From: Flavobacteriales bacterium
GTDB lineage: Bacteria; Bacteroidota; Bacteroidia; Flavobacteriales_D; Crocinitomicaceae
Assembly (NCBI GenBank): GCA_947475095.1
Contig: CANJLG010000009.1
Span: forward strand, 1-64,000
DNA: 64,000 bases
Direction: 5' to 3'
The notes under the pieces were generated by a model. It was not told the origin of the DNA. It searched no databases and worked only from the letters and a program-made list of their open reading frames with translations. Shown here piece by piece: positions 1-64,000 of the stretch. The first letter of the stretch is position 1; each line of letters begins with the position of its first letter. Made by a program: the position numbers and the translations under genes.

Positions 1-1610
1 GCCAAAAGGGTATCACCTAAGCATAAAGGCGTATTTGAAAGGATACTTGGTAGCGATGGGGTGCTAATAATACTGATAGCAACGGTGTCCGGAATTAATT
101 CACAGGCCCCAGGTGAAAAGCCTGAAATAATGTAATTACCGGATTGGGACGGAACGACACCCAAGAGTTGCAAGGTTGTACCATTGGTGGTAATACCCAT
201 GGGGCCAGTCCACGTATAGGTTGCTCCTGGTAATGAGTCAGTGCTGAGTAGAAGCGTATCACCACTACAAAGCAAGTCATTGGCGGAACTTATCTCGTAC
301 TTGTAAGCAGCAAAATCACTAAAATATCCGTAGCGACATCCAGAGTTCGCGCCACCGTGAATCACACCAAGGTGGAACTTAGAACTTGGATTTTCAACAC
401 GGCTGGCTTGTAGTACGCCAATAAAAGAACTTCCGTCAAGTTGTGCGTATTTCCATGCTCCTGCAGTTCCGGGTACAGTTTGAAAAATTCCTGGTCCTAT
501 GTTAGCAGTTGAGCCATTTAAAGTAAAAGTGTTTTCGCCTCCAGTTGGAACTAAAATATTCATCGCGAAGAATTCACTGGTAGACCTTACAAAAGCCACT
601 GTATTTGAACCTGTACAAACGATAGGTGGAACAACTGCGCCGCCAACTTCACAGCCGAAACCTGTGGTGTGTAAAACATAAACAGGTTTGTCAGCTTGTA
701 TGAATGCCGATGGGTTACTCTGGGTGTGAACATACAGGCCAGTAGCATTCAAGTTGGCTACATTCGTACCATCAATGCTCAATTGTGTATTGTTTTGTGT
801 TGCTACGATATAAACTTTGTCTGGACCATTGAGATATCCTTTTAGCGTAATGTATTCCTTTCCTGTCAAAGGAACGGGAATGGTTTGGTCACCCATTAAA
901 TCGGCACAACCGCCGTAAGGTGCTCCAGACATAGAATCGTCTTTAAGGGTTACGGCAATGGGTTTTGTGGACAAGATGGTAGAGCCAGATAAATGAAGAG
1001 CACCTGAGGTATTAACCGCCTCAGCACTGTAGGTTTCACCTAGGTTTAAAACAATATTAAAAGGAACTCCTGCAGGATGTCCTTGAATATCACTTGATGG
1101 AACAATAGTGATGCTGGTGTTGTTTTGGGTCGCTACAATGTCAAAGCCTGAGCGGGCATAACTCGCGTTCGTTAAAAAGGTTTGAGCGGTGATAATGAAG
1201 CTTGTCCCTAATGCATTTTTTCCTTTTAATGTAAAAATATCGGGGTTGCAATTACACGATGTAACTACTTCGTAATAGGCCATAATAGGAGCAGTGGACT
1301 TAATCCGAAAGCCATAATTAAGTACAGAATTGGCTGGCTTATTCTCAACGATATCAATCCATGGCGTTAAATCTAGGGTTTGAGCTGAATTGGGACCTAT
1401 GTTTATGATTTGAACTGGGAAATTTGGATTCGCTGGTTGCGATATGGTAATTGTAGCAGGAGTAGTCAAGGTTGCAAAGCGAAATACAATCGGACGATCT
1501 CCATGGCTTTGAGCTATCTCAGGCGCAACAAACCAAAAAAGGGTGTCTAGTTGAGCACTTACATTTCCAGTAATCCAAAGGAAAGAAAGAAGTACAACTA
1601 TTTTTTTCAC
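1..1610 (-). CDS. Large secreted IgGFc-binding-like / Ig-PKD surface protein (C-terminus cut by window start)
   Basis: Minus-strand frame open from GTG at 1610 to position 1 (MKKIVVLLSFLWITGNVSAQLDTLFWFVAPEIAQSHGDRPIVFRF...); signal peptide; repeated 'TQNNTxxxI' blocks typical of the IgGFc_binding N-terminal domain, then an Ig/PKD-like 'CSGDTLLLSTDSLPGATYTWTGP' block. Missing from ORF track because no stop lies in the window. Confidence 0.8.
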   Translation of the reverse strand, partial: MKKIVVLLSFLWITGNVSAQLDTLFWFVAPEIAQSHGDRPIVFRFATLTTPATITISQPANPNFPVQIINIGPNSAQTLDLTPWIDIVENKPANSVLNYGFRIKSTAPIMAYYEVVTSCNCNPDIFTLKGKNALGTSFIITAQTFLTNASYARSGFDIVATQNNTSITIVPSSDIQGHPAGVPFNIVLNLGETYSAEAVNTSGALHLSGSTILSTKPIAVTLKDDSMSGAPYGGCADLMGDQTIPVPLTGKEYITLKGYLNGPDKVYIVATQNNTQLSIDGTNVANLNATGLYVHTQSNPSAFIQADKPVYVLHTTGFGCEVGGAVVPPIVCTGSNTVAFVRSTSEFFAMNILVPTGGENTFTLNGSTANIGPGIFQTVPGTAGAWKYAQLDGSSFIGVLQASRVENPSSKFHLGVIHGGANSGCRYGYFSDFAAYKYEISSANDLLCSGDTLLLSTDSLPGATYTWTGPMGITTNGTTLQLLGVVPSQSGNYIISGFSPGACELIPDTVAISIISTPSLPSILSNTPLCLGDTLL

Positions 1611-1619
1611 GTCTTAAAA

Positions 1620-4610
1620 TTAATAAAAAATCAATTCATCGAGAAATATCCAAGAATCAAATCCATTTCCTAAATGCCATTCAGGGCAAACACCATGGTT
1701 TTTGATGTGGTACCGGATAGCCTTAACGTTACTTTCAGAAACAGGAATCAAAAGTTCCTTGTTTGCTTTTGTTGGTGTTTTCTGGTCTACCAAAGCAGTA
1801 TTTAATCGTAGTGGTGCTCCGAAGGTGCTTCCGTCTTTTGATAGTTCAATGATTACTTCCGAAGGGTCAAATATCCATGATTTAAGATCCCGGATGTACG
1901 ATATTCCTACTTGTGTCAAGGAAACAGGCTGCTCAAATTGAACGACTGCGTGGACATCATTTCCATAGAATCCTTGCCAATCACCTGTTCTAAAATCTGA
2001 ATTACCTCGAATTTTATCGATTAAGGTAAATGGTCCAGAAGCAGAGTAGGATGGGGCATAGGCTGTATTTAAAATCAATCGTTCGTTTTTATTTTTTAAT
2101 ATGAATTGAGAGGCTACCGATGCCGATTCCAACTCAATATTTTGTGATTCATAGTTGGTTTTTCTGAAAATGGTTTTAATGAAAATATCTCCTGTTTTTT
2201 TGATGTAAAAAGGGGTTTTATAGGTCGTCCACGAACGTTTATTGTCAATCGAATACTGTATGGTATATGTTTTTTGGTTCTGGAGTTCCGGTAATCCCAT
2301 TTCGATTTTGAGAGAATCTTCAAATATCCGTTCGCCGGTTTTTATGAATGGGATTGGCACGAATTCATTTGGTATTTCTGGCGCATAAAAATTTACGGTT
2401 TTGTCAAGTAGAACCTCAGAAATTGGTGACATGTTGAAGATAAGCGACCCTCCTTTCATGAGTTCAAGGTGATCAATTTGTAAGCCTTGGCTTTTGTCGT
2501 TTAAGGTAAGCGATGAAATGTATTTGTTGGCTTTTGATACATTGCTCGAAATGTATAACTTTTGACCATTTTCCAAATTGATGCTTACTTTTTTGAAAAT
2601 GGGATGGCCCACTTCGTATTTGTTGCTTCCTGGAGCCATGGGGTAAAACCCTAAGGCAGACATGACATACCAAGAACTCATTTGACCACAATCCTCATTT
2701 CCCGATAGTCCGTCTGGTTTATTTTGGTAAAGCGTACCTTGAATTGAGTCTACATAAAATTGGGTTTTCCCAGGATTATTGGTGTAGTTATATAGGTAGG
2801 CCATGTGATGAGAAGGTTCGTTGCCATGTGCATACTGTCCTATTAATCCCGTGATATCTGCCTGCTCACGACCGTTTAATTGACTGGATGTATTGAAAAG
2901 TTTATCCATCCATGATTCTAATCCAGACTTTCCATTGAATAAATTGGTCAGGGTTTTAGGGTGATGTGGGGCATACAAGGAGTATTGCCAACTGTTAGCT
3001 TCTGTATAGTTAAAATTTACCTCACTCGGATCGAATGGACTAAACCACTGTCCTCCGCGTCGTGCTCTCATGAATGATTGATCTGGATCAAAATGGTTAA
3101 TAAAATTAAAGCTTGACTTTAAGTATTTACTTGCAATATCTTCTTTACCAAGGCTTTTAGCCATTTCAGAAATGCACCAATGATCGTAAGCATATTCCAA
3201 AACCTTCGATACTGACTCACTTTCCCAATCTGCTGACAAGAGACCATACGAATTGAAAAGAGGCTTGCTAAATTCATTGGCTTCTGATGTTTTTATCATG
3301 GCTTCTAGCGCTTTTTCAGCATCAAAACCACGAATACCCTTGAGGTAGGCGTCAGCAATCACTGAGACACTATGAAACCCAATCATACACTCTGTTTCGT
3401 TACCTGCCAATTCCCAAACAGGAAGATCACCGCCTTCATCGTATTGTCTTAAGAAAGTCTGAATAAAAGCCAAGGTTCTTTTTTGATCTATTAAGGTATA
3501 TAAGGGGTGTGTGGAACGGTAAGTGTCCCAAAGGGAGAAAACGGTATATTGTGGCAAGCCGTCTATTTTGTGAATTTTTAAATCACGGCCACGGTATTGC
3601 CCATCGACATCGGAAAAGATATTCGGAACAACCATGGTGTGGTAGAGCGCGGTATAAAAAATCGTTTTTAAGTCCACGTTGTCGTCTTCAACCTGAATTT
3701 TTTGGAGTTCCTGATCCCATACTTTTTGATTTTGTAAATGAAGCGCGTCAAAGTTTGTGGTATTGACCTCTTTTTGGAAATTGAGATAAGCACCCTCTGA
3801 GCTAACCGCTGAAACCCCCACTTTTAATACAAGTTCTTTTAAGTCATCTTCAAAAAACAACACCAATTTATGTTGCCCATCTTTCTCAATCTTTTCTACT
3901 TTTTGGATGCTCACCGAACTATTCAGGCTAAAATAAAAGTGTTGCTCGCTTGCCCAACTTTCGGAAATTCGAAAACCATCAATCCGTTTGGAATCAAGTT
4001 GATTAAATCCAGCATCCAAGACTTTATCTCGGTAGTCTAAATCGAGAATTATGTACCTTTTTCCTTTTCCTATAAATGTGTAGCGGTGGATACCACAGCG
4101 TTCGGTAGAGGTGAGTTCCACCTTTATTTTCGAATCATTGGACACTACCGAGTAATATCCTGCTTGCGCTATTTCATTTTTATGAGAAAAGGGTATGCCA
4201 TATCCGCCGGAATTTAAATAACCTGGAATGGTATTTAGTTTTCCAAGTTGAGGCACTACCAAAAGATCAGCATAATCTGGAATACCTGTCCCGCTTAAAT
4301 GGGTGTGACTAAAGCCATGAATCACAGAGTCGGAGTAATGATATCCTCCACAGCCATCCCAACCTTCGTAACGAGTGTCTGGACTCAACTGCACCATACC
4401 AAAAGGCGAGGTGGCACCGGGAAAGGTATGCCCATGTCCGCCTGTTCCAATGAAGGGATTAACGTAATAACTTGGTGACATAGGCCTAATGTTACCAACG
4501 TTCAAAAGAGCCCTTGCTATGTCGCTTGCACCTTGAATTTCCTTTAATGGCACTTGCGCATTTGAAACAATAGCGGCGAGTAAAAAGAATAGAATTGATA
4601 TTAATTTCAT
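1620..4610 (-). CDS. GH92 family alpha-1,2-mannosidase
   Basis: YVNPFIGTGGHGHTFPGATSPFGMVQLSPDT, GYHYSDSVIHGFSHTHLSG and GNEDCGQMSSWYVMSALGFYP are GH92 hallmarks; signal peptide; C-terminal discoidin/F5-8-like region. Confidence 0.95.
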   Translation of the reverse strand: MKLISILFFLLAAIVSNAQVPLKEIQGASDIARALLNVGNIRPMSPSYYVNPFIGTGGHGHTFPGATSPFGMVQLSPDTRYEGWDGCGGYHYSDSVIHGFSHTHLSGTGIPDYADLLVVPQLGKLNTIPGYLNSGGYGIPFSHKNEIAQAGYYSVVSNDSKIKVELTSTERCGIHRYTFIGKGKRYIILDLDYRDKVLDAGFNQLDSKRIDGFRISESWASEQHFYFSLNSSVSIQKVEKIEKDGQHKLVLFFEDDLKELVLKVGVSAVSSEGAYLNFQKEVNTTNFDALHLQNQKVWDQELQKIQVEDDNVDLKTIFYTALYHTMVVPNIFSDVDGQYRGRDLKIHKIDGLPQYTVFSLWDTYRSTHPLYTLIDQKRTLAFIQTFLRQYDEGGDLPVWELAGNETECMIGFHSVSVIADAYLKGIRGFDAEKALEAMIKTSEANEFSKPLFNSYGLLSADWESESVSKVLEYAYDHWCISEMAKSLGKEDIASKYLKSSFNFINHFDPDQSFMRARRGGQWFSPFDPSEVNFNYTEANSWQYSLYAPHHPKTLTNLFNGKSGLESWMDKLFNTSSQLNGREQADITGLIGQYAHGNEPSHHMAYLYNYTNNPGKTQFYVDSIQGTLYQNKPDGLSGNEDCGQMSSWYVMSALGFYPMAPGSNKYEVGHPIFKKVSINLENGQKLYISSNVSKANKYISSLTLNDKSQGLQIDHLELMKGGSLIFNMSPISEVLLDKTVNFYAPEIPNEFVPIPFIKTGERIFEDSLKIEMGLPELQNQKTYTIQYSIDNKRSWTTYKTPFYIKKTGDIFIKTIFRKTNYESQNIELESASVASQFILKNKNERLILNTAYAPSYSASGPFTLIDKIRGNSDFRTGDWQGFYGNDVHAVVQFEQPVSLTQVGISYIRDLKSWIFDPSEVIIELSKDGSTFGAPLRLNTALVDQKTPTKANKELLIPVSESNVKAIRYHIKNHGVCPEWHLGNGFDSWIFLDELIFY

Positions 4611-5629
4611 GATAGAAAGCGTCTTTTGTTAAGCTTTGTAAACGTTTTATTATTCTTGAAGTAGTAATCAAAAATAATATTGCCTGAATAAGATGGCACT
4701 TTATTTTTAACTCTTTTAAGCTGTTTTCTTTTTTGTAATACCTTTTGAATTTTAGAATAAAAAGAGAGGTGTGCTAGAAATATCATTATAAAAAATGAAA
4801 ATTTACCTTTTAGTAGAAATTGTAATCCAGCTATTCCATCATAAATCATACGAATTACTAACCTTGGTCCCCAAAAACCTCTATGATTTTTTACTAATAG
4901 CATTAAATTATTTCTGAAATTCAAGAATGTTTTGGTAGGAGAGGTGTAAGGCATGGTGCCACCACCGAGGTGATACACTACTGATGCTGGTTCGCAGACA
5001 AATGAGAATCCTGCATGATTTAATCGCAAGCAAAGGTCTATTTCTTCCATGTGCGCCAAAAAATCGCTATCAAAACCGCCAACATCATGAAATAAATTAG
5101 CTCGAATTAACATTGCTGCTCCAGAGGTCCAATCCACTTTCTTTTTATAATCGTATTGAGCTTGATCTTCTTCAAAATGATTAAATATACGACCTCGACA
5201 AAAGGGAAAATAATTTTTATCTAGGTAGCCACCTGCCGCACCAGCATGTTCAAAATGCGATTTTTTTGAATAAGAAAGAACTTTAGGTTGACATCCTGCC
5301 ACTGTTTCGTCGGCTAAAGCAGATTGTAAAGGGGGGATCCAATTACTGGTGACCTCAACATCATTATTTAATAAAATATACTGTTTAAATCTACCTTTAA
5401 GCTGGCCTAACCCTTCATTATACCCTTCAGCAAAACCATAATTTTGCGGAAGTGAAATGCATTCGACTGAAGGAAAGCTTTTATTTAAAAAGGACACAGA
5501 TTCATCAGTAGAAGCGTTATCGATGATAATAATCGGAAATCCCACGCTATTAGCAAAAACATTCGGTAAGAAGGTAGTTAAGTGCTGTAATCCGTTGTAA
5601 TTTAAAATGACGATGGCTAATTCCTGCAT
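4607..5629 (-). CDS. Glycosyltransferase family 2
   Basis: MQELAIVILNYNGLQHL...IIIDNASTDES...ILLNNDVEV; start moved from track 5713 to ATG at 5629, which removes overlap with the upstream gene. Confidence 0.92.
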   Translation of the reverse strand: MQELAIVILNYNGLQHLTTFLPNVFANSVGFPIIIIDNASTDESVSFLNKSFPSVECISLPQNYGFAEGYNEGLGQLKGRFKQYILLNNDVEVTSNWIPPLQSALADETVAGCQPKVLSYSKKSHFEHAGAAGGYLDKNYFPFCRGRIFNHFEEDQAQYDYKKKVDWTSGAAMLIRANLFHDVGGFDSDFLAHMEEIDLCLRLNHAGFSFVCEPASVVYHLGGGTMPYTSPTKTFLNFRNNLMLLVKNHRGFWGPRLVIRMIYDGIAGLQFLLKGKFSFFIMIFLAHLSFYSKIQKVLQKRKQLKRVKNKVPSYSGNIIFDYYFKNNKTFTKLNKRRFLS

Positions 5630-5636
5630 AGAAGCG

Positions 5637-7088
5637 TTAGTATTGTCTAAATAAATCGTTGCTATTTCCTCCCCAAACATCTTGATTGAATTTATTAGGG
5701 TTGTCAATATCACCGTTCATGGTATTTCGTTTTACTAAAATCTGTTGCCATGCTGGGTTTTTTAATTCTCCTAACATATCAGAATGCAATAATCGATAAG
5801 CATTATTTACCAAATCAGGATTGTAAAAAACAAATCTTTTATTACTAAAAGCCCCAATTTTATTATAAATCCAAATTTCATATGGATATTCTGACGGAGA
5901 GGTTTCTCGGGCGTTAATTGTACTTGGAGCACCGTATTTTAGATAAACCCGTCCACGATCTGTTTCAAATCCTTCTTGAAAATTATTAGCGTATTCACGC
6001 TCAACTAATAGGATCTGTTCCTTATATTTCAACCATGCCTCGTAAGGTGTATTTGGGGAGGTATATTTCCAAAAGGCTTGAATGTGTTTGCGCATTAAAG
6101 ATTTTTCTTTTGTTTTAATACTAGCAATGATATTTTTCACTTCTGCTGGTTTAGCAATTGGAATAAGGCTTTCTAGAAAAAATATCACACTGTCCTCATG
6201 AATTGATGCTTGGAATGATGGATCTAAGACAATATTGTCTGATTGAATGCTATCCATAAAGTCATTGGTTCGTTCAAAGACATACGTTTCGTTATATTTA
6301 TCTTCCATTTTTCTATTCACAAGCGCATAATTAAGCTCATACTGTCCACTGGGTAGAAGACTCAGGTCAACTGTCTTAAAAATTGGGGTAACCGCTTCGG
6401 GTTTTAATCGGTAAAATGTTGTGTAAGAATCAATCTCCGTTTTGGTGGAAACATCAATTAATGTTTGTTTTAATCCAACGATCGAATCTGTTGAATTATT
6501 CAGGTTATATGTTTCGAAATACACCGGTAACTTATTGAGTTGGGTTGGGTAATAATTAGAAAGCCTAGGAATTAAATAGTATCCTGATTTTTGAAATGTA
6601 CTTGACAAGGTATCAGGATAGGCAAACTCAGCTATTTCAATGGTTGAGATAGATGGCTCTCCTCGTAAATCTTTAATCGTTATATCTTGTTTTGCCTTAA
6701 TGAGATTTGCCATTTTGTTGACATCCTGAATTTCTAAGCTTAATTCATATTTTCCAGGTTGTACTTTTAATCTTCTTATGTCGTAGAAATCGTCAATTAA
6801 GCTATCTTTAAAAAAGGGAGAATTCAATAAGTAGATATCGTTTAAGGTGTCTTTTTGTGACGATATTAATTGTATGCGAACTGCAACGGTAGCTTGGATG
6901 CCATCGTTTAAGCTAATGTAATTGACACTGTAGCCTACAAATTGCAATTGAATTTCTAGATAGTTTCCAATACTTGGATCGAAGAATTGTTTGGTGTCTA
7001 GGTATGCCCGTAGTTTCTTTGATTGCCCATAAGTTAATGAGGAAACGGATAGGAAAACAAAAAGTATACTGATAAAGAAAGGTCTCAT
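5637..7088 (-). CDS. GWxTD domain-containing secreted protein
   Basis: Signal peptide; RGRVYLKYGAPSTINARETSPSEYPYEIWIY and C-terminal pattern typical of the GWxTD family. Confidence 0.85.
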   Translation of the reverse strand: MRPFFISILFVFLSVSSLTYGQSKKLRAYLDTKQFFDPSIGNYLEIQLQFVGYSVNYISLNDGIQATVAVRIQLISSQKDTLNDIYLLNSPFFKDSLIDDFYDIRRLKVQPGKYELSLEIQDVNKMANLIKAKQDITIKDLRGEPSISTIEIAEFAYPDTLSSTFQKSGYYLIPRLSNYYPTQLNKLPVYFETYNLNNSTDSIVGLKQTLIDVSTKTEIDSYTTFYRLKPEAVTPIFKTVDLSLLPSGQYELNYALVNRKMEDKYNETYVFERTNDFMDSIQSDNIVLDPSFQASIHEDSVIFFLESLIPIAKPAEVKNIIASIKTKEKSLMRKHIQAFWKYTSPNTPYEAWLKYKEQILLVEREYANNFQEGFETDRGRVYLKYGAPSTINARETSPSEYPYEIWIYNKIGAFSNKRFVFYNPDLVNNAYRLLHSDMLGELKNPAWQQILVKRNTMNGDIDNPNKFNQDVWGGNSNDLFRQY

Positions 7089-7110
7089 TTTACTAAATTA
7101 ACAATCTTTT

Positions 7111-8619
7111 CTAATCAACGATAGCAGCTCTTAGTTTTTGTCTTAATTGACGATTATATGTTTCAAGCAGATATTTGAGGTAATTATCGGTTGATTTAGC
7201 AATGCAACGGGTATAATTCTTCAAACGATGTTCTATGTGTTCTTGAAGTAATTCTACGAGAGATAGCGCATGGTGCTGGTCTTTTGCTAATCCAATGATT
7301 GAATCGAAATGGTTATTAAGCGAATTCTCAACGGCATCTTTCCCTTTCTGACCTCGGTCTAGGCATTCGTAATAATTTTCTTTAATATTAAAAGTTTCTA
7401 AAATACTGGTATTAACTAATTTGTCATATCCTTTTGGGAACTCAAATTCAACTTCAAATTCCATGTCCTCTAATTCGGAAATACGAGATTCTAAGAAGCG
7501 ATCTGGAAAACGAAAGGCGTCATGCCAATTAATAAAATCTTGCCAAAAACCAAAACGTCTAACATTATTCCCTAAGTCGACAATGCTAAAACTATCTTTT
7601 GTTGGCAGTCGTCTAGATCCTCTTCCAATCATTTGATGGTACAAGGTTAAGGAGCGAGTAGCACGATTCAAAATGATGGTTTTTACCGTAGGCTCATCAA
7701 ATCCGGTGGTCAAGATCCCAACAGATGTTAAAATGGCATCAGGGGTAGTCCTAAACCAAGTCAAAATATCTTTTCTATCTTTATCACTAAAGGTAGAATC
7801 GAGGTGACGTACATTGTATTTAAGTTTCTTAAAGGAGTCGTAAACGCGCATGGACGTTTCAATTCCTGCATTGAAAATAAGAGTTTTTTGTCCTAATGAA
7901 ACTTCCTCATAAGCGAATGTTAATTTCTCTTGCATGAAAAAATTACTATATAAAACATCAGAACTACTAACGGTAAAATCGCCATTTGTGCCAATTTTTA
8001 GTCCATGAAGGTTCACATCGTAATTATAGGTTTCGGCATCGGAAAGATACCCGCTTTGAATGAGTCCTGAAATGCTTTCTCCAGTTATTAGTTTGTTGTA
8101 GTTATCCTTTAATGGCAAGGCTCTATTGCTGCTTAATGGGGTTGCAGTTACGCCTAAAATATTCCCATCTTCGTAATATTGAAAAATTTTACGAAAACTA
8201 TTGTAGTGCGCTTCATCGACAATAACTAAACCAACATCTTTTATAAAATCACCATCGTCTAAAAGACGATTATTTAAGGTTTCAACCATGGCAATAAAAC
8301 AAGAATATTCATCTTGATCATCCAGTTTTTTAACTTCTGAATTAATTATTTTATTCTTAACTCCAATGGCTTGCAGCTGACGAGAAGTTTGCACTGATAA
8401 CTCGATACGGTGAGTGAGGATAAGTACTTTTTGACCCCATTCTTCAATAAATTTTTTGGCAATAGCTGAAAAAATGACTGTTTTGCCTCCGCCTGTTGGC
8501 AATTGATAAAGCAAATTAAACTTTTTACCATTCGTTCTAAATTCTTGTAATACACTTTCTACAGTTTTTTCTTGAAAGGGATAGAGCTGTTTGGCTTCGT
8601 ATAGATCGGTATCAATCAT
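7111..8619 (-). CDS. DEAD/DEAH box helicase (SF2, type III restriction subunit-like)
   Basis: Walker A LPTGGGKTVIF, DEAH box VIVDEAHYNSF, GVTATPL, motif VI QMIGRGSRR. Start moved to ATG at 8619 (MIDTDLYEAKQLYPFQ). Confidence 0.93.
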   Translation of the reverse strand: MIDTDLYEAKQLYPFQEKTVESVLQEFRTNGKKFNLLYQLPTGGGKTVIFSAIAKKFIEEWGQKVLILTHRIELSVQTSRQLQAIGVKNKIINSEVKKLDDQDEYSCFIAMVETLNNRLLDDGDFIKDVGLVIVDEAHYNSFRKIFQYYEDGNILGVTATPLSSNRALPLKDNYNKLITGESISGLIQSGYLSDAETYNYDVNLHGLKIGTNGDFTVSSSDVLYSNFFMQEKLTFAYEEVSLGQKTLIFNAGIETSMRVYDSFKKLKYNVRHLDSTFSDKDRKDILTWFRTTPDAILTSVGILTTGFDEPTVKTIILNRATRSLTLYHQMIGRGSRRLPTKDSFSIVDLGNNVRRFGFWQDFINWHDAFRFPDRFLESRISELEDMEFEVEFEFPKGYDKLVNTSILETFNIKENYYECLDRGQKGKDAVENSLNNHFDSIIGLAKDQHHALSLVELLQEHIEHRLKNYTRCIAKSTDNYLKYLLETYNRQLRQKLRAAIVD

Positions 8620-8686
8620 AGTAGTGGTGCGAAAACTAAAATGCAAAAGTACGGCCTTTTCCTTTATGTTAACTAATGATTGAAAA

Positions 8687-9427
8687 TTAACTTTTTTTCC
8701 AATGGGATAATAAAATACCACAAGCAATGGATGCGTTTAAGGATTCGCCATTACCAAGCTTTGGTATGGTAATAGGATTTTGTATTAATTGGGATATTTC
8801 CTCGCTTATTCCACTTCCTTCATTACCAATAATTAGAATGGCGTTTTTTTTGATTTTTAGTTCAATACAAGATGTGCCTTCAAGCATAGCTCCATAAATA
8901 GGGAGTGTTTGTTGCATTAGAAAATCACTAAGGTTTCCGTAGGCTATTTTTATTCTAAATAAACTTCCCATGGTTGCCTGTACGACCCTTGGATGATAAC
9001 AATCGACTGTAGTTGCACTACAATAAATTTGTTGAATACCAAACCAGTCAGCTGTACGGATAATTGTTCCTAAATTTCCTGGATCTTGAATTGTATCGAT
9101 AACAAGTGTGCTAATAGCGGGATTGAATGATTTTTCCTCTTGTGGTGTTTTCTTTAAAATAACTAATATGCCTTGAGGTGATTTTAATAAGGATATTCGC
9201 TCGAATTCATTACCTGAAGCCAATAAAGCATTGTATTTGGTATGTTGAATTACAGTGTCTACATGCTCGGAGGTACAAACAATCAGTAAAATAGAGGATC
9301 CGTTTTCTCTTAAACATTCGTGAAACATCTTTTCGCCCTCTGCAATGTAGCATCCTTCAAAATCTCGAGATTTCTTAGTATGTAAGGTGCGAATCCATTT
9401 TAACTTATTGATTGAAAGTTTTTCCAC
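8687..9427 (-). CDS. TrmH/SpoU family RNA 2'-O-methyltransferase
   Basis: DTIQDPGNLGTIIRTADWFGI, IIGNEGSGISEEI, NASIACGILL SPOUT motifs. Confidence 0.93.
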   Translation of the reverse strand: MEKLSINKLKWIRTLHTKKSRDFEGCYIAEGEKMFHECLRENGSSILLIVCTSEHVDTVIQHTKYNALLASGNEFERISLLKSPQGILVILKKTPQEEKSFNPAISTLVIDTIQDPGNLGTIIRTADWFGIQQIYCSATTVDCYHPRVVQATMGSLFRIKIAYGNLSDFLMQQTLPIYGAMLEGTSCIELKIKKNAILIIGNEGSGISEEISQLIQNPITIPKLGNGESLNASIACGILLSHWKKS

Positions 9428-9459
9428 GTGAGCAATATTATTATTTTTGTAGTATAATT

Positions 9460-12222
9460 ATGAAGTTTCAAAATTACAGCATTTTTCTGCTATTCATAGT
9501 AGTATTTTTAACGTCTTGTCATGTGCCAAAAAATATCCCTAAAGGAAATCTTTTGCTACGGAAAAATACTGTTCTCATCGAAGGGGATAAAACGGCTATA
9601 TCTCCTTCTGAAATCAATGAAATTATTCGTCAAAAACCGAATAGTAGGGTTATAGGTATCCCTTTTAAACTAATTCTTTTCAATAGTATTGATTCCGCTA
9701 AGGTAGAGCAGAAGCGTACGCGAATCGATTCATCAATTGTTGAAGGTAATAATAGAATCGATGTGAAATTGGATAAGATTAATGCTAAAAGAATTGAAAA
9801 GGCGAGAAAGAAAGGTAAAAAAATGTATACAAAAAAAATAAAAGAGCATAAAGAAATTGAGGATTCAAGGCTTTTCTTTCGAGAATGGATAAAATATAAA
9901 CTTGCTGAAAAGCCTGTTGTCTATGATAGTCTGCTGTTAAAAAAATCAATGGATCAAATCGGATTTTATCTAAAAAGAAAAGGATTTTATTATGGGTCAA
10001 TTTCTTCCAGTCAGGAAATAGTTCGTGGTAAATTGATAAAAATTACGTATAATATTAAGCCAGGACCTTGCTATTTTATAGATTCCGTTTATTTAATAGG
10101 TAAGAATTCTAATGTTATATCAGACTACTCAATTAAATTTCTGAAAAAATACAAGGCTAATTCCAAAAGTGATCCATTGGTCGATAAAACTTTTGACTTG
10201 GACTATTTAGAAGAGTATCGTGAGTCTATTGCAAAGTTTATGAGAGATGAAGCATATTATGGATTTACTGCCTCCAGTATATCATTGCTTGCTGACACCA
10301 ATAAGTCGTCAATGAAGGTTGTTCTTGGATTAGAATTTAAGAATCGCTTAATTCCTTTTTCCGCGAATTCTGATAGTTTAATCGAAAAAAGATATGTTAA
10401 TTATCGAATTGGTTCGGTGAATTTTCATTTATCAGATACAACCATGCTCAATCAAAAATTCTCAAAATATTTAGATGAAAATGAGAAAATCTCTACTGTT
10501 GACTCCATTGACATGCAATTTTTGGCAACTAAAAATTCATTTTTATATGCTGAACAACCATTCTCTTCAAAACAAATAAAAGAAAAGAAAATTACGAATA
10601 AAGATTCTTTAAGTCCCATGCGAATGGCAACTATCTTTTACAATGGAAAAAAACCATGTATCAATGTTAATTTGTTAGAACTTCAAAATTATTTGGAAAT
10701 GACAAATATTTACAAAGAATATTATCTTGAAAGATCATTTCAATGCCTTACGCAATTAGGTCTTTTTTCGACAATTAAACCGGTCGTATTAGAAAAACCG
10801 AATAATACTTTAGAGGTTCATTATTTTTTAGTTCCATCGAAACGAAAAACATTTGCCTTTGAACCAAAGTTTACATCTTCGTTCGGTTTATTAGGTGTTA
10901 ATGCATCATTAAATTATTCGGATAAAAATATTTTTGGAGGGGGAGAGAAATTGACTTTTTCATTTGGTGGTGGCTTCGAATCTCAACCAATAGTGTTTGA
11001 TGACGGGTCAAGAAAAGGACTTGCTTTTAACACCTTTGAATTTGGTCCGAGTATTAAATTAGAAATCCCTGGGTTATTTCCTACTAAAGTAACTGCGCTA
11101 TCCAAAAGACAAAAGCCCAAAACAATCATTTCTTTAGCTTTCAATTATGAAAAACGAAACATCTTTGATAGAAATTTATTTCAGATGAACTATACCTGGA
11201 AGATGCTTGTTGACAAAACTCAAATCTTTGAATTTGGACTTCCATTGGCATCAGTTATTAAATATGTTGATATTAATAAATCTGCTGAATTTGAAAATCA
11301 AATAAATGCTCAAAATGATTTGTTTTTAAGGAATTCATATAGTAGTCAATTTATTTGGGAAGACTTTAAATTTTCTTTTATTTACGACAATTCTAAAAAA
11401 CAATTTTCTGACACCAAAAATAAATTGTTTAAACATCGCTTTTTAAATGCTCACATAAATTTCACCTCTAGTTTTTCAGCTGCTGGTATTTTATTGTCAA
11501 AGTTTAGTGAGTATCAAGACACATTACCGAATGGTCAATTTACTTTTTTTAATGTCGGTTATGCAGAGTTTGTTCGTAATGACAACACCTATATTCTAAA
11601 TAAAAAATTTAACGAGAAAACATCCATAAATGTTAAACTTCAAGCGGGGTTTGGAATTCCTTTTGGTAATTCAAAAACATCAATGCCCTATGATTATAGT
11701 TTTTTCGGTGGTGGCGCAAATGATAATAGGGGGTGGAAAGCAAGAACATTAGGCCCGGGATCTTATAAATATTACATTGATTCTAGTAACGCATCCGCTC
11801 AAATTGGTGATATTAGGCTGGGAGGAACAATTGAATACAGGTATTCGCTTGGATCTTCATTAAAAGGGGCAATTTTCACTGATTTCGGGAATATTTGGAC
11901 CTATAAAGAGGATGCTGCTAGGGCAGGAGCGAAGTTTGACAATAATTGGCTTGAACAGTTTGCCGTGACAGCGGGCTTAGGTTTCCGATTAGACCTTGAT
12001 TTTTTCATTATTCGACTCGATTTTGGGATCCCAATTTACAATCCCGCGCTTCCTAAAAATGCAAGATGGATCAATCAGAGCCGTGAGCCTTTCTACCAAG
12101 AGGGAATTAGTTACTATGGTCTACCAACGCTATCCGCAGAAATGAATAGGGAAAGAGCCTTAAGTAAATTACCAAAACCTTTCGCGCCAGCTTTGCAATT
12201 TGGTATAGGTTACCCTTTTTAA
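9460..12222 (+). CDS. BamA/TamA-like outer membrane lipoprotein (TamL-type)
   Basis: Start moved to ATG 9460; lipobox LTSCHVPKNIPKGNLLLRKN, POTRA-like region, C-terminal barrel (FGGGANDNRGWKARTLGPGSY..., LGLGFRLDLDFFIIRLDFGIP). Confidence 0.9.
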   Translation: MKFQNYSIFLLFIVVFLTSCHVPKNIPKGNLLLRKNTVLIEGDKTAISPSEINEIIRQKPNSRVIGIPFKLILFNSIDSAKVEQKRTRIDSSIVEGNNRIDVKLDKINAKRIEKARKKGKKMYTKKIKEHKEIEDSRLFFREWIKYKLAEKPVVYDSLLLKKSMDQIGFYLKRKGFYYGSISSSQEIVRGKLIKITYNIKPGPCYFIDSVYLIGKNSNVISDYSIKFLKKYKANSKSDPLVDKTFDLDYLEEYRESIAKFMRDEAYYGFTASSISLLADTNKSSMKVVLGLEFKNRLIPFSANSDSLIEKRYVNYRIGSVNFHLSDTTMLNQKFSKYLDENEKISTVDSIDMQFLATKNSFLYAEQPFSSKQIKEKKITNKDSLSPMRMATIFYNGKKPCINVNLLELQNYLEMTNIYKEYYLERSFQCLTQLGLFSTIKPVVLEKPNNTLEVHYFLVPSKRKTFAFEPKFTSSFGLLGVNASLNYSDKNIFGGGEKLTFSFGGGFESQPIVFDDGSRKGLAFNTFEFGPSIKLEIPGLFPTKVTALSKRQKPKTIISLAFNYEKRNIFDRNLFQMNYTWKMLVDKTQIFEFGLPLASVIKYVDINKSAEFENQINAQNDLFLRNSYSSQFIWEDFKFSFIYDNSKKQFSDTKNKLFKHRFLNAHINFTSSFSAAGILLSKFSEYQDTLPNGQFTFFNVGYAEFVRNDNTYILNKKFNEKTSINVKLQAGFGIPFGNSKTSMPYDYSFFGGGANDNRGWKARTLGPGSYKYYIDSSNASAQIGDIRLGGTIEYRYSLGSSLKGAIFTDFGNIWTYKEDAARAGAKFDNNWLEQFAVTAGLGFRLDLDFFIIRLDFGIPIYNPALPKNARWINQSREPFYQEGISYYGLPTLSAEMNRERALSKLPKPFAPALQFGIGYPF

Positions 12223-12231
12223 TCCTCTCAT

Positions 12232-13866
12232 ATGAAATACGTTCTCCTAGGATTTCTGTTTGTTTTAAGCCTTAGTTCTTGCATGAAAGGTATACATGTA
12301 GACTTGGTCGTTCATAATGCCCAAATTCATTGTTTAGATGATCAAAATACCATTAGCCAGGCAATGGCTATTAAAGATGGGAAAATTATTGAAGTTGGTC
12401 CAGAGAGACAAATACTTAATAAATATTCTGCCGACGAGTTTGTTGATGCAGAAGGAAAAGAGATTTATCCGGGATTTACTGATGCTCATGGTCATATTTT
12501 ATTGTACGTTAAGCAAAAACTTTCCTTGGATTTATTGGATTGTAAATCGCTCAATGAGCTCGTTACTCGGACGGAGAAATATCAACAAAAAGGTCAGAAA
12601 AAATTTATTGTAGGGCGTGGCTGGGATCAATCATTATGGGGAGCGGATTCTATGCCAGATAACACACTTTTAAACAAAGCGTTTCCTAATATTCCGGTAT
12701 GCTTATATCGTGTTGATGGTCACGCAGCCCTAGTAAATGATTGTTTGCTTAATTTGGCCGGCATTAGCTCTACAAAAGTCGATGGGGGTGAAATACGCTC
12801 TAGAAATGGAAAATGTACCGGCCTATTGTTGGACAAGGCAATGGATTTAGTGCAAGATAAAATTCCTCGCTTTTCCGATAAAGAAATAAAAGATGCCATA
12901 CTTGAAATTCAAGAGGAATTATTCCAATATGGAATTACTGGAGTTCACGAAGCGGGAATTGATTTTGAAGACATTGCGATTTTTAAGTCGCTTATGGAAA
13001 GTAAGCAATTAAAACTAGCTATTTACGCAATGCTAATGCCGTCAGAGAAAAACAAGCGCTTTGCAAGTGAAAATGGAGTGTATCGTTATAAAAATTTAAG
13101 TATTCGTAGTTTTAAAATGTTTGCCGATGGTGCGCTTGGATCTAAGGGGGCATTATTGAAAAATCCGTATAGTGATGATCATCAACATCATGGATTGTTA
13201 ACCACACCACTATCGGAAATGCAAGAACTTTCGAAATTCTGTTCTAAGATTGGCTATCAATTAAACACGCATGCCATTGGTGATTCAGCAAATAACATCA
13301 TATTGAATCTTTATAAAAATGAATATTTGATTAATAAAGACCATCGGTGGAGAATTGAGCACGCTCAAGTTATTGATCGTAATGACCTTCATTTCTTTTC
13401 AGATTTCGCTATTTTTCCATCCGTACAACCTACACATGCTGTTTCAGATCAACGTTGGGCGGAATCTCGATTAGGTAAAGAAAGGATTAAAGGGGCTTAT
13501 GCCTATAAATCATTATTGGAAGCATTTGGAATGGTGGCGATTGGCACTGATTTCCCGATTGAATTAACGAATCCTTTTTTGACAATATTTGCAGCGACAC
13601 AACGAAAGAATAAAGATAATCTGCCGAATGATGGATTTCTTATCGAAGAACAGTTATCACTAGAGCAAGTGTTGAAAGGAATGACAAGCTGGGCTGCGTT
13701 CGCTGCCTTTGAAGAAAATAACAAGGGAACTATTTCGAAAGGGAAAGAGGCCACATTTTTCATCGTTAAACGCCCAATTTGGAATGAAATGACATTCAGT
13801 CCAAACTTTGCTTACAGCACGTACATAAGTGGAAAAATGGTGTACAAAGAAGATGAACTGAACTAA
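12232..13866 (+). CDS. Amidohydrolase family lipoprotein (YtcJ-like)
   Basis: Lipobox SLSSC; FTDAHGHILL, WRIEHAQVI, VAIGTDFPIE metal-binding motifs. Confidence 0.93.
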   Translation: MKYVLLGFLFVLSLSSCMKGIHVDLVVHNAQIHCLDDQNTISQAMAIKDGKIIEVGPERQILNKYSADEFVDAEGKEIYPGFTDAHGHILLYVKQKLSLDLLDCKSLNELVTRTEKYQQKGQKKFIVGRGWDQSLWGADSMPDNTLLNKAFPNIPVCLYRVDGHAALVNDCLLNLAGISSTKVDGGEIRSRNGKCTGLLLDKAMDLVQDKIPRFSDKEIKDAILEIQEELFQYGITGVHEAGIDFEDIAIFKSLMESKQLKLAIYAMLMPSEKNKRFASENGVYRYKNLSIRSFKMFADGALGSKGALLKNPYSDDHQHHGLLTTPLSEMQELSKFCSKIGYQLNTHAIGDSANNIILNLYKNEYLINKDHRWRIEHAQVIDRNDLHFFSDFAIFPSVQPTHAVSDQRWAESRLGKERIKGAYAYKSLLEAFGMVAIGTDFPIELTNPFLTIFAATQRKNKDNLPNDGFLIEEQLSLEQVLKGMTSWAAFAAFEENNKGTISKGKEATFFIVKRPIWNEMTFSPNFAYSTYISGKMVYKEDELN

Positions 13867-13867
13867 A

Positions 13868-14839
13868 TTAAAAAGATGGACAGTTTATTTTTCGGAAGTC
13901 TTTCGGCTTCTTCTTACATTGTAAGTTAAATCCTAAAGAAACTTCATGAGAACCACCCGATATACCATTACCTAATTTCGATACGGTAACATCATAGCTA
14001 TAACCAACTTTAAAATTTTGAGTGTTTATACCGAAACAAAGTATGAAAGCATCACGATTTCTGTACCAAGCACCAACTGTAAAATTTTCATATTTTAAGT
14101 AAGTACCAATACTGATTTCTTGGAAACCATTCTGATACTGATAGATAATATTTGGCATTATTGCAGTTGAATTCGTTGCGGAATACTTGCCTTTGTTACC
14201 AATTTTTATTGTCGCTCCTGCATGACCAGTAAAACGCATCGGTAATTTAGACTGTCCTAAAATCATGGATTCATCTGGCCTATTGAGGTGATGGATAGCT
14301 AATCCACCATAAAAATATTTCGAGTAAGCTACCATACCGGCTGAAACATCGAAAAAACCACGTTTACCATTTCCTCTTGGAACATCTCCCGTTTGATAAA
14401 TAAATCCTCTACGTGGGTCAATCATATCACCAAACGTTAATTTGCTCCAATCCAAATATTTTTGATAATAGGCTGCACGAGCACCAAACATGATGGAAAA
14501 TTTTCTGTTAACTTTTAAGTTATACGAGTAAATTCCTCCTAACATAGTTGTCGAAATGGTCCCCCTTGCTTGTTGATCATGAGTAGCAATAAGGCCTAAT
14601 CCACCAGAAATATTTTTCATATAGGTATCATATGCCATACTGTAAGTAACATAATTTCCGGTCAGTTGAGGCCATTCATTTCTATAATTCATGGTTATCC
14701 TTGGACAGCCGGTAGAACCCGCTAATGCAGGGTTTAAATAGACTGGGTTAGAATAAAATTGAGTGAAAGTAGGGTCTTGTGCCATCACATGGCTACCTGC
14801 TAAAATACAAAGCAATAAAAAGGTATTTTTAATTTTCAT
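13868..14839 (-). CDS. PorP/SprF family type IX secretion-associated membrane protein
   Basis: AQDPTFTQFYSNPVYLNPALAGSTGCPRITMNYRNEWP N-terminal signature. Confidence 0.95.
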   Translation of the reverse strand: MKIKNTFLLLCILAGSHVMAQDPTFTQFYSNPVYLNPALAGSTGCPRITMNYRNEWPQLTGNYVTYSMAYDTYMKNISGGLGLIATHDQQARGTISTTMLGGIYSYNLKVNRKFSIMFGARAAYYQKYLDWSKLTFGDMIDPRRGFIYQTGDVPRGNGKRGFFDVSAGMVAYSKYFYGGLAIHHLNRPDESMILGQSKLPMRFTGHAGATIKIGNKGKYSATNSTAIMPNIIYQYQNGFQEISIGTYLKYENFTVGAWYRNRDAFILCFGINTQNFKVGYSYDVTVSKLGNGISGGSHEVSLGFNLQCKKKPKDFRKINCPSF

Positions 14840-14841
14840 AA

Positions 14842-16545
14842 CTACAAATATAAATAACGTCTGGTTTTTTTACTAATATTAGAATTAATTCTTATTGTTA
14901 ACTGGTGAATAAAGGACTTACTTTGAGTATAAGAGCTTGATGCATAGGATGTTTGACACAATAAAGAAAAACGATCTTTATGGAGCCCAATCATTCCGCT
15001 GCTTGATCCATTTGTTTGATATGAACCACCAATAAGGAACGATTTTAAGTGGATGCTAGCTCCAAGGTAAGTCGAAGATTGTGATCCGAATATGGTATGG
15101 AAAATATAGGGCGAAAAAGTGAAATTTCCATTTTTTGAATTAAAATCAGTTCCTCCAACTAAGGTCAATTCTCTATCTGCTCTGCGAATCGTTGTGTAAT
15201 CATTTGAATAAAGGTTGTCTTGGTGCTTTAATAGATTGTTAACTTGTCCTCCAAAATAAATAGGACCTGCATTTATAATTAATCCAGCGCCTAAATCACG
15301 ATACCATAAGTTTTTTCCAATCGCTTGGTTTGGATCAATTGAAAAAGTCTCCAATTGGTTAGTTTCAACTTCTACGGTGGAATTATTAATTACTTTAGAA
15401 CTGTTCAAGACTTTTTTTCCAAAAGTATATTTCATAGATGGCTCGATTGTGAGGTAACGATTTATTGCCAGTTTTGGTGCATAGATTAAATTTAAATTCC
15501 AATCTTGAATTAATCCATTTGAAAAATTACTGTAATTGGAAATAATTCCTAAGCCTGCTTTAGCTTCTCGTAAGTAACCATCAAAGGAAATTTGCTGTGA
15601 TATCTTCTGCTGATCAGCTATGTCAATCCAACGCACGGTAGACATTGATTGAAACTTAAGTTGAGAAATATTGCCGACAAATGAATTGTTTAAATCTAAG
15701 TTTGATTTCTCAGATAGCGCATAAACTCGATCTTTCTGATTGGTATTGGTTAAATCCTTTTTTACCCATTTTGATAATTTACTTGAAGATTTAAGCTTAA
15801 GAGTAGGCAGGTTTATTTTTTTACGGCTTAATTTTTTATCCTCATTCTCATTCTCGCCCTCACTCTGAATTATCTCATCTGCTTCTATTGATGGTTCGAT
15901 AGAGACAGCTGAAACAGCTGAAGAATCAAGCTTATCTGTTAATTCAATATTTTCTATTGGAATAATTGGCTGAATTGCCATTTCAATAGTATTAGTGATT
16001 GTATTATTATCGAAAGAAACTTTCTCTTTCTCCGAAGATAAAGGAAGTACATTAGTATTGATATTTTCAGTATACTTAATCAAGGAAGCTTGATACGAAG
16101 GCGCTTCGTAAAAGTTTTGCCTTCCTGAATTAGAAATTGGGGAATTTGCAGTTATAAGGTCTTGAGTATTGTTATTTATTGTTGATCTAGTAGCAATTTT
16201 AGAAATAGGAGATGTAAAGGCATTGGAAGTTTTTGCTGCTATTTGCTGACTTTCTGTTTTGAATGAGAAATACAAGCTTGTGCCTCCTGTTGCAATTAAA
16301 AGGATAAGTGCATAAAACTGCCAATAGGCAAAAACACGTTTTTTTCGCTTTTTTAATGATGCTTGATTATCATACTCAAAAGGAATTGAAGAAACGGTAG
16401 CAGCATCCCAAGCATCAACATCAATTGATAAATCTGGATTTTGAATCAAAAATTCCTCCAACTGAATTTCTTGGGAAGGACTAAGATTTCCCTCCGTCCA
16501 ATCAAATAACCATCGGTCTATATTTTCTCTATTGGGAATATTCAC
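14842..16545 (-). CDS. Anti-sigma factor with single TM, long linker and C-terminal outer-membrane-barrel (PorP/SprF-like) domain
   Basis: N-terminus RWLFDWTEGNLSPSQEIQLEEFLIQNPDL typical of Bacteroidota anti-sigma; one TM (FYALILLIATGGTSLYF); Ser/Asn/Thr-rich linker; C-terminal region with alternating hydrophobic strands (GPIYFGGQVNNLL, STYLGASIHLKSFLIGGSYQTN). Confidence 0.75.
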   Translation of the reverse strand: MNIPNRENIDRWLFDWTEGNLSPSQEIQLEEFLIQNPDLSIDVDAWDAATVSSIPFEYDNQASLKKRKKRVFAYWQFYALILLIATGGTSLYFSFKTESQQIAAKTSNAFTSPISKIATRSTINNNTQDLITANSPISNSGRQNFYEAPSYQASLIKYTENINTNVLPLSSEKEKVSFDNNTITNTIEMAIQPIIPIENIELTDKLDSSAVSAVSIEPSIEADEIIQSEGENENEDKKLSRKKINLPTLKLKSSSKLSKWVKKDLTNTNQKDRVYALSEKSNLDLNNSFVGNISQLKFQSMSTVRWIDIADQQKISQQISFDGYLREAKAGLGIISNYSNFSNGLIQDWNLNLIYAPKLAINRYLTIEPSMKYTFGKKVLNSSKVINNSTVEVETNQLETFSIDPNQAIGKNLWYRDLGAGLIINAGPIYFGGQVNNLLKHQDNLYSNDYTTIRRADRELTLVGGTDFNSKNGNFTFSPYIFHTIFGSQSSTYLGASIHLKSFLIGGSYQTNGSSSGMIGLHKDRFSLLCQTSYASSSYTQSKSFIHQLTIRINSNISKKTRRYLYL

Positions 16546-17030
16546 GCGAGTTGAGTTGATTCTTTTAACTGCTTTTTAATTTTCATTCTTGCCCTAAACA
16601 GATAGACTTTTACTTGAGACGGGGATAAATTCAGCAACTCGCCAATTTCATCATACGAATAACCTTCAAGGTCCCGCATCAAAATAATACTCTTTTGGAT
16701 TGGAGGTAAAATGCTTACTGCTCGATCAACTACTTGTTTCGACTCGAAACTAGCATCGAAGGCATTCGCACTTTCAGGCAATTGATTGGTTTCCTTGTAG
16801 TCGATGCGTGAACGTTTTTTTACAAAGTTCAACATGGCATTGTGTGTACAAGTAAATAACCAACTTTTTGCCTTTTCCATTTCCACTTTTTCTCTGTTTA
16901 GCCACAATTTTTCAAAAACATCCTGCACGATATCCTGTGCATCATCCGAACAACGCAAGAAATTTACAGCGAAACGGAATAAATTCCCACTGTGAATATC
17001 CACTACATCATTGAATTCTTGTCTTTTCAA
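16542..17030 (-). CDS. ECF RNA polymerase sigma factor
   Basis: Sigma-70 regions 2 and 4: DAQDIVQDVFEKLW, LPPIQKSIILMRDLEGYSYDEIGELLNLSPSQVKVYLFRARMKIKKQL; overlaps the anti-sigma gene by 4 bp. Confidence 0.95.
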   Translation of the reverse strand: MKRQEFNDVVDIHSGNLFRFAVNFLRCSDDAQDIVQDVFEKLWLNREKVEMEKAKSWLFTCTHNAMLNFVKKRSRIDYKETNQLPESANAFDASFESKQVVDRAVSILPPIQKSIILMRDLEGYSYDEIGELLNLSPSQVKVYLFRARMKIKKQLKESTQLA

Positions 17031-17196
17031 ATCATTGACAATTACAGTTAAAACAATCTTCTCTCACGAAAAGTTACAGCTTGATCAATTTCAAGCAAAA
17101 CAAAAATAGCAGAATTAAATTTAGAAAAAAGAAAAAGAAGAAATAACATATGGTTGAATGAATAAATGAGGTAGTCTATTTAATATTTCACCTAAA

Positions 17197-17946
17197 TCAA
17201 AAACCAAAATTGTCAAAACCAATTTTTGTAAGCAATTCGTATTTTTCTTTATTAAATTTAAAAAGTTGTGATGGTTTATGAGGTACTCCTTTTTGTTTTT
17301 CTTTTAAGGATTCGATGATATCTAATTTCTGAATCTTCCTCCTAAAATTACGCTTGTCGAGCGGTTTCTCTAAAATTGATTCATATAAACGATGAAGTTG
17401 GCTAAGTGTAAATTTTTCGGGCAACAAATTAAACCCAATGGGCTGACGTCTAATTTTTTGTTTTAAGCTCTCTTTCGCGGTATTCAAAATTTCTAAGTGA
17501 TCGAAAGCTAACTCGCTAATTTCTTGAACACTAACCCAGCTGGCATTTTTAGCAAAGGAGGACGCTTGTGGAACATAATCTGACATTTTAACCAATGAGA
17601 AATAAGCAACAGTGATCACACGTGCAGATGGTTCGGCGCGCATGGCCTTTAGCCATTCTTGATCCGTAATTTTTGTTATTCGTAGCGGATCTCCAAAGGC
17701 ACCAATTTGTTCTAAATAGATGTTTTTTAATCCTGCTAGTTCCTCTAATACTCGCGATGCGGCTTCATCAAGGTTCTCTGAATTGTAAATTAAGTTTCCT
17801 GGAAGTGCTAATGGTATTCCAAGGGTTGTTCCACGATCAATTAAGAGCACATTTAATTTCTCAAAGTCAAATCCGAAAATAACGCAATCTACTGATACGT
17901 TAGGATTTAGCTCTACTAATTTGTTTTTTATTACTTTTTTTTTCAC
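17197..17946 (-). CDS. Nudix-domain transcriptional regulator (NrtR/AraR-like)
   Basis: N-terminal Nudix-like domain with degenerate Nudix box (GNLIYNSENLDEAASRVLEELAGL) plus C-terminal winged-helix region (FTLSQLHRLYESILEKPLDKRNFRRKI). Confidence 0.85.
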   Translation of the reverse strand: MKKKVIKNKLVELNPNVSVDCVIFGFDFEKLNVLLIDRGTTLGIPLALPGNLIYNSENLDEAASRVLEELAGLKNIYLEQIGAFGDPLRITKITDQEWLKAMRAEPSARVITVAYFSLVKMSDYVPQASSFAKNASWVSVQEISELAFDHLEILNTAKESLKQKIRRQPIGFNLLPEKFTLSQLHRLYESILEKPLDKRNFRRKIQKLDIIESLKEKQKGVPHKPSQLFKFNKEKYELLTKIGFDNFGF

Positions 17947-18019
17947 GCCCTTATCTAAAGTTACTATATTTGAAAGTGTATTAAGGACACAAAGTAAAGA
18001 AAAAAAATAGTTATTTAGT

Positions 18020-18883
18020 ATGATTTTTATTGTTGAAAGTGGCTCTACAAAGAGTGATTGGGTTCTTTTAGGTCCTGAAAATAGTCAAAATGTATTTGCA
18101 TCTCCTGGCTTTAACCCTTATTTTCATTCAGCAGATTGGATAGAGGGCGAATTAAAAAAAGTTGATGGAATCATGTCCATTGCCGATCAAGTAAGTGAGA
18201 TTTATTTTTACGGAGCAGGTTGTTCTAGCGATAAATTGAATGCCGTGGTCCAAGAAGGCTTAAATCGTATTTTCAAGAATGCTAAAGTTCATGTAGATCA
18301 CGATTTAGTAGCTTGTGCCTATGCGACTTACAAAGGAAGAGAATCTATTTCTTGTATTGTTGGTACTGGTTCAAATTCCTGTTATTTTGATGGTAAAACA
18401 GTGAGTGAAGTTGTTCCCGCTTTAGGATATATTTTGGGCGATGAGGGGAGTGGAAGTTATTTTGGAAAAAAATTAATTGCCGCATTTTTATATCACCATT
18501 TACCGGAGCATTTATCGAAAGATTTTTTCGATACCTATGGTTTCACCAAAGATGCTTTGGTAGAAAAGGTGTATTGTGAGCCAAATGCAAATGTTTTTAT
18601 CGCTTCATTTATGCCGTTTATCTCAAAGCATAGCGATGAACCTTATTTTCAACACATGATTGAAGAAGGGTTTCGACATTTTATGCAAGTGCATGTTTGT
18701 TGTTATCCTAATTATAAGTCTTCCGACCTCTGGTTTGTTGGAAGTATTGCTGGTGTTTTTAGAGAAGCCTTAGATCGAGCGGCGGTTTCATTAGGAATTA
18801 AAGTGACTGGTGTATGTAGTAAACCTGTCGAAGGCTTGGTGGATTATCATTTATCGTATGTACTGCCCTTAAAAAACAACTAA
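18020..18883 (+). CDS. BadF/BadG/BcrA/BcrD-type ATPase, sugar (GlcNAc/glucose) kinase-like
   Basis: MIFIVESGSTKSDWVLL, CIVGTGSNSCYFDG, LGYILGDEGSGSYFGKKL. Confidence 0.88.
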   Translation: MIFIVESGSTKSDWVLLGPENSQNVFASPGFNPYFHSADWIEGELKKVDGIMSIADQVSEIYFYGAGCSSDKLNAVVQEGLNRIFKNAKVHVDHDLVACAYATYKGRESISCIVGTGSNSCYFDGKTVSEVVPALGYILGDEGSGSYFGKKLIAAFLYHHLPEHLSKDFFDTYGFTKDALVEKVYCEPNANVFIASFMPFISKHSDEPYFQHMIEEGFRHFMQVHVCCYPNYKSSDLWFVGSIAGVFREALDRAAVSLGIKVTGVCSKPVEGLVDYHLSYVLPLKNN

Positions 18884-18893
18884 AAACGAGTTT

Positions 18894-20288
18894 ATGAAAA
18901 CGAAACTTACTTTCCTGTTCTTTTCGATTGGTTTATGCCTTTTGGCGCAAACACCTAAAGATCCTGCGTTCAAAACTATTAGCAGTAAGGATCTTTTGAC
19001 GAAAACACCTAAAGAATCTTTGTTCGATTATATGAAATCGGCAACCATCTATGAGGTGAATGTGAGACAATTTTCTAAAGAAGGAACATTCGAAAAAGTA
19101 ACAAATGATTTACCGCGACTTAAAAAGATGGGCGTTGATATTGTATGGCTAATGCCTATTCATCCTATCGGGGTCAAAAATAGAAAAGGTACTTTGGGTA
19201 GCTATTATGCTGTTAAAGATTATAAAGGAGTGAATCCTGAATTTGGAGATTTGTCTGATTTTAAAGCCTTGGTAAAAAAAGCCCATAAACTGAAAATGAA
19301 AGTAATCATTGATTGGGTGGCTAATCACTCTTCTCCTGATAATGTTTGGTTGGAGCAAGGATTCAAAGAATGGTATACCCTAGACTCAAATGGAAATGTT
19401 CAGCCTACCATTGGTACAGACTGGTGGGATGTAGCCGATTTAAATTTTGACAATAGCTTAATGCGTCGAAATATGATTTTATCAATGAAGTATTGGATTA
19501 CTGAGGCCGATATTGATGGTTTTCGTTGCGATGTAGCTGGATCAGTCCCCCTGGATTTCTGGGTTGAGGCTCGAGCTGAATTGCAAGAGGTAAAGCCATT
19601 GATTATGTTGGCAGAGGCAGAAGGCCCGGAAATGCATGAAGCCTTTGATATTACCTACGGTTGGGAGCTTCACCATTTGCTTAATAAACTGGCCCAAGGT
19701 AAAATAGACCCCACTGACTTGGCTTCGTATTTAGAAAAAGATATAAATTATCCTTTACAGGCTTTTAGGATGTATTTTACATCAAACCACGATGAAAATT
19801 CTTGGCAAGGCACAGAAATGGAACGAATGGGTTCCGCTCGTCACGCAATGGCAGTTTTATGCTACGCATTGAATGGAATGCCTTTGATTTATAACGGACA
19901 GGAAACATCTCTTGATAGAAGACTTGCATTTTTTGAAAAAGATGAAATTAATTGGGAGAAAATGGACCTAGTTTCCTTTTATAAAACATTGAATAAGCTC
20001 AAGAAAAATAACCCTGCTGTTTTTGGAGATCGAATGAATTCGGCCCTTGATTTAAAAATACTTAATGATGGCAAACTCATCGTAATACTTCGGAAGTCTA
20101 AATTAAACCCTAAAGCCATTTGTCAATTTATAATTAACCTGAGCGATCAAGATCAAAGTTTAGCGAGCGTTGAGTTTTTAGATGGTAAGTATAAGCATGT
20201 TTTTAAACGCCAGCAGGTGAAAATCAAATCTGGCAAGGCAAGCACCATGATCAAGCCATGGGGTTTTATGGTTTTAGAAAGGCACTAA
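18894..20288 (+). CDS. GH13 alpha-amylase family protein
   Basis: IYEVNVRQFSKEGTF, VIIDWVANHSS, DGFRCDVAG, LAEAEGPE, FTSNHDEN (GH13 conserved regions); signal peptide. Confidence 0.93.
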   Translation: MKTKLTFLFFSIGLCLLAQTPKDPAFKTISSKDLLTKTPKESLFDYMKSATIYEVNVRQFSKEGTFEKVTNDLPRLKKMGVDIVWLMPIHPIGVKNRKGTLGSYYAVKDYKGVNPEFGDLSDFKALVKKAHKLKMKVIIDWVANHSSPDNVWLEQGFKEWYTLDSNGNVQPTIGTDWWDVADLNFDNSLMRRNMILSMKYWITEADIDGFRCDVAGSVPLDFWVEARAELQEVKPLIMLAEAEGPEMHEAFDITYGWELHHLLNKLAQGKIDPTDLASYLEKDINYPLQAFRMYFTSNHDENSWQGTEMERMGSARHAMAVLCYALNGMPLIYNGQETSLDRRLAFFEKDEINWEKMDLVSFYKTLNKLKKNNPAVFGDRMNSALDLKILNDGKLIVILRKSKLNPKAICQFIINLSDQDQSLASVEFLDGKYKHVFKRQQVKIKSGKASTMIKPWGFMVLERH

Positions 20289-20300
20289 TACATTTGAGTT

Positions 20301-21668
20301 GTGAAATTAGAGAAACCTAATTTATCTTTTTGGCAAATCTGGAACATGAGTTTCGGATTCCTCGGAATTCAATTTGGCTTCGCCTTGCAGGGTGGATTTA
20401 TGTCGCGAATTTTTCAAACGTTAGGAGCTGAGCCTGACGATATTCCCTTATTATGGATTGCAGCGCCACTTACTGGTTTAATTGTTCAACCAATTATTGG
20501 TTATCTCTCTGATAATACCTGGCATCCTAGATTCGGTAGGCGTAAGCCATATTTTCTTATTGGTGCTATTCTATCATCTTTAGCGCTATTTTTTGTCCCA
20601 AATTCACCTTCTCTATGGGTTGCAGCTGGTTTGCTATGGGTGCTAGACGCTTCCATTAATATTAGCATGGAACCTTTTAGGGCACTTGTCGCGGATAAAT
20701 TACCTAATAACCAACGCTCTTATGGTTTTGTTATGCAAACCTTGATTATTGGAATCGGAACTTGGGTAGCTTCTAATTTACCATGGATGGTCAATAAATT
20801 GGGCTTCTCAGATGATGAAACGACGGGAATTGTTCCAATGTATGTTAAAATAGCTTTCGCAATAGGCGCAATGGTCTTTCTTATAAGTATTCTTTATACC
20901 ATTTTTACCACCAAGGAATATCCGCCAGAAGATCTCGAAGCATTTAGAAATAATAAAAAAGAAACTAATTTTTTTAAAGATTTTTATACAAGTTGTATCG
21001 AAATGCCCTCGACAATGTTAAAACTCGGCATCGTACAATTTTTTAGTTGGTTTGCTTTTTTTACAATGTGGAGTATGGCTACGCCCGCATTAACTGATCA
21101 TGTTTATCATTCGCCTGCACCAATTGCTAGTAATTATAATCTAAAGGATGCTAAACAGGAGGAATTAGTTAAAGCCTTGGATAAAAAATATAACCTCGCT
21201 GCAGATAAAGTGGGTTCGTCTATGGGGATGTACGGTTTATCGTCGATGGCTTTTGCTCTTCTTTTGACTTTCTATACTGCACGCTTTAAAATTAATAGGA
21301 GGAATATTCATTTAGGGTCTCTGTTTTTAGGCGGAGTTGGATTCTTAATGATGTTTTATGCCACTCCAAGTTCTCTGAAATATTGTTTTATTCTTATTGG
21401 GATTTCTTGGGGAAGTATTTTATCAATGCCGTATGCTATGTTGTCCGGTTCGGTAAATCCAGCAAAAATGGGAATGATGATGGGACTTTTCAATATGTTT
21501 ATTGTTATTCCGCAAATAATGGCGGCTCTTGGTGGCATAAATATATTATATAAATTATTCGGACAAGAAACGATATATTCCATGACGCTTGCGGGTGTAT
21601 CAATGCTATTGGGTTCTATTTCTACTTTATTGATTACAGATAAACAAGCAATAACAGATCATGCGTAA
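20301..21668 (+). CDS. MFS transporter, SLC45/maltose-type
   Basis: GTG start; multiple TMs; QPIIGYLSDNTWHPRFGRRKPYFLIGA typical of the GPH/SLC45-like sugar MFS. Confidence 0.9.
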   Translation: MKLEKPNLSFWQIWNMSFGFLGIQFGFALQGGFMSRIFQTLGAEPDDIPLLWIAAPLTGLIVQPIIGYLSDNTWHPRFGRRKPYFLIGAILSSLALFFVPNSPSLWVAAGLLWVLDASINISMEPFRALVADKLPNNQRSYGFVMQTLIIGIGTWVASNLPWMVNKLGFSDDETTGIVPMYVKIAFAIGAMVFLISILYTIFTTKEYPPEDLEAFRNNKKETNFFKDFYTSCIEMPSTMLKLGIVQFFSWFAFFTMWSMATPALTDHVYHSPAPIASNYNLKDAKQEELVKALDKKYNLAADKVGSSMGMYGLSSMAFALLLTFYTARFKINRRNIHLGSLFLGGVGFLMMFYATPSSLKYCFILIGISWGSILSMPYAMLSGSVNPAKMGMMMGLFNMFIVIPQIMAALGGINILYKLFGQETIYSMTLAGVSMLLGSISTLLITDKQAITDHA

Positions 21669-22311
21669 CATCAAAATTAAGGGCTTGTTATTCGATCTTG
21701 ACGGAGTACTGGTTTCTACTGAACATAATCATTTTCTTGCTTGGAAAAGTATTGCAGATCAATATCAAATTCCTTTTGATGAATTAGATAATGAACGATT
21801 AAAAGGAATGAGCAGGGTAGATTCTTTGAAAATCATCCTTCAACTTGGGGATGTTTGGATCTCAGAGCATGAATTCAATGATTTGCTTCATTTGAAAAAT
21901 GAGAGGTATTTAAATTCTATTCGTCAATTAAGTCAAAAAGATTTATTACCGGGTGTTTTAGCACTGCTTAATCAAGCTCGTTCCAAAAATATCCCTTGTG
22001 GATTGGGATCTTCTAGCAAGAATGCAAAAGCCATTCTTTCTTTAGTTGGAATTGAATCGTATTTTGATGTGCTTATTGATGGAAATATGGTTGAGCATCC
22101 TAAGCCTCATCCAGAGGTATTTTTAAATGGCGCTAAACAATTAGGGCTTTCTCCGAATCAGATAATAGTTTTTGAAGATGCGGAAAGTGGCGTAAAAGCA
22201 GCAAAAGATGGTGGGTTTTATGTCTTTGCCGTTGGAAATCTGCACATACAAAATAGTGCGGATGCATTCGTTTCTTCTTTGCTTGAATTTAATCTTGACG
22301 AATATGTATAA
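21661..22311 (+). CDS. pgmB: Beta-phosphoglucomutase (HAD family)
   Basis: GLLFDLDGVLVSTEHNHFLAWKSIAD, GLGSSSKNAKAIL, IVFEDAESGVKAAKDGG; located between a maltose-type MFS and GH65. Confidence 0.92.
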   Translation: MRNIKIKGLLFDLDGVLVSTEHNHFLAWKSIADQYQIPFDELDNERLKGMSRVDSLKIILQLGDVWISEHEFNDLLHLKNERYLNSIRQLSQKDLLPGVLALLNQARSKNIPCGLGSSSKNAKAILSLVGIESYFDVLIDGNMVEHPKPHPEVFLNGAKQLGLSPNQIIVFEDAESGVKAAKDGGFYVFAVGNLHIQNSADAFVSSLLEFNLDEYV

Positions 22312-24577
22312 TTTATTCGAAATAGATGAATGGAAAATCATCGAACGTTCTTTTGATCCGCTTAAGCAAAAACAAGCGGAAAGTATTTTTAGTATTGGCA
22401 ATGGATGTTTTGGACAACGTGCTAATTTCGAAGAAACCTTTTCGGGTGATTCACTTCCTGGAAGCTATGTTGGTGGCGTTTATTATCCCGACAAAACCCG
22501 AGTTGGTTGGTGGAAAAATGGTTATCCGGAGTATTTTGCTAAGGTGCTAAATGCGTGTAATTGGATTGGAATTAATGTCGAAATAGAGGGAGTTCAAATC
22601 GATTTAGCCACTTCTCAAGTGCTTTCTTTCTACCGTGAATTAAATATGAAAGAAGGTACGCTCAAAAGATTATTTAAGCTGCGTTTGGCTGACGGTAAAG
22701 AACTCGAAATTGAAAGTTTGCGGTTTTGTTCCATGCACAACGAAGATGTAGCTGCAATTTCTTACTCACTCACACCGATTAATTTCAGCGGTATAGTTCG
22801 TTTAACAAGCTATCTTAATGGGAGGGTTACTAACCACGATGCGAATTACGATGAGTTTTTTTGGGACGAAGTTAGCCGAGATATAAATTCATCGGTTGGA
22901 ATGGTGTGTGCTAAAACCAAAAAAACTGATTTTTATGTGGCTACGGCCATGTGCTCTTCCTTTTCGGATCAAAATGGCTTATTGGACCTTGAAGTGAAAC
23001 TAAATGAGTGCGAATTATATGTAGAAAATAGCTTCGGCCATGCACTCAATCAAGGTGAAAAATATACCCTGCACAAATATATATCCATTGCGTCAAGTGT
23101 TAAATATCCATCTTCAGAGCTTGTTGATAAATCTATTAGCTGTGTAAAGAATTCGGCCTCTTTGGGTTTTGATGCTTTATTGCATAATCATATAGGTGCT
23201 TGGGAAAGGATTTGGGATGCTGCAGATATTGTTATTGATGGCGATAGCGCCGCTCAACAGGGTATCCGCTTCAATATTTTCCATTTATATCAAACCTACA
23301 CAGGGAAAAACGCCAAATTGAATATCGGACCTAAAGGGTTTACTGGTGAAAAATATGGCGGTGCAACTTACTGGGACACTGAAGCGTATTGTTTGCCATT
23401 TTATTTAAAAACCGCAGATCCTCAAATTGCTAGGCAATTATTGATATACCGCTATCATCATCTAGACAAAGCTATTGAAAACGCCGAGAAACTTGGTTTC
23501 AAAAACGGCGCAGCTTTGTATCCAATGGTTACTATGAATGGGGAGGAATGCCACAACGAATGGGAAATTACCTTCGAAGAGATTCATCGAAATGGTGCCA
23601 TCGCTTTTGGTATATACAACTACGTTCGTCATACAGGTAATCGTGATTATTTGAAAAAATACGGATTTCCAGTAATTCTTGGAATTGCCAGATTTTGGTC
23701 GCAACGTTTTAATTGGTCTGATAGCAAGAAAGCCTACGTGATGTTAGGTGTAACTGGTCCAAATGAATACGAGAACAATGTAAATAATAATTGGTACACG
23801 AACTACATCGCGAGATGGTGCATCGAATACTGTTTGGAAATTAAAGAGGAAGTGGGCGAGGTTCATGACTTGATCATCTCCGAAGAGGAATTAGCGACTT
23901 TCCGAAACATTGTTAAAAATGTTTATTTACCGGAATTAGAAGGGACGAATATTTTTCTTCAGCAAGATGGATTCATGGATAAAGAACAACTTTCAGCGAG
24001 CGATTTACCCTTGAATGAACGACCTATAAACCAACATTGGTCTTGGGATCGAATTTTACGGTCCATTTTTATTAAGCAAGCGGATGTACTACAGGGATTG
24101 TATTTGTTTGAAGAGCACTTTGATCTAGAAACCATTCGTGAAAATTTTGATTTTTATGAGCCTAAAACGGTTCACGAGTCGTCATTATCGCCCTGTGTTC
24201 ACGCTATTTTAGCGGCTAAATTAGGTAAGGTTGATAAAGCGTATGAATTGTATTTACGTACGAGTAGATTAGATTTAGACGATTACAATCACGAGGCAGA
24301 TGAAGGTCTGCACATTACGAGCATGGCAGGCACTTGGATGAGTTTAGTAGAGGGAATGGCTGGCGTTCGCATTACGGAATCAAGCTTGAACGTAAATCCA
24401 ATTATTCCCAAATCGTGGTCGTGTTATACGTTTCAAATACGCTATCAAAACAATCCATTATTAATCGCTGTTACTCAAACAAATACTGAATTAAAGAATT
24501 TAGGTGATAGCGATTTATCGGTTTACTTAAATGAACAACTTTATACCTTAAAAGCAAATGAAAGCATTACTGTTTAA
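22304..24577 (+). CDS. GH65 maltose phosphorylase (or related kojibiose/trehalose phosphorylase)
   Basis: Start moved to ATG 22304; FSIGNGCFGQRANFEE, GATYWDTEAYCLPFYL, MVTMNGEECHNEWEITFEEIHRNGAIAFGI, VTGPNEYENNVNNNWYTN. Confidence 0.93.
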   Translation: MYNLFEIDEWKIIERSFDPLKQKQAESIFSIGNGCFGQRANFEETFSGDSLPGSYVGGVYYPDKTRVGWWKNGYPEYFAKVLNACNWIGINVEIEGVQIDLATSQVLSFYRELNMKEGTLKRLFKLRLADGKELEIESLRFCSMHNEDVAAISYSLTPINFSGIVRLTSYLNGRVTNHDANYDEFFWDEVSRDINSSVGMVCAKTKKTDFYVATAMCSSFSDQNGLLDLEVKLNECELYVENSFGHALNQGEKYTLHKYISIASSVKYPSSELVDKSISCVKNSASLGFDALLHNHIGAWERIWDAADIVIDGDSAAQQGIRFNIFHLYQTYTGKNAKLNIGPKGFTGEKYGGATYWDTEAYCLPFYLKTADPQIARQLLIYRYHHLDKAIENAEKLGFKNGAALYPMVTMNGEECHNEWEITFEEIHRNGAIAFGIYNYVRHTGNRDYLKKYGFPVILGIARFWSQRFNWSDSKKAYVMLGVTGPNEYENNVNNNWYTNYIARWCIEYCLEIKEEVGEVHDLIISEEELATFRNIVKNVYLPELEGTNIFLQQDGFMDKEQLSASDLPLNERPINQHWSWDRILRSIFIKQADVLQGLYLFEEHFDLETIRENFDFYEPKTVHESSLSPCVHAILAAKLGKVDKAYELYLRTSRLDLDDYNHEADEGLHITSMAGTWMSLVEGMAGVRITESSLNVNPIIPKSWSCYTFQIRYQNNPLLIAVTQTNTELKNLGDSDLSVYLNEQLYTLKANESITV

Positions 24578-26909
24578 AGGCCTTCTTTTGACCTTCTTTT
24601 TTCTTTGTGGCATTAATTCTAATGCCCAGGTCAATTCAACCAATCGTCAAGTTGTGTTGCAGGGTTTTTGGTGGGACTATTGGAACGCTAACTATCCCAA
24701 TGGTTGGTCTAATTATTTGGCTGAATTAGCCCCTCGATTAAAGGATTTGGGAATTGATGCAGTTTGGATTCCGCCTTCTATAAAAAATACTGGAACAAAT
24801 AGCGTGGGGTATGCCCCTTTTGATCATTACGATTTAGGAGATAAATATCAAAAAAATGGTGTGAAAACACGGATGGGCGACAAGGATGAATTGCTGCGAA
24901 TGGTTGCGGTATTGAAAGCCAATGGCATCGAAGTAATCCAAGATATTGTATTAAATCACATCACTGGAGCTGGTTCTGCTAGCGGTGGCGGTGGTGGGCA
25001 AGATGTATCTGCTTTAGATGATGGATCAACCAATAAGTATAAAAATTTTCGCTATTCTTGCTATGCTACTAGCGCAATCAATGAAACAGCTACGAATTAT
25101 TTAGGTCGAGCCGGGCGTTTCTCGAAAAATTGGCAGAATTTCTATCCCAATAACAGCAATGTTTGCTGTACAAACGACATAAATTCACCTTTTTGGGGCC
25201 CTGATATTTCATATGAAAGCAATGCTTTCGGATTGAGTGGAAATGCAAGCTACAACCCAAGTCAAAGCACTGATTACATGCGATCAGGGATGCGAAATTG
25301 GTTAATTTGGTACAAGAAACAAGTAGGTTGGGATGGTGTGCGAATTGATGCGGTGAAGCATTTCCCAAGTTATGCTACGGAAGATTTTCTGTGGAATTTA
25401 CAAAATAATGCGCTGTGGGCTAATGGAACGAATAATATGTTTGCCGTTGGCGAATACGTGGGAAATATGACGGAATTAGATAATTGGGCAAATGCGGTAC
25501 AGAATAGGGCAGGGACCTTTGATTTTTCCTTGCGCTTTGCATTGCAAGACGTGATCACTCAAAATGGAAATTATAATTTAGGTAGTATTCCAAGTGCTCA
25601 ACAGACTAATCGACAGAGAACAGTTCCTTTCGTCAATAACCACGATACGTATCGTCCCACACTAAACACGGTTGGAAACATAACTGGATGGAATGCCGGA
25701 TCGCAAATTGGAACTCAAATAGAGGTTGTTGATCCTCGTGCTAGCTTGGTCTATGCTATCGCGCTTGCGGTTGATGGCGCCCCTGAAATATTTTTTGAAG
25801 ACTTGTTTAATATTGGATACAACGCTAATCGTTTCAACCATCATCCGAATGATACGACAGAGCTAACTACTCATTCCGATATTGAAAATCTATTATGGTG
25901 TCATCAAAATCTTCATTTTAAAGAAGGCGCTTATTTAGTGCGTTTGCAAGCCCAAGACGCATTGGTTATGGAACGTTCAGGAAAAGCATTGATCGCGGTT
26001 AATGATCATTTTACCACCTGGCAAAATGTCACGGCTATGCAGACATCCTTCGCAGATGGAACAATTTTGAAAGATTATTCTGGTGCTCATGGCAATGCTC
26101 AAATTACTGTATCGAATGGAGGAAAAGTAGATTTCAATATACCACCGTGCGATGGAACGGCTCCAGAAGGGAGGAAGGGTTATTGCATTTGGGCTCCGAT
26201 TGGACAAAGTACCAATTATAATCGTCCAGCTCAGTACACGACTCAGGAATGGGAAATGGACGACGATTTGGGCGATAGTGGCGTAGCTTCTTTACAACAA
26301 GGTGGAAAATTACCAACGAACAGTAGAACATGCAGGGTAGTGGGGCGCATATTTTGCGATACAGCCTCGACGGTAACGATCAATCTATATCCAACACAAG
26401 CCACATTGCCCATAACATTAGAATTATTAGATGCGAACTGCGAAATCATCGATACAATTTCGGCGGCTGGCAACTTAATTTTTACTTATTCAGTTGCCCA
26501 AGTTGGTTGGTATACGGTTAGGATTAGAAATACATCCGATAATCAGGCAGGTCAAAAATGTTGGGTGAAGATGAATTATCTGGCTCCTCAAACGGTTAAT
26601 ACTGCTGTGACTAAAAATAAATGTGCTTGCAGCCAAGGATCTGGAGCTGAGTTATGGGAAGAAGGTTTGAAACAGTGGGAGATATTTCCAAATCCGATGG
26701 ATGAATGGCTGCGAATTGAGAACCTTAGTCACGTTCCACAACAAATAGATTATAAGTGGTTTGATGGCAGCGGGAAACTCATCTATGTGAAAAGTATGAT
26801 GGCAGAAGGAGATTTGACCTTAGATGTAAGTTCATTCCAAGCTGGAATTTATTTTTTAGAAGTATCGAATGACGAGGGTACTCAGCGCTTTAAATTGGTT
26901 AAACCTTAA
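24558..26909 (+). CDS. Secreted GH13 alpha-amylase with C-terminal T9SS sorting domain
   Basis: VVLQGFWWDYW, VIQDIVLNHITG, DGVRIDAVKHF, FVNNHDTYR; C-terminus IFPNPMDEWLRIENL...FQAGIYFLEVSNDEGTQRFKLVKP = type A T9SS C-terminal domain. Confidence 0.93.
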   Translation: MKALLFKGLLLTFFFLCGINSNAQVNSTNRQVVLQGFWWDYWNANYPNGWSNYLAELAPRLKDLGIDAVWIPPSIKNTGTNSVGYAPFDHYDLGDKYQKNGVKTRMGDKDELLRMVAVLKANGIEVIQDIVLNHITGAGSASGGGGGQDVSALDDGSTNKYKNFRYSCYATSAINETATNYLGRAGRFSKNWQNFYPNNSNVCCTNDINSPFWGPDISYESNAFGLSGNASYNPSQSTDYMRSGMRNWLIWYKKQVGWDGVRIDAVKHFPSYATEDFLWNLQNNALWANGTNNMFAVGEYVGNMTELDNWANAVQNRAGTFDFSLRFALQDVITQNGNYNLGSIPSAQQTNRQRTVPFVNNHDTYRPTLNTVGNITGWNAGSQIGTQIEVVDPRASLVYAIALAVDGAPEIFFEDLFNIGYNANRFNHHPNDTTELTTHSDIENLLWCHQNLHFKEGAYLVRLQAQDALVMERSGKALIAVNDHFTTWQNVTAMQTSFADGTILKDYSGAHGNAQITVSNGGKVDFNIPPCDGTAPEGRKGYCIWAPIGQSTNYNRPAQYTTQEWEMDDDLGDSGVASLQQGGKLPTNSRTCRVVGRIFCDTASTVTINLYPTQATLPITLELLDANCEIIDTISAAGNLIFTYSVAQVGWYTVRIRNTSDNQAGQKCWVKMNYLAPQTVNTAVTKNKCACSQGSGAELWEEGLKQWEIFPNPMDEWLRIENLSHVPQQIDYKWFDGSGKLIYVKSMMAEGDLTLDVSSFQAGIYFLEVSNDEGTQRFKLVKP

Positions 26910-27916
26910 TCGCAGATTCTTCCAAAGTGCTTGTCGTTATGAAAATGTGCATCCAGTTCTTGCATCTCTAAAAGGAGCGCAGGTGATGGTGCTTGTTTTC
27001 GCAAGGCATTAAGGTCTGGCTGACCTGCATCAACCCATGCTGTATACCAAATTGAACCTACAGCAATAATGGAAGCCCTTAAACGTCGTTCTACCATATT
27101 GTTGAGTCGTTTATGATATTCTTGACTAAATTCTTTGGAATATACCGAAACAGTGGCATTTCCTCGTTGTTCGAAACTATATTTTTGATCGCTTGGAAAG
27201 GAAAGGGTAAGTTTTTTTTCAATACTTAAAACAGAATCTAAGGCATTGTGTGAGCCACGAATAGCACCCCAAACAAAATCTAAAACACTTGGTTTATAGG
27301 CCGCTTTTCCAACAAAGTAATCGTAATCTTCGGCATTAATTTCTACCAATCTACTTTCCCAAAGTCCGTGTATGCCACGTTGTCCCGTTTTTTGTCCATT
27401 ATAATTTTCTGTAGTATGAAGCGGCACATGGGCATCGCCAATGTAATGTCCTATATCAGCAGAATATTTTAGTATGAGCTCAACATTTTTTGATTCAAAT
27501 GCTTTTTGCAATTTATATTTTACCACTTGAATATGCCATGGAACAATCCCATATGCTTGGAGAGTATCCTCCGTAAATTTCAATATAGCATCGTTCCATT
27601 TCTTTGGAACAATCGTAAAAGGATCTTCACCAATTTTATAATAATGATCCAAATCGATATAATGGCATTGAGCTTCACCTTCAACAGCATATCTTCGTTT
27701 ATCGGGATCTACCGAATGTTCCGTTAGGAATTCTATGTTTTCTTTGTAAAATCCGGTCATTTCTGGAGGTAGCGTAAAAATAGCCATCCTGTTGATACGC
27801 TTATGGCCAAAGAAACCCCAATCAGGCGAACTTAGATTTGCCGATGTATTTGAAAATATGAGCGGAATTAATAAAAAGAGTAGGTAGATCTTTCTATAGT
27901 TTAATAAGCTTTCCAT
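26906..27916 (-). CDS. Zinc-dependent phospholipase C / S1-P1 nuclease-like protein
   Basis: WGFFGHKRINRMAIFTLP, IGHYIGDAHVPLHTTENYNGQ (Zn ligand motif HYIGDxHxPLH). Confidence 0.85.
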   Translation of the reverse strand: MESLLNYRKIYLLFLLIPLIFSNTSANLSSPDWGFFGHKRINRMAIFTLPPEMTGFYKENIEFLTEHSVDPDKRRYAVEGEAQCHYIDLDHYYKIGEDPFTIVPKKWNDAILKFTEDTLQAYGIVPWHIQVVKYKLQKAFESKNVELILKYSADIGHYIGDAHVPLHTTENYNGQKTGQRGIHGLWESRLVEINAEDYDYFVGKAAYKPSVLDFVWGAIRGSHNALDSVLSIEKKLTLSFPSDQKYSFEQRGNATVSVYSKEFSQEYHKRLNNMVERRLRASIIAVGSIWYTAWVDAGQPDLNALRKQAPSPALLLEMQELDAHFHNDKHFGRICD

Positions 27917-28616
27917 TTATTAGTATGGGGATTACGTCTGTTTGATCAGGGGTTAAACAATATTTAATATCTTCATTCAAATTTAAATGTTTTAATCGTC
28001 TTCTGTGTGAACTAGATTTTAAATAACCCAAATAATTATCCTTGGCAGATAAGAAAAGGTATTTTGCAGCAATAGATGAATCTTCGATAGAAATAAAATT
28101 CCCTGTCGAAATTAGAAAGTCGGATATTGCCCCAGCGCAAATAGTGTCTTCTAGATTAAATTTATCTTGCCAACCTGAGCAAAGGCATAATATGTTTTTA
28201 TCTTGCTTGCTCAGCCATTTACTTAGAGCAGTTAAATTAAGAAAAGATCCAACCACAACGGTTTCAGCGTCTTTGGCTACTTCTAGTGATTTGGTGCCAT
28301 TCGTGGTCGTTAATACAACTTCCTTGCCTCTAAATTCTTCCTTCATATAGGAAAAGGGCGAATTTCCAAAATCAAATCCTTCAACAATTTGTCCTTTTCG
28401 CTCAGCACCAACCAAATAACCTTTCTTTTTATATTCCAGTGCCTCTTCAATGGTAGGAACAGGAATAATCGATAAAATACCATTATCGAAGGCAGCACAC
28501 ATGGCAGAAGTAGCCCTTAATACATCGATGACAACAACAATCTCAAATTCATCTTTGTAATAGGCATATTCACCCGGTGTAAAGCAAACTTCAATACGTT
28601 TTCTTTGATCAAGCAT
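27894..28616 (-). CDS. comB: 2-phosphosulfolactate phosphatase (ComB family)
   Basis: VVVIDVLRATSAMCAAFDNG, LTTTNGTKSL, ILCLCSGWQDKFNLEDTICAGAI. Confidence 0.9.
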   Translation of the reverse strand: MLDQRKRIEVCFTPGEYAYYKDEFEIVVVIDVLRATSAMCAAFDNGILSIIPVPTIEEALEYKKKGYLVGAERKGQIVEGFDFGNSPFSYMKEEFRGKEVVLTTTNGTKSLEVAKDAETVVVGSFLNLTALSKWLSKQDKNILCLCSGWQDKFNLEDTICAGAISDFLISTGNFISIEDSSIAAKYLFLSAKDNYLGYLKSSSHRRRLKHLNLNEDIKYCLTPDQTDVIPILINGKLIKL

Positions 28617-28744
28617 TTAGTTATGGCTTTAGAAATAGGAAGATAAAAGTACTGATAATTTTTATTGAGTATTCGTAATCATACTAGTAAAATATTTTAT
28701 TGTTAAAAATCAAGTATTTATTCGAAGTAAGAACTATTTAGTGA

Positions 28745-29000
28745 AGATTAGTGTCCGCAGCGGTGGAAATATTCGGCCTTGAATTTCATGGTTTTTGCTA
28801 CTGAACTGAAACTGTTAATTGTTAAAATTTCTGCAAGAACATTTTTGAAAAATTTCAGTTTCAGAAAGGAGTTAAAATTTACGCTGCGGCGGAAAAATAG
28901 AAATTCAGAGCCTTGACTTTTTTAGCTTCGCTGCTACTTCGTGGTGCTTCTTTTTTTGTCAAGAAAAAAAGAAAGTGAAATAGAATGATTTCTCAAGTTT
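28745..29000. repeat. Non-coding element with nested inverted repeats (MITE/REP-like candidate)
   Basis: CCGCAGCG (28755-28762)/CGCTGCGG (28882-28889), CTGAAACTG (28806-28814)/CAGTTTCAG (28856-28864), then TTGACtttttt...tttttGTCAA; no ORF. Confidence 0.5.
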
Positions 29001-29133
29001 AAATAATTGGTCGTGTTATGTATTCGATTTGGATTTTTCTTGGAGTTACGAAAGCTAAAACTTAATTTATTTATAGTAATAGCGATGCATTAGGTCCTTA
29101 TAAGGTAAATTTGCAGATTAATAAACTAAGCAT

Positions 29134-29856
29134 ATGTTCAGCTCTGAATTTCAATCAATCGTAGACTACAGAAGGTCAAATCGAAAATTTAATCCTGCTA
29201 TTACCATTCCAGACGAGGTAATTAAACGAAGTTTAGAGCGTGCCATTCTTTCTCCCAATAGCAGTAATATGCAATTATGGGAATTTTATTGGATAGCATC
29301 ACCTGAAAAACTAAACGAATTTATTCCGCTGTGCATGGGTCAATCAGCAGCAAAAACAGCCCAGCAAATGGTGGTTTTTGTGACTCGAAAAGATAAATGG
29401 AGGGAACGTGCCAAATGGAATCTTTCAAAAATAAATGAGAATAGTGAAAATGTTCCGGAGGCGCTTACTAAAAAAGCCAATGATTACTATGGTAAAGTGA
29501 TGCCCTTTTTGTATTTCAATGACCCATTTTATATCATGGCGACACTCAGGAGAACCCTTAGTTTTTTTATGGGACTAACGAAGCCGTTTTATCGAACGGG
29601 AGGTCCTTCCAACCAACGTATTGTGGTACATAAATCGTGTGCTTTGGCAGCTCAAACCTTTATGCTATCGATTTCTGCTGAAGGATTTCATTCCTGTCCA
29701 ATGGAAGGATTTGACGAAAAGCGAGTGAAAAAAGCGCTCAATTTACCCTATGGTGCGGAAATAAATATGATTATTTCGCTTGGTATGGCTACTGAAGAGG
29801 GAATATGGGGCCCCAGACTTCGCGTACCTTTCGACGAAGTGGTATTTCGAAAATAA
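29134..29856 (+). CDS. Nitroreductase family protein
   Basis: IVDYRRSNRKFNPAITIPDEVIKRSLERAILSPNSSNMQLWEFYWI; C-terminal IISLGMATEEGIWGPRLR. Confidence 0.9.
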   Translation: MFSSEFQSIVDYRRSNRKFNPAITIPDEVIKRSLERAILSPNSSNMQLWEFYWIASPEKLNEFIPLCMGQSAAKTAQQMVVFVTRKDKWRERAKWNLSKINENSENVPEALTKKANDYYGKVMPFLYFNDPFYIMATLRRTLSFFMGLTKPFYRTGGPSNQRIVVHKSCALAAQTFMLSISAEGFHSCPMEGFDEKRVKKALNLPYGAEINMIISLGMATEEGIWGPRLRVPFDEVVFRK

Positions 29857-29860
29857 GCTA

Positions 29861-30493
29861 TTGTTAGCTAGTGATAAAAAACCAATTATTTTGAACAATA
29901 ATTTGAACGTTTCTATTTTGCTATCGGCCTATTCCCAAGGAATTTTTCCAATGGCGAGTAAATCCGGTCATATAGATTGGTATTGTCCAAACCCACGAGC
30001 TATTATCCCAATCGAAACCTATAAGCCATCAAAATCATTGAGGAATATCCTAAATAAAAAAATATTTGAGATACGAATTAATCAGCAATTTGAGGAAGTT
30101 ATGCGCTCATGTGCTTTACCAAGAAGCGCTGACGATGACACCTGGATTTCAGAGGAAATGATTTCAGTGTATACTGAATTGCATCAATTAGGATATGCTC
30201 ATTCCGTAGAAGCATATGTCGATAATGAATTAGTTGGCGGGCTTTATGGACCGTGTTTAGGAGGTGTGTTTTTTGGCGAATCAATGTTCTCAACTGTTTC
30301 TAATGCATCAAAAGTAGCCTTTCACTATTTAATTCAAATTTTAAAAACAAATGATTTTGAATTATTGGATACGCAATTTATCAATGATAATGTGCTTCGT
30401 TATGGCGCAATAGAAATTAGTCAAAATGAATTTAAAAAGCGCTTGAATAAGGGATTAGCAAAATCATGTCTATTTGCTATGAGTGCATCTTAG
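29861..30493 (+). CDS. aat: Leucyl/phenylalanyl-tRNA--protein transferase
   Basis: LLSAYSQGIFPMASKSGHIDWYCPNPRAIIP, ELVGGLYGPCLGGVFFGESMFS; probable TTG start at 29861 just after the nitroreductase stop. Confidence 0.93.
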   Translation: MLASDKKPIILNNNLNVSILLSAYSQGIFPMASKSGHIDWYCPNPRAIIPIETYKPSKSLRNILNKKIFEIRINQQFEEVMRSCALPRSADDDTWISEEMISVYTELHQLGYAHSVEAYVDNELVGGLYGPCLGGVFFGESMFSTVSNASKVAFHYLIQILKTNDFELLDTQFINDNVLRYGAIEISQNEFKKRLNKGLAKSCLFAMSAS

Positions 30494-30499
30494 CTAATA

Positions 30500-30775
30500 C
30501 TACTTATTCTTTCGACGGTACTTCCCTCGGGTTTGATAATAATACCTTGATCTATTTTGGTTTTTAATGGCATTTTTATCCGTACTTACTTTTTTCCGCA
30601 CATGACCCTTGCGCATTTTCCCTTTATAGTCAATAGAGGGCTTGACATACGTTCCACCTGCATCATCAGATTTTTTAAAATCGCAAGAAGTCAGTACCAA
30701 AAGCTGAGAACATCCTACAAAAATGAGCAGGAATAATAATTTCGAACTAGACCTTAGAAGTTGTTTTATCATCAT
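30500..30775 (-). CDS. Small basic lipoprotein, unknown function
   Basis: Signal peptide with lipobox-like cysteines (FVGC/LTSC) and Arg/Lys-rich tail. Confidence 0.55.
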   Translation of the reverse strand: MMIKQLLRSSSKLLFLLIFVGCSQLLVLTSCDFKKSDDAGGTYVKPSIDYKGKMRKGHVRKKVSTDKNAIKNQNRSRYYYQTRGKYRRKNK

Positions 30776-30920
30776 TCCGTTTAAAATGCTTTTAACGAAT
30801 ATAGGTACTTAATGCATACATTTAGTAAAATCAGACTCTTTTTGCCCCACCATTGAAACAATATCTTCCCTCAATATCAATTAATTATCGTAATTTTAGA
30901 AAAATAGTAAAACAAATTCT

Positions 30921-31280
30921 ATGAAAACTTTTGTAAAAGAAAACTGGTACAAACTAATGGTAGGTGCATCCATGTTGATGGTATCATTCGGATTTATGAT
31001 GTATGCGATTAGTCCGGCATATTCAAATTCAAACTCCGATAAGGCGGAAATTAAAAATACCAATGCTCCTTTAGGTTCAAACGGGGTGATTGTTGGTGAT
31101 AAAGCATACTTTGTTGATGGAGGCTATATGTACATATGTCCTACTGATGAGTTGAGAATGTTTTGCTACCAAAGTGAAGATGAAAAGCCTTATCATTTTT
31201 GGTCTCAAAATAAATGGATGTATAAATATAATGATCGCAGCAATCCTCAAGAAAAAGGTGGAAAATACAAACTTCCATAA
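30921..31280 (+). CDS. Hypothetical single-TM protein
   Basis: MKTFVKENWYKLMVGASMLMVSFGFMMYAISPAYS; isolated ORF with coding composition. Confidence 0.65.
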   Translation: MKTFVKENWYKLMVGASMLMVSFGFMMYAISPAYSNSNSDKAEIKNTNAPLGSNGVIVGDKAYFVDGGYMYICPTDELRMFCYQSEDEKPYHFWSQNKWMYKYNDRSNPQEKGGKYKLP

Positions 31281-31432
31281 TTAAGATTATACTTCAATTT
31301 AATACGAATACCAAAATAAACTTATATTTGAATGATGCCTGTCCTAAATGAGGGGGTGGGGAATATATTTAAATTGAATCATACCACACAACAAACTATT
31401 CACACAACGCTTCATTACTAAATTTTTTAAAA

Positions 31433-33403
31433 ATGACAACTGCTTTCTATTCACCTTTCGCTAAAACAATTTTGTTTTTAAGTTTGATTCTACCAAGTTT
31501 TACAAGTTTTTCTCAACAAATAATATTCGATAATCAGTTAGATAAAAAAGATAATGTTTTTTATTTTTTGAATTCTAAATATAATGGAGATGTTGCTGTT
31601 AGATACAACAATAGCCAGATTAAACAACGGTTTACAGTTAGAGAAGGTATTGCACAGGATACTTTAATTAATTATTTTGAGGATTCAAAATTTGATAGAA
31701 ATAACTATTTAGACACTTCATTTTGCTTTATGATTGATGAACAAATCAAATTAAAAATGGGATTAATGGCTACTTTAATAATTGATACTCTTAAAAACCG
31801 CCAAGAAATAAACAATTTTATTGAAAATGAAATTGGCGGGTTTAATAAACTTGAAAAATTAAATGAAAGAAGTTCTGATGGTAAGCTTAACAAAAAGAAC
31901 CAAATAAAAATAGATTCATTGAATTATTATTACTCGCAACAATCCCAACTTTTGAAGTCATTAGCTGTCTTAAAAGAAGAAGAGAACAAACTTCAAGTGC
32001 AATTCAAAACATTTATTTCCAAACCTGTATATCAAGCTAAAATAGAGTCAATTTTCAAACATGAAAATTTCATTAAAAATGGATTTTACAAAAAGTACTC
32101 CGAAACAGGAAAACTAGAAAAAGAGGGTGGGTACATAAATGACTTGAAAAATGGTGAATGGAAAGAGTATGATATTGATGGATCAATTTTATTGATTGAT
32201 AATTTTAAATTGAATGTAAAAAATGGACCACATAAGAAATTTTCAGGCTCGATTGTTAGTGAAGAAGGAAATTATACAAATGGTTTAATGACAGGCGATT
32301 GGATATATAGACATGAAGCAGAAGGTGGTTTTTTAAAGGGAAAAGGGAATTTTATCAATGGTGACGGAACAAATATTGGTAATACTGGTATTCCGATAAA
32401 TGGTAGAAACGGTAATTGGGTCTTTTATGATGTACATGAAAATTTAACGCAAGAAGGAAATTATAGTAATGGCAAATTAAATGGCTATTTTAAATTTTAC
32501 CATGAAAAAGGAAAGTTAAAAGAAGAGGGAAATTATCTGAATGGGAAAGTAGAAGGTTTATATAAATTTTATTTTAATTCAGGAGTGTTGGAGTCAGAAG
32601 AAAATTATAAGCAAGGTAATCGAGATGGTATTTGTAAAATTTATCATTCAAATGGAAAATTAAAAAATGAGAGAGTTTATTATAATGGATTAGCCGAAGG
32701 TATAGTCAAAATGTATAATGAAAATGGAATTTTTATTGGTGAGCAGTATCTTAAAAATGACATAAAAAATGGTATTTATAAAATATATCATGAAAATGGA
32801 AAGTTAAAAGAAGAGGGAAATTATCTGAATGGTGAAGTAGAAGGTTTATATAAATTTTATAATTATGAAGGAATTTTGACTCATGAGAAAAATTATAGAC
32901 AAGGTCAATTAAATGGTATTGGCAAATTATTCTATCTAAATGGAATGTTAGAAATGGAGGGTAATTACTTGAATGGGAATGAGGATGGATTGCGTAAATT
33001 CTATAATGAAAATGGTATTTTGTTAGCAGAGCAAAACTATGAAAATGGAAAAGAAAAGGGTCCTTTAAAAGTTTATAATGAAAAAGTTGAGTTGAAAAAA
33101 TCTGGAAGTACTGTTTATAATGACATTATTAATTATCAAGATAAAATGTTTAAAGCAGGTGCAAATGAAATAAACGAAATGGTCTTGAATGGTAGAACTT
33201 TTACTCAAAAGGAGTATAATGAAAGTTATAAATGTAAATACTGCCTAAAAGTGATTAATGGATGGAAAAATGGATATCAATCAGATAAGAAAGGATATAA
33301 TTCTATTACAGATGATTATCTACTTAAAGTTTTTTCTCCAAAAGGCTTAAGAGATAATTTTTCTTATTGCAGACCGGAATGTGCTGTAAAAGATAATGAA
33401 TAA
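31433..33403 (+). CDS. Secreted MORN-repeat protein (YwqK-like) with C-terminal Cys pairs
   Basis: Signal peptide; about 12 repeats of type YHENGKLKEEGNYLNGxxEGLYKFY; C-terminus CKYC...YCRPEC. Confidence 0.85.
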   Translation: MTTAFYSPFAKTILFLSLILPSFTSFSQQIIFDNQLDKKDNVFYFLNSKYNGDVAVRYNNSQIKQRFTVREGIAQDTLINYFEDSKFDRNNYLDTSFCFMIDEQIKLKMGLMATLIIDTLKNRQEINNFIENEIGGFNKLEKLNERSSDGKLNKKNQIKIDSLNYYYSQQSQLLKSLAVLKEEENKLQVQFKTFISKPVYQAKIESIFKHENFIKNGFYKKYSETGKLEKEGGYINDLKNGEWKEYDIDGSILLIDNFKLNVKNGPHKKFSGSIVSEEGNYTNGLMTGDWIYRHEAEGGFLKGKGNFINGDGTNIGNTGIPINGRNGNWVFYDVHENLTQEGNYSNGKLNGYFKFYHEKGKLKEEGNYLNGKVEGLYKFYFNSGVLESEENYKQGNRDGICKIYHSNGKLKNERVYYNGLAEGIVKMYNENGIFIGEQYLKNDIKNGIYKIYHENGKLKEEGNYLNGEVEGLYKFYNYEGILTHEKNYRQGQLNGIGKLFYLNGMLEMEGNYLNGNEDGLRKFYNENGILLAEQNYENGKEKGPLKVYNEKVELKKSGSTVYNDIINYQDKMFKAGANEINEMVLNGRTFTQKEYNESYKCKYCLKVINGWKNGYQSDKKGYNSITDDYLLKVFSPKGLRDNFSYCRPECAVKDNE

Positions 33404-33429
33404 GTAGATTCTGTAAAGTTTTTAAAAAA

Positions 33430-33468
33430 ACAAAACCCTAAGATATTTGATACATCCTAGGGTTTTGT
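33430..33468 (+). terminator. Rho-independent-like terminator after MORN gene
   Basis: caaaaccctaag-N-cctagggttttg stem 27 bp after the stop. Confidence 0.65.
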
Positions 33469-33532
33469 AATCCTCCATCCATAGAGACCTTTCTTTTTAA
33501 AGTTTTAAAGTTCTGTGCTGTTTGAACAGACG

Positions 33533-33622
33533 ATATCTCGACTCAGCAAAAGTCTCGCTCGATATAAACTTCTCACCCCAACCGTTATAAAAAAAAGATC
33601 CCCAACTTTCGTTGAGGATTTA
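33533..33622 (-). repeat. ssrA-3'-end-associated repeat, copy A (left of Fic gene)
   Basis: atctcgactcagcaaaagtctcgctcgatataaacttctcacccc followed by atccccaactttcgttgaggat hairpin; same order and orientation as copies at 34.7 and 52.7 kb. Confidence 0.8.
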
Positions 33623-33719
33623 AATCGTCCAATCGGAGTAGTTCACCGATAGTTTCTCACGACACTTAGGGTCTCATTCTTCACTTGAGCCTCTCAATTT
33701 TCCGTATTAATTTACGATG

Positions 33720-33763
33720 TTTACCGTGAAAATGTGTATATTTGAATGTGTTTTCACGGTAAA
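33720..33763 (+). promoter_or_regulatory. Fic promoter bracketed by perfect inverted repeat
   Basis: TTTACCGTGAAAA (33720-33732) - 18 bp - TTTTCACGGTAAA (33751-33763); spacer holds TATATTTG (33737-33744), matching the Bacteroidota -7 TAnnTTTG. Confidence 0.75.
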
Positions 33764-33777
33764 TATAGCATCTAGTA

Positions 33778-34665
33778 ATGATAAACCAGACCACAAAAGA
33801 TAAAATTCAGGCACTGCACCTTCAATATTTGAACTTGGCAAAGGGAAATGAAGCAGTGTTAAAGGAAATAGCCCTTGCCGAAATTCCGGAGTTGGTTTAT
33901 AACTCAAACGCTATCGAAAATTCAACCCTTTCCTTGGAGGACACAGAAAAAATTCTTGCAGGAGGCAATATAGATCGAAAAGTAAATGTAAGGGAAGTTT
34001 ATGAAGCCAAAAATTTGGCTAAACTTACTGAATCCTTATTAGAAAAAAGCACATCGTTGCTCCACATCAAACTCATTTTAAGTTTGCATAAAACGTTGCT
34101 TACCAACATTGACGATAATATTGCCGGTCGTTTTAGAATTGGCAAAGAATGGGTGCGTGTTGGCAATCACCTAGGTGCAAATCCACAGTTTGTTCCTACG
34201 CTTATGCAAGAACTAGTTGATAGTTACAACCAAAATAAAATCAGTTATTTTTTAGATGCTGTGGCACATTTTCACGCAGAATTTGAAACAATTCACCCAT
34301 TTGTTGACGGAAATGGGCGAATGGGTAGAGTGCTTATCAATCTGCAGTTAATAAAGTTAGGTTTCCCACCAATTATCATTCAAAATAAAAGTAAACATAC
34401 TGAATACTATCCGCTCTTTACACAGTACCAGTCAACAATGAAATTTGCAGGTTTTACCGAATTATTTGCGCTACTATTGCAAGAATCTTTACACAAAAGA
34501 ATAAGCATACTTACAGCAAAAAAAATAATTCCACTTGCTCTTTGGGCATCGCAAAAAGGAGTGAAGCCTAACATTGCAGCCAATAAAGCCAAAAGGCAAA
34601 CGATTCCTGCCTTCCGTCTGCGAGAAAAATGGATGATTTCAGAAGAATATATATCAAGTAAATAA
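33778..34665 (+). CDS. Fic domain protein (adenylyltransferase-type) with C-terminal HTH-like region
   Basis: HPFVDGNGRMGR Fic core; N-terminal inhibitory-type SxxxEN (SNAIEN); C-terminal NIAANKAKRQTIPAFRLREKWMI. Confidence 0.93.
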   Translation: MINQTTKDKIQALHLQYLNLAKGNEAVLKEIALAEIPELVYNSNAIENSTLSLEDTEKILAGGNIDRKVNVREVYEAKNLAKLTESLLEKSTSLLHIKLILSLHKTLLTNIDDNIAGRFRIGKEWVRVGNHLGANPQFVPTLMQELVDSYNQNKISYFLDAVAHFHAEFETIHPFVDGNGRMGRVLINLQLIKLGFPPIIIQNKSKHTEYYPLFTQYQSTMKFAGFTELFALLLQESLHKRISILTAKKIIPLALWASQKGVKPNIAANKAKRQTIPAFRLREKWMISEEYISSK

Positions 34666-34699
34666 TTATTGAATCGGTAAAAATAGTATGTCAAAAAAA

Positions 34700-34856
34700 A
34701 ACGCCAACCAAAGGCAGGCGCTTGCATCAGAGTTTAGTCGGAGGGGTTTATCTCGACTCGGCAAAAGCCTCGCTCGATATAAACTCAGAATAGTCTGACC
34801 AGGCTTCTCACCCTAATCGTTACAAACAAAAAATCCCCAACTTTCGTTGAGGATTT
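34700..34856 (-). repeat. ssrA-3'-end-associated repeat, copy B (right of Fic gene), with two terminator-like hairpins
   Basis: acgccaaccaaaggcaggcgctt hairpin; gtcggaggggtttatctcgactcggcaaaagcctcgctcgatataaac (about 34737-34784); aaaatccccaactttcgttgaggatttt hairpin (34830-34856). Confidence 0.8.
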
Positions 34857-34888
34857 TCTTTGTGGTTAAAAGGTATAAATCTACAGTC

Positions 34889-35485
34889 CTAAAAACGAAC
34901 CCCCATTGATAAAGAAGGTAAAAGCAAATAGGTATTGAGTGATTCAGGTCTCGTTTTATCAGATGATTTATCTCCTAGATAGAAAGCCATCCTTAGTTGA
35001 GGGTTTAAATAAAACATCTTTTTGTATACGTAAAACTCATATCCGATATGCGGTGTAGCAAAAAAGGTAGAAATAGTCATGTTTGAATATCCTGAGCGTT
35101 GCAAATCAAGACTTTCCCACCCAAGAATTATTCCCACATATGGATTAGATTCAATATTTTTCCCAAGTTTAATCCGATAACGGAGGTTGATCGAGAATTC
35201 ATCAGCGACTCTCATAGACGAGGAATCAGTGAAATTATTAATCATATTGTTCGCCAATATATTTGGCACATCTGATGCGAACAAATAAATACCAATCCCA
35301 AAATTATTATTCTTAGTCAAGTTATACATGACATTAAGGGATAGTCCTTTATTAAAAATAAGGAAAGGCTCCGTTTCAATTTTCAATCTATTATCATCAA
35401 CATTAACCTGACCAAAGGTAGATGAAATAAGGAGGATATTACTAATTAAAATTGACTTAATTAATAGGCTTAAATTTGTTTTCAT
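34889..35485 (-). CDS. Hypothetical outer membrane protein
   Basis: Signal peptide; alternating amphipathic strands, C-terminal ...SMGVRF. Confidence 0.65.
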   Translation of the reverse strand: MKTNLSLLIKSILISNILLISSTFGQVNVDDNRLKIETEPFLIFNKGLSLNVMYNLTKNNNFGIGIYLFASDVPNILANNMINNFTDSSSMRVADEFSINLRYRIKLGKNIESNPYVGIILGWESLDLQRSGYSNMTISTFFATPHIGYEFYVYKKMFYLNPQLRMAFYLGDKSSDKTRPESLNTYLLLPSLSMGVRF

Positions 35486-35792
35486 AAGAGATCGGTATTA
35501 TATTGTAAATATGGTTTGTTTAGCATGATAAGGTGTTCATTGTTTAACTTTTACCGACTGATTTCAAGCTACTCAGTAGAGCTAAATTAATTATAAATTC
35601 ATAACATCTTAATTATTAATAAATTAAAAGTGAAAGATCAATTCATATGGTATTAAAGTATCATTTAGAATCAGTGTCATGGCTTGTTCATAGAAGTATT
35701 TGCGTAAATCGCAGAAAGACAATTTTCATTTGTGATTTTTAATTAGTAAGTTCATTATTCGATTACTACTTTTGATTTAAAGAATTAAACCG

Positions 35793-36920
35793 TTGTCAGA
35801 CTATAAAATAATGAATCAAAGAATAATTGCTTTCGATTTAATGCGAGCAATTATGCTTTTACTACTGGTAGCGTTTCATGCTGGAATCTCATTTATGAAT
35901 AGTGAGTTAAATCCAAATTTGTGGTTTTTTAAAGACAGCTCAACACATATTTTTTTTGATGGTTTAATCGGCTTTATACACACGTTTAGGCATCCAGCTT
36001 TTTTTGTTATTTCAGGTTACGTAACACACCAAATGTTTCAAAAGTATTCCTGGAAAGAAGTCTTGAGTAAACGATTTAAGAGGTTGTTCATTCCAATGCT
36101 CATGACCATAGTTTTAATGGGTCCACTTGTATATATATTATTTGCACAATTGAAGGGAAATGTTGAAGCGTTTAGCCTTGAAGTGATCTACCCATCAAGC
36201 GAAGGACATCCCTATAGAGTGTCTACAATTTACGTTTGGTTTTTATATTATTTATTATTGTTTAGCGCAGTTCATCTCGTTCTAGAACGTTTTGCAATAG
36301 GTGCTTTTTTTAAACGCTTTAAAATAGGTGTCAATTGGTTTTTAAAATCGGTATTAATCCTCACGGTATTGGTTATGGGATGTCTTTTGGCATGGCAAGA
36401 AAATTCCTTATTTGGTGATTATCACTTAAATCCAGCTTGGCCTTCAGTTGTAGGCTATTTAGTGTTTTATATTTTCGGAATATTTTTAGCGAATAGGGAG
36501 GAAGCTTTGTACAAGATTAGACGGTTCGGAGGGCTATTTGTAATTCTTGGTACGGTATCTTTTGTTGTATACTCCGCTCAAGGAATGCTTGTTATGAAGG
36601 AAGAAGTTAATGCGATGCGATTTAATTATCTTCTTATGATTAGTTCTAGTTTAGCAACTGTATTCTACTCATTTGGATTTCTTGGCTTGGCCTTGAAGTA
36701 TTATACCAAACAGAACAAAATGGTTTCGTATATTGCTAAGTCATCCTACTTTTTATACCTAATCCACTTTCCTATCTTACTATACTTTTTAAAAATAAGT
36801 GTCGGATTCGAGTGGAATGTCTTTATTAAGTTTTTCTTTGTACTAATTACCACTTGTATTGGGTCGCTGATCTTAAATAGTATCTGGATTAAGGCTTGGA
36901 GAAATAACCCGCCAATTTGA
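35793..36920 (+). CDS. Acyltransferase 3 family membrane protein (MdoC/OPG-like)
   Basis: RIIAFDLMRAIMLLLLVAFHAGISFM, HTFRHPAFFVISGYV; about 10 TMs. Confidence 0.9.
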   Translation: MSDYKIMNQRIIAFDLMRAIMLLLLVAFHAGISFMNSELNPNLWFFKDSSTHIFFDGLIGFIHTFRHPAFFVISGYVTHQMFQKYSWKEVLSKRFKRLFIPMLMTIVLMGPLVYILFAQLKGNVEAFSLEVIYPSSEGHPYRVSTIYVWFLYYLLLFSAVHLVLERFAIGAFFKRFKIGVNWFLKSVLILTVLVMGCLLAWQENSLFGDYHLNPAWPSVVGYLVFYIFGIFLANREEALYKIRRFGGLFVILGTVSFVVYSAQGMLVMKEEVNAMRFNYLLMISSSLATVFYSFGFLGLALKYYTKQNKMVSYIAKSSYFLYLIHFPILLYFLKISVGFEWNVFIKFFFVLITTCIGSLILNSIWIKAWRNNPPI

Positions 36921-37005
36921 ATGTTAAAACAAGATTCTTTATCTATTTTAAATGAAGATAAAAGATCGCTATTTAACATTCAATACGTAAATTAATAAAT
37001 TGTAT

Positions 37006-37482
37006 ATGAGATTTTTCTTAATTGATAGAATTAGAGAGATGGTTCCTGGAGACAGAGCCATAGGCGTTAAATGTTGGAGTATGGATAACGAGATTTTTCA
37101 AGATCATTTTCCTGGGCTTCCGACAACACCTGGAGTTTTACTGACAGAGTCAATGGCACAATTATCTGGCGTCTTGATTAAAAAAAGTTACTATAAAGAG
37201 TACGGTACCGCCACAAAAGTATACCCGGTGCTGAGCATTATTCAAAAAGCTAAATTTAGATCGTTTGTTCGACCGGGAGACCAATGTGTAATTAAGGCTC
37301 AACTTATTTCAATTGATCGCGGAAGAGGTAATACGAAAGTTGAAACGTTTGTTGAGGATGAGCTTGTTTGTGAAGCAACACTTTCTTTTATTATTGGAAT
37401 GGAAATGGATATGGAGAATAATCCTCAGATTGATAAAATTGAAACTTACTTTGATAGTATTTCACCAAAAATTGGAGCCTAA
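37006..37482 (+). CDS. FabZ-like hotdog 3-hydroxyacyl-ACP dehydratase
   Basis: DHFPGLPTTPGVLLTESMAQLSG (His and Glu catalytic positions retained). Start at ATG 37006. Confidence 0.9.
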   Translation: MRFFLIDRIREMVPGDRAIGVKCWSMDNEIFQDHFPGLPTTPGVLLTESMAQLSGVLIKKSYYKEYGTATKVYPVLSIIQKAKFRSFVRPGDQCVIKAQLISIDRGRGNTKVETFVEDELVCEATLSFIIGMEMDMENNPQIDKIETYFDSISPKIGA

Positions 37483-38495
37483 TGGACATGGTTATCAAGG
37501 CAACTAACTTTAATGCTCCTGTAATTTTTTTGAAGAGAGAAATGTCTCAGATTAGGAAGCAGTTCTACACTGCAGGAGATATAATAATTTCTCCTGACGA
37601 GGGAAATTACCTGAATAGAAGTGATCAGAAAATAATGCGTCAAGACGTAATGGGATCTATATTAATCATCAACGAAATGTTAAGAGAGAATCCGCCAAAA
37701 GAGCTTGAAAACATTCCTTTATATGTTTCGAATGGCGCTTTTGTTGAAAATACCGAAAAGCATCTAAATCGAATTGTCAATGTGTATAAATCTATTGAGA
37801 AAGGATCAAGTCAAGAGGAAATTACACGGAGCATATATAGGGCAAGTCCACCATTAATTGCATTGGAAACATTGACCAATTCGACCATGAGTTTCATTGC
37901 TCAATATACTGGTATAAAAGGGAATAATGCAACTTTTGGCAATACCTCAATGTCATCTATTCATGCACTTCAAGAGGCAAGTATTGCCTTACAAACCGCT
38001 CCTTTGGTAATTGTAAATAGCTCCAATTGTGGTGGTGATTATTCGTATTTAACCAATTCTTCCGTATTGGGATATGAAGAAAAGTGGAAAGATAGTACTG
38101 GTGTCGCCTGCTTATTATTAGGAAGCCAGCAAAATGATAATAGAACGTCATTAGCACGAATAACTTTAGTGAAAAATGGTTTCAATGTTCCAAATATAGA
38201 ATCGAAAGGCATCGAAAGAACATGGTCTGAATTAATGCCTGATTTCAATGCCAATGTACTAATTTGCTCAGGAGCGTATTCTGAAAATGAGAATCAACTT
38301 GATATAGATTATTGCAAAAAAGTGAATGCCAATGTTTACTCGCATTTCGATGCATATGGAAATATGGGACCGTCAAACATCTTCTTTGGAATCATTAAGG
38401 CAATTGAATTAATTCAAGAAGGATCTGCTATTATTGATATAGTTGATAGAGATGTTTTCGGTAGAGAATCAATAATTCGAGTTGAAAAATGTTAA
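37482..38495 (+). CDS. Ketosynthase-like protein lacking catalytic Cys (CLF-like)
   Basis: Thiolase-like fold inferred from spacing; NATFGNTSMSSIHALQEASIAL replaces TACxSS, and YGNMGPSN replaces the His-containing GHxxGAAG; directly precedes an intact KS. Confidence 0.65.
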   Translation: MDMVIKATNFNAPVIFLKREMSQIRKQFYTAGDIIISPDEGNYLNRSDQKIMRQDVMGSILIINEMLRENPPKELENIPLYVSNGAFVENTEKHLNRIVNVYKSIEKGSSQEEITRSIYRASPPLIALETLTNSTMSFIAQYTGIKGNNATFGNTSMSSIHALQEASIALQTAPLVIVNSSNCGGDYSYLTNSSVLGYEEKWKDSTGVACLLLGSQQNDNRTSLARITLVKNGFNVPNIESKGIERTWSELMPDFNANVLICSGAYSENENQLDIDYCKKVNANVYSHFDAYGNMGPSNIFFGIIKAIELIQEGSAIIDIVDRDVFGRESIIRVEKC

Positions 38496-39772
38496 AGAAG
38501 AAAGTTTACATATTAGACTATGAAATGATTAGTCCGATTGCTGTTGGCGTGGAGCAACTTGCCGAGAGCATTAGGTCGAACTACAGCGCAGAAAAGCAAA
38601 TTGAGAGAATCGCTACTGAAGGGTGTGTTTTTAGAAAAGCAGCGGAAGTCACAGAAGACCTCACGAAATATTATGAAAATGAATCAAAGGGATTAAAGAA
38701 AGCCTTTTCCGGAGATCGAAAGCTTGAATTAATGGCTGCTTGTTATGGAAAAGCGGCAAGCCGACTTGAAGAATTAATTGGAATGTTGAATCCTTCGAAA
38801 ACAGGTGTTATTGTTGGAGTTGGTGCAGATGTAACTCCTTTTGAGTTGTTTGAAGATGACTTAAGAGAGTATATAAATCAAGGTTATAACCCTCTTTTCG
38901 AGTTGTATTCAGAAATCAATGACAATGGAATGCGTGTAAATGTTATTAGTAATCCTTATGATATTTACGCATTATATTTAGCGAATAAATTTAAGGCGGG
39001 GGCATTTCAAAAATCGGTTTTAACCGCTTGTGTTTCATCAACTCAAGCCATTGCCTTAGGATATGATGCCATTGCTAAAGGAGACGCTGAGCTTGTCATC
39101 GTTGGCGGAACAGATTCGCTCATTAATTTACTAGCGATTATCTCTTTTGGAAAACTTGGTGTAATTCCAGAATCAAAAAATGAAATTAGTTGCAAGCCAT
39201 TTGATGTAAATCGAAATGGTGCTTTAGCTGGGGAGTGCGCTGGTTTCGCAATACTAGCTTCTGAAGATTTTGTTGCGAAAAATAACATGTCGCCAATTGC
39301 AGAATTATTGGGTTACGGAAATACCTTAGACGCGTATAAAATTACGGCACCTGATCCAAATGGGTACTCGATGACAAAAGCGATAAAAGACGCTATGGAC
39401 AACTCGAATCTGACAGCTGATATGCTCGATTATATTAATGCGCATGGAACAGGAACTAAGCATAATGATCAATTAGAATTATCTTGCTACGAAAGTGCTT
39501 TGGGTGAAATCGCAAAAACAATTCCTATATCGTCAACTAAAGATAGGCACGGACACGCAATTGCAGCAGCCGGAATTCAGGAGCTTTGTGTTGTCTTGGA
39601 ATCAATGAAGCATAATTTAATTCCTGGAAATAGGAATTTAATAAACTCTTGTGATTTAAGCTTTAATTTGCTCACGAAGAATACAACTAAGAAAATTGAA
39701 TATGCGCTAACGAGCAATTTTGCTTTTGGCGGAATTAATACGGTATTGGCTGTTAAAAATTTACGTAAATGA
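38489..39772 (+). CDS. Beta-ketoacyl-ACP synthase (KAS II/FabF type)
   Basis: LTACVSSTQAIALG (catalytic Cys), INAHGTGTKHND, STKDRHGHAIAAAGIQEL. Confidence 0.93.
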   Translation: MLKKKVYILDYEMISPIAVGVEQLAESIRSNYSAEKQIERIATEGCVFRKAAEVTEDLTKYYENESKGLKKAFSGDRKLELMAACYGKAASRLEELIGMLNPSKTGVIVGVGADVTPFELFEDDLREYINQGYNPLFELYSEINDNGMRVNVISNPYDIYALYLANKFKAGAFQKSVLTACVSSTQAIALGYDAIAKGDAELVIVGGTDSLINLLAIISFGKLGVIPESKNEISCKPFDVNRNGALAGECAGFAILASEDFVAKNNMSPIAELLGYGNTLDAYKITAPDPNGYSMTKAIKDAMDNSNLTADMLDYINAHGTGTKHNDQLELSCYESALGEIAKTIPISSTKDRHGHAIAAAGIQELCVVLESMKHNLIPGNRNLINSCDLSFNLLTKNTTKKIEYALTSNFAFGGINTVLAVKNLRK

Positions 39773-40524
39773 ACCTAGATTTAAAAGATAAAGTAGTATT
39801 GATTACCGGAGGAACCGGCGGTATTGGTGGTCAAGTAGTTGCTGATTACCTTGCTGAAGGAGCAATTGTGGCTTGTCTTATTCGGAATGAAAAAAAAATG
39901 GAAACACTTCACATTGAATTAAATAAAGCAACTATTTCTACTGATAAGCTTCATTCTTTCGAGTGCGATTTACTTGATTTTGACGATGTAAAAAGAGCCA
40001 CCCTTGAGGTGGTTAATAAACTCAAGAACATTCATATATTAATCAATTGCGCTGGGTTCGCAGATGAATTTCCTTTTGCTATGCTGGATCGTGAAAAAAT
40101 TGACATGATGATAGACCTTAACTTAAAAAGTCCAATCTATTTGTCACATGCCGTTCTTAAAACAATGTATAAACAAAAAGAAGGGTGCATTATAAATGTC
40201 TCATCTGTTTCTTCCATTAAAAAGGGTAGGGGGATTACAGTTTATGCAGCAGCTAAAGCAGGACTTGAAACATTTACCAGAACATTAGCCATTGAAGTTG
40301 GGAGAAAGAATATCCGTGTAAACTGTATTCGTCCCGGTGTTATTTTAACTTTAATGAGCGGTCCCCTTTTGGATAGGTCTAGAGAACTTATTGAAGGAAA
40401 TACCGCATTATGCAGGCCAGGAGAACCTAGTGAAATTTCTGCTGCAATATTATTTATGTCATCAAACAAAACAGCATCTTATATGACTGGTGAGACCATC
40501 ACTATTGATGGAGGAATGTATTAA
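39769..40524 (+). CDS. 3-oxoacyl-ACP reductase (FabG-type SDR)
   Basis: LITGGTGGIGGQV, INCAGFAD, YAAAKAGLETFTRTLA, GETITIDGGMY. Confidence 0.93.
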   Translation: MNLDLKDKVVLITGGTGGIGGQVVADYLAEGAIVACLIRNEKKMETLHIELNKATISTDKLHSFECDLLDFDDVKRATLEVVNKLKNIHILINCAGFADEFPFAMLDREKIDMMIDLNLKSPIYLSHAVLKTMYKQKEGCIINVSSVSSIKKGRGITVYAAAKAGLETFTRTLAIEVGRKNIRVNCIRPGVILTLMSGPLLDRSRELIEGNTALCRPGEPSEISAAILFMSSNKTASYMTGETITIDGGMY

Positions 40525-40533
40525 AATATAATT

Positions 40534-40929
40534 ATGGAAATGAACGAGATTTTTGAAAATGTATGTGTTATAATCGAGAATTCAACTGGAAAACCTAAAG
40601 ATTCGATAAAAATGGAAGATACACTCTTCGAAGAGTTGGGAGTGGATTCAATTGATTTGGTCGATATTTTATTCGAATTGGAAACACTTTATAATGTCGA
40701 ATTGAAAGTGAGTGATATCGAGCAGAGAATTAGAGAGGAGCTTGGAGATGTGCCATACGAAATTGATGGAATTATTACCTCTGAAGGGCTTGAAGCAATT
40801 CGAAAGCACATGACTGAAGTTGATCCAGCATCAATTAAGGAAGGACTTACCGTTAATCGCTTGATCCAGCTTTTTTCCGTGCATTCCTTATGTAAAATTG
40901 TTCATTATCGAATTTCAAATCTTGATTAG
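40534..40929 (+). CDS. Acyl carrier protein with C-terminal extension
   Basis: EELGVDSIDLVDILFELE (phosphopantetheinylated Ser motif DSID); about 45 aa C-terminal extension. Confidence 0.9.
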   Translation: MEMNEIFENVCVIIENSTGKPKDSIKMEDTLFEELGVDSIDLVDILFELETLYNVELKVSDIEQRIREELGDVPYEIDGIITSEGLEAIRKHMTEVDPASIKEGLTVNRLIQLFSVHSLCKIVHYRISNLD

Positions 40930-40932
40930 ACA

Positions 40933-42063
40933 ATGAGATTCTATCGAATTCTAAACGATGAATTACTGCATTCCTTTGGGGATAAAATTGGCGATGTACC
41001 AGTTTGTGGTAAGCGACTTATTGATTGTCAAAATGAAAGTGTTCTTGCCCTTGGTGCTGAAATCATTGATGTGGTCAGCACTGAAAAAATTAATGAGACA
41101 GTTGCTCATTTTGTATTCCATGAGCATGTTTTTTTCACTTCTGAATTTTTAAAGGAATGTTTGGCTCTTGGATCATCAAAGCAGAAGAATCTTCAATTCT
41201 GTCTGAATCGAAATACTTTCAATGAACGTTATGTGCTTCCTTGCAAACAAGACACAGAAGAATATCATGTCTTAGAATTTTATTATTATCAAGGAGAAGG
41301 TCAGCTAGAATTTATCCCAGTTGAACAGGAATTATTTGAACATGTTACAGTGATGCCATCTCAAATTATCCGAGACAAACTCTTTCACATGGATCAATGT
41401 GACGTTTTTGCGTGTAATGTTATATCACCTTTTCATCTCTTGTTTATTAATCTGGCGATGAATTTGAAACGTACCATTCCTTTGCAAAAGAAAGTGCCTA
41501 AATTCTTAAGGAAACGCTTCGGTCAGACAGGAGGTAGTTGGTTTTACCGAGGATTGAAACGGATGAATAAAATTGGAAAGAATTGTAAAATTCATCCCAC
41601 CGCTTTGATTGAAGGATCTGTTATTGGTGATAATGTTACCATTGGAGCAAATTCAATTGTTCGTTTATCCACAGTAGGTAACCTTTGTTCTATATCTGAT
41701 AATGTAACAGTAATCAACTCCATTTTAGGAGATAAAACATATATCGCTAATAGTAATTACATTAATAGTTGCTTGACCTTTAATGAGGTATTCCTTATTC
41801 ATGGACCCTATCAAATTTCAGTGTTTGGAGAAAATTCTGCTTGTTTTGCAGTAATCAATTGCGATATCAGACTTGATCAAAAAAACATAAAAATACCGAC
41901 ATCTCAAGGTGTATTAGATTCCAATCAGGAATTTTTAGGTGTCGCATATGGTCATCGCTCTAAAACAGGAGGTGGAAATATTATTGCTGCCGGCAGAATT
42001 GTACCAAATGATTTACACATCACTCCTCCTGATAACATAATACTTAGCTTCAAGGATTTATGA
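40933..42063 (+). CDS. Hexapeptide (left-handed beta-helix) acyltransferase-like protein
   Basis: KIHPTALIEGSVIGDNVTIGANSIVRLSTVGNLCSISDNVTVINSILGDKTYI; N-terminal domain unrecognised. Confidence 0.75.
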   Translation: MRFYRILNDELLHSFGDKIGDVPVCGKRLIDCQNESVLALGAEIIDVVSTEKINETVAHFVFHEHVFFTSEFLKECLALGSSKQKNLQFCLNRNTFNERYVLPCKQDTEEYHVLEFYYYQGEGQLEFIPVEQELFEHVTVMPSQIIRDKLFHMDQCDVFACNVISPFHLLFINLAMNLKRTIPLQKKVPKFLRKRFGQTGGSWFYRGLKRMNKIGKNCKIHPTALIEGSVIGDNVTIGANSIVRLSTVGNLCSISDNVTVINSILGDKTYIANSNYINSCLTFNEVFLIHGPYQISVFGENSACFAVINCDIRLDQKNIKIPTSQGVLDSNQEFLGVAYGHRSKTGGGNIIAAGRIVPNDLHITPPDNIILSFKDL

Positions 42064-43145
42064 GGATATCAATCATTGGAGCATACGGGTACACGGGGCG
42101 TCTAATTTGCGCTGAACTAGAAAATGCAGGGATTCCTTTTTCAATTTTTGGGAGAAATGAGAAAAAAATAGAGGAGCTCAAAGAAAAATTAAAGTCAGTT
42201 TCATTAGCATTGGCCTTGGATATGCGAAAAGAGGAAGATGTTCAGCTAGTTATTGACGAATCGGATCTAATTGTAAATTGTGCCGGCCCTTTCACTGAAG
42301 AAGCACAGCTATTAACAAGAAGTGCTGCTAAAAATGGCAAAAAATACCTTGATATAACAGGAGAATTAGGATTTGTTAGAAATTCATATGTGAACAATCA
42401 TGCAGAATCCTTAAAAAATAAGGCTTGTCTAGTGCACGGTTGTGCCTTTGAGTCGCTTGTTGCTGATTTAATAATTCATTTACTTGTTAAGGGACAAACG
42501 AAAATTAAATCCATTCGCAGTTTTTATTGGTTCAATCAAAAGAAATTTTCGCCTGGAACGCGCATTACAATGAAGCTTTCAAAGTTCAGGGCACTTGAGA
42601 AAATCTCGGATGGAGCTTGGTCAATTGGCAACATTTTCAGCGATCAATTAAAGGTTCATTGGTCTAATTCTTTGGATACTCATTTCAAAGCAGTGCCGTA
42701 TCCACTTCCGGAAATAGCGTATGCTTATTGGAATTATGAACCAAAAAAAGCAGAAAGTTTTATTCTTCTCACAGAAGATGAAGTAATGTTTGTAGGGGGA
42801 TCCAAGCAAAGTGATGAACCTGCAATAGACGCACTTGATAAGTTAAGGGAGTTTAAACCATCAGGGCCTACAAAGGAAGAATTGAACGCTCAAAGAAGCA
42901 TTTTAGCGATTGAAATAATTGAAGAAAACGGAACTGTATCCTCTGCAGTAGTAAACGCAAGGAACATGTACCAAACTACAGCCATAGCAATTCGACTATG
43001 CGTTGAGGAATTAATCCAAAATCCAGCTAAATTTTCAGGTGTGATTAGTCCCGCTCAAATTTTCGATGGGAAAGAAGAACAAACATTGAAAGCGCTAAAT
43101 GTCGAATATGAAATTGAAAATAAATTGATCATTTATGATGTATAG
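42060..43145 (+). CDS. Saccharopine dehydrogenase-fold NAD(P) oxidoreductase (trans-enoyl reductase-like candidate)
   Basis: MRISIIGAYGYTGRLICAELENAGIPFSIFGRN, LIVNCAGPF, YLDITGELGFV. Confidence 0.8.
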   Translation: MRISIIGAYGYTGRLICAELENAGIPFSIFGRNEKKIEELKEKLKSVSLALALDMRKEEDVQLVIDESDLIVNCAGPFTEEAQLLTRSAAKNGKKYLDITGELGFVRNSYVNNHAESLKNKACLVHGCAFESLVADLIIHLLVKGQTKIKSIRSFYWFNQKKFSPGTRITMKLSKFRALEKISDGAWSIGNIFSDQLKVHWSNSLDTHFKAVPYPLPEIAYAYWNYEPKKAESFILLTEDEVMFVGGSKQSDEPAIDALDKLREFKPSGPTKEELNAQRSILAIEIIEENGTVSSAVVNARNMYQTTAIAIRLCVEELIQNPAKFSGVISPAQIFDGKEEQTLKALNVEYEIENKLIIYDV

Positions 43146-43908
43146 GTTACTACTTCACATATTTCCCGTGATTCAACTCGTTTCCTTTATTTCAGGACTT
43201 CTGTTGTTGGATTCACATGTTTACTATGCAATCACATTGTTCTTTTTATCGGCCTTATTTCTTAATTTTTCTTTACACATTACGATCCATCATTTTGTAC
43301 ATTTTAGGTTTAAATCAAATATCGTAAACCTCTGTATTGAATGCATTTATTCTATTTTTTTGGCGCTTCCTTTTAGTTTTTATAGAATGCAACATTTTAA
43401 TCATCACCGTTATGATAATCGAATTGGAGATATGACCTCCACCTGGAAAAACAAGAATGGAACTTTTGTGGCTAGATCATTTTTTAACTATTCATTCTTT
43501 TGGTTTTTAAAGGGCTCAACGAAAATCGCTGTTGAAAGAGCATTGAAAGATGGGGATTTAAACAATAAGGAGCACCGAAAAATCCAATTTCAGTTCCTAA
43601 TTATCCTGGGCATGTATTTTTTTCTAATTCTACTTAATCCATGGTTTGGGCTTGCATATGTAAGCATGTTCTATATAGGTTGGAGTTTAATTGCCATGAC
43701 GAATTACGGTCAGCATCTTCCACTAGAGTATGACTCAACTGCGGCTTATTCATATCACAATTCAATGTACAATTTCCTGTTTTTTAAAAATGGACTTCAT
43801 CTGGAACATCATCTTGACCCGCACCTGAATTATCCTGAACTAACATCCAAGAATCAATCGAATATAAAGTGGCCTCATCTGATTATGGCCTTTATTAGAA
43901 AAAAATGA
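43135..43908 (+). CDS. Membrane fatty acid desaturase
   Basis: Three His boxes: HHFVH, HFNHHRY, LHLEHHLDPH. Confidence 0.88.
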   Translation: MMYRLLLHIFPVIQLVSFISGLLLLDSHVYYAITLFFLSALFLNFSLHITIHHFVHFRFKSNIVNLCIECIYSIFLALPFSFYRMQHFNHHRYDNRIGDMTSTWKNKNGTFVARSFFNYSFFWFLKGSTKIAVERALKDGDLNNKEHRKIQFQFLIILGMYFFLILLNPWFGLAYVSMFYIGWSLIAMTNYGQHLPLEYDSTAAYSYHNSMYNFLFFKNGLHLEHHLDPHLNYPELTSKNQSNIKWPHLIMAFIRKK

Positions 43909-46004
43909 AAGGTATAATCGACATATTGGTTCGTAAAAAACTACTCTTTTTCATCATTGGAATGTTGAGCGTTATTGGAACCTTGTGCGTATTGCCATTT
44001 CCAAAATTTACCGGTAATTTGGACGGCTTCTCGCTCGAGGACAATAATACATTTAAAAAAGCGAAAGAACTGGATATGCTTTTTGGTGGTAAGGAAAAAG
44101 TTTATTTAGTAGTTACTCCAAATTCCGACAGCCTTGAAGTAGTTCTAAATTCAATCGATTCGATTTCGCTGAATTTAAAAAACAAGTTTGCCGATGCCGA
44201 AATCTCTTCACCAAAATCATTTTATAGTAAAATGATCAGGCACTGGAAAACAAAAGATAATAAATTCTCTTCATTTCTAAAGGAGGCTAGTGAGGTGCCA
44301 TTGCTACAACAATTAATTGCTCGCGATAAATCCTCCTTTTTGATCATTTTGTCCCTTGACCATCATGATGAATCAACGGCAAATGAAATCAATAAAGTGA
44401 TCAACAAGAAATACCAAGGAATCAATACCATTGGGGCAATGAGTACTGTTCATTTGGAAGCAGACATTAAAAAACATGTCGAAAAAGATGTGGTGCTAAT
44501 TTCAGTGCTTATCCTGGTGTTTTTCCTTGGATTTATTATGCTGATTTTTAGGGATTTTTTGGCGGTGGTGTTCACCTTCGTCAATATAATGATTTCTCTA
44601 TGCGCTGCCTTCGTTTTATTTTATATCCTCGGTTATAAAATCAATATTATTTCAATTTTGGTTATTCCTATCACATTGATATTGTCTATGTCCGACTCCC
44701 TACACTTGTTGGTAGGGTATATTAAAAATAAAAATATTGTAAATAAAGAACAACGGCTGAGCAAGGTTATCGATCAATATATTATTCCTTCGTTTTTCTC
44801 ATCTGCTACAACTGCAGCGGCTTTCTTTTCTTTCTATCTGTTCAATGACTCTCAATATATCAGGGAATTTGGTTTGATAACCTCAATTGCCTTGATGATT
44901 GAGTTTTTTCTAACTTTTGCAATCGCACCGTTTCTTTTGTACAAATTCAATTTTCAACGCTTATACGAAAAGCAACTCAATCAAATTTCTGTCTTCTTCT
45001 TTAGAACGAAGAATATTTTTTCTCTAGGCTTTCTCTTATTGATATTAATTTCAATACCCTTAATCAATAAATTAAAATTTCATACCGATTCAGGTGTATT
45101 TTTTCCACGAAATTCGGAAATTCGAAAAGTACACGATTCGCTTATTAAAAATTATCATTCTTTCATTGACTTAACCGTCTATGTTAGTCTTAAGAAGGAT
45201 GTGAATAATCAATCAGGAAATGATTCTCTATTTGACATTACTAAGAAACTGACGCAACGATTTGAAAAACTTGATAAAGTTGTGAACGTTAATTCTGCCA
45301 CAGAACAATTCATGTTTAAATCGAAAGTTGGCACACGTGTAAATTTGTTTGCGCATTTGAATGATCGAAATCCCTATTATAATGCCGATAAAAATTTGTA
45401 CAAAATTCAAGTTCAATTTAAAGAAGCACAACATATTATTGATCTTAAAAATCGTGGATTGAAACAACTATTGGCAGATTTACCAAATGATATTGAAGTG
45501 TCCTATTCAAGTAATATTCTTTTAATGGATGCGGTGAACGCTAGTGTAGCCTCGTCCTTGTTAAAGTCGTTATCATCCTCAGCATTTGTTATCTTTTTAA
45601 TGATGCTGCTATTGTCTAGGTCGCTTAAAACTGCTTTCTATTCTCTCCTTCCGAATATTGCACCGATTGCGTTTATTGTAGTAATGTATTTTGTTTTTGG
45701 AATGCACATTAATATTCTGACAGCAATCACTGCTGTAATTTGCCTTGGTCTTTTAGACGATGATACGGTTCACATCATTTACCGAAAACTATACCTGAAA
45801 GAACCAATGGGGGAATTATCATTTAGTATTTTGTCATCAGCAGTTTTATTGAATATCGGTTTTCTATTGTTTATGTTCAGCAGTTTTGAACCCATCAGAG
45901 TGTTGGGGTGGGTGAGTGCAATCATTTTTACTGTCGGAGTGGTATGTGAAATGACCTTAATGCAATGGGTGATTGAACGTGTTAAAAATAAGAAGGATGT
46001 TTGA
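43905..46004 (+). CDS. MMPL/RND family lipid exporter
   Basis: About 12 TMs with two large loops; LVIPITLILSMSDSLHLL and AVICLGLLDDDTVHIIY RND-type TM4/TM10 motifs. Confidence 0.9.
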   Translation: MKGIIDILVRKKLLFFIIGMLSVIGTLCVLPFPKFTGNLDGFSLEDNNTFKKAKELDMLFGGKEKVYLVVTPNSDSLEVVLNSIDSISLNLKNKFADAEISSPKSFYSKMIRHWKTKDNKFSSFLKEASEVPLLQQLIARDKSSFLIILSLDHHDESTANEINKVINKKYQGINTIGAMSTVHLEADIKKHVEKDVVLISVLILVFFLGFIMLIFRDFLAVVFTFVNIMISLCAAFVLFYILGYKINIISILVIPITLILSMSDSLHLLVGYIKNKNIVNKEQRLSKVIDQYIIPSFFSSATTAAAFFSFYLFNDSQYIREFGLITSIALMIEFFLTFAIAPFLLYKFNFQRLYEKQLNQISVFFFRTKNIFSLGFLLLILISIPLINKLKFHTDSGVFFPRNSEIRKVHDSLIKNYHSFIDLTVYVSLKKDVNNQSGNDSLFDITKKLTQRFEKLDKVVNVNSATEQFMFKSKVGTRVNLFAHLNDRNPYYNADKNLYKIQVQFKEAQHIIDLKNRGLKQLLADLPNDIEVSYSSNILLMDAVNASVASSLLKSLSSSAFVIFLMMLLLSRSLKTAFYSLLPNIAPIAFIVVMYFVFGMHINILTAITAVICLGLLDDDTVHIIYRKLYLKEPMGELSFSILSSAVLLNIGFLLFMFSSFEPIRVLGWVSAIIFTVGVVCEMTLMQWVIERVKNKKDV

Positions 46005-47799
46005 AGCGAAAATAAATATGAATTGTAATGAAGCAATAGCATGGGGGGCAATGGCTTCCGGTGTTGATTTAGTTGCACATTACCCAGGTTCCCCTGTGAA
46101 TTTGGTTGAATTGAATGTCAAAAAATTGAATGATCGATTCCATGGAAATGTTCAATTCAATAATTCATTAAATGAACACGTTGCTGCATTAGCGGCGGCT
46201 GGAGCAAGCTTTTGTGGTGCTCGTTCGATGGTAATTATGAAACACGTAGGTTTAAACATTGCCGCTGATCCATTTAATTATATCGGATACACAGGTGTTA
46301 AAGGCGGAATGGTGATTATTGTAGGCACTGATCCTGGAGCGAATTCGAGTACGGGTGAAGAAGATGTGCATTGGTTTGTTCCTCAGTTCAATTTCCCATT
46401 GATCGAACCCACTTCAGTTCAGGAGTGCTACGACTTCACAAAGGAAGCGTATGAAATCTCCGAGCGCTACGAAATTCCTGTGATGCTATTTATTCCAGGT
46501 CGATTGGCCTATAATTATTCAAGCGTTGAAGTGAGTTTGAAGAAGCAAGAATCCAAGCCTAAATTTTATTTTGAAAAGGACAAAGAACGATATATCAATG
46601 TAGGACAGCAGGCCGTTAAGAATCACAAACTACTGCTAGAAAAAGTGGAGCTGATCGCTAAAACAGAATCAATTTGTAAGTCACATTTTAATGCGGATGC
46701 AAAACACGGCATTCTTGTAAGAGGATTGTCTTATTCTATGACTAGGGAACTTATCGAAAAACATGAACTTCAAAATCAAGTTCATTTACTGAATGTCGAT
46801 TTAGTATTTCCGTTGAATGAAAATGATTTAGTATCGTTCATTAAAGGAAAGGATGTCATTACGGTTATCGAAGATCAGGACGGTTTTTTAGAAAATCAGC
46901 TAAAAATGAACTTCTTCAATTTCTTGAAATGCTCCGTATATGGTAAGGATGTTTTTCCAAAATATGGTGAAATTACAATCGATCAAATTGAGGCTTATTT
47001 CGAAGAAGTATTCCAAATTGAAGTCGTAGAAAAAAAGAGCCTGAGCGTTCCTGAAATTCCAGAACGATTGGGGACTTTTTGTGAAGGGTGTCCACATACG
47101 GGGTCATATTATTCAATTGATTCAGTTTTGAAAGAATTGAATGGTGTAATTGGTGGTGATATCGGCTGTTCGTCATTAGCTCCATTTCGAGCAGATTGGC
47201 TTATGTGTATGAATGCGGGTATTGGAGTATCACAAGGAATGGCGCAAGTCTTGACCGATCAACCTGTAATTTCAACTGGTGGTGACGGTAGCTTCTTCCA
47301 TGCCGGTGCATTGTCACTTATGAGTGCGGTGCATAATGATATTAACCTCATTCATATGGTTTTCGATAACAGTACCATCGCAATGACCGGACATCAACCT
47401 TCACCCTCCGAGTTTGATTTTGATCATCATAAATTTCTTGAAGGTATGGGGGTGAAAACGGTGATTGATGTTTCACCCTATGATCCGAAAGATTTTATTC
47501 AAAAATTCAAAGATGAGCTGCCTAAAAAAGGAGTCCGTGTATTTTGGGTGAAGGGCGCATGTGTACTAAAAGGAAATGACTTTATCGAAAGTCGCAGAAA
47601 TGTAATTTATCCTACTATAGATGCCACAAAATGCGGATCGTGTTCAAAATGTTACAAAGAATTAGCTTGTCCGGCAATCATAAATCTAAAATCAAGTCCT
47701 GATCAAGAATTGGCCATTGATCTAGATCGTTGTGTGAGGTGTGGAGTGTGTAACGAAATTTGTCCGAATGGGGCAATCTCAATTCAAAACATGAAATGA
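45997..47799 (+). CDS. iorA: Indolepyruvate:ferredoxin oxidoreductase alpha-like subunit (TPP, 2x[4Fe-4S])
   Basis: GDGSFFHAG...FDNSTIAMTGHQPSP TPP site; C-terminal CGSCSKCYKELAC and CVRCGVCNEICP ferredoxin motifs. Confidence 0.9.
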   Translation: MFEAKINMNCNEAIAWGAMASGVDLVAHYPGSPVNLVELNVKKLNDRFHGNVQFNNSLNEHVAALAAAGASFCGARSMVIMKHVGLNIAADPFNYIGYTGVKGGMVIIVGTDPGANSSTGEEDVHWFVPQFNFPLIEPTSVQECYDFTKEAYEISERYEIPVMLFIPGRLAYNYSSVEVSLKKQESKPKFYFEKDKERYINVGQQAVKNHKLLLEKVELIAKTESICKSHFNADAKHGILVRGLSYSMTRELIEKHELQNQVHLLNVDLVFPLNENDLVSFIKGKDVITVIEDQDGFLENQLKMNFFNFLKCSVYGKDVFPKYGEITIDQIEAYFEEVFQIEVVEKKSLSVPEIPERLGTFCEGCPHTGSYYSIDSVLKELNGVIGGDIGCSSLAPFRADWLMCMNAGIGVSQGMAQVLTDQPVISTGGDGSFFHAGALSLMSAVHNDINLIHMVFDNSTIAMTGHQPSPSEFDFDHHKFLEGMGVKTVIDVSPYDPKDFIQKFKDELPKKGVRVFWVKGACVLKGNDFIESRRNVIYPTIDATKCGSCSKCYKELACPAIINLKSSPDQELAIDLDRCVRCGVCNEICPNGAISIQNMK

Positions 47800-48341
47800 G
47801 CGACGAAGGAATACTAAATATTATTATTGCTGGAACAGGCGGACAAGGCGTCTTAACCTTGTCCAACATGCTCAGAAAACTTGCTATGAACAAAGGATTG
47901 AAGTGTGAAGGTGCAACATTTAAAGGTGGAGCACAACGAATGGGTTCTGTTTATGCAGAATTAAGGATTCTGCTAGATCCTCAAAGCAAGGCTTATTTTT
48001 CAAGTCAAATACCTAACTATTCAGTAGATGTCCTTATTGGAATGGAACCATGGGAGGCATTGCGCTTTGCAAATAGATGTAACACCGATACCTTATCTAT
48101 AATCAATTCGGAAGAAGAAAAGCTTTATGTTGAGCGCTACGGAAAAACAGCAATGATTGACCCAATTCAAACCTTGATTAAAGTATATAATTCACCCACA
48201 ATTAAAAACTACTCTCAATTATCAAAGGAACTTAAAGGAAGTTCAAAATTTACAAATTATCTAATGCTGCAAGAGGCTATCCAAAAAGAATACGTACCTT
48301 TCTCTATGGAAGAACTAATTGCAATAAAAACAGAAATATGA
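47796..48341 (+). CDS. iorB: Indolepyruvate:ferredoxin oxidoreductase beta-like subunit
   Basis: NIIIAGTGGQGVLTLSNML...GATFKGGAQRMGSVYAELRI; ATGA overlap with iorA. Confidence 0.9.
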   Translation: MSDEGILNIIIAGTGGQGVLTLSNMLRKLAMNKGLKCEGATFKGGAQRMGSVYAELRILLDPQSKAYFSSQIPNYSVDVLIGMEPWEALRFANRCNTDTLSIINSEEEKLYVERYGKTAMIDPIQTLIKVYNSPTIKNYSQLSKELKGSSKFTNYLMLQEAIQKEYVPFSMEELIAIKTEI

Positions 48342-49720
48342 CAGATTTTAAAGCAGAAAATTGGCGTTCTAATTCAAGGCCAGCGAATTATTGGCACAAT
48401 GCAGGAGAGAAAATCCAATGTGATTTATGCCCGCGACATTGTGAGTTAAAACCTGGTCAAAAAGGGTTTTGTCAAGTCAGGGGAAATGTGGAAGGCGAAA
48501 TGCACACATTTAACTATGGTATCTCAGTTCAAGCAACTATTGAAAATATTGAGACAGAAGCAGTGAATCATTATCGACCGGGCTCAAAAATACTGAGCAT
48601 GGGAAATGTTGGCTGTATGATGGCTTGTTCGTATTGTCAAAATTGGCAAACGTCGCAGGTGAAATTCTTGAATGATAAAAACGTTCATCATTATACACCT
48701 CAGGATGTTATTGATTTGGCTATTGAAAATGGAATTGAGATAATTTCATGGACGTATAATGACCCTGTTGTATGGCAAGAATTTGTTGTAGATACCTCTA
48801 GGCTGGCTCATGCGAACGGAATTAAAACCTTGTATAAGTCTGCTCTTTATATTGAGGAAGAGCCTTTAAAAGAGTTAATTGAAGTCATCGATATCTTCAG
48901 CGTATCCCTGAAAGGTATGGATCCTGAAATGTATAAAAAACAAACAAAAGGAGAATTACAGCCCGTTTTGGACAGGATTAAGTTAATTGGTCAAACGGAT
49001 CGACACCTTGAAATCAGTCAACTTGTTGTAACTGATCTGAATGACGATGGAGAAGACGCAGCAAAAACAGCCATCTGGATGAAAGAAAATTTAGGGACCC
49101 ATATACCTCTTCATTTGGTGGCATATCACCCGGCTTTTAGATATACAAAAGAAAGAACAAGCATTGAAACATTGCTTAAATTAAGAGAAATTGTTCTCGA
49201 AATTGGCTTGGAGTATTGCTACTTAGGAAACGTTTATGCCGATAATGTAAGTAATACGAACTGCAAGTCATGTAATGAGAAGCTAGTACAACGTTTTGGA
49301 TTGTCAGTTGAGGTAAAAGCAATTGATAACAACGGAAATTGCAGTAATTGTGGAACGAAAACTCCGATTATTGAACCAAAAATGGGTGTGTCAAAGAAAA
49401 TAGAAGTTCCTAATTTTCAGCCAAAACGATCACTTACTTTTGATTGGAAAAAAGAAGCTGTGAACAGCTTGCACATTATTGTTGATGATAAGCATAAAGA
49501 TGCATTTTTAAGAATAGAAAGACTACCAGTTGGAGAAGTGGAATTTTTAAAAATTACGGCTGGTTTGGAAAGATTAATACTTTCTAAAAGTAATGCTCAA
49601 GAATTATTACTATCAGTTCAAATAGATATAGATGTTGAATTAGATTTTTTACCCGTATTGGATAGAGCGCATTTCCCAGTGAAAAATGCCTCTACATCAT
49701 CAGATAAGTACTTGAATTAA
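48338..49720 (+). CDS. AmmeMemoRadiSam-type radical SAM enzyme with extra C-terminal domain
   Basis: CDLCPRHCELKPGQKGFCQVRGN, radical SAM CMMACSYC, zinc-ribbon CKSC...CSNC, plus about 110 aa C-terminal extension. Confidence 0.88.
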   Translation: MTDFKAENWRSNSRPANYWHNAGEKIQCDLCPRHCELKPGQKGFCQVRGNVEGEMHTFNYGISVQATIENIETEAVNHYRPGSKILSMGNVGCMMACSYCQNWQTSQVKFLNDKNVHHYTPQDVIDLAIENGIEIISWTYNDPVVWQEFVVDTSRLAHANGIKTLYKSALYIEEEPLKELIEVIDIFSVSLKGMDPEMYKKQTKGELQPVLDRIKLIGQTDRHLEISQLVVTDLNDDGEDAAKTAIWMKENLGTHIPLHLVAYHPAFRYTKERTSIETLLKLREIVLEIGLEYCYLGNVYADNVSNTNCKSCNEKLVQRFGLSVEVKAIDNNGNCSNCGTKTPIIEPKMGVSKKIEVPNFQPKRSLTFDWKKEAVNSLHIIVDDKHKDAFLRIERLPVGEVEFLKITAGLERLILSKSNAQELLLSVQIDIDVELDFLPVLDRAHFPVKNASTSSDKYLN

Positions 49721-49721
49721 T

Positions 49722-50834
49722 ATGAAGAACAAAACTATTTCAACGCATACTCGGGCAGATGTAACCAAGGCTTTCCCTGCTGCGACTCCTATTTATCAAA
49801 ATTCCGCATTTGAGTCACAATCAGATTATTTTTATTCAAGACTTAATAACCCTAATGTTGCCGAATTAGAGGATGCAATTCGCGTATTGGAAGATACAGA
49901 TTACGGTCTAGCAACAACTACGGGAATGTCGGCCATTCAATTGACACTTTCACTTTTAAAGCCTGGTCAGCGTATTCTTGTCAACAAACATGTTTATGGC
50001 TGTTCGTTTAAATTAATTCAGTGGTACACTGAACATTATGGACTAGAGCTTGTGGTGACTGATTTAAGTTTAGAATCAATTGATGAAAAATTAAAAGAAA
50101 TGGATATGGTTTTCTTCGAAACACCTACGAATCCATTTTTATTTACAATTGATATTGCTAAGGTTTCGAAACACTTTAAAGCGTTAAAATCCACTTGTTT
50201 GTTAGTTATTGATAATACTTGGGCAACACCTCTTTATCAAAGTCCTTGTTCTTTTGGCGGTGATATTTCGTTGCATAGCGCAACAAAATATATTTCAGGT
50301 CATAGCGATGTAATGGGAGGGATTCTTTTAACAAATAGAAAGGACTTAGCTGATGAATTGAGGTCGAGACGATTCTATACTGGGGCAAATTTAGACCCAA
50401 ATAGTGCATGGTTACTGAGAAGAAGCTTGCATACACTTGATGTTAGATTGGAAAGACAGGCTATTAATACAAAGCGTTTGGTGGATTATTTGGAAACGAA
50501 AAATGAAGTCAAAAAGGTGTATTACCCAAAGGTGGATGGTAAACAGTTGACGAATTATGCAACGCTTATTTTTATAGATCTGGATTCAAACATTATTGAT
50601 AATTATGGCCAATTTTGTTCGCACTTAAAACTTTTTAGTACCGGAACCGGAATGGCTTGTGTGACTTCAATGATTGCTCAACCTTATACTGGTAGTCACG
50701 CCTCCATGGATAATTGTGAGAAAGAGGACATGGGTTTAGATAAATCGACAATTAGGTTAAGTTTTGGGATGGAGGATCCTGAAGATTTGATGAACGATTT
50801 GGAGAATGCTTTTCAACAGATGAAAGGGAAGTAA
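49722..50834 (+). CDS. Cys/Met metabolism PLP-dependent enzyme (cystathionine gamma-synthase/lyase fold)
   Basis: PIYQNSAFESQSDYFYSRLNNPNVAELE, PLP Lys motif HSATKYISGHSDVMGG. Confidence 0.93.
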   Translation: MKNKTISTHTRADVTKAFPAATPIYQNSAFESQSDYFYSRLNNPNVAELEDAIRVLEDTDYGLATTTGMSAIQLTLSLLKPGQRILVNKHVYGCSFKLIQWYTEHYGLELVVTDLSLESIDEKLKEMDMVFFETPTNPFLFTIDIAKVSKHFKALKSTCLLVIDNTWATPLYQSPCSFGGDISLHSATKYISGHSDVMGGILLTNRKDLADELRSRRFYTGANLDPNSAWLLRRSLHTLDVRLERQAINTKRLVDYLETKNEVKKVYYPKVDGKQLTNYATLIFIDLDSNIIDNYGQFCSHLKLFSTGTGMACVTSMIAQPYTGSHASMDNCEKEDMGLDKSTIRLSFGMEDPEDLMNDLENAFQQMKGK

Positions 50835-50850
50835 AACCTATTTTCTGGAA

Positions 50851-52341
50851 TTACTCTTTAAGAATGAGACCCTTCGAATTAGCATTTTTTAGCCGAATAT
50901 GATTGTATTGCTCATTAGTATCTTGTCTGAAGCTCAATTTTTCAATGGTTCCCATGGTAATCTGTTTTGAATAATTAGCATTTGATTTTTCTAAATAGTC
51001 ATTGAGTAAAGCAATTTTAGATGCTAGTTGGCCATCTGACGAGCATAGTGTAAGGCCATTACCCTTATTATTTAATACAAAATAAAGTCTTGATAGATCA
51101 TCTATATTCGCCTTGTCTAAAGCAGCGTAAAGTTCCTTTTCTTCAATATTAGCCCAGCCTAAGCTTATTTCAGAGTTCGCTCGAGAGTGAAAACAAATTT
51201 TTGCCATCCTACCTTCGTACCCTGAACACTCAACAAGGTCATACGTACGATAACGACAAAATCCTATCGAATTAGTGATGACTATTTCATAAATCCCTCC
51301 AATTTTCAATTCCCACGGCCATAAGTAACGATTATTCTTTTCGTCATAGAATTCTAAAATCCCACCAAAAGGATTTACCGGGCCACCAACACCCTCTATT
51401 CCAGGGATATTAAAATGACCTTCTACAGCGTTGTAAGTCAAATCGACAAAAGTAATAGACCCAAAATCAAATTGACTTTTTAGATCTTTTAATTGACGCT
51501 GACAAACTTCGCCAGATTTCCAACATGAAATAAATTTTAAAGAAGGCCATACTTCACTGATCTGGTGAATTGGATTTTGAAGAATTTTTAATAAGAATTG
51601 AATTCGTTTTTCATCTACTTTATGCGTAATAATTGAAGGCCAATCTCGCTTTTCTAGATGTGCTAGAATATTCAAGCGTTCTAAGTTGATTTGCTTGAAA
51701 AAATGCGTTAATCGAGTTGGGATGGAAGTACTAATGCCCGAAATATCACTCAGTAATGCTGACAATAAATGCCATTCATTGAATAGAGATTCCTCCTTAT
51801 ACAGTTCCTTTGGAAAAACAAATTTCTTCTTTACCCAATTGGGCATTTTCGAGTAATAATAATAGCCCACCTGACCAATTGGTAATTCTGGGGCAATTTC
51901 TTGCGTTTGACCCGGCATAACAAAAATGATTTCTGGAGCTCCTGAATAAACACCAAAAGCTTTTATAAGTTGAGCAGGTTGAAATGCCGCTCCCTCCATA
52001 CGAGATTTAATAAAGCTATCCGAAATTGGGATAATTTTTGGAAGGCCAGTGGAGCCAGTGGAGCAACACCAGAATTCTATTTTTTCATCAATTAACGAGT
52101 TTATTTTAGTCCTTAAACTCTGTTTAAAGACATCGTGGTAGTCATTGTAATTGGTAATCGGAAGTTGACGTAAGGTATTAATATCATCCGTTTTTGCTAG
52201 TTGATTTTGAAGAGGGTGTTTTGGAGCATTCATCAAGTTATTCCACGTGATAGCGTAATGCTTTTCGGGAAATAGAAGGGCTTTTTTCAAGCGTTTAAGC
52301 TGAAAATCGGCCCATTTATTAAAAATCCACCTTTTAATCAT
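50851..52341 (-). CDS. GH3-like acyl-adenylate-forming / amido synthetase family protein
   Basis: CSTGSTGLPKIIPISDSF P-loop; YNAVEGHFNIPG; GGIYEIVITNSIGFCRYRTYDLVEC; FHSRANSEISLGWANIEEKEL, the GH3-type layout. Confidence 0.8.
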   Translation of the reverse strand: MIKRWIFNKWADFQLKRLKKALLFPEKHYAITWNNLMNAPKHPLQNQLAKTDDINTLRQLPITNYNDYHDVFKQSLRTKINSLIDEKIEFWCCSTGSTGLPKIIPISDSFIKSRMEGAAFQPAQLIKAFGVYSGAPEIIFVMPGQTQEIAPELPIGQVGYYYYSKMPNWVKKKFVFPKELYKEESLFNEWHLLSALLSDISGISTSIPTRLTHFFKQINLERLNILAHLEKRDWPSIITHKVDEKRIQFLLKILQNPIHQISEVWPSLKFISCWKSGEVCQRQLKDLKSQFDFGSITFVDLTYNAVEGHFNIPGIEGVGGPVNPFGGILEFYDEKNNRYLWPWELKIGGIYEIVITNSIGFCRYRTYDLVECSGYEGRMAKICFHSRANSEISLGWANIEEKELYAALDKANIDDLSRLYFVLNNKGNGLTLCSSDGQLASKIALLNDYLEKSNANYSKQITMGTIEKLSFRQDTNEQYNHIRLKNANSKGLILKE

Positions 52342-52539
52342 TTCAATAGCTATTTTTTTATAGGATGAATCTATTTCACAAATTTACGATTAATCTAAGA
52401 TGGCAAGAACACCTTAGAAACATCACTGAAAAATAAAGAAAATTATATTATACTCCCCAAATCCAGACCACTGATTTTGCAAAAGTAAGTTACTGTTTTA
52501 GTTTCTTATTGGCAGGGAATGGTTAATTATTAAAGATGT

Positions 52540-52883
52540 ATAAAGCCTCACTCGGCATAAACTCCGAATAGTCTAACAAGACTTCTCACAAAAAACATTT
52601 TAAACAAAAAATGTCTCTCTTTCGAGAAGCATTTTAATCGTGGAGTCGGAGGGGTTTACCGAAAGTTATTTTCTACGGTCATTCTTCACTTGAAAATATA
52701 CATCGGCATAAACTTCTCACCCTAATTAAAATCGTTTGAAACAAAAAAATCCCCAACTTTTGTTGAGGATTTAATTCGTGGAGTCGGAGGGGTTTATCTC
52801 GACTCAGCAAACGCCTCGCTCGATATAAACTTCTCACCCAAAACGATATAAAATAAAAAATCCCCAACTTTCGTTGAGGATTT
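52540..52883 (-). repeat. Tandem ssrA 3'-end/terminator repeat units downstream of ssrA
   Basis: cgtggagtcggaggggtt at 52639, 52777 and (within ssrA) 52888; hairpins at about 52606-52635, 52742-52771, 52855-52883. Confidence 0.85.
52855..52883 (-). terminator. ssrA terminator
   Basis: Minus strand AAATCCTCAAC-GAAA-GTTGGGGATTTTTT. Confidence 0.8.
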
Positions 52884-52889
52884 AATTCG

Positions 52890-53289
52890 TGGAGTCGGAG
52901 GGGTTCGAACCCTCGTCCAAACGACGAATATTCCAGCTTTCTACATGCTTATTTCTTGATTGGTTTTCGATTGTGAGACGGACAAGAACACCCAAACTCA
53001 CAACTTAGCTTCTAAAGTTTCGCAAGCGCTTAGAAACATCGCGAATGCTAGCCTGATGGGATGAACTTCCGATTGGTAAATCTAACAGGCAGAAATCTAC
53101 CGGAAGTACTCGTCCAACCTACTAAACTTCGATCGGATAAAGCCAACTAACTATCAGTTAATTAAGCAGCAAGTGCGTATGACGTATTGTCAATTATTGT
53201 TCGCAAAAAGATATTTAAGAGGTTCCTTGCAACCCTCTGCATGCTGACACTTGACTACCGCTATCGCTGTCAAATCCAATGTCGACCCC
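52890..53289 (-). ncRNA. ssrA: Transfer-messenger RNA (tmRNA)
   Basis: Minus strand 5' GGGGTCGACATTGGATTTGACAGC; tag frame GAC AAT ACG TCA TAC GCA CTT GCT GCT TAA (DNTSYALAA*); 3' GACGAGGGTTCGAACCCCTCCGACTCCA; 5' GGGGTCG pairs with 3' CGACTCC. Confidence 0.96.
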
Positions 53290-53352
53290 AAAGAACTAAG
53301 TCACAAAGGTAAGTAATGTTACACGTATTCAATTAACTATTTAATTTCTGGG

Positions 53353-53381
53353 CAAAAAAAAAGTGAGCAACGCCCACTTTC
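53353..53381 (-). terminator. Rho-independent terminator of DUF2795 gene
   Basis: Minus strand AAAGTGGGCGTTGCTCACTTTTTTTTT. Confidence 0.7.
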
Positions 53382-53403
53382 CTATAACAATGCTTCTTAC
53401 TTT

Positions 53404-53658
53404 TTAATATTCATCCTCGTTAAACAAGAAATCTTCTCTAGAAGGATAATCTGGCCAAATTTCTTCAATACTTTCATAAATGTCACCCTCGTCCTCTAAA
53501 TCTTGAAGATTTTCTACCACTTCAAGTGGTGAACCATTACGTATCGCGAAATCAATTAATTCATCTTTTGATGCAGGCCATGGCGCATCTTCTAAATATG
53601 AGGCTAATTCAAGTGTCCAGTACATAATGTCAGGTGTTAAAATTGTAAGTTTCGGCAA
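53404..53658 (-). CDS. DUF2795 domain protein
   Basis: WTLELASYLEDAPWPASKDELIDFAIRNGSPLEVVENLQDLEDEGDIYESIEEIWPDYPSREDFLFNEDEY. Confidence 0.85.
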   Translation of the reverse strand: MPKLTILTPDIMYWTLELASYLEDAPWPASKDELIDFAIRNGSPLEVVENLQDLEDEGDIYESIEEIWPDYPSREDFLFNEDEY

Positions 53659-53730
53659 AAGTAACCTTTATTTTTAATTATGCAATTAATCGAAAATAAA
53701 CTTTTTGTTTATTTTTATTTTGGACTAATA

Positions 53731-54279
53731 TTAATGCTTTGGAATCCATTTAACTTCAACTATTCCAATGTCTTGCCCTAGTTTTCTACCTAAGACAAAT
53801 AAGTAATCACTTAGACGATTCATATAGGATAAAATCAAAGGGTCTACGACAGAGTTTTGCGCTAAAGTAACCACATTTCGCTCAGCCCTTCTGCACACAC
53901 ATCGCGCAATATGACAGATAGAAACGATGGAGTGGCCACCGGGAAGAATAAAATGCTTCATTTCCGGCAACACTTCTTCCATTTGATCCATCCAATCTTC
54001 AAGAACTACGATGTCTTCTGCATTAATTTCAGGTAGTTTCATCGTTGAATGTTCCGGATCAGCGGCAAGGCAAGAACCCATCGTAAACAATCGATCTTGA
54101 ATGATTAACAATTGTTGAATATAAACTTCATTAATGGATTGATCTCTCAATAATCCAATGTGCGCGTTCAATTCATCTAAGGTGCCATAGGCTTCAATGC
54201 GTAAATGACTTTTAAGCACTTTCGTGCCTCCAATTAGTCCTGTTTGACCGCCATCACCTTTCTTGGTATATATTTTCAT
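53731..54279 (-). CDS. Cob(I)alamin adenosyltransferase (PduO-type)
   Basis: MKIYTKKGDGGQTGLIGGTKVLKSHLRIEAYGTLDELNAHIG; ARCVCRRAERNVV. Confidence 0.95.
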   Translation of the reverse strand: MKIYTKKGDGGQTGLIGGTKVLKSHLRIEAYGTLDELNAHIGLLRDQSINEVYIQQLLIIQDRLFTMGSCLAADPEHSTMKLPEINAEDIVVLEDWMDQMEEVLPEMKHFILPGGHSIVSICHIARCVCRRAERNVVTLAQNSVVDPLILSYMNRLSDYLFVLGRKLGQDIGIVEVKWIPKH

Positions 54280-54280
54280 A

Positions 54281-55498
54281 CTATAAGTCTAAGAGTACTT
54301 CTTCAATTGATTTATCTTCTTCACAAAGCGTTAAAATTCGCTGAATCACTTCGTCCATCAAGGAGTCAGGGCAAGAAGCACCTGAGGTAAGCGCGATGTT
54401 TATATGCGGTAAATCGGGCAAAAATGAGGGCCGCTGCTCCACAAATTTCTGATGGATATTAAAACTATGGATTTCATTTTTTGAAATGATTTCGCTTTCG
54501 TCTTTGATAAAATAGGTGGGAAATTTTGATTCTAATATTTCTACCAAATGAGTTGTATTAGAGCTATTGTAGCCTCCAATTACAATGGCTAAATCATACT
54601 CATTATCCATTAATGAAAGGGTAGAGGTTTGATTATCGTTTGTGGCATAACAAAGTGTATCCCGCGTGTCTGCCATGTGATTTTTGATATTTTCGGCTCC
54701 AAATTTTTCAATTAATACAGAACGAAGATAAGCAGTGATTGACTCTGTTTCAGTGGCAAGCATGGTCGTTTGGTTAACGACACCAATTCTTACTAAATCA
54801 AGTTCAGGATTAAAATTCGCTGTATATTTTCCTTCAAAATAAGGATAGAAATTGGCTTGATCAATATCTCCAGATATTATTTTCCCTAAATAAACAGCTT
54901 CCTCCATGTCTTTAATGACAAGAGATGGTGAAATAGCTGCACTCCGAGAAAAAGTGGCTCTGGTTTCTTCATGTTCGGCTTTACCGTGGATAATTATGGT
55001 ATGTCCTTGTGATCCCAATTTCCCAGAACGGTTCCATACTTTCTCTACAAAAGGGCAAGTTGTATTGTATGCTTGAATATCACATCCAATAATTTTCAGG
55101 CGATCTTCAATGTCTAAGGTTGTTCCAAAGGCAGGAATGATAACGATGTCTTCCGCCTTCAATGACTCAAAACTTATTAATTGTTTCCCATCCGTATCTT
55201 GTAAAAAAGCAATGCCGATTTTAGTTAAATCATCATTAACCGCAGGATTGTGAATCATTTGGCTAAGCAAGTAAATTCGTTTCTCGGGATTCTCTTTTAT
55301 CGCTCTATAAGCAATTTCAATGGCATTTTCGACACCGTAGCAAAATCCAAAATGACGCGCCAAATGAAACGTAATCTTGTTAAAATGAAGAACTGATGGC
55401 GAAAAATCTTGTTTTCTCGGATCTTGTATTTTACGCTTAGCTTTTACGCGACTAATGATAGGTGAACGATAAAAAGAAGGTACATCAAATTTTTTCAT
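54281..55498 (-). CDS. ispH: 4-hydroxy-3-methylbut-2-enyl diphosphate reductase
   Basis: HFGFCYGVENAIEIAY, NTTCPFVEKVW, IIHGKAEHEET, VIGGYNSSNT, LTSGASCPDSLMDEV. Confidence 0.95.
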   Translation of the reverse strand: MKKFDVPSFYRSPIISRVKAKRKIQDPRKQDFSPSVLHFNKITFHLARHFGFCYGVENAIEIAYRAIKENPEKRIYLLSQMIHNPAVNDDLTKIGIAFLQDTDGKQLISFESLKAEDIVIIPAFGTTLDIEDRLKIIGCDIQAYNTTCPFVEKVWNRSGKLGSQGHTIIIHGKAEHEETRATFSRSAAISPSLVIKDMEEAVYLGKIISGDIDQANFYPYFEGKYTANFNPELDLVRIGVVNQTTMLATETESITAYLRSVLIEKFGAENIKNHMADTRDTLCYATNDNQTSTLSLMDNEYDLAIVIGGYNSSNTTHLVEILESKFPTYFIKDESEIISKNEIHSFNIHQKFVEQRPSFLPDLPHINIALTSGASCPDSLMDEVIQRILTLCEEDKSIEEVLLDL

Positions 55499-55553
55499 AC
55501 TAAGGCCTTAACCAATTAAGCGTAACAATGTTCACAGTCGAGCAAAGATAAAA

Positions 55554-55590
55554 AAGAAAAGGCTACCAAATGAAATGATAGCCTTTTCTT
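55554..55590 (-). terminator. Rho-independent terminator of DUF4139 gene
   Basis: AAGAAAAGGCTA...TAGCCTTTTCTT followed by a T run on the minus strand. Confidence 0.75.
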
Positions 55591-55605
55591 ACTAAATTGA
55601 ATTAT

Positions 55606-57288
55606 TTAATAGATTTCTAAGTTTTTATCCTTTGGATGTTTCACTTTGAAATCATAATCAATTACTTTCTTTTCTTTTGGTTTTAGCGTGAATGACCATT
55701 CGAGTAATCCAGTTCGATCGTCAAATCTACCTTTAGCAAAATTATCTGATTCAATGGTGATTTCTCCATTTTGTGTAATAGGTAGTTGATCTTGAACCAC
55801 GATATCAATAGCACTCGATTTCTGATTGCTTATTTCAATGGAGTAGGCAAAGGTCCGTTCTCTTTTATCGCCTATGATTTTATCTTTTAACTCTTTTTTC
55901 AATAGCGTTCGTTTTACAATGATACTTGGGTCTTTTCCAAGAGATAAATTCAAGGTGTCATCCATGTTCGTCGGATCAATATAGGTTTCACCAATATACG
56001 AACCGTCAAAGAAAATATTTGCCTGCCCAGGAACAAGTTGAAGGTTTTCCAACTTTGTCATTTGAGCCACAAGATAAACAGATGCATCAAGTTTTGGAAC
56101 AGCGTAATATTTAAATTTAGTATCCAACTCAGCTGTTTTAATTAGGACAATATGACTATCGCTATTCGATTTGATGGAGTAGGGCAGGTCGATTTTAAAT
56201 TCCGCTGAAATTAATCGGTGAACAACAGTTGTGAATTCATCTGCTCCCATGATATTTTTATCATCATCCTGTTCCTCACTTAATGTATACCCTCTATTGA
56301 AAAGCGCTTGAGATGTAACTTGTACTTCTTGTAATTGATTCATATTATCCTTTCTTTTTCTTTCTGATTTATAAATATTATAATCTATATACCAAGGATT
56401 TAAAGTTGGTTTGGTTTTATTTACGTTTGGATTATTCGTTGAAATGGTTAAGCCAACATTTTCCCAATCGAGTCCAGTTGTTTGATATACCTGAGCTTTA
56501 TAGGTTAAGTTAATCTTCCCCGTATTGGAATCGCTTCTTAAATCATAAAGGGGAGTCCATCCGGCATTTGAAACTACGTATGAAAAGTTTAGCTTACCCG
56601 TAACTGCTGTTTTTGCGGATACGGTAATGGTAATCCTTGGTATCGGAACAATATTGTTATCAATAGATCCATTGTTATTTAGGTAGTTCCTTAAGTCATT
56701 GAGTCGGGTATCCATGACTGTTTTCTTTGTCATTTTCTCTTGCTTCTTTTTTTCAAGCGCCAATAGTTTTTTATTTAATTCGGTCATTTTTGTCGCATAA
56801 TATTCTACCGTCTGTTTCAGCAAGTTGATTGAGTCATTTACTTTACCGATACTCCTTACCATGCCATTTGATGAGATAATCTGTTTGGAAGCAACTAAGA
56901 CATTGATTTCATCTTGAATGTCCTGAAGGTCATATCCTACTATTCGCAAGGAATCTTCCAATAATTGAATATCGCGCTTTGTTTTAAGGTCAAGACCATT
57001 ATTGGTGTAATTTGGCTGAGGATAAAATAAAGAATAGCGTGTATCTAAAATTACTAAGTCGCCAATTCCTTTTACCTGAATACTTTTAGGGTCAATAAAA
57101 GAACTGATTCCCTCAATAATTATCTCGGTAACGCCAATTTTAACCGAATAATTTGCTTTGTGATGCAGTTGTGCGCCTTGCGCATATACTGTTACATCAG
57201 TCAGTGTAGACTTGATGATTTCTTTTTCTGTTGCGTGTAAGCAATTGCTAGATAAAACTAGACAAAAAGCAATAAGGATTTTTTTCAT
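55606..57288 (-). CDS. Mucoidy inhibitor MuiA family / DUF4139 protein
   Basis: STLTDVTVYAQGAQLHHKANYSV..., YVVSNAGWTPLYDLRSDSNTGKINLTYKAQVYQTTGLDWENVGLTIST. Confidence 0.9.
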   Translation of the reverse strand: MKKILIAFCLVLSSNCLHATEKEIIKSTLTDVTVYAQGAQLHHKANYSVKIGVTEIIIEGISSFIDPKSIQVKGIGDLVILDTRYSLFYPQPNYTNNGLDLKTKRDIQLLEDSLRIVGYDLQDIQDEINVLVASKQIISSNGMVRSIGKVNDSINLLKQTVEYYATKMTELNKKLLALEKKKQEKMTKKTVMDTRLNDLRNYLNNNGSIDNNIVPIPRITITVSAKTAVTGKLNFSYVVSNAGWTPLYDLRSDSNTGKINLTYKAQVYQTTGLDWENVGLTISTNNPNVNKTKPTLNPWYIDYNIYKSERKRKDNMNQLQEVQVTSQALFNRGYTLSEEQDDDKNIMGADEFTTVVHRLISAEFKIDLPYSIKSNSDSHIVLIKTAELDTKFKYYAVPKLDASVYLVAQMTKLENLQLVPGQANIFFDGSYIGETYIDPTNMDDTLNLSLGKDPSIIVKRTLLKKELKDKIIGDKRERTFAYSIEISNQKSSAIDIVVQDQLPITQNGEITIESDNFAKGRFDDRTGLLEWSFTLKPKEKKVIDYDFKVKHPKDKNLEIY

Positions 57289-57346
57289 AGGATTAGTTTT
57301 TATGCGCTTACATACGCATTTGTGAAACGTTCAAAAGGTCTTGAAA

Positions 57347-58735
57347 TTAATGTGTAAGTGCTTGAATTTCAGAAACAATACGAAGTGCGAGTTGATCAGC
57401 AAGTGCTGAATCCTTGCTTTCAGCATAGATACGAATAATGGGCTCAGTATTACTTTTACGAAGATGCACCCATTCTTTCCCGATATAAATTTTTACTCCA
57501 TCTGTTGTATCTACTTCTTCGTGCGCATATTTATTCGCCATTGCAAGTAGAATGGCATCAACATCTGTAGTTGGGGATAAATCAATTTTATTCTTTGAAA
57601 TAGAATACGCTGGAAATTGATCCCTAAAATCAGTTAAGGGTTTTTTATTTTCTGCCAAATGCGATAAAAATAAGGCAATTCCAACCAATGAATCCCTTCC
57701 ATAATGAAGATCAGGATAGATTACACCGCCATTTCCTTCACCACCAATTACGGCGTTGATTTCCTTCATTTTAGCAACCACATTTACTTCGCCAACCGCA
57801 GCTGCAGCATAGATTTGGCCTTTTTCTTCGGTGATATCGCGTAGAGCGCGAGTAGATGACAAATTTGACACTGTGGCTCCTGGCGTTTTCGATACTACAT
57901 AATCAGCTACAGCAACCAATGTGTATTCCTCCCCGAACATCGAACCGTCCTCACATACAAAAGCGAGACGATCAACATCAGGATCAACTGTTAAACCAAA
58001 ATCAGCTTTTGTTTCCACAATCTTATTAGAAAGATCAACGAGATGAGCAGGGAGCGGTTCAGGATTATGTGGGAATTCACCCGTAGGATCGCAATATAAT
58101 TCTATAACCTGTTCAACGCCTAAGGCCTTAAGCAAGGCAGGGACAAATATACCACCGCTCGAATTAACTGCATCGACCACAATTTTGAAATTTGCTTCCT
58201 TAATAGCTGAAATGTTTACAAGTGCTAATGCTAAAATGGCATCAATGTGTTTCTGCAAGTAAGAGTTATCATGGATAACGGTACCGATATTATCGACATC
58301 ACAAAAATCAAATAACTCATTTTCAGCTATATGAAGCACTTCTTCTCCATCTTTACCTGAGATAAATTCTCCTTTATTATTTAATAATTTTAAGGCGTTC
58401 CATTGTTTTGGATTATGACTAGCCGTAAGGATTATCCCGCCGTTCGCATTTTCGAGTGGAACAGCAATTTCAACTGTTGGGGTTGTTGATAATCCAAGAT
58501 TAATGACATCGATACCAAGACCGATAAGCGTAGAAACGACTAAATCCGAAATCATAGGTCCTGAAATACGTGCATCTCGTCCTATGACAACTTTTACTTT
58601 TTTAGTACTTGATTGTTGGATAATCCACGTACCATAAGCGGCAGCAAACTTAACGGCATCAATAGGAGTGAGGCCATCATTTACTTTTCCTCCAATAGTA
58701 CCTCTAATTCCAGAAATCGATTTTATCAGTGTCAT
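57347..58735 (-). CDS. glmM: Phosphoglucosamine mutase
   Basis: MTLIKSISGIRGTIGG, ILTASHNPKQWNALK, DPDVDRLAFV, GGEGNGGVIYPDLHYGRDS. Confidence 0.93.
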   Translation of the reverse strand: MTLIKSISGIRGTIGGKVNDGLTPIDAVKFAAAYGTWIIQQSSTKKVKVVIGRDARISGPMISDLVVSTLIGLGIDVINLGLSTTPTVEIAVPLENANGGIILTASHNPKQWNALKLLNNKGEFISGKDGEEVLHIAENELFDFCDVDNIGTVIHDNSYLQKHIDAILALALVNISAIKEANFKIVVDAVNSSGGIFVPALLKALGVEQVIELYCDPTGEFPHNPEPLPAHLVDLSNKIVETKADFGLTVDPDVDRLAFVCEDGSMFGEEYTLVAVADYVVSKTPGATVSNLSSTRALRDITEEKGQIYAAAAVGEVNVVAKMKEINAVIGGEGNGGVIYPDLHYGRDSLVGIALFLSHLAENKKPLTDFRDQFPAYSISKNKIDLSPTTDVDAILLAMANKYAHEEVDTTDGVKIYIGKEWVHLRKSNTEPIIRIYAESKDSALADQLALRIVSEIQALTH

Positions 58736-58745
58736 CGGTCAAAAC

Positions 58746-59234
58746 TTAGTATTTCTTTTTCAAACCTACCATATGTAAGCAGGCAACAGCGCATTCAATT
58801 CCTTTATTGCCATGAATACCTCCAGATCGATCAATTGATTGCTGCTCATTTTCATCCGTTAGAACGCAAAAAGCAATTGGCTTGCTGTGTTTTAACATAA
58901 CATCCATTAATCCATGGGTAGTTCCAGCGCATACAAAATCGAAATGCTTAGTTTCACCCTGAATAACAACACCAATAGCAATGACGCCATCAAATTTATT
59001 TGTATCCAGCATCATTTGACAAGCAAGTGGCAATTCAAAAGCACCTGGCACATATTCAATTGTGATATCGTGTTCCTTTACCCCATTGTCAAGCAATGTC
59101 TGTTGTGCCCCTAATAATAAGTTTGAGGTAATCTTTTTGTTCCAATTAGAAACAACAATGCCGATTTTAAAACCGGCACCATTAGGAACAAAGTCCTTGT
59201 TATATGAAGATAAATTAGTTCCTTCCGTGGCCAT
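58746..59234 (-). CDS. ribH: 6,7-dimethyl-8-ribityllumazine synthase
   Basis: IGIVVSNWNKKIT, VPGAFELPLACQMM, IAIGVVIQGETKHFDFVC, NKGIECAVACLHMV. Confidence 0.95.
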   Translation of the reverse strand: MATEGTNLSSYNKDFVPNGAGFKIGIVVSNWNKKITSNLLLGAQQTLLDNGVKEHDITIEYVPGAFELPLACQMMLDTNKFDGVIAIGVVIQGETKHFDFVCAGTTHGLMDVMLKHSKPIAFCVLTDENEQQSIDRSGGIHGNKGIECAVACLHMVGLKKKY

Positions 59235-59881
59235 TACTTTGCCTTATTACTCGAAACTCTCGCAATGTATTTATCGATTGTAAAAATATTTTGTGAGGCA
59301 TATTCAGGAAATTCATCCCTAATTCGAATATAATGTTCAGCGGCTACACTATACTTTTTTAATTGTTCTGCAACAGCTCCTGCCTTGAATAAGTACATTG
59401 GAGTGGTTAAATTATTTTCCCCTGCAATTGAAGCTTCCTCGTAAAGTTTCAGTGCAGCATCGTATTTTTTTAATTCTACGTTACAATCTCCCTGAAGACC
59501 AATACAAAAAACAGATATATAAGTATCATCAGGATTCGCTTCTTTTAAGCTATTTAATGCCTTAACGAATTGACCTTTGCTCATGTAACATTTACCTAAA
59601 AGATATTGTGCAATTTCTCCACCGTCATAACCATCATATTTTTTGACAGCAGTAATTAATAAAGGAATAGCCTTGTCAATTTCTCCTTTTTTCATATAAT
59701 TTAGAGATATCCAATAACAATCTTTGGACTTCTCGTTAGCTGGCTTCCAAATAAACTGTCGATAAGAAAAATAAAGCAAGACTGAAAGAAATAATCCGCC
59801 AATACAATACGTTGCAATTCGAAATTTTTTATTTGATTTAAAGGATGATTTTAATGAATCTAATGAAAATGTATCTAACAT
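59234..59881 (-). CDS. Membrane-anchored tetratricopeptide repeat protein
   Basis: Single N-terminal TM then TPR-like repeats (DKAIPLLITAVKKYDGYDGGEIAQYLLGKCYMSKGQFVKALNSLKEA). Confidence 0.88.
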   Translation of the reverse strand: MLDTFSLDSLKSSFKSNKKFRIATYCIGGLFLSVLLYFSYRQFIWKPANEKSKDCYWISLNYMKKGEIDKAIPLLITAVKKYDGYDGGEIAQYLLGKCYMSKGQFVKALNSLKEANPDDTYISVFCIGLQGDCNVELKKYDAALKLYEEASIAGENNLTTPMYLFKAGAVAEQLKKYSVAAEHYIRIRDEFPEYASQNIFTIDKYIARVSSNKAK

Positions 59882-60069
59882 GCCTATTTTTTAGATTGCA
59901 AATTTAGAATTTTTTTTTGATTTTTTTTTAAATTATCAAAGGTTTAGCGATAAAATTATCAGAGCCTTGTTTGTTCGGAAAAGGATTAAACAAATAAAAG
60001 AATAATTATAAATAATTTATTAGGTGTTTTTGTTATATTTCATTATTGAATTATCTAATTTTACAATCA

Positions 60070-60996
60070 ATGGAAAACAACGATTCTTCAGCAAAAAAAA
60101 CCAAAAATTCAAAGTCTATTATACTTTTAGCTGGATTTAGTTTCATCATCCCGTTACTTTTATTAAATATTTACGACTCCTCTTCTTTGGAATTATCATT
60201 TTCTGATATAAAATTAAAAAAGATGACAGTGGATTCAGCTGAGCCAGCATTAAATATAAAAACGGCAGTTAAAATTAAGCCTAACTTGTTAAAGAATAAT
60301 AATTTAAAGGCCGATTCTAAGAAAAAGTCGCACAATAATCACAAACTGGGAGCAGAAAAAAAAGAGTTGTATTTGGCCATTAACCTAGATTCCATAGTTT
60401 ACACGAAAAAGGCTGACTCAAGTGGTCATCGAATTATGATCATGGGGGATTCTGAATGCGGGGGCTTATTTTCGGTATTGAATGATTATTGTTATCAAAA
60501 TGGACATGAATTAGTAGCGAGTTTAGTATGGAATTCAGCAACTATTTTAAATTTTGCCTATTCGGACACAGTAATAAAAGCGATTAATAAATACGAGCCA
60601 ACGTTTATTTTCATTGTTGTAGGCTTAAATGAAATTTATGCATCAGATTTAAAGAAGCGTAAAAGTGCAGCAGAAATTCTTGCCAATAAAATCAAAGGAA
60701 TACCTTACGCTTGGATTGGGCCAGCAAATTATGCAGAAGATAATGGCATTAATGCTGCATTTGCTTCAGCTGCAGAACCGGGGAGTTTTTTTCTTTCAAA
60801 AGATTTAAATCTACCTAAAGGTCAGGATGGAAGACACCCAAACTCATTAGGATATCAAATTTGGATGGCGGCTATTGCAAATTGGTTAGAAACTGAGGCT
60901 AAGTACCATCTAGAGATGAAACATCCAGCAATTCGCGGTCAGAAAATAAGAGCTAAGATTATAAATTTAAATGCTGCAAAGTACCGTGGATATTAA
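60070..60996 (+). CDS. SGNH/GDSL-type hydrolase-like (AlgX/PatB-like) membrane protein
   Basis: Start moved to ATG 60070; N-terminal TM; GDSECGG, VVGLNE, DGRHPNSLGYQ. Confidence 0.82.
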   Translation: MENNDSSAKKTKNSKSIILLAGFSFIIPLLLLNIYDSSSLELSFSDIKLKKMTVDSAEPALNIKTAVKIKPNLLKNNNLKADSKKKSHNNHKLGAEKKELYLAINLDSIVYTKKADSSGHRIMIMGDSECGGLFSVLNDYCYQNGHELVASLVWNSATILNFAYSDTVIKAINKYEPTFIFIVVGLNEIYASDLKKRKSAAEILANKIKGIPYAWIGPANYAEDNGINAAFASAAEPGSFFLSKDLNLPKGQDGRHPNSLGYQIWMAAIANWLETEAKYHLEMKHPAIRGQKIRAKIINLNAAKYRGY

Positions 60997-62470
60997 TTTC
61001 ATTCTAAATTTATTTAGTGCTGAAAATATAAAAGCAGCATTCAGTTACTCATTTAACGAGCCTTGGTTTTTTACAGAGTTTAGCTTTTTATTTGTTTTTG
61101 GTTTTTTCTTGATTATCTATTCTTTTATTGTAGAAAAAAATAAATGGAAAAACGTATACATTATTCTATTCAGTTTATTTTTCTATTATAAATCCAGCGG
61201 ACCTTTTCTTGGTTTATTTATCTTGATGATTATTAGTGATTACTTATTCGCAAAGTATATCGCAAATCAAGAGGGGCTCAAAAAAAAACTATTGCTGTAT
61301 CTTTCACTTGTATACAGCCTTTCATTTTTATTATATTTTAAATATTCTGACTTTGTTGTTCTTAACTTAAATCAATTTGCAGGAACACATTTCGCCCTAA
61401 ATAATTTATTTCTTCCTATTGGAATTTCTTTCTATACCTTCCAATCCATTAGTTATTTAGTAGATGTTTATCGCAATGAATTAGCCCCGGCCAAACGTTT
61501 TAGTGATTATGCCTTTTACATGACATTTTTCCCTCATTTAGTTGCTGGACCTATTGTTAGAGCGAAAGATTTTCTACCTCAAATCGCAAGTCCTAATATT
61601 ATTGATAGCCGTTTATACAAGGAAAGTATCTTACGAATTTTGATGGGATTAATGAAGAAATTATTTATCGCAGATTATTTAGGTAAATATGTTACTATTT
61701 TACATGCTACACCCAACGGTTTTTCCGGGTTTGAGCATTTCATGTCTATGTATGCCTATAGCTTTCAGATCTATTTTGATTTTTCAGGGTATTCTGATAT
61801 TGCAATTGGTATTGCCTTATTGCTTGGGTATCGATTGAAGGATAATTTTGATGGTCCTTACTTAGCTTCGAATATTACCATATTCTGGCGAAAATGGCAT
61901 ATTTCCCTTAGTAATTGGTTAAAGGATTACATCTATATTCCTTTGGGTGGGAGTAGACACGGAGTTTTTAAAACCTATTTATTTCTTTTAATTACGATGT
62001 TAATCGGAGGATTTTGGCACGGAGCAGATTGGCGTTTTATGTTTTGGGGTTTAGCCCATGGACTAGCATTAGTATTACATAAAATCTGGTCGACTTATGT
62101 TAAAATCAATCCAAAAAATATGCTCTTCTCTTTCCTGGGGGTTGTACTTACGTTTAATTTCGTTTCAATATGCTGGATATTTTTTAGATCATCTTCCTTT
62201 GAGATCGCATTTGAAAGCATCAATTCCATTTTTACAAAAATAAATTTTCTTGAGGCCTATACTTTTACGATGGCGAGACCCGAGATCACCATTTTAATAT
62301 TGCTTTCGATGCTTATCGTTTTCACTCCCTTTAAAGTTAAGAACTTCCTAATAGAAAAGAGTTATAAATTACCAGCTTTTACCTATATAATATTGATAAC
62401 ACTTACTCTTCAGCTGATTATTCAATTTAAAGATGATCTAATTCAACCCTTTATCTACTTTCAATTTTGA
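60971..62470 (+). CDS. MBOAT family O-acyltransferase (AlgI-like)
   Basis: LPIGISFYTFQSISYLVDVYRNELAP, YSFQIYFDFSGYSDIAIGIALLLGYRL, FWRKWHISLSNWLKDYIYIPLGGSR, GGFWHGADWRFMFWG. Confidence 0.95.
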   Translation: MLQSTVDINFILNLFSAENIKAAFSYSFNEPWFFTEFSFLFVFGFFLIIYSFIVEKNKWKNVYIILFSLFFYYKSSGPFLGLFILMIISDYLFAKYIANQEGLKKKLLLYLSLVYSLSFLLYFKYSDFVVLNLNQFAGTHFALNNLFLPIGISFYTFQSISYLVDVYRNELAPAKRFSDYAFYMTFFPHLVAGPIVRAKDFLPQIASPNIIDSRLYKESILRILMGLMKKLFIADYLGKYVTILHATPNGFSGFEHFMSMYAYSFQIYFDFSGYSDIAIGIALLLGYRLKDNFDGPYLASNITIFWRKWHISLSNWLKDYIYIPLGGSRHGVFKTYLFLLITMLIGGFWHGADWRFMFWGLAHGLALVLHKIWSTYVKINPKNMLFSFLGVVLTFNFVSICWIFFRSSSFEIAFESINSIFTKINFLEAYTFTMARPEITILILLSMLIVFTPFKVKNFLIEKSYKLPAFTYIILITLTLQLIIQFKDDLIQPFIYFQF

Positions 62471-62483
62471 TAATTGAATTGAA

Positions 62484-62930
62484 CTATTGGCAATTTTTCT
62501 TTAAGGTATTATAGATGCTATTACTCCAACCATTCGCATCTGCCGCATAGCCATAAGAGGCGATAGTTTTAAGCCATTTTAGGTTGTCTTTTGAACCCTT
62601 CATGGTTGCATAATATTTTTTTGATACCACTAAATTACAAAATCCTATATATGAATCTCGTATTGTCGGGAAGTAGCGATAAACACTTTTATAATTAGAT
62701 ATCGACACATCATTTTTTCCTGTAATACCAAAATGATTATGTAATTTTTTAGCAACTCCGCTTGTCCCACCTCCAGATTCTATGTAAGCAATGCTCAAAA
62801 TTACACAAGCGGGAATTTGATAAACCGACTCCAAACTATCCGCTAATTTTCTATAATCAACAAAATACTTATGTTGGCCGAAAGACGAAAAAGCTATTGA
62901 AATAAAAACGATGAGACTAATTTTCTTCAT
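62484..62930 (-). CDS. Secreted glucosaminidase (FlgJ/Mannosyl-glycoprotein endo-beta-GlcNAcase-like)
   Basis: SIAYIESGGGTSGVAKKLHNHFGITG, YFPTIRDSYIGFCNLVV, KTIASYGYAADANGWSNSIYNTL. Confidence 0.88.
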   Translation of the reverse strand: MKKISLIVFISIAFSSFGQHKYFVDYRKLADSLESVYQIPACVILSIAYIESGGGTSGVAKKLHNHFGITGKNDVSISNYKSVYRYFPTIRDSYIGFCNLVVSKKYYATMKGSKDNLKWLKTIASYGYAADANGWSNSIYNTLKKNCQ

Positions 62931-63094
62931 ATTTAAACACTAATTAATTGTGTAAATATAAGATAAACAAAGCATTAAATAAAAGAGATGGGTTTTATAC
63001 GCATCAAATGTAGTAACAAAGCATCAAAAGATTATTACCAATCTACAGCACTATTTAATGCATTAAGGCGTACTTTTGACCTCAAAATCCAAGC

Positions 63095-64000
63095 ATGAAA
63101 GTTATTCAATCCACAGCAACCGAAATTCAGATTGGCGACTTATTGACTTCCAGTTTCTCGAAGGTGATCTCGGACTATACCAAGTCAAACATCATTATTA
63201 TCGTTGATGAAAATACGCATGATTGCTGCCTAGAATTCCTACTTACTAGCTTTCCAGACTTAATTAATGCCGAAATTATTTTATTACCAGGTGGAGAAGA
63301 GAATAAAGTAATCGAAGTGTGTTTGCAAGTTTGGGAAACGTTTACCGAATATAATTTTTCTAGAAAGGACCTGGTTATCAATTTGGGTGGTGGAATCATT
63401 ACAGATATGGGAGGATTTATTGCCGCTCTATACAAGCGAGGAATGAATTTTATTAACATACCCACTAGCTTGTTAGGAATGGTAGATGCTAGCATTGGAG
63501 GGAAAAATGGTGTGGACTTGAATGGGTTCAAAAATCATTTGGGGGTTTTTAAAAACCCTTCTCATATTTTTATTGATGTTTCATTTTTGAAAACACTACC
63601 CGAACGAGAGATTTATAATGGTTATGCAGAAATGTTAAAGCATGGACTCATTTCCGACAAAAATCTTTGGGAGGATTTAATCAAAATCAAATCAGATGAT
63701 GCATTGTTAAATGAAGAAATGATTTTCCGCACCATACGAGTAAAATTAGATTTAGTGGAGGCTGATCCAGAAGAAGCAAATGTGCGTATGAAATTAAATT
63801 TTGGTCACACCATTGGTCATGCCTTAGAGTCTCATTTTCTAAGTTCAACAGCGATACCTCACGGTCATGCTGTTGCTTTAGGGATCTGCGCAGAAGCTTT
63901 TCTATCTTTTAAGAAGAAAAAGATAAGCAGCGAGGAATTTCATCAAATTGAGGAGGTTATTTTACGTAATTTCCCCATGATTCAACTGACCGATGAAGAT
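63095..64000 (+). CDS. aroB: 3-dehydroquinate synthase (C-terminus cut by window end)
   Basis: ATG 63095, frame open to window end: LVINLGGGIITDMGGFIAALYKRGMNFINIPTSLLGMVDASIGGKNGVDLNGFKNHLGVF; absent from ORF track because truncated. Confidence 0.95.
   Translation, partial: MKVIQSTATEIQIGDLLTSSFSKVISDYTKSNIIIIVDENTHDCCLEFLLTSFPDLINAEIILLPGGEENKVIEVCLQVWETFTEYNFSRKDLVINLGGGIITDMGGFIAALYKRGMNFINIPTSLLGMVDASIGGKNGVDLNGFKNHLGVFKNPSHIFIDVSFLKTLPEREIYNGYAEMLKHGLISDKNLWEDLIKIKSDDALLNEEMIFRTIRVKLDLVEADPEEANVRMKLNFGHTIGHALESHFLSSTAIPHGHAVALGICAEAFLSFKKKKISSEEFHQIEEVILRNFPMIQLTDED

Follow-up and report, generated by a model that had tools for sequence, protein, structure and literature searches.

A 14-gene operon in a Flavobacteriales genome as a probable cluster for making and exporting a cell-envelope lipid

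The 64,000-nucleotide stretch of a Flavobacteriales genome analyzed here (GenBank assembly GCA_947475095.1, contig CANJLG010000009.1, positions 1 to 64,000; hereafter the window) carries, at 35793-50834, genes for chain building beside genes for a 2-oxoacid:ferredoxin oxidoreductase, a radical SAM enzyme and an exporter. Do these genes form one unit, and what would it make? We consider it probable, with some reserve, that they are a single horizontally mobile biosynthetic gene cluster for the synthesis and export of a specialised cell-envelope lipid; that the product is a lipid, like every chemical step proposed below, is what we infer.

Operon layout and chain-building genes

Fourteen + strand open reading frames fill the region, nearly all of them overlapping or abutting. 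An earlier note had counted 13 same-strand genes; its span and strand were borne out, whereas the number was wrong. The junctions that it named are all in the sequence: TAATG, where the genes for the dehydratase (DH) and the chain-length-factor-like protein (CLF) share base 37482, and ATGA overlaps at 39769, 42060, 43905, 47796 and 48338. IorA and IorB most likely start at ATG 45997 and ATG 47796, respectively, rather than at the TTGs that the ORF list gives further upstream. Promoter and terminator scans performed no better than on shuffles. The GH3 gene at 50851-52341 on the - strand was rejected as a cluster member, since the relative loci examined yielded no GH3 homologue. The host is a freshwater Flavobacteriales-type genome.

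Pfam and NCBIfam searches confirmed the family calls made earlier for the ketosynthase (KS), ketoreductase (KR), DH, acyl carrier protein (ACP), hexapeptide protein, desaturase, MMPL protein, 2-oxoacid:ferredoxin oxidoreductase and Cys/Met PLP enzyme. The FabZ-like 3-hydroxyacyl-ACP dehydratase (37000-37482; PF07977, E=2e-17) has a FabZ-type His/Glu motif, HFP...PGVLLTESMAQ, that is kept in 10/11 DH homologues. In the FabF-type beta-ketoacyl synthase (38489-39772; PF00109/PF02801), Cys181, His319, Lys351 and His356 are invariant in all eight aligned homologues. The Ser-Tyr-Lys motif of the FabG-like SDR ketoreductase (39769-40524; PF13561, E=2e-52) is conserved, and the ACP (40534-40929; PF00550, E=1e-8) has its phosphopantetheine serine in DSID. 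Gene 3 (37482-38495) was matched by neither Pfam nor NCBIfam. Profile comparison with the KS (hhalign) gave 87% probability and E=4e-6, and a Foldseek search with its AlphaFold2 model (pLDDT 78) returned the KS/CLF fold, the top four PDB matches being the short subunit of AntDE (6smo/6smp; E about 1e-14). Moreover, eight of the nine aligned CLF sequences lack a Cys at the site matching the active Cys of the KS. The previous CLF-like call for gene 3 is thus upheld by profile comparison and by the modelled fold, and the proposed type II KS-CLF cycle agrees with the presence of KS, predicted CLF, KR, DH and ACP with intact motifs. The pair, together with KR, DH and ACP, would build a chain of fixed length, either acyl or polyene.

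The NAD(P)-dependent reductase SacDH (42060-43145; PF03435, E=7e-9) has a saccharopine-reductase-like fold; its AlphaFold2 model (pLDDT 88) gave carboxyspermidine dehydrogenase, lysine dehydrogenase and saccharopine reductase as best Foldseek matches. It had been put forward as a candidate enoyl reductase: the reductase family stands, while the enoyl reductase role stays a candidate one, the likeness to saccharopine-type dehydrogenases being at fold level only. SacDH may reduce an intermediate.

PDB searches placed the KS nearer to FabF than to the aryl-polyene KS, so that a fatty-acid-like rather than a polyene chain is possible. The same FabF-like KS, along with the FAS II-like character of the enzymes, could be read as pointing to a synthase variant, housekeeping or for polyunsaturated fatty acids, that makes no specialised product. 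We regard this as highly improbable: the genome has two other KS genes, on other contigs, that score higher than the operon KS, the cluster marker occurs in only 4/399 genomes of the order, and the operon has a CLF and a dedicated exporter.

Joining, export and the 2-oxoacid oxidoreductase block

HexP (40933-42063; PF00132), the marker gene of the cluster, encodes a left-handed beta-helix (hexapeptide) protein whose profile matches are LpxD/GlmU/LpxA structures and which is probably an acyltransferase. Together with the membrane acyltransferase of family 3 (Acyl_transf_3; 35793-36920; PF01757, E=3e-30), it would join the pieces of the product. The membrane di-iron desaturase/hydroxylase-like protein (43135-43908; PF00487, E=9e-18), with histidine boxes kept across phyla, would modify the product at the membrane, from where the MMPL/RND-type protein (43905-46004) would move it towards the outer membrane. 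The earlier claim of an MMPL lipid exporter is consistent with the match to PF03176 and the sterol-sensing-like domain in this sequence. In three relatives (loci L020, L021 and L028) the desaturase is fused to the MMPL exporter, and the window MMPL protein is 30% identical to the C-terminal two thirds of these fusions.

The IorA-like alpha subunit of a 2-oxoacid:ferredoxin oxidoreductase (45997-47799; TPP) has two 4Fe-4S motifs and scores 442.7 bits against TIGR03336, short of the equivalog cut-off of 650.9; it is followed by the IorB-like beta subunit (47796-48341; PF01558, E=6e-17). In other lineages, the IorA proteins of the conserved module are 48-65% identical to that of the window. IorAB would oxidatively decarboxylate a 2-oxo acid to an acyl-CoA and reduced ferredoxin, and the latter could serve the radical SAM enzyme and the di-iron desaturase as well. 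We infer that the acyl-CoA may prime the KS.

The radical SAM enzyme (48338-49720), of AmmeMemoRadiSam type, has a CxxxCxxC motif and reaches 307.6 bits against TIGR04337 (cut-off 220). It carries an extra C-terminal domain, found in most homologues of the cluster and missing from conventional copies, a short form that occurs elsewhere in the phylum. The genome gave no match for AMMECR1 (PF01871) or MEMO (PF01875), with controls matched in 5 for each. With these partners missing, a part in an AmmeMemoRadiSam system is not supported, and the label AmrS, by which the earlier note implied such a system, is dropped. A role as glycyl-radical enzyme activase is likewise not supported, as the genome contains no PFL-like glycyl radical enzyme (PF02901; controls matched in 3). 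The last gene encodes a methionine/cystathionine gamma-lyase-like PLP enzyme of Cys/Met metabolism (49722-50834; PF01053, E=2e-91), with a YGC motif that is invariant in 12 homologues.

Radical SAM enzymes and di-iron desaturases both require electrons, and IorAB might therefore be an electron source and not a starter supplier: the gamma-lyase-like PLP enzyme would yield 2-oxobutyrate or a similar 2-oxo acid, IorAB would oxidise it, and the reduced ferredoxin would drive both enzymes. Whether or not KS genes are present, IorA, IorB and the radical SAM enzyme, with or without the PLP enzyme, hold together most tightly across the lineages. However, aromatic 2-oxo acids are the usual preference of IorA-type enzymes, and bacteria have other ferredoxin reducers; we rate this explanation as a serious one that is nevertheless unlikely. 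In our proposal for the lipid cluster, an older and separable module made up of IorAB with the radical SAM and PLP enzymes would deliver a precursor, either head group or starter.

Linkage across genomes and apparent transfer

We then asked whether the KS block (DH-CLF-KS-KR-ACP-HexP-SacDH and MMPL) is linked elsewhere to the second block (IorA-IorB-radical SAM-PLP). HexP was present in 28 loci of the genome contigs searched. Both blocks are linked, with order kept, in three same-genus relatives, which have a different Acyl_transf_3 protein placed after the PLP gene. Gene order is also kept in another Flavobacteriales MAG, where one operon is spread over two contigs (loci L029 and L088) and L029 has a 30% identical Acyl_transf_3 copy at the same place. 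In a Bacteroidetes MAG the KS block is linked with the radical SAM/PLP block and no IorAB was seen, and in a Bdellovibrio MAG all genes except those for the desaturase and acyltransferase lie, rearranged, within about 20 kb. Altogether, the blocks stand together in the window and in genomes G012, G023, G078, G798, G800 and G802; G801, G804 and G805 also contain both.

The radical SAM profile matched 24 of the 25 HexP-carrying genomes, although G806 and G807 yielded nothing but the short form; in seven of the 24 it lies on a different contig from HexP, and four of these seven copies adjoin IorA and/or IorB. Within the order, HexP and the radical SAM gene occur in the same 4/399 genomes, an overlap expected by chance at about 1e-9 if genomes were independent, although these belong to one genus and the genes are linked. 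Because the homologues come mostly from MAGs, absences are weak evidence. Several genomes repeat the gene order at identities of about 22-60%, which rejects a chance neighbourhood, supports the view that this is one conserved biosynthetic unit, and runs counter to the lack of linkage between the KS and IorAB/AmrS blocks that the earlier note had named as refuting it.

In Gammaproteobacteria, Planctomycetota and Bdellovibrionota, an IorAB-radical SAM-PLP-desaturase-HexP module exists without these KS genes and is accompanied by an Lgt-like protein; MAGs titled Leucothrix and Cocleimonas are among the carriers of this variant. (An Aquificaceae-labelled locus, L054, has an IorA that falls among Gammaproteobacteria/Cocleimonas sequences, and Aquificota was therefore not counted.) Thus, priming the KS cannot be the sole role of IorAB, and the reactions of the two blocks need not follow one another. 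That the module occurs KS-free in several phyla would also suit two independent gene sets, one for a specialised fatty-acid cycle and one for amino-acid catabolism, that are neighbours by accident; we find this very unlikely, as repeated linkage of both blocks across two phyla largely refutes it and HexP and the desaturase are common to both arrangements. The KS-free module with its Lgt-like protein suggests instead one common precursor and two lipidation routes. More tentatively, at somewhat less than even chances, there may be an undescribed class of envelope lipids whose precursor module is common to Bacteroidota, Verrucomicrobiota, Bdellovibrionota, Planctomycetota and Gammaproteobacteria, with related lipids arising from anchoring either by KS-CLF/MMPL, as in the window, or by an Lgt-like diacylglyceryl-transferase.

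In trees, the window copies of HexP and IorA fall beside those of another genome instead of those from the same genus, a sign of transfer. No recent foreign composition was seen (GC 34-38% in operon genes, 36% in the window), so that only the tree groupings and a differing insertion site speak for transfer. It seems that the cluster has been passed between distantly related bacteria. If our reading is true, a mobile and widely scattered lipid pathway, joining radical SAM and 2-oxoacid:ferredoxin chemistry to type II polyketide-like chain building, is added for bacteria with little-studied envelope lipids. HexP and the long radical SAM gene would then be markers for finding producers, and the cluster would be a test bed for the role of an AmmeMemoRadiSam radical SAM branch without its usual partners.

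Comparison with known systems

No described cluster with this gene combination was found in the literature searched, in which subscription journals are thinly covered. By gene content, the operon also matches neither flexirubin, aryl polyene nor sulfonolipid clusters, as had been stated before. Its sole PLP enzyme is of Cys/Met type, and a cysteate fatty acyltransferase of the alpha-oxoamine synthase type (sulfonolipid) is absent from it. The flexirubin cluster (flx, darAB) of Bacteroidota, the same phylum, likewise has a type II FAS-like cycle and a predicted exporter. It includes a tyrosine ammonia-lyase and a 4-coumarate-CoA ligase (PMC3992019); neither these nor DarA/DarB nor LolA were found among the 14 operon proteins.

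Aryl polyene clusters (ApeC/O, ApeE/F, ApeI/P, ApeQ, ApeM) come close, with KS and short CLF, KR, DH, ACP, acyltransferase and RND/MMPL exporter, and an outer-membrane lipid expected, as here. In the operon, KS-CLF plus KR, DH and ACP are present and a heterodimer is predicted. This architecture, and aryl pyruvates as substrates of the IorA family (TIGR03336), would fit a pigment cluster of the aryl-polyene or flexirubin-like kind, with IorAB in place of the ammonia lyase/CoA ligase as the source of an arylacetyl-CoA starter for KS-CLF. However, aryl polyene gene lists include the acyl-ACP synthetase ApeH (PMC8253772), and these clusters have two ACPs and a second KS, ApeR (PMC8358021). The operon has one KS and one ACP, and its 14 proteins include no AMP-binding/acyl-ACP synthetase or CoA ligase, methyltransferase or glycosyltransferase, nor is a LolA/LolB-like gene found beside its exporter. 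Since, in addition, IorA falls far under the TIGR03336 cut-off and its module also occurs without any such KS, we judge a pigment improbable. Relative to aryl polyene clusters, the proposed lipid cluster adds IorAB, the radical SAM and PLP enzymes, the desaturase and SacDH.

Single components resemble parts of other systems. The radical SAM enzyme shares TIGR04337 with that of the three-gene AmmeMemoRadiSam system and differs in its missing partners, extra domain and lipid-type cluster setting. AntDE:AntF, an aromatic-polyketide system (the type II PKS of anthraquinone), provides the best structural match of gene 3 in its short CLF subunit; unlike the window cluster, it has no exported lipid and no IorAB module. 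The PDB fold matches of SacDH are amino-acid/polyamine dehydrogenases, with no Rv2953 structure among them, and its likeness to the mycobacterial Rv2953-type trans-acting enoyl reductase, which adjoins polyketide-lipid genes, lies at the level of a common Pfam superfamily (Saccharopine dehydrogenase).

The operon and its third gene

The window's genome is 2.56 Mb in size and 98.7% complete. ORF reading placed fourteen genes on the forward strand between 35793 and 50834; the earlier note had the span and shared strand right but counted thirteen genes. Its mostly overlapping junctions were also observed: all neighbors overlap or lie at most 9 bases apart, except at the first gap (79 bases). A GH3-family gene of the acyl-adenylating type (50851-52341, reverse strand), which is not kept with the cluster, converges on the operon across a 16-base gap. 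Beyond it, about 2 kb past the operon end, lies a tmRNA gene (52887-53289, reverse strand), possibly an island site. On the other side, a 656-residue MORN_2-repeat protein (31433-33403) is encoded 5' of a Fic-domain protein (33778-34665).

Gene 3 (37482-38495) matched no Pfam or NCBIfam model. Its nine-sequence profile aligned with the KS profile at 87% probability and gave weak matches to PDB chains of KS and CLF type, and its AlphaFold2 model (pLDDT 78) had as its top structural match the short subunit of the KS/CLF pair AntDE. At the position of the KS cysteine, eight of the nine copies carry Ser, Gly or Ala and one carries Cys. These comparisons indicate that gene 3 is a predicted CLF-like partner, as had been proposed.

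Linkage of the KS and IorAB blocks

A search with the hexapeptide protein (HexP) as bait identified only 4 cluster carriers among 399 genomes of the order and 1 among 398 of the phylum, the window's genome counted in both. Three cluster-bearing genomes of the same GTDB genus (G012, G023 and G078) share one identical gene order, DH-CLF-KS-KR-ACP-HexP-SacDH-MMPL-IorA-IorB-radical SAM-PLP, with protein identities from about 22% (CLF) to 60% (radical SAM). Here the desaturase forms the N-terminal portion of a 900-912-residue desaturase-MMPL exporter fusion (L020:13316-16054, L021:13046-15772 and L028:9808-12510), to our knowledge an unusual domain combination.

Scanning 85,462 species (one genome per species) yielded 28 HexP loci, the nearer of which (40-58%) belong to Bacteroidota, Bdellovibrionota and Verrucomicrobiota. 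Because loci L029 and L088 of one genome break off within MMPL from opposite sides, the latter continuing with IorA-IorB-radical SAM-PLP, they read as one operon, the same as the window's, split by assembly. A Bdellovibrio MAG (L033 and L091) holds KS, CLF, DH, KR, ACP, HexP, SacDH, IorAB, an MMPL protein, radical SAM and PLP in a stretch of about 20 kb, ordered differently from the window; this rearranged yet linked set gives the strongest indication of a single shared function. The linkage of the two blocks expected by the earlier note recurs in the three relatives, the L029/L088 genome and the Bdellovibrio MAG. The L034 MAG belongs to the window's genus, and its 'Sphingomonadales' record title looks wrong.

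A separable module and the history of the cluster

More distant HexP loci (30-37%) occur in Gammaproteobacteria, Planctomycetota, Geobacteraceae and Bacteriovoracaceae, and in many of them IorA-IorB-radical SAM-PLP-desaturase adjoins HexP. At the match level of the KS-type genomes, these genomes yielded no KS of this clade; G811 and G814 gave far weaker KS matches only. IorAB-radical SAM-PLP-desaturase-HexP is a separable module. At 15 distant loci (L041-L051 and L053-L056; Proteobacteria, Planctomycetota and Bdellovibrionota), an Lgt-like membrane protein (PF01790) accompanies the divergent HexP, mostly adjacently; the copies read have GRIGC or GRLGC where Lgt has GRIGN. The module genes of L054 are gammaproteobacterial-like, and its 'Aquificaceae' title looks wrong. 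B12-binding radical SAM proteins repeatedly adjoin the cluster or HexP outside the window's genus (L031:14437-15861, L091:4172-6205, L036:2866-4698 and L048:4619-6022). In a Geobacteraceae MAG, L048:6745-8382 encodes a protein whose N-acyl amino acid synthase-like (FeeM) domain precedes a region weakly matching class V aminotransferases.

Of the 25 HexP genomes, 24 gave a match to the radical SAM profile, seven of them on another contig; in G806 and G807 the short conventional form was the only one seen. Across the order, the enzyme is present in exactly the four HexP-bearing genomes, and the copies seen in the rest of the phylum are all short and conventional, without the C-terminal domain. 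Two Bdellovibrionota MAGs that carry the KS block (L033/L091 and L087) likewise have copies that read as short ORFs, so the C-terminal extension is not universal.

Tree building placed the window's HexP and IorA with L029/L088 and not with same-genus copies, whereas the neighboring LytB protein shows 62-64% identity across all genus genomes searched. The cluster site in the three same-genus relatives differs from the window's, and these relatives have their own upstream neighbors in common. Operon base composition is ordinary. The simplest explanation is horizontal transfer of the cluster, which the trees support to a modest degree.

Proposed mechanism and known systems

Gene content, intact catalytic motifs, linkage and the fusion were observed and frame the following proposal. 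KS-CLF, KR, DH and ACP would build a chain, with SacDH perhaps acting as reductase. Its fold is nearest to carboxyspermidine dehydrogenase and saccharopine reductase, and its Pfam family also takes in Rv2953, a putative enoyl reductase of mycobacteria (PMC3089613), so that imine or enoyl reduction are both possible. IorAB would supply reduced ferredoxin along with an acyl-CoA. A 2-oxo acid or a thiol may come from the PLP enzyme, which lies roughly as close to methionine gamma-lyases as to cystathionine gamma-lyases. The radical SAM enzyme would modify the precursor, HexP and the acyltransferase would connect the parts, and MMPL would export the product.

A literature search found no described cluster with this gene combination, which is weak evidence given the literature covered. 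Aryl polyene clusters (PMC8253772, PMC8358021) and flexirubin (PMC3992019) operate along broadly similar lines, but the window's cluster lacks several of the genes that define them. Judged by gene content, it is therefore not filed as a member of either, in line with the earlier note.
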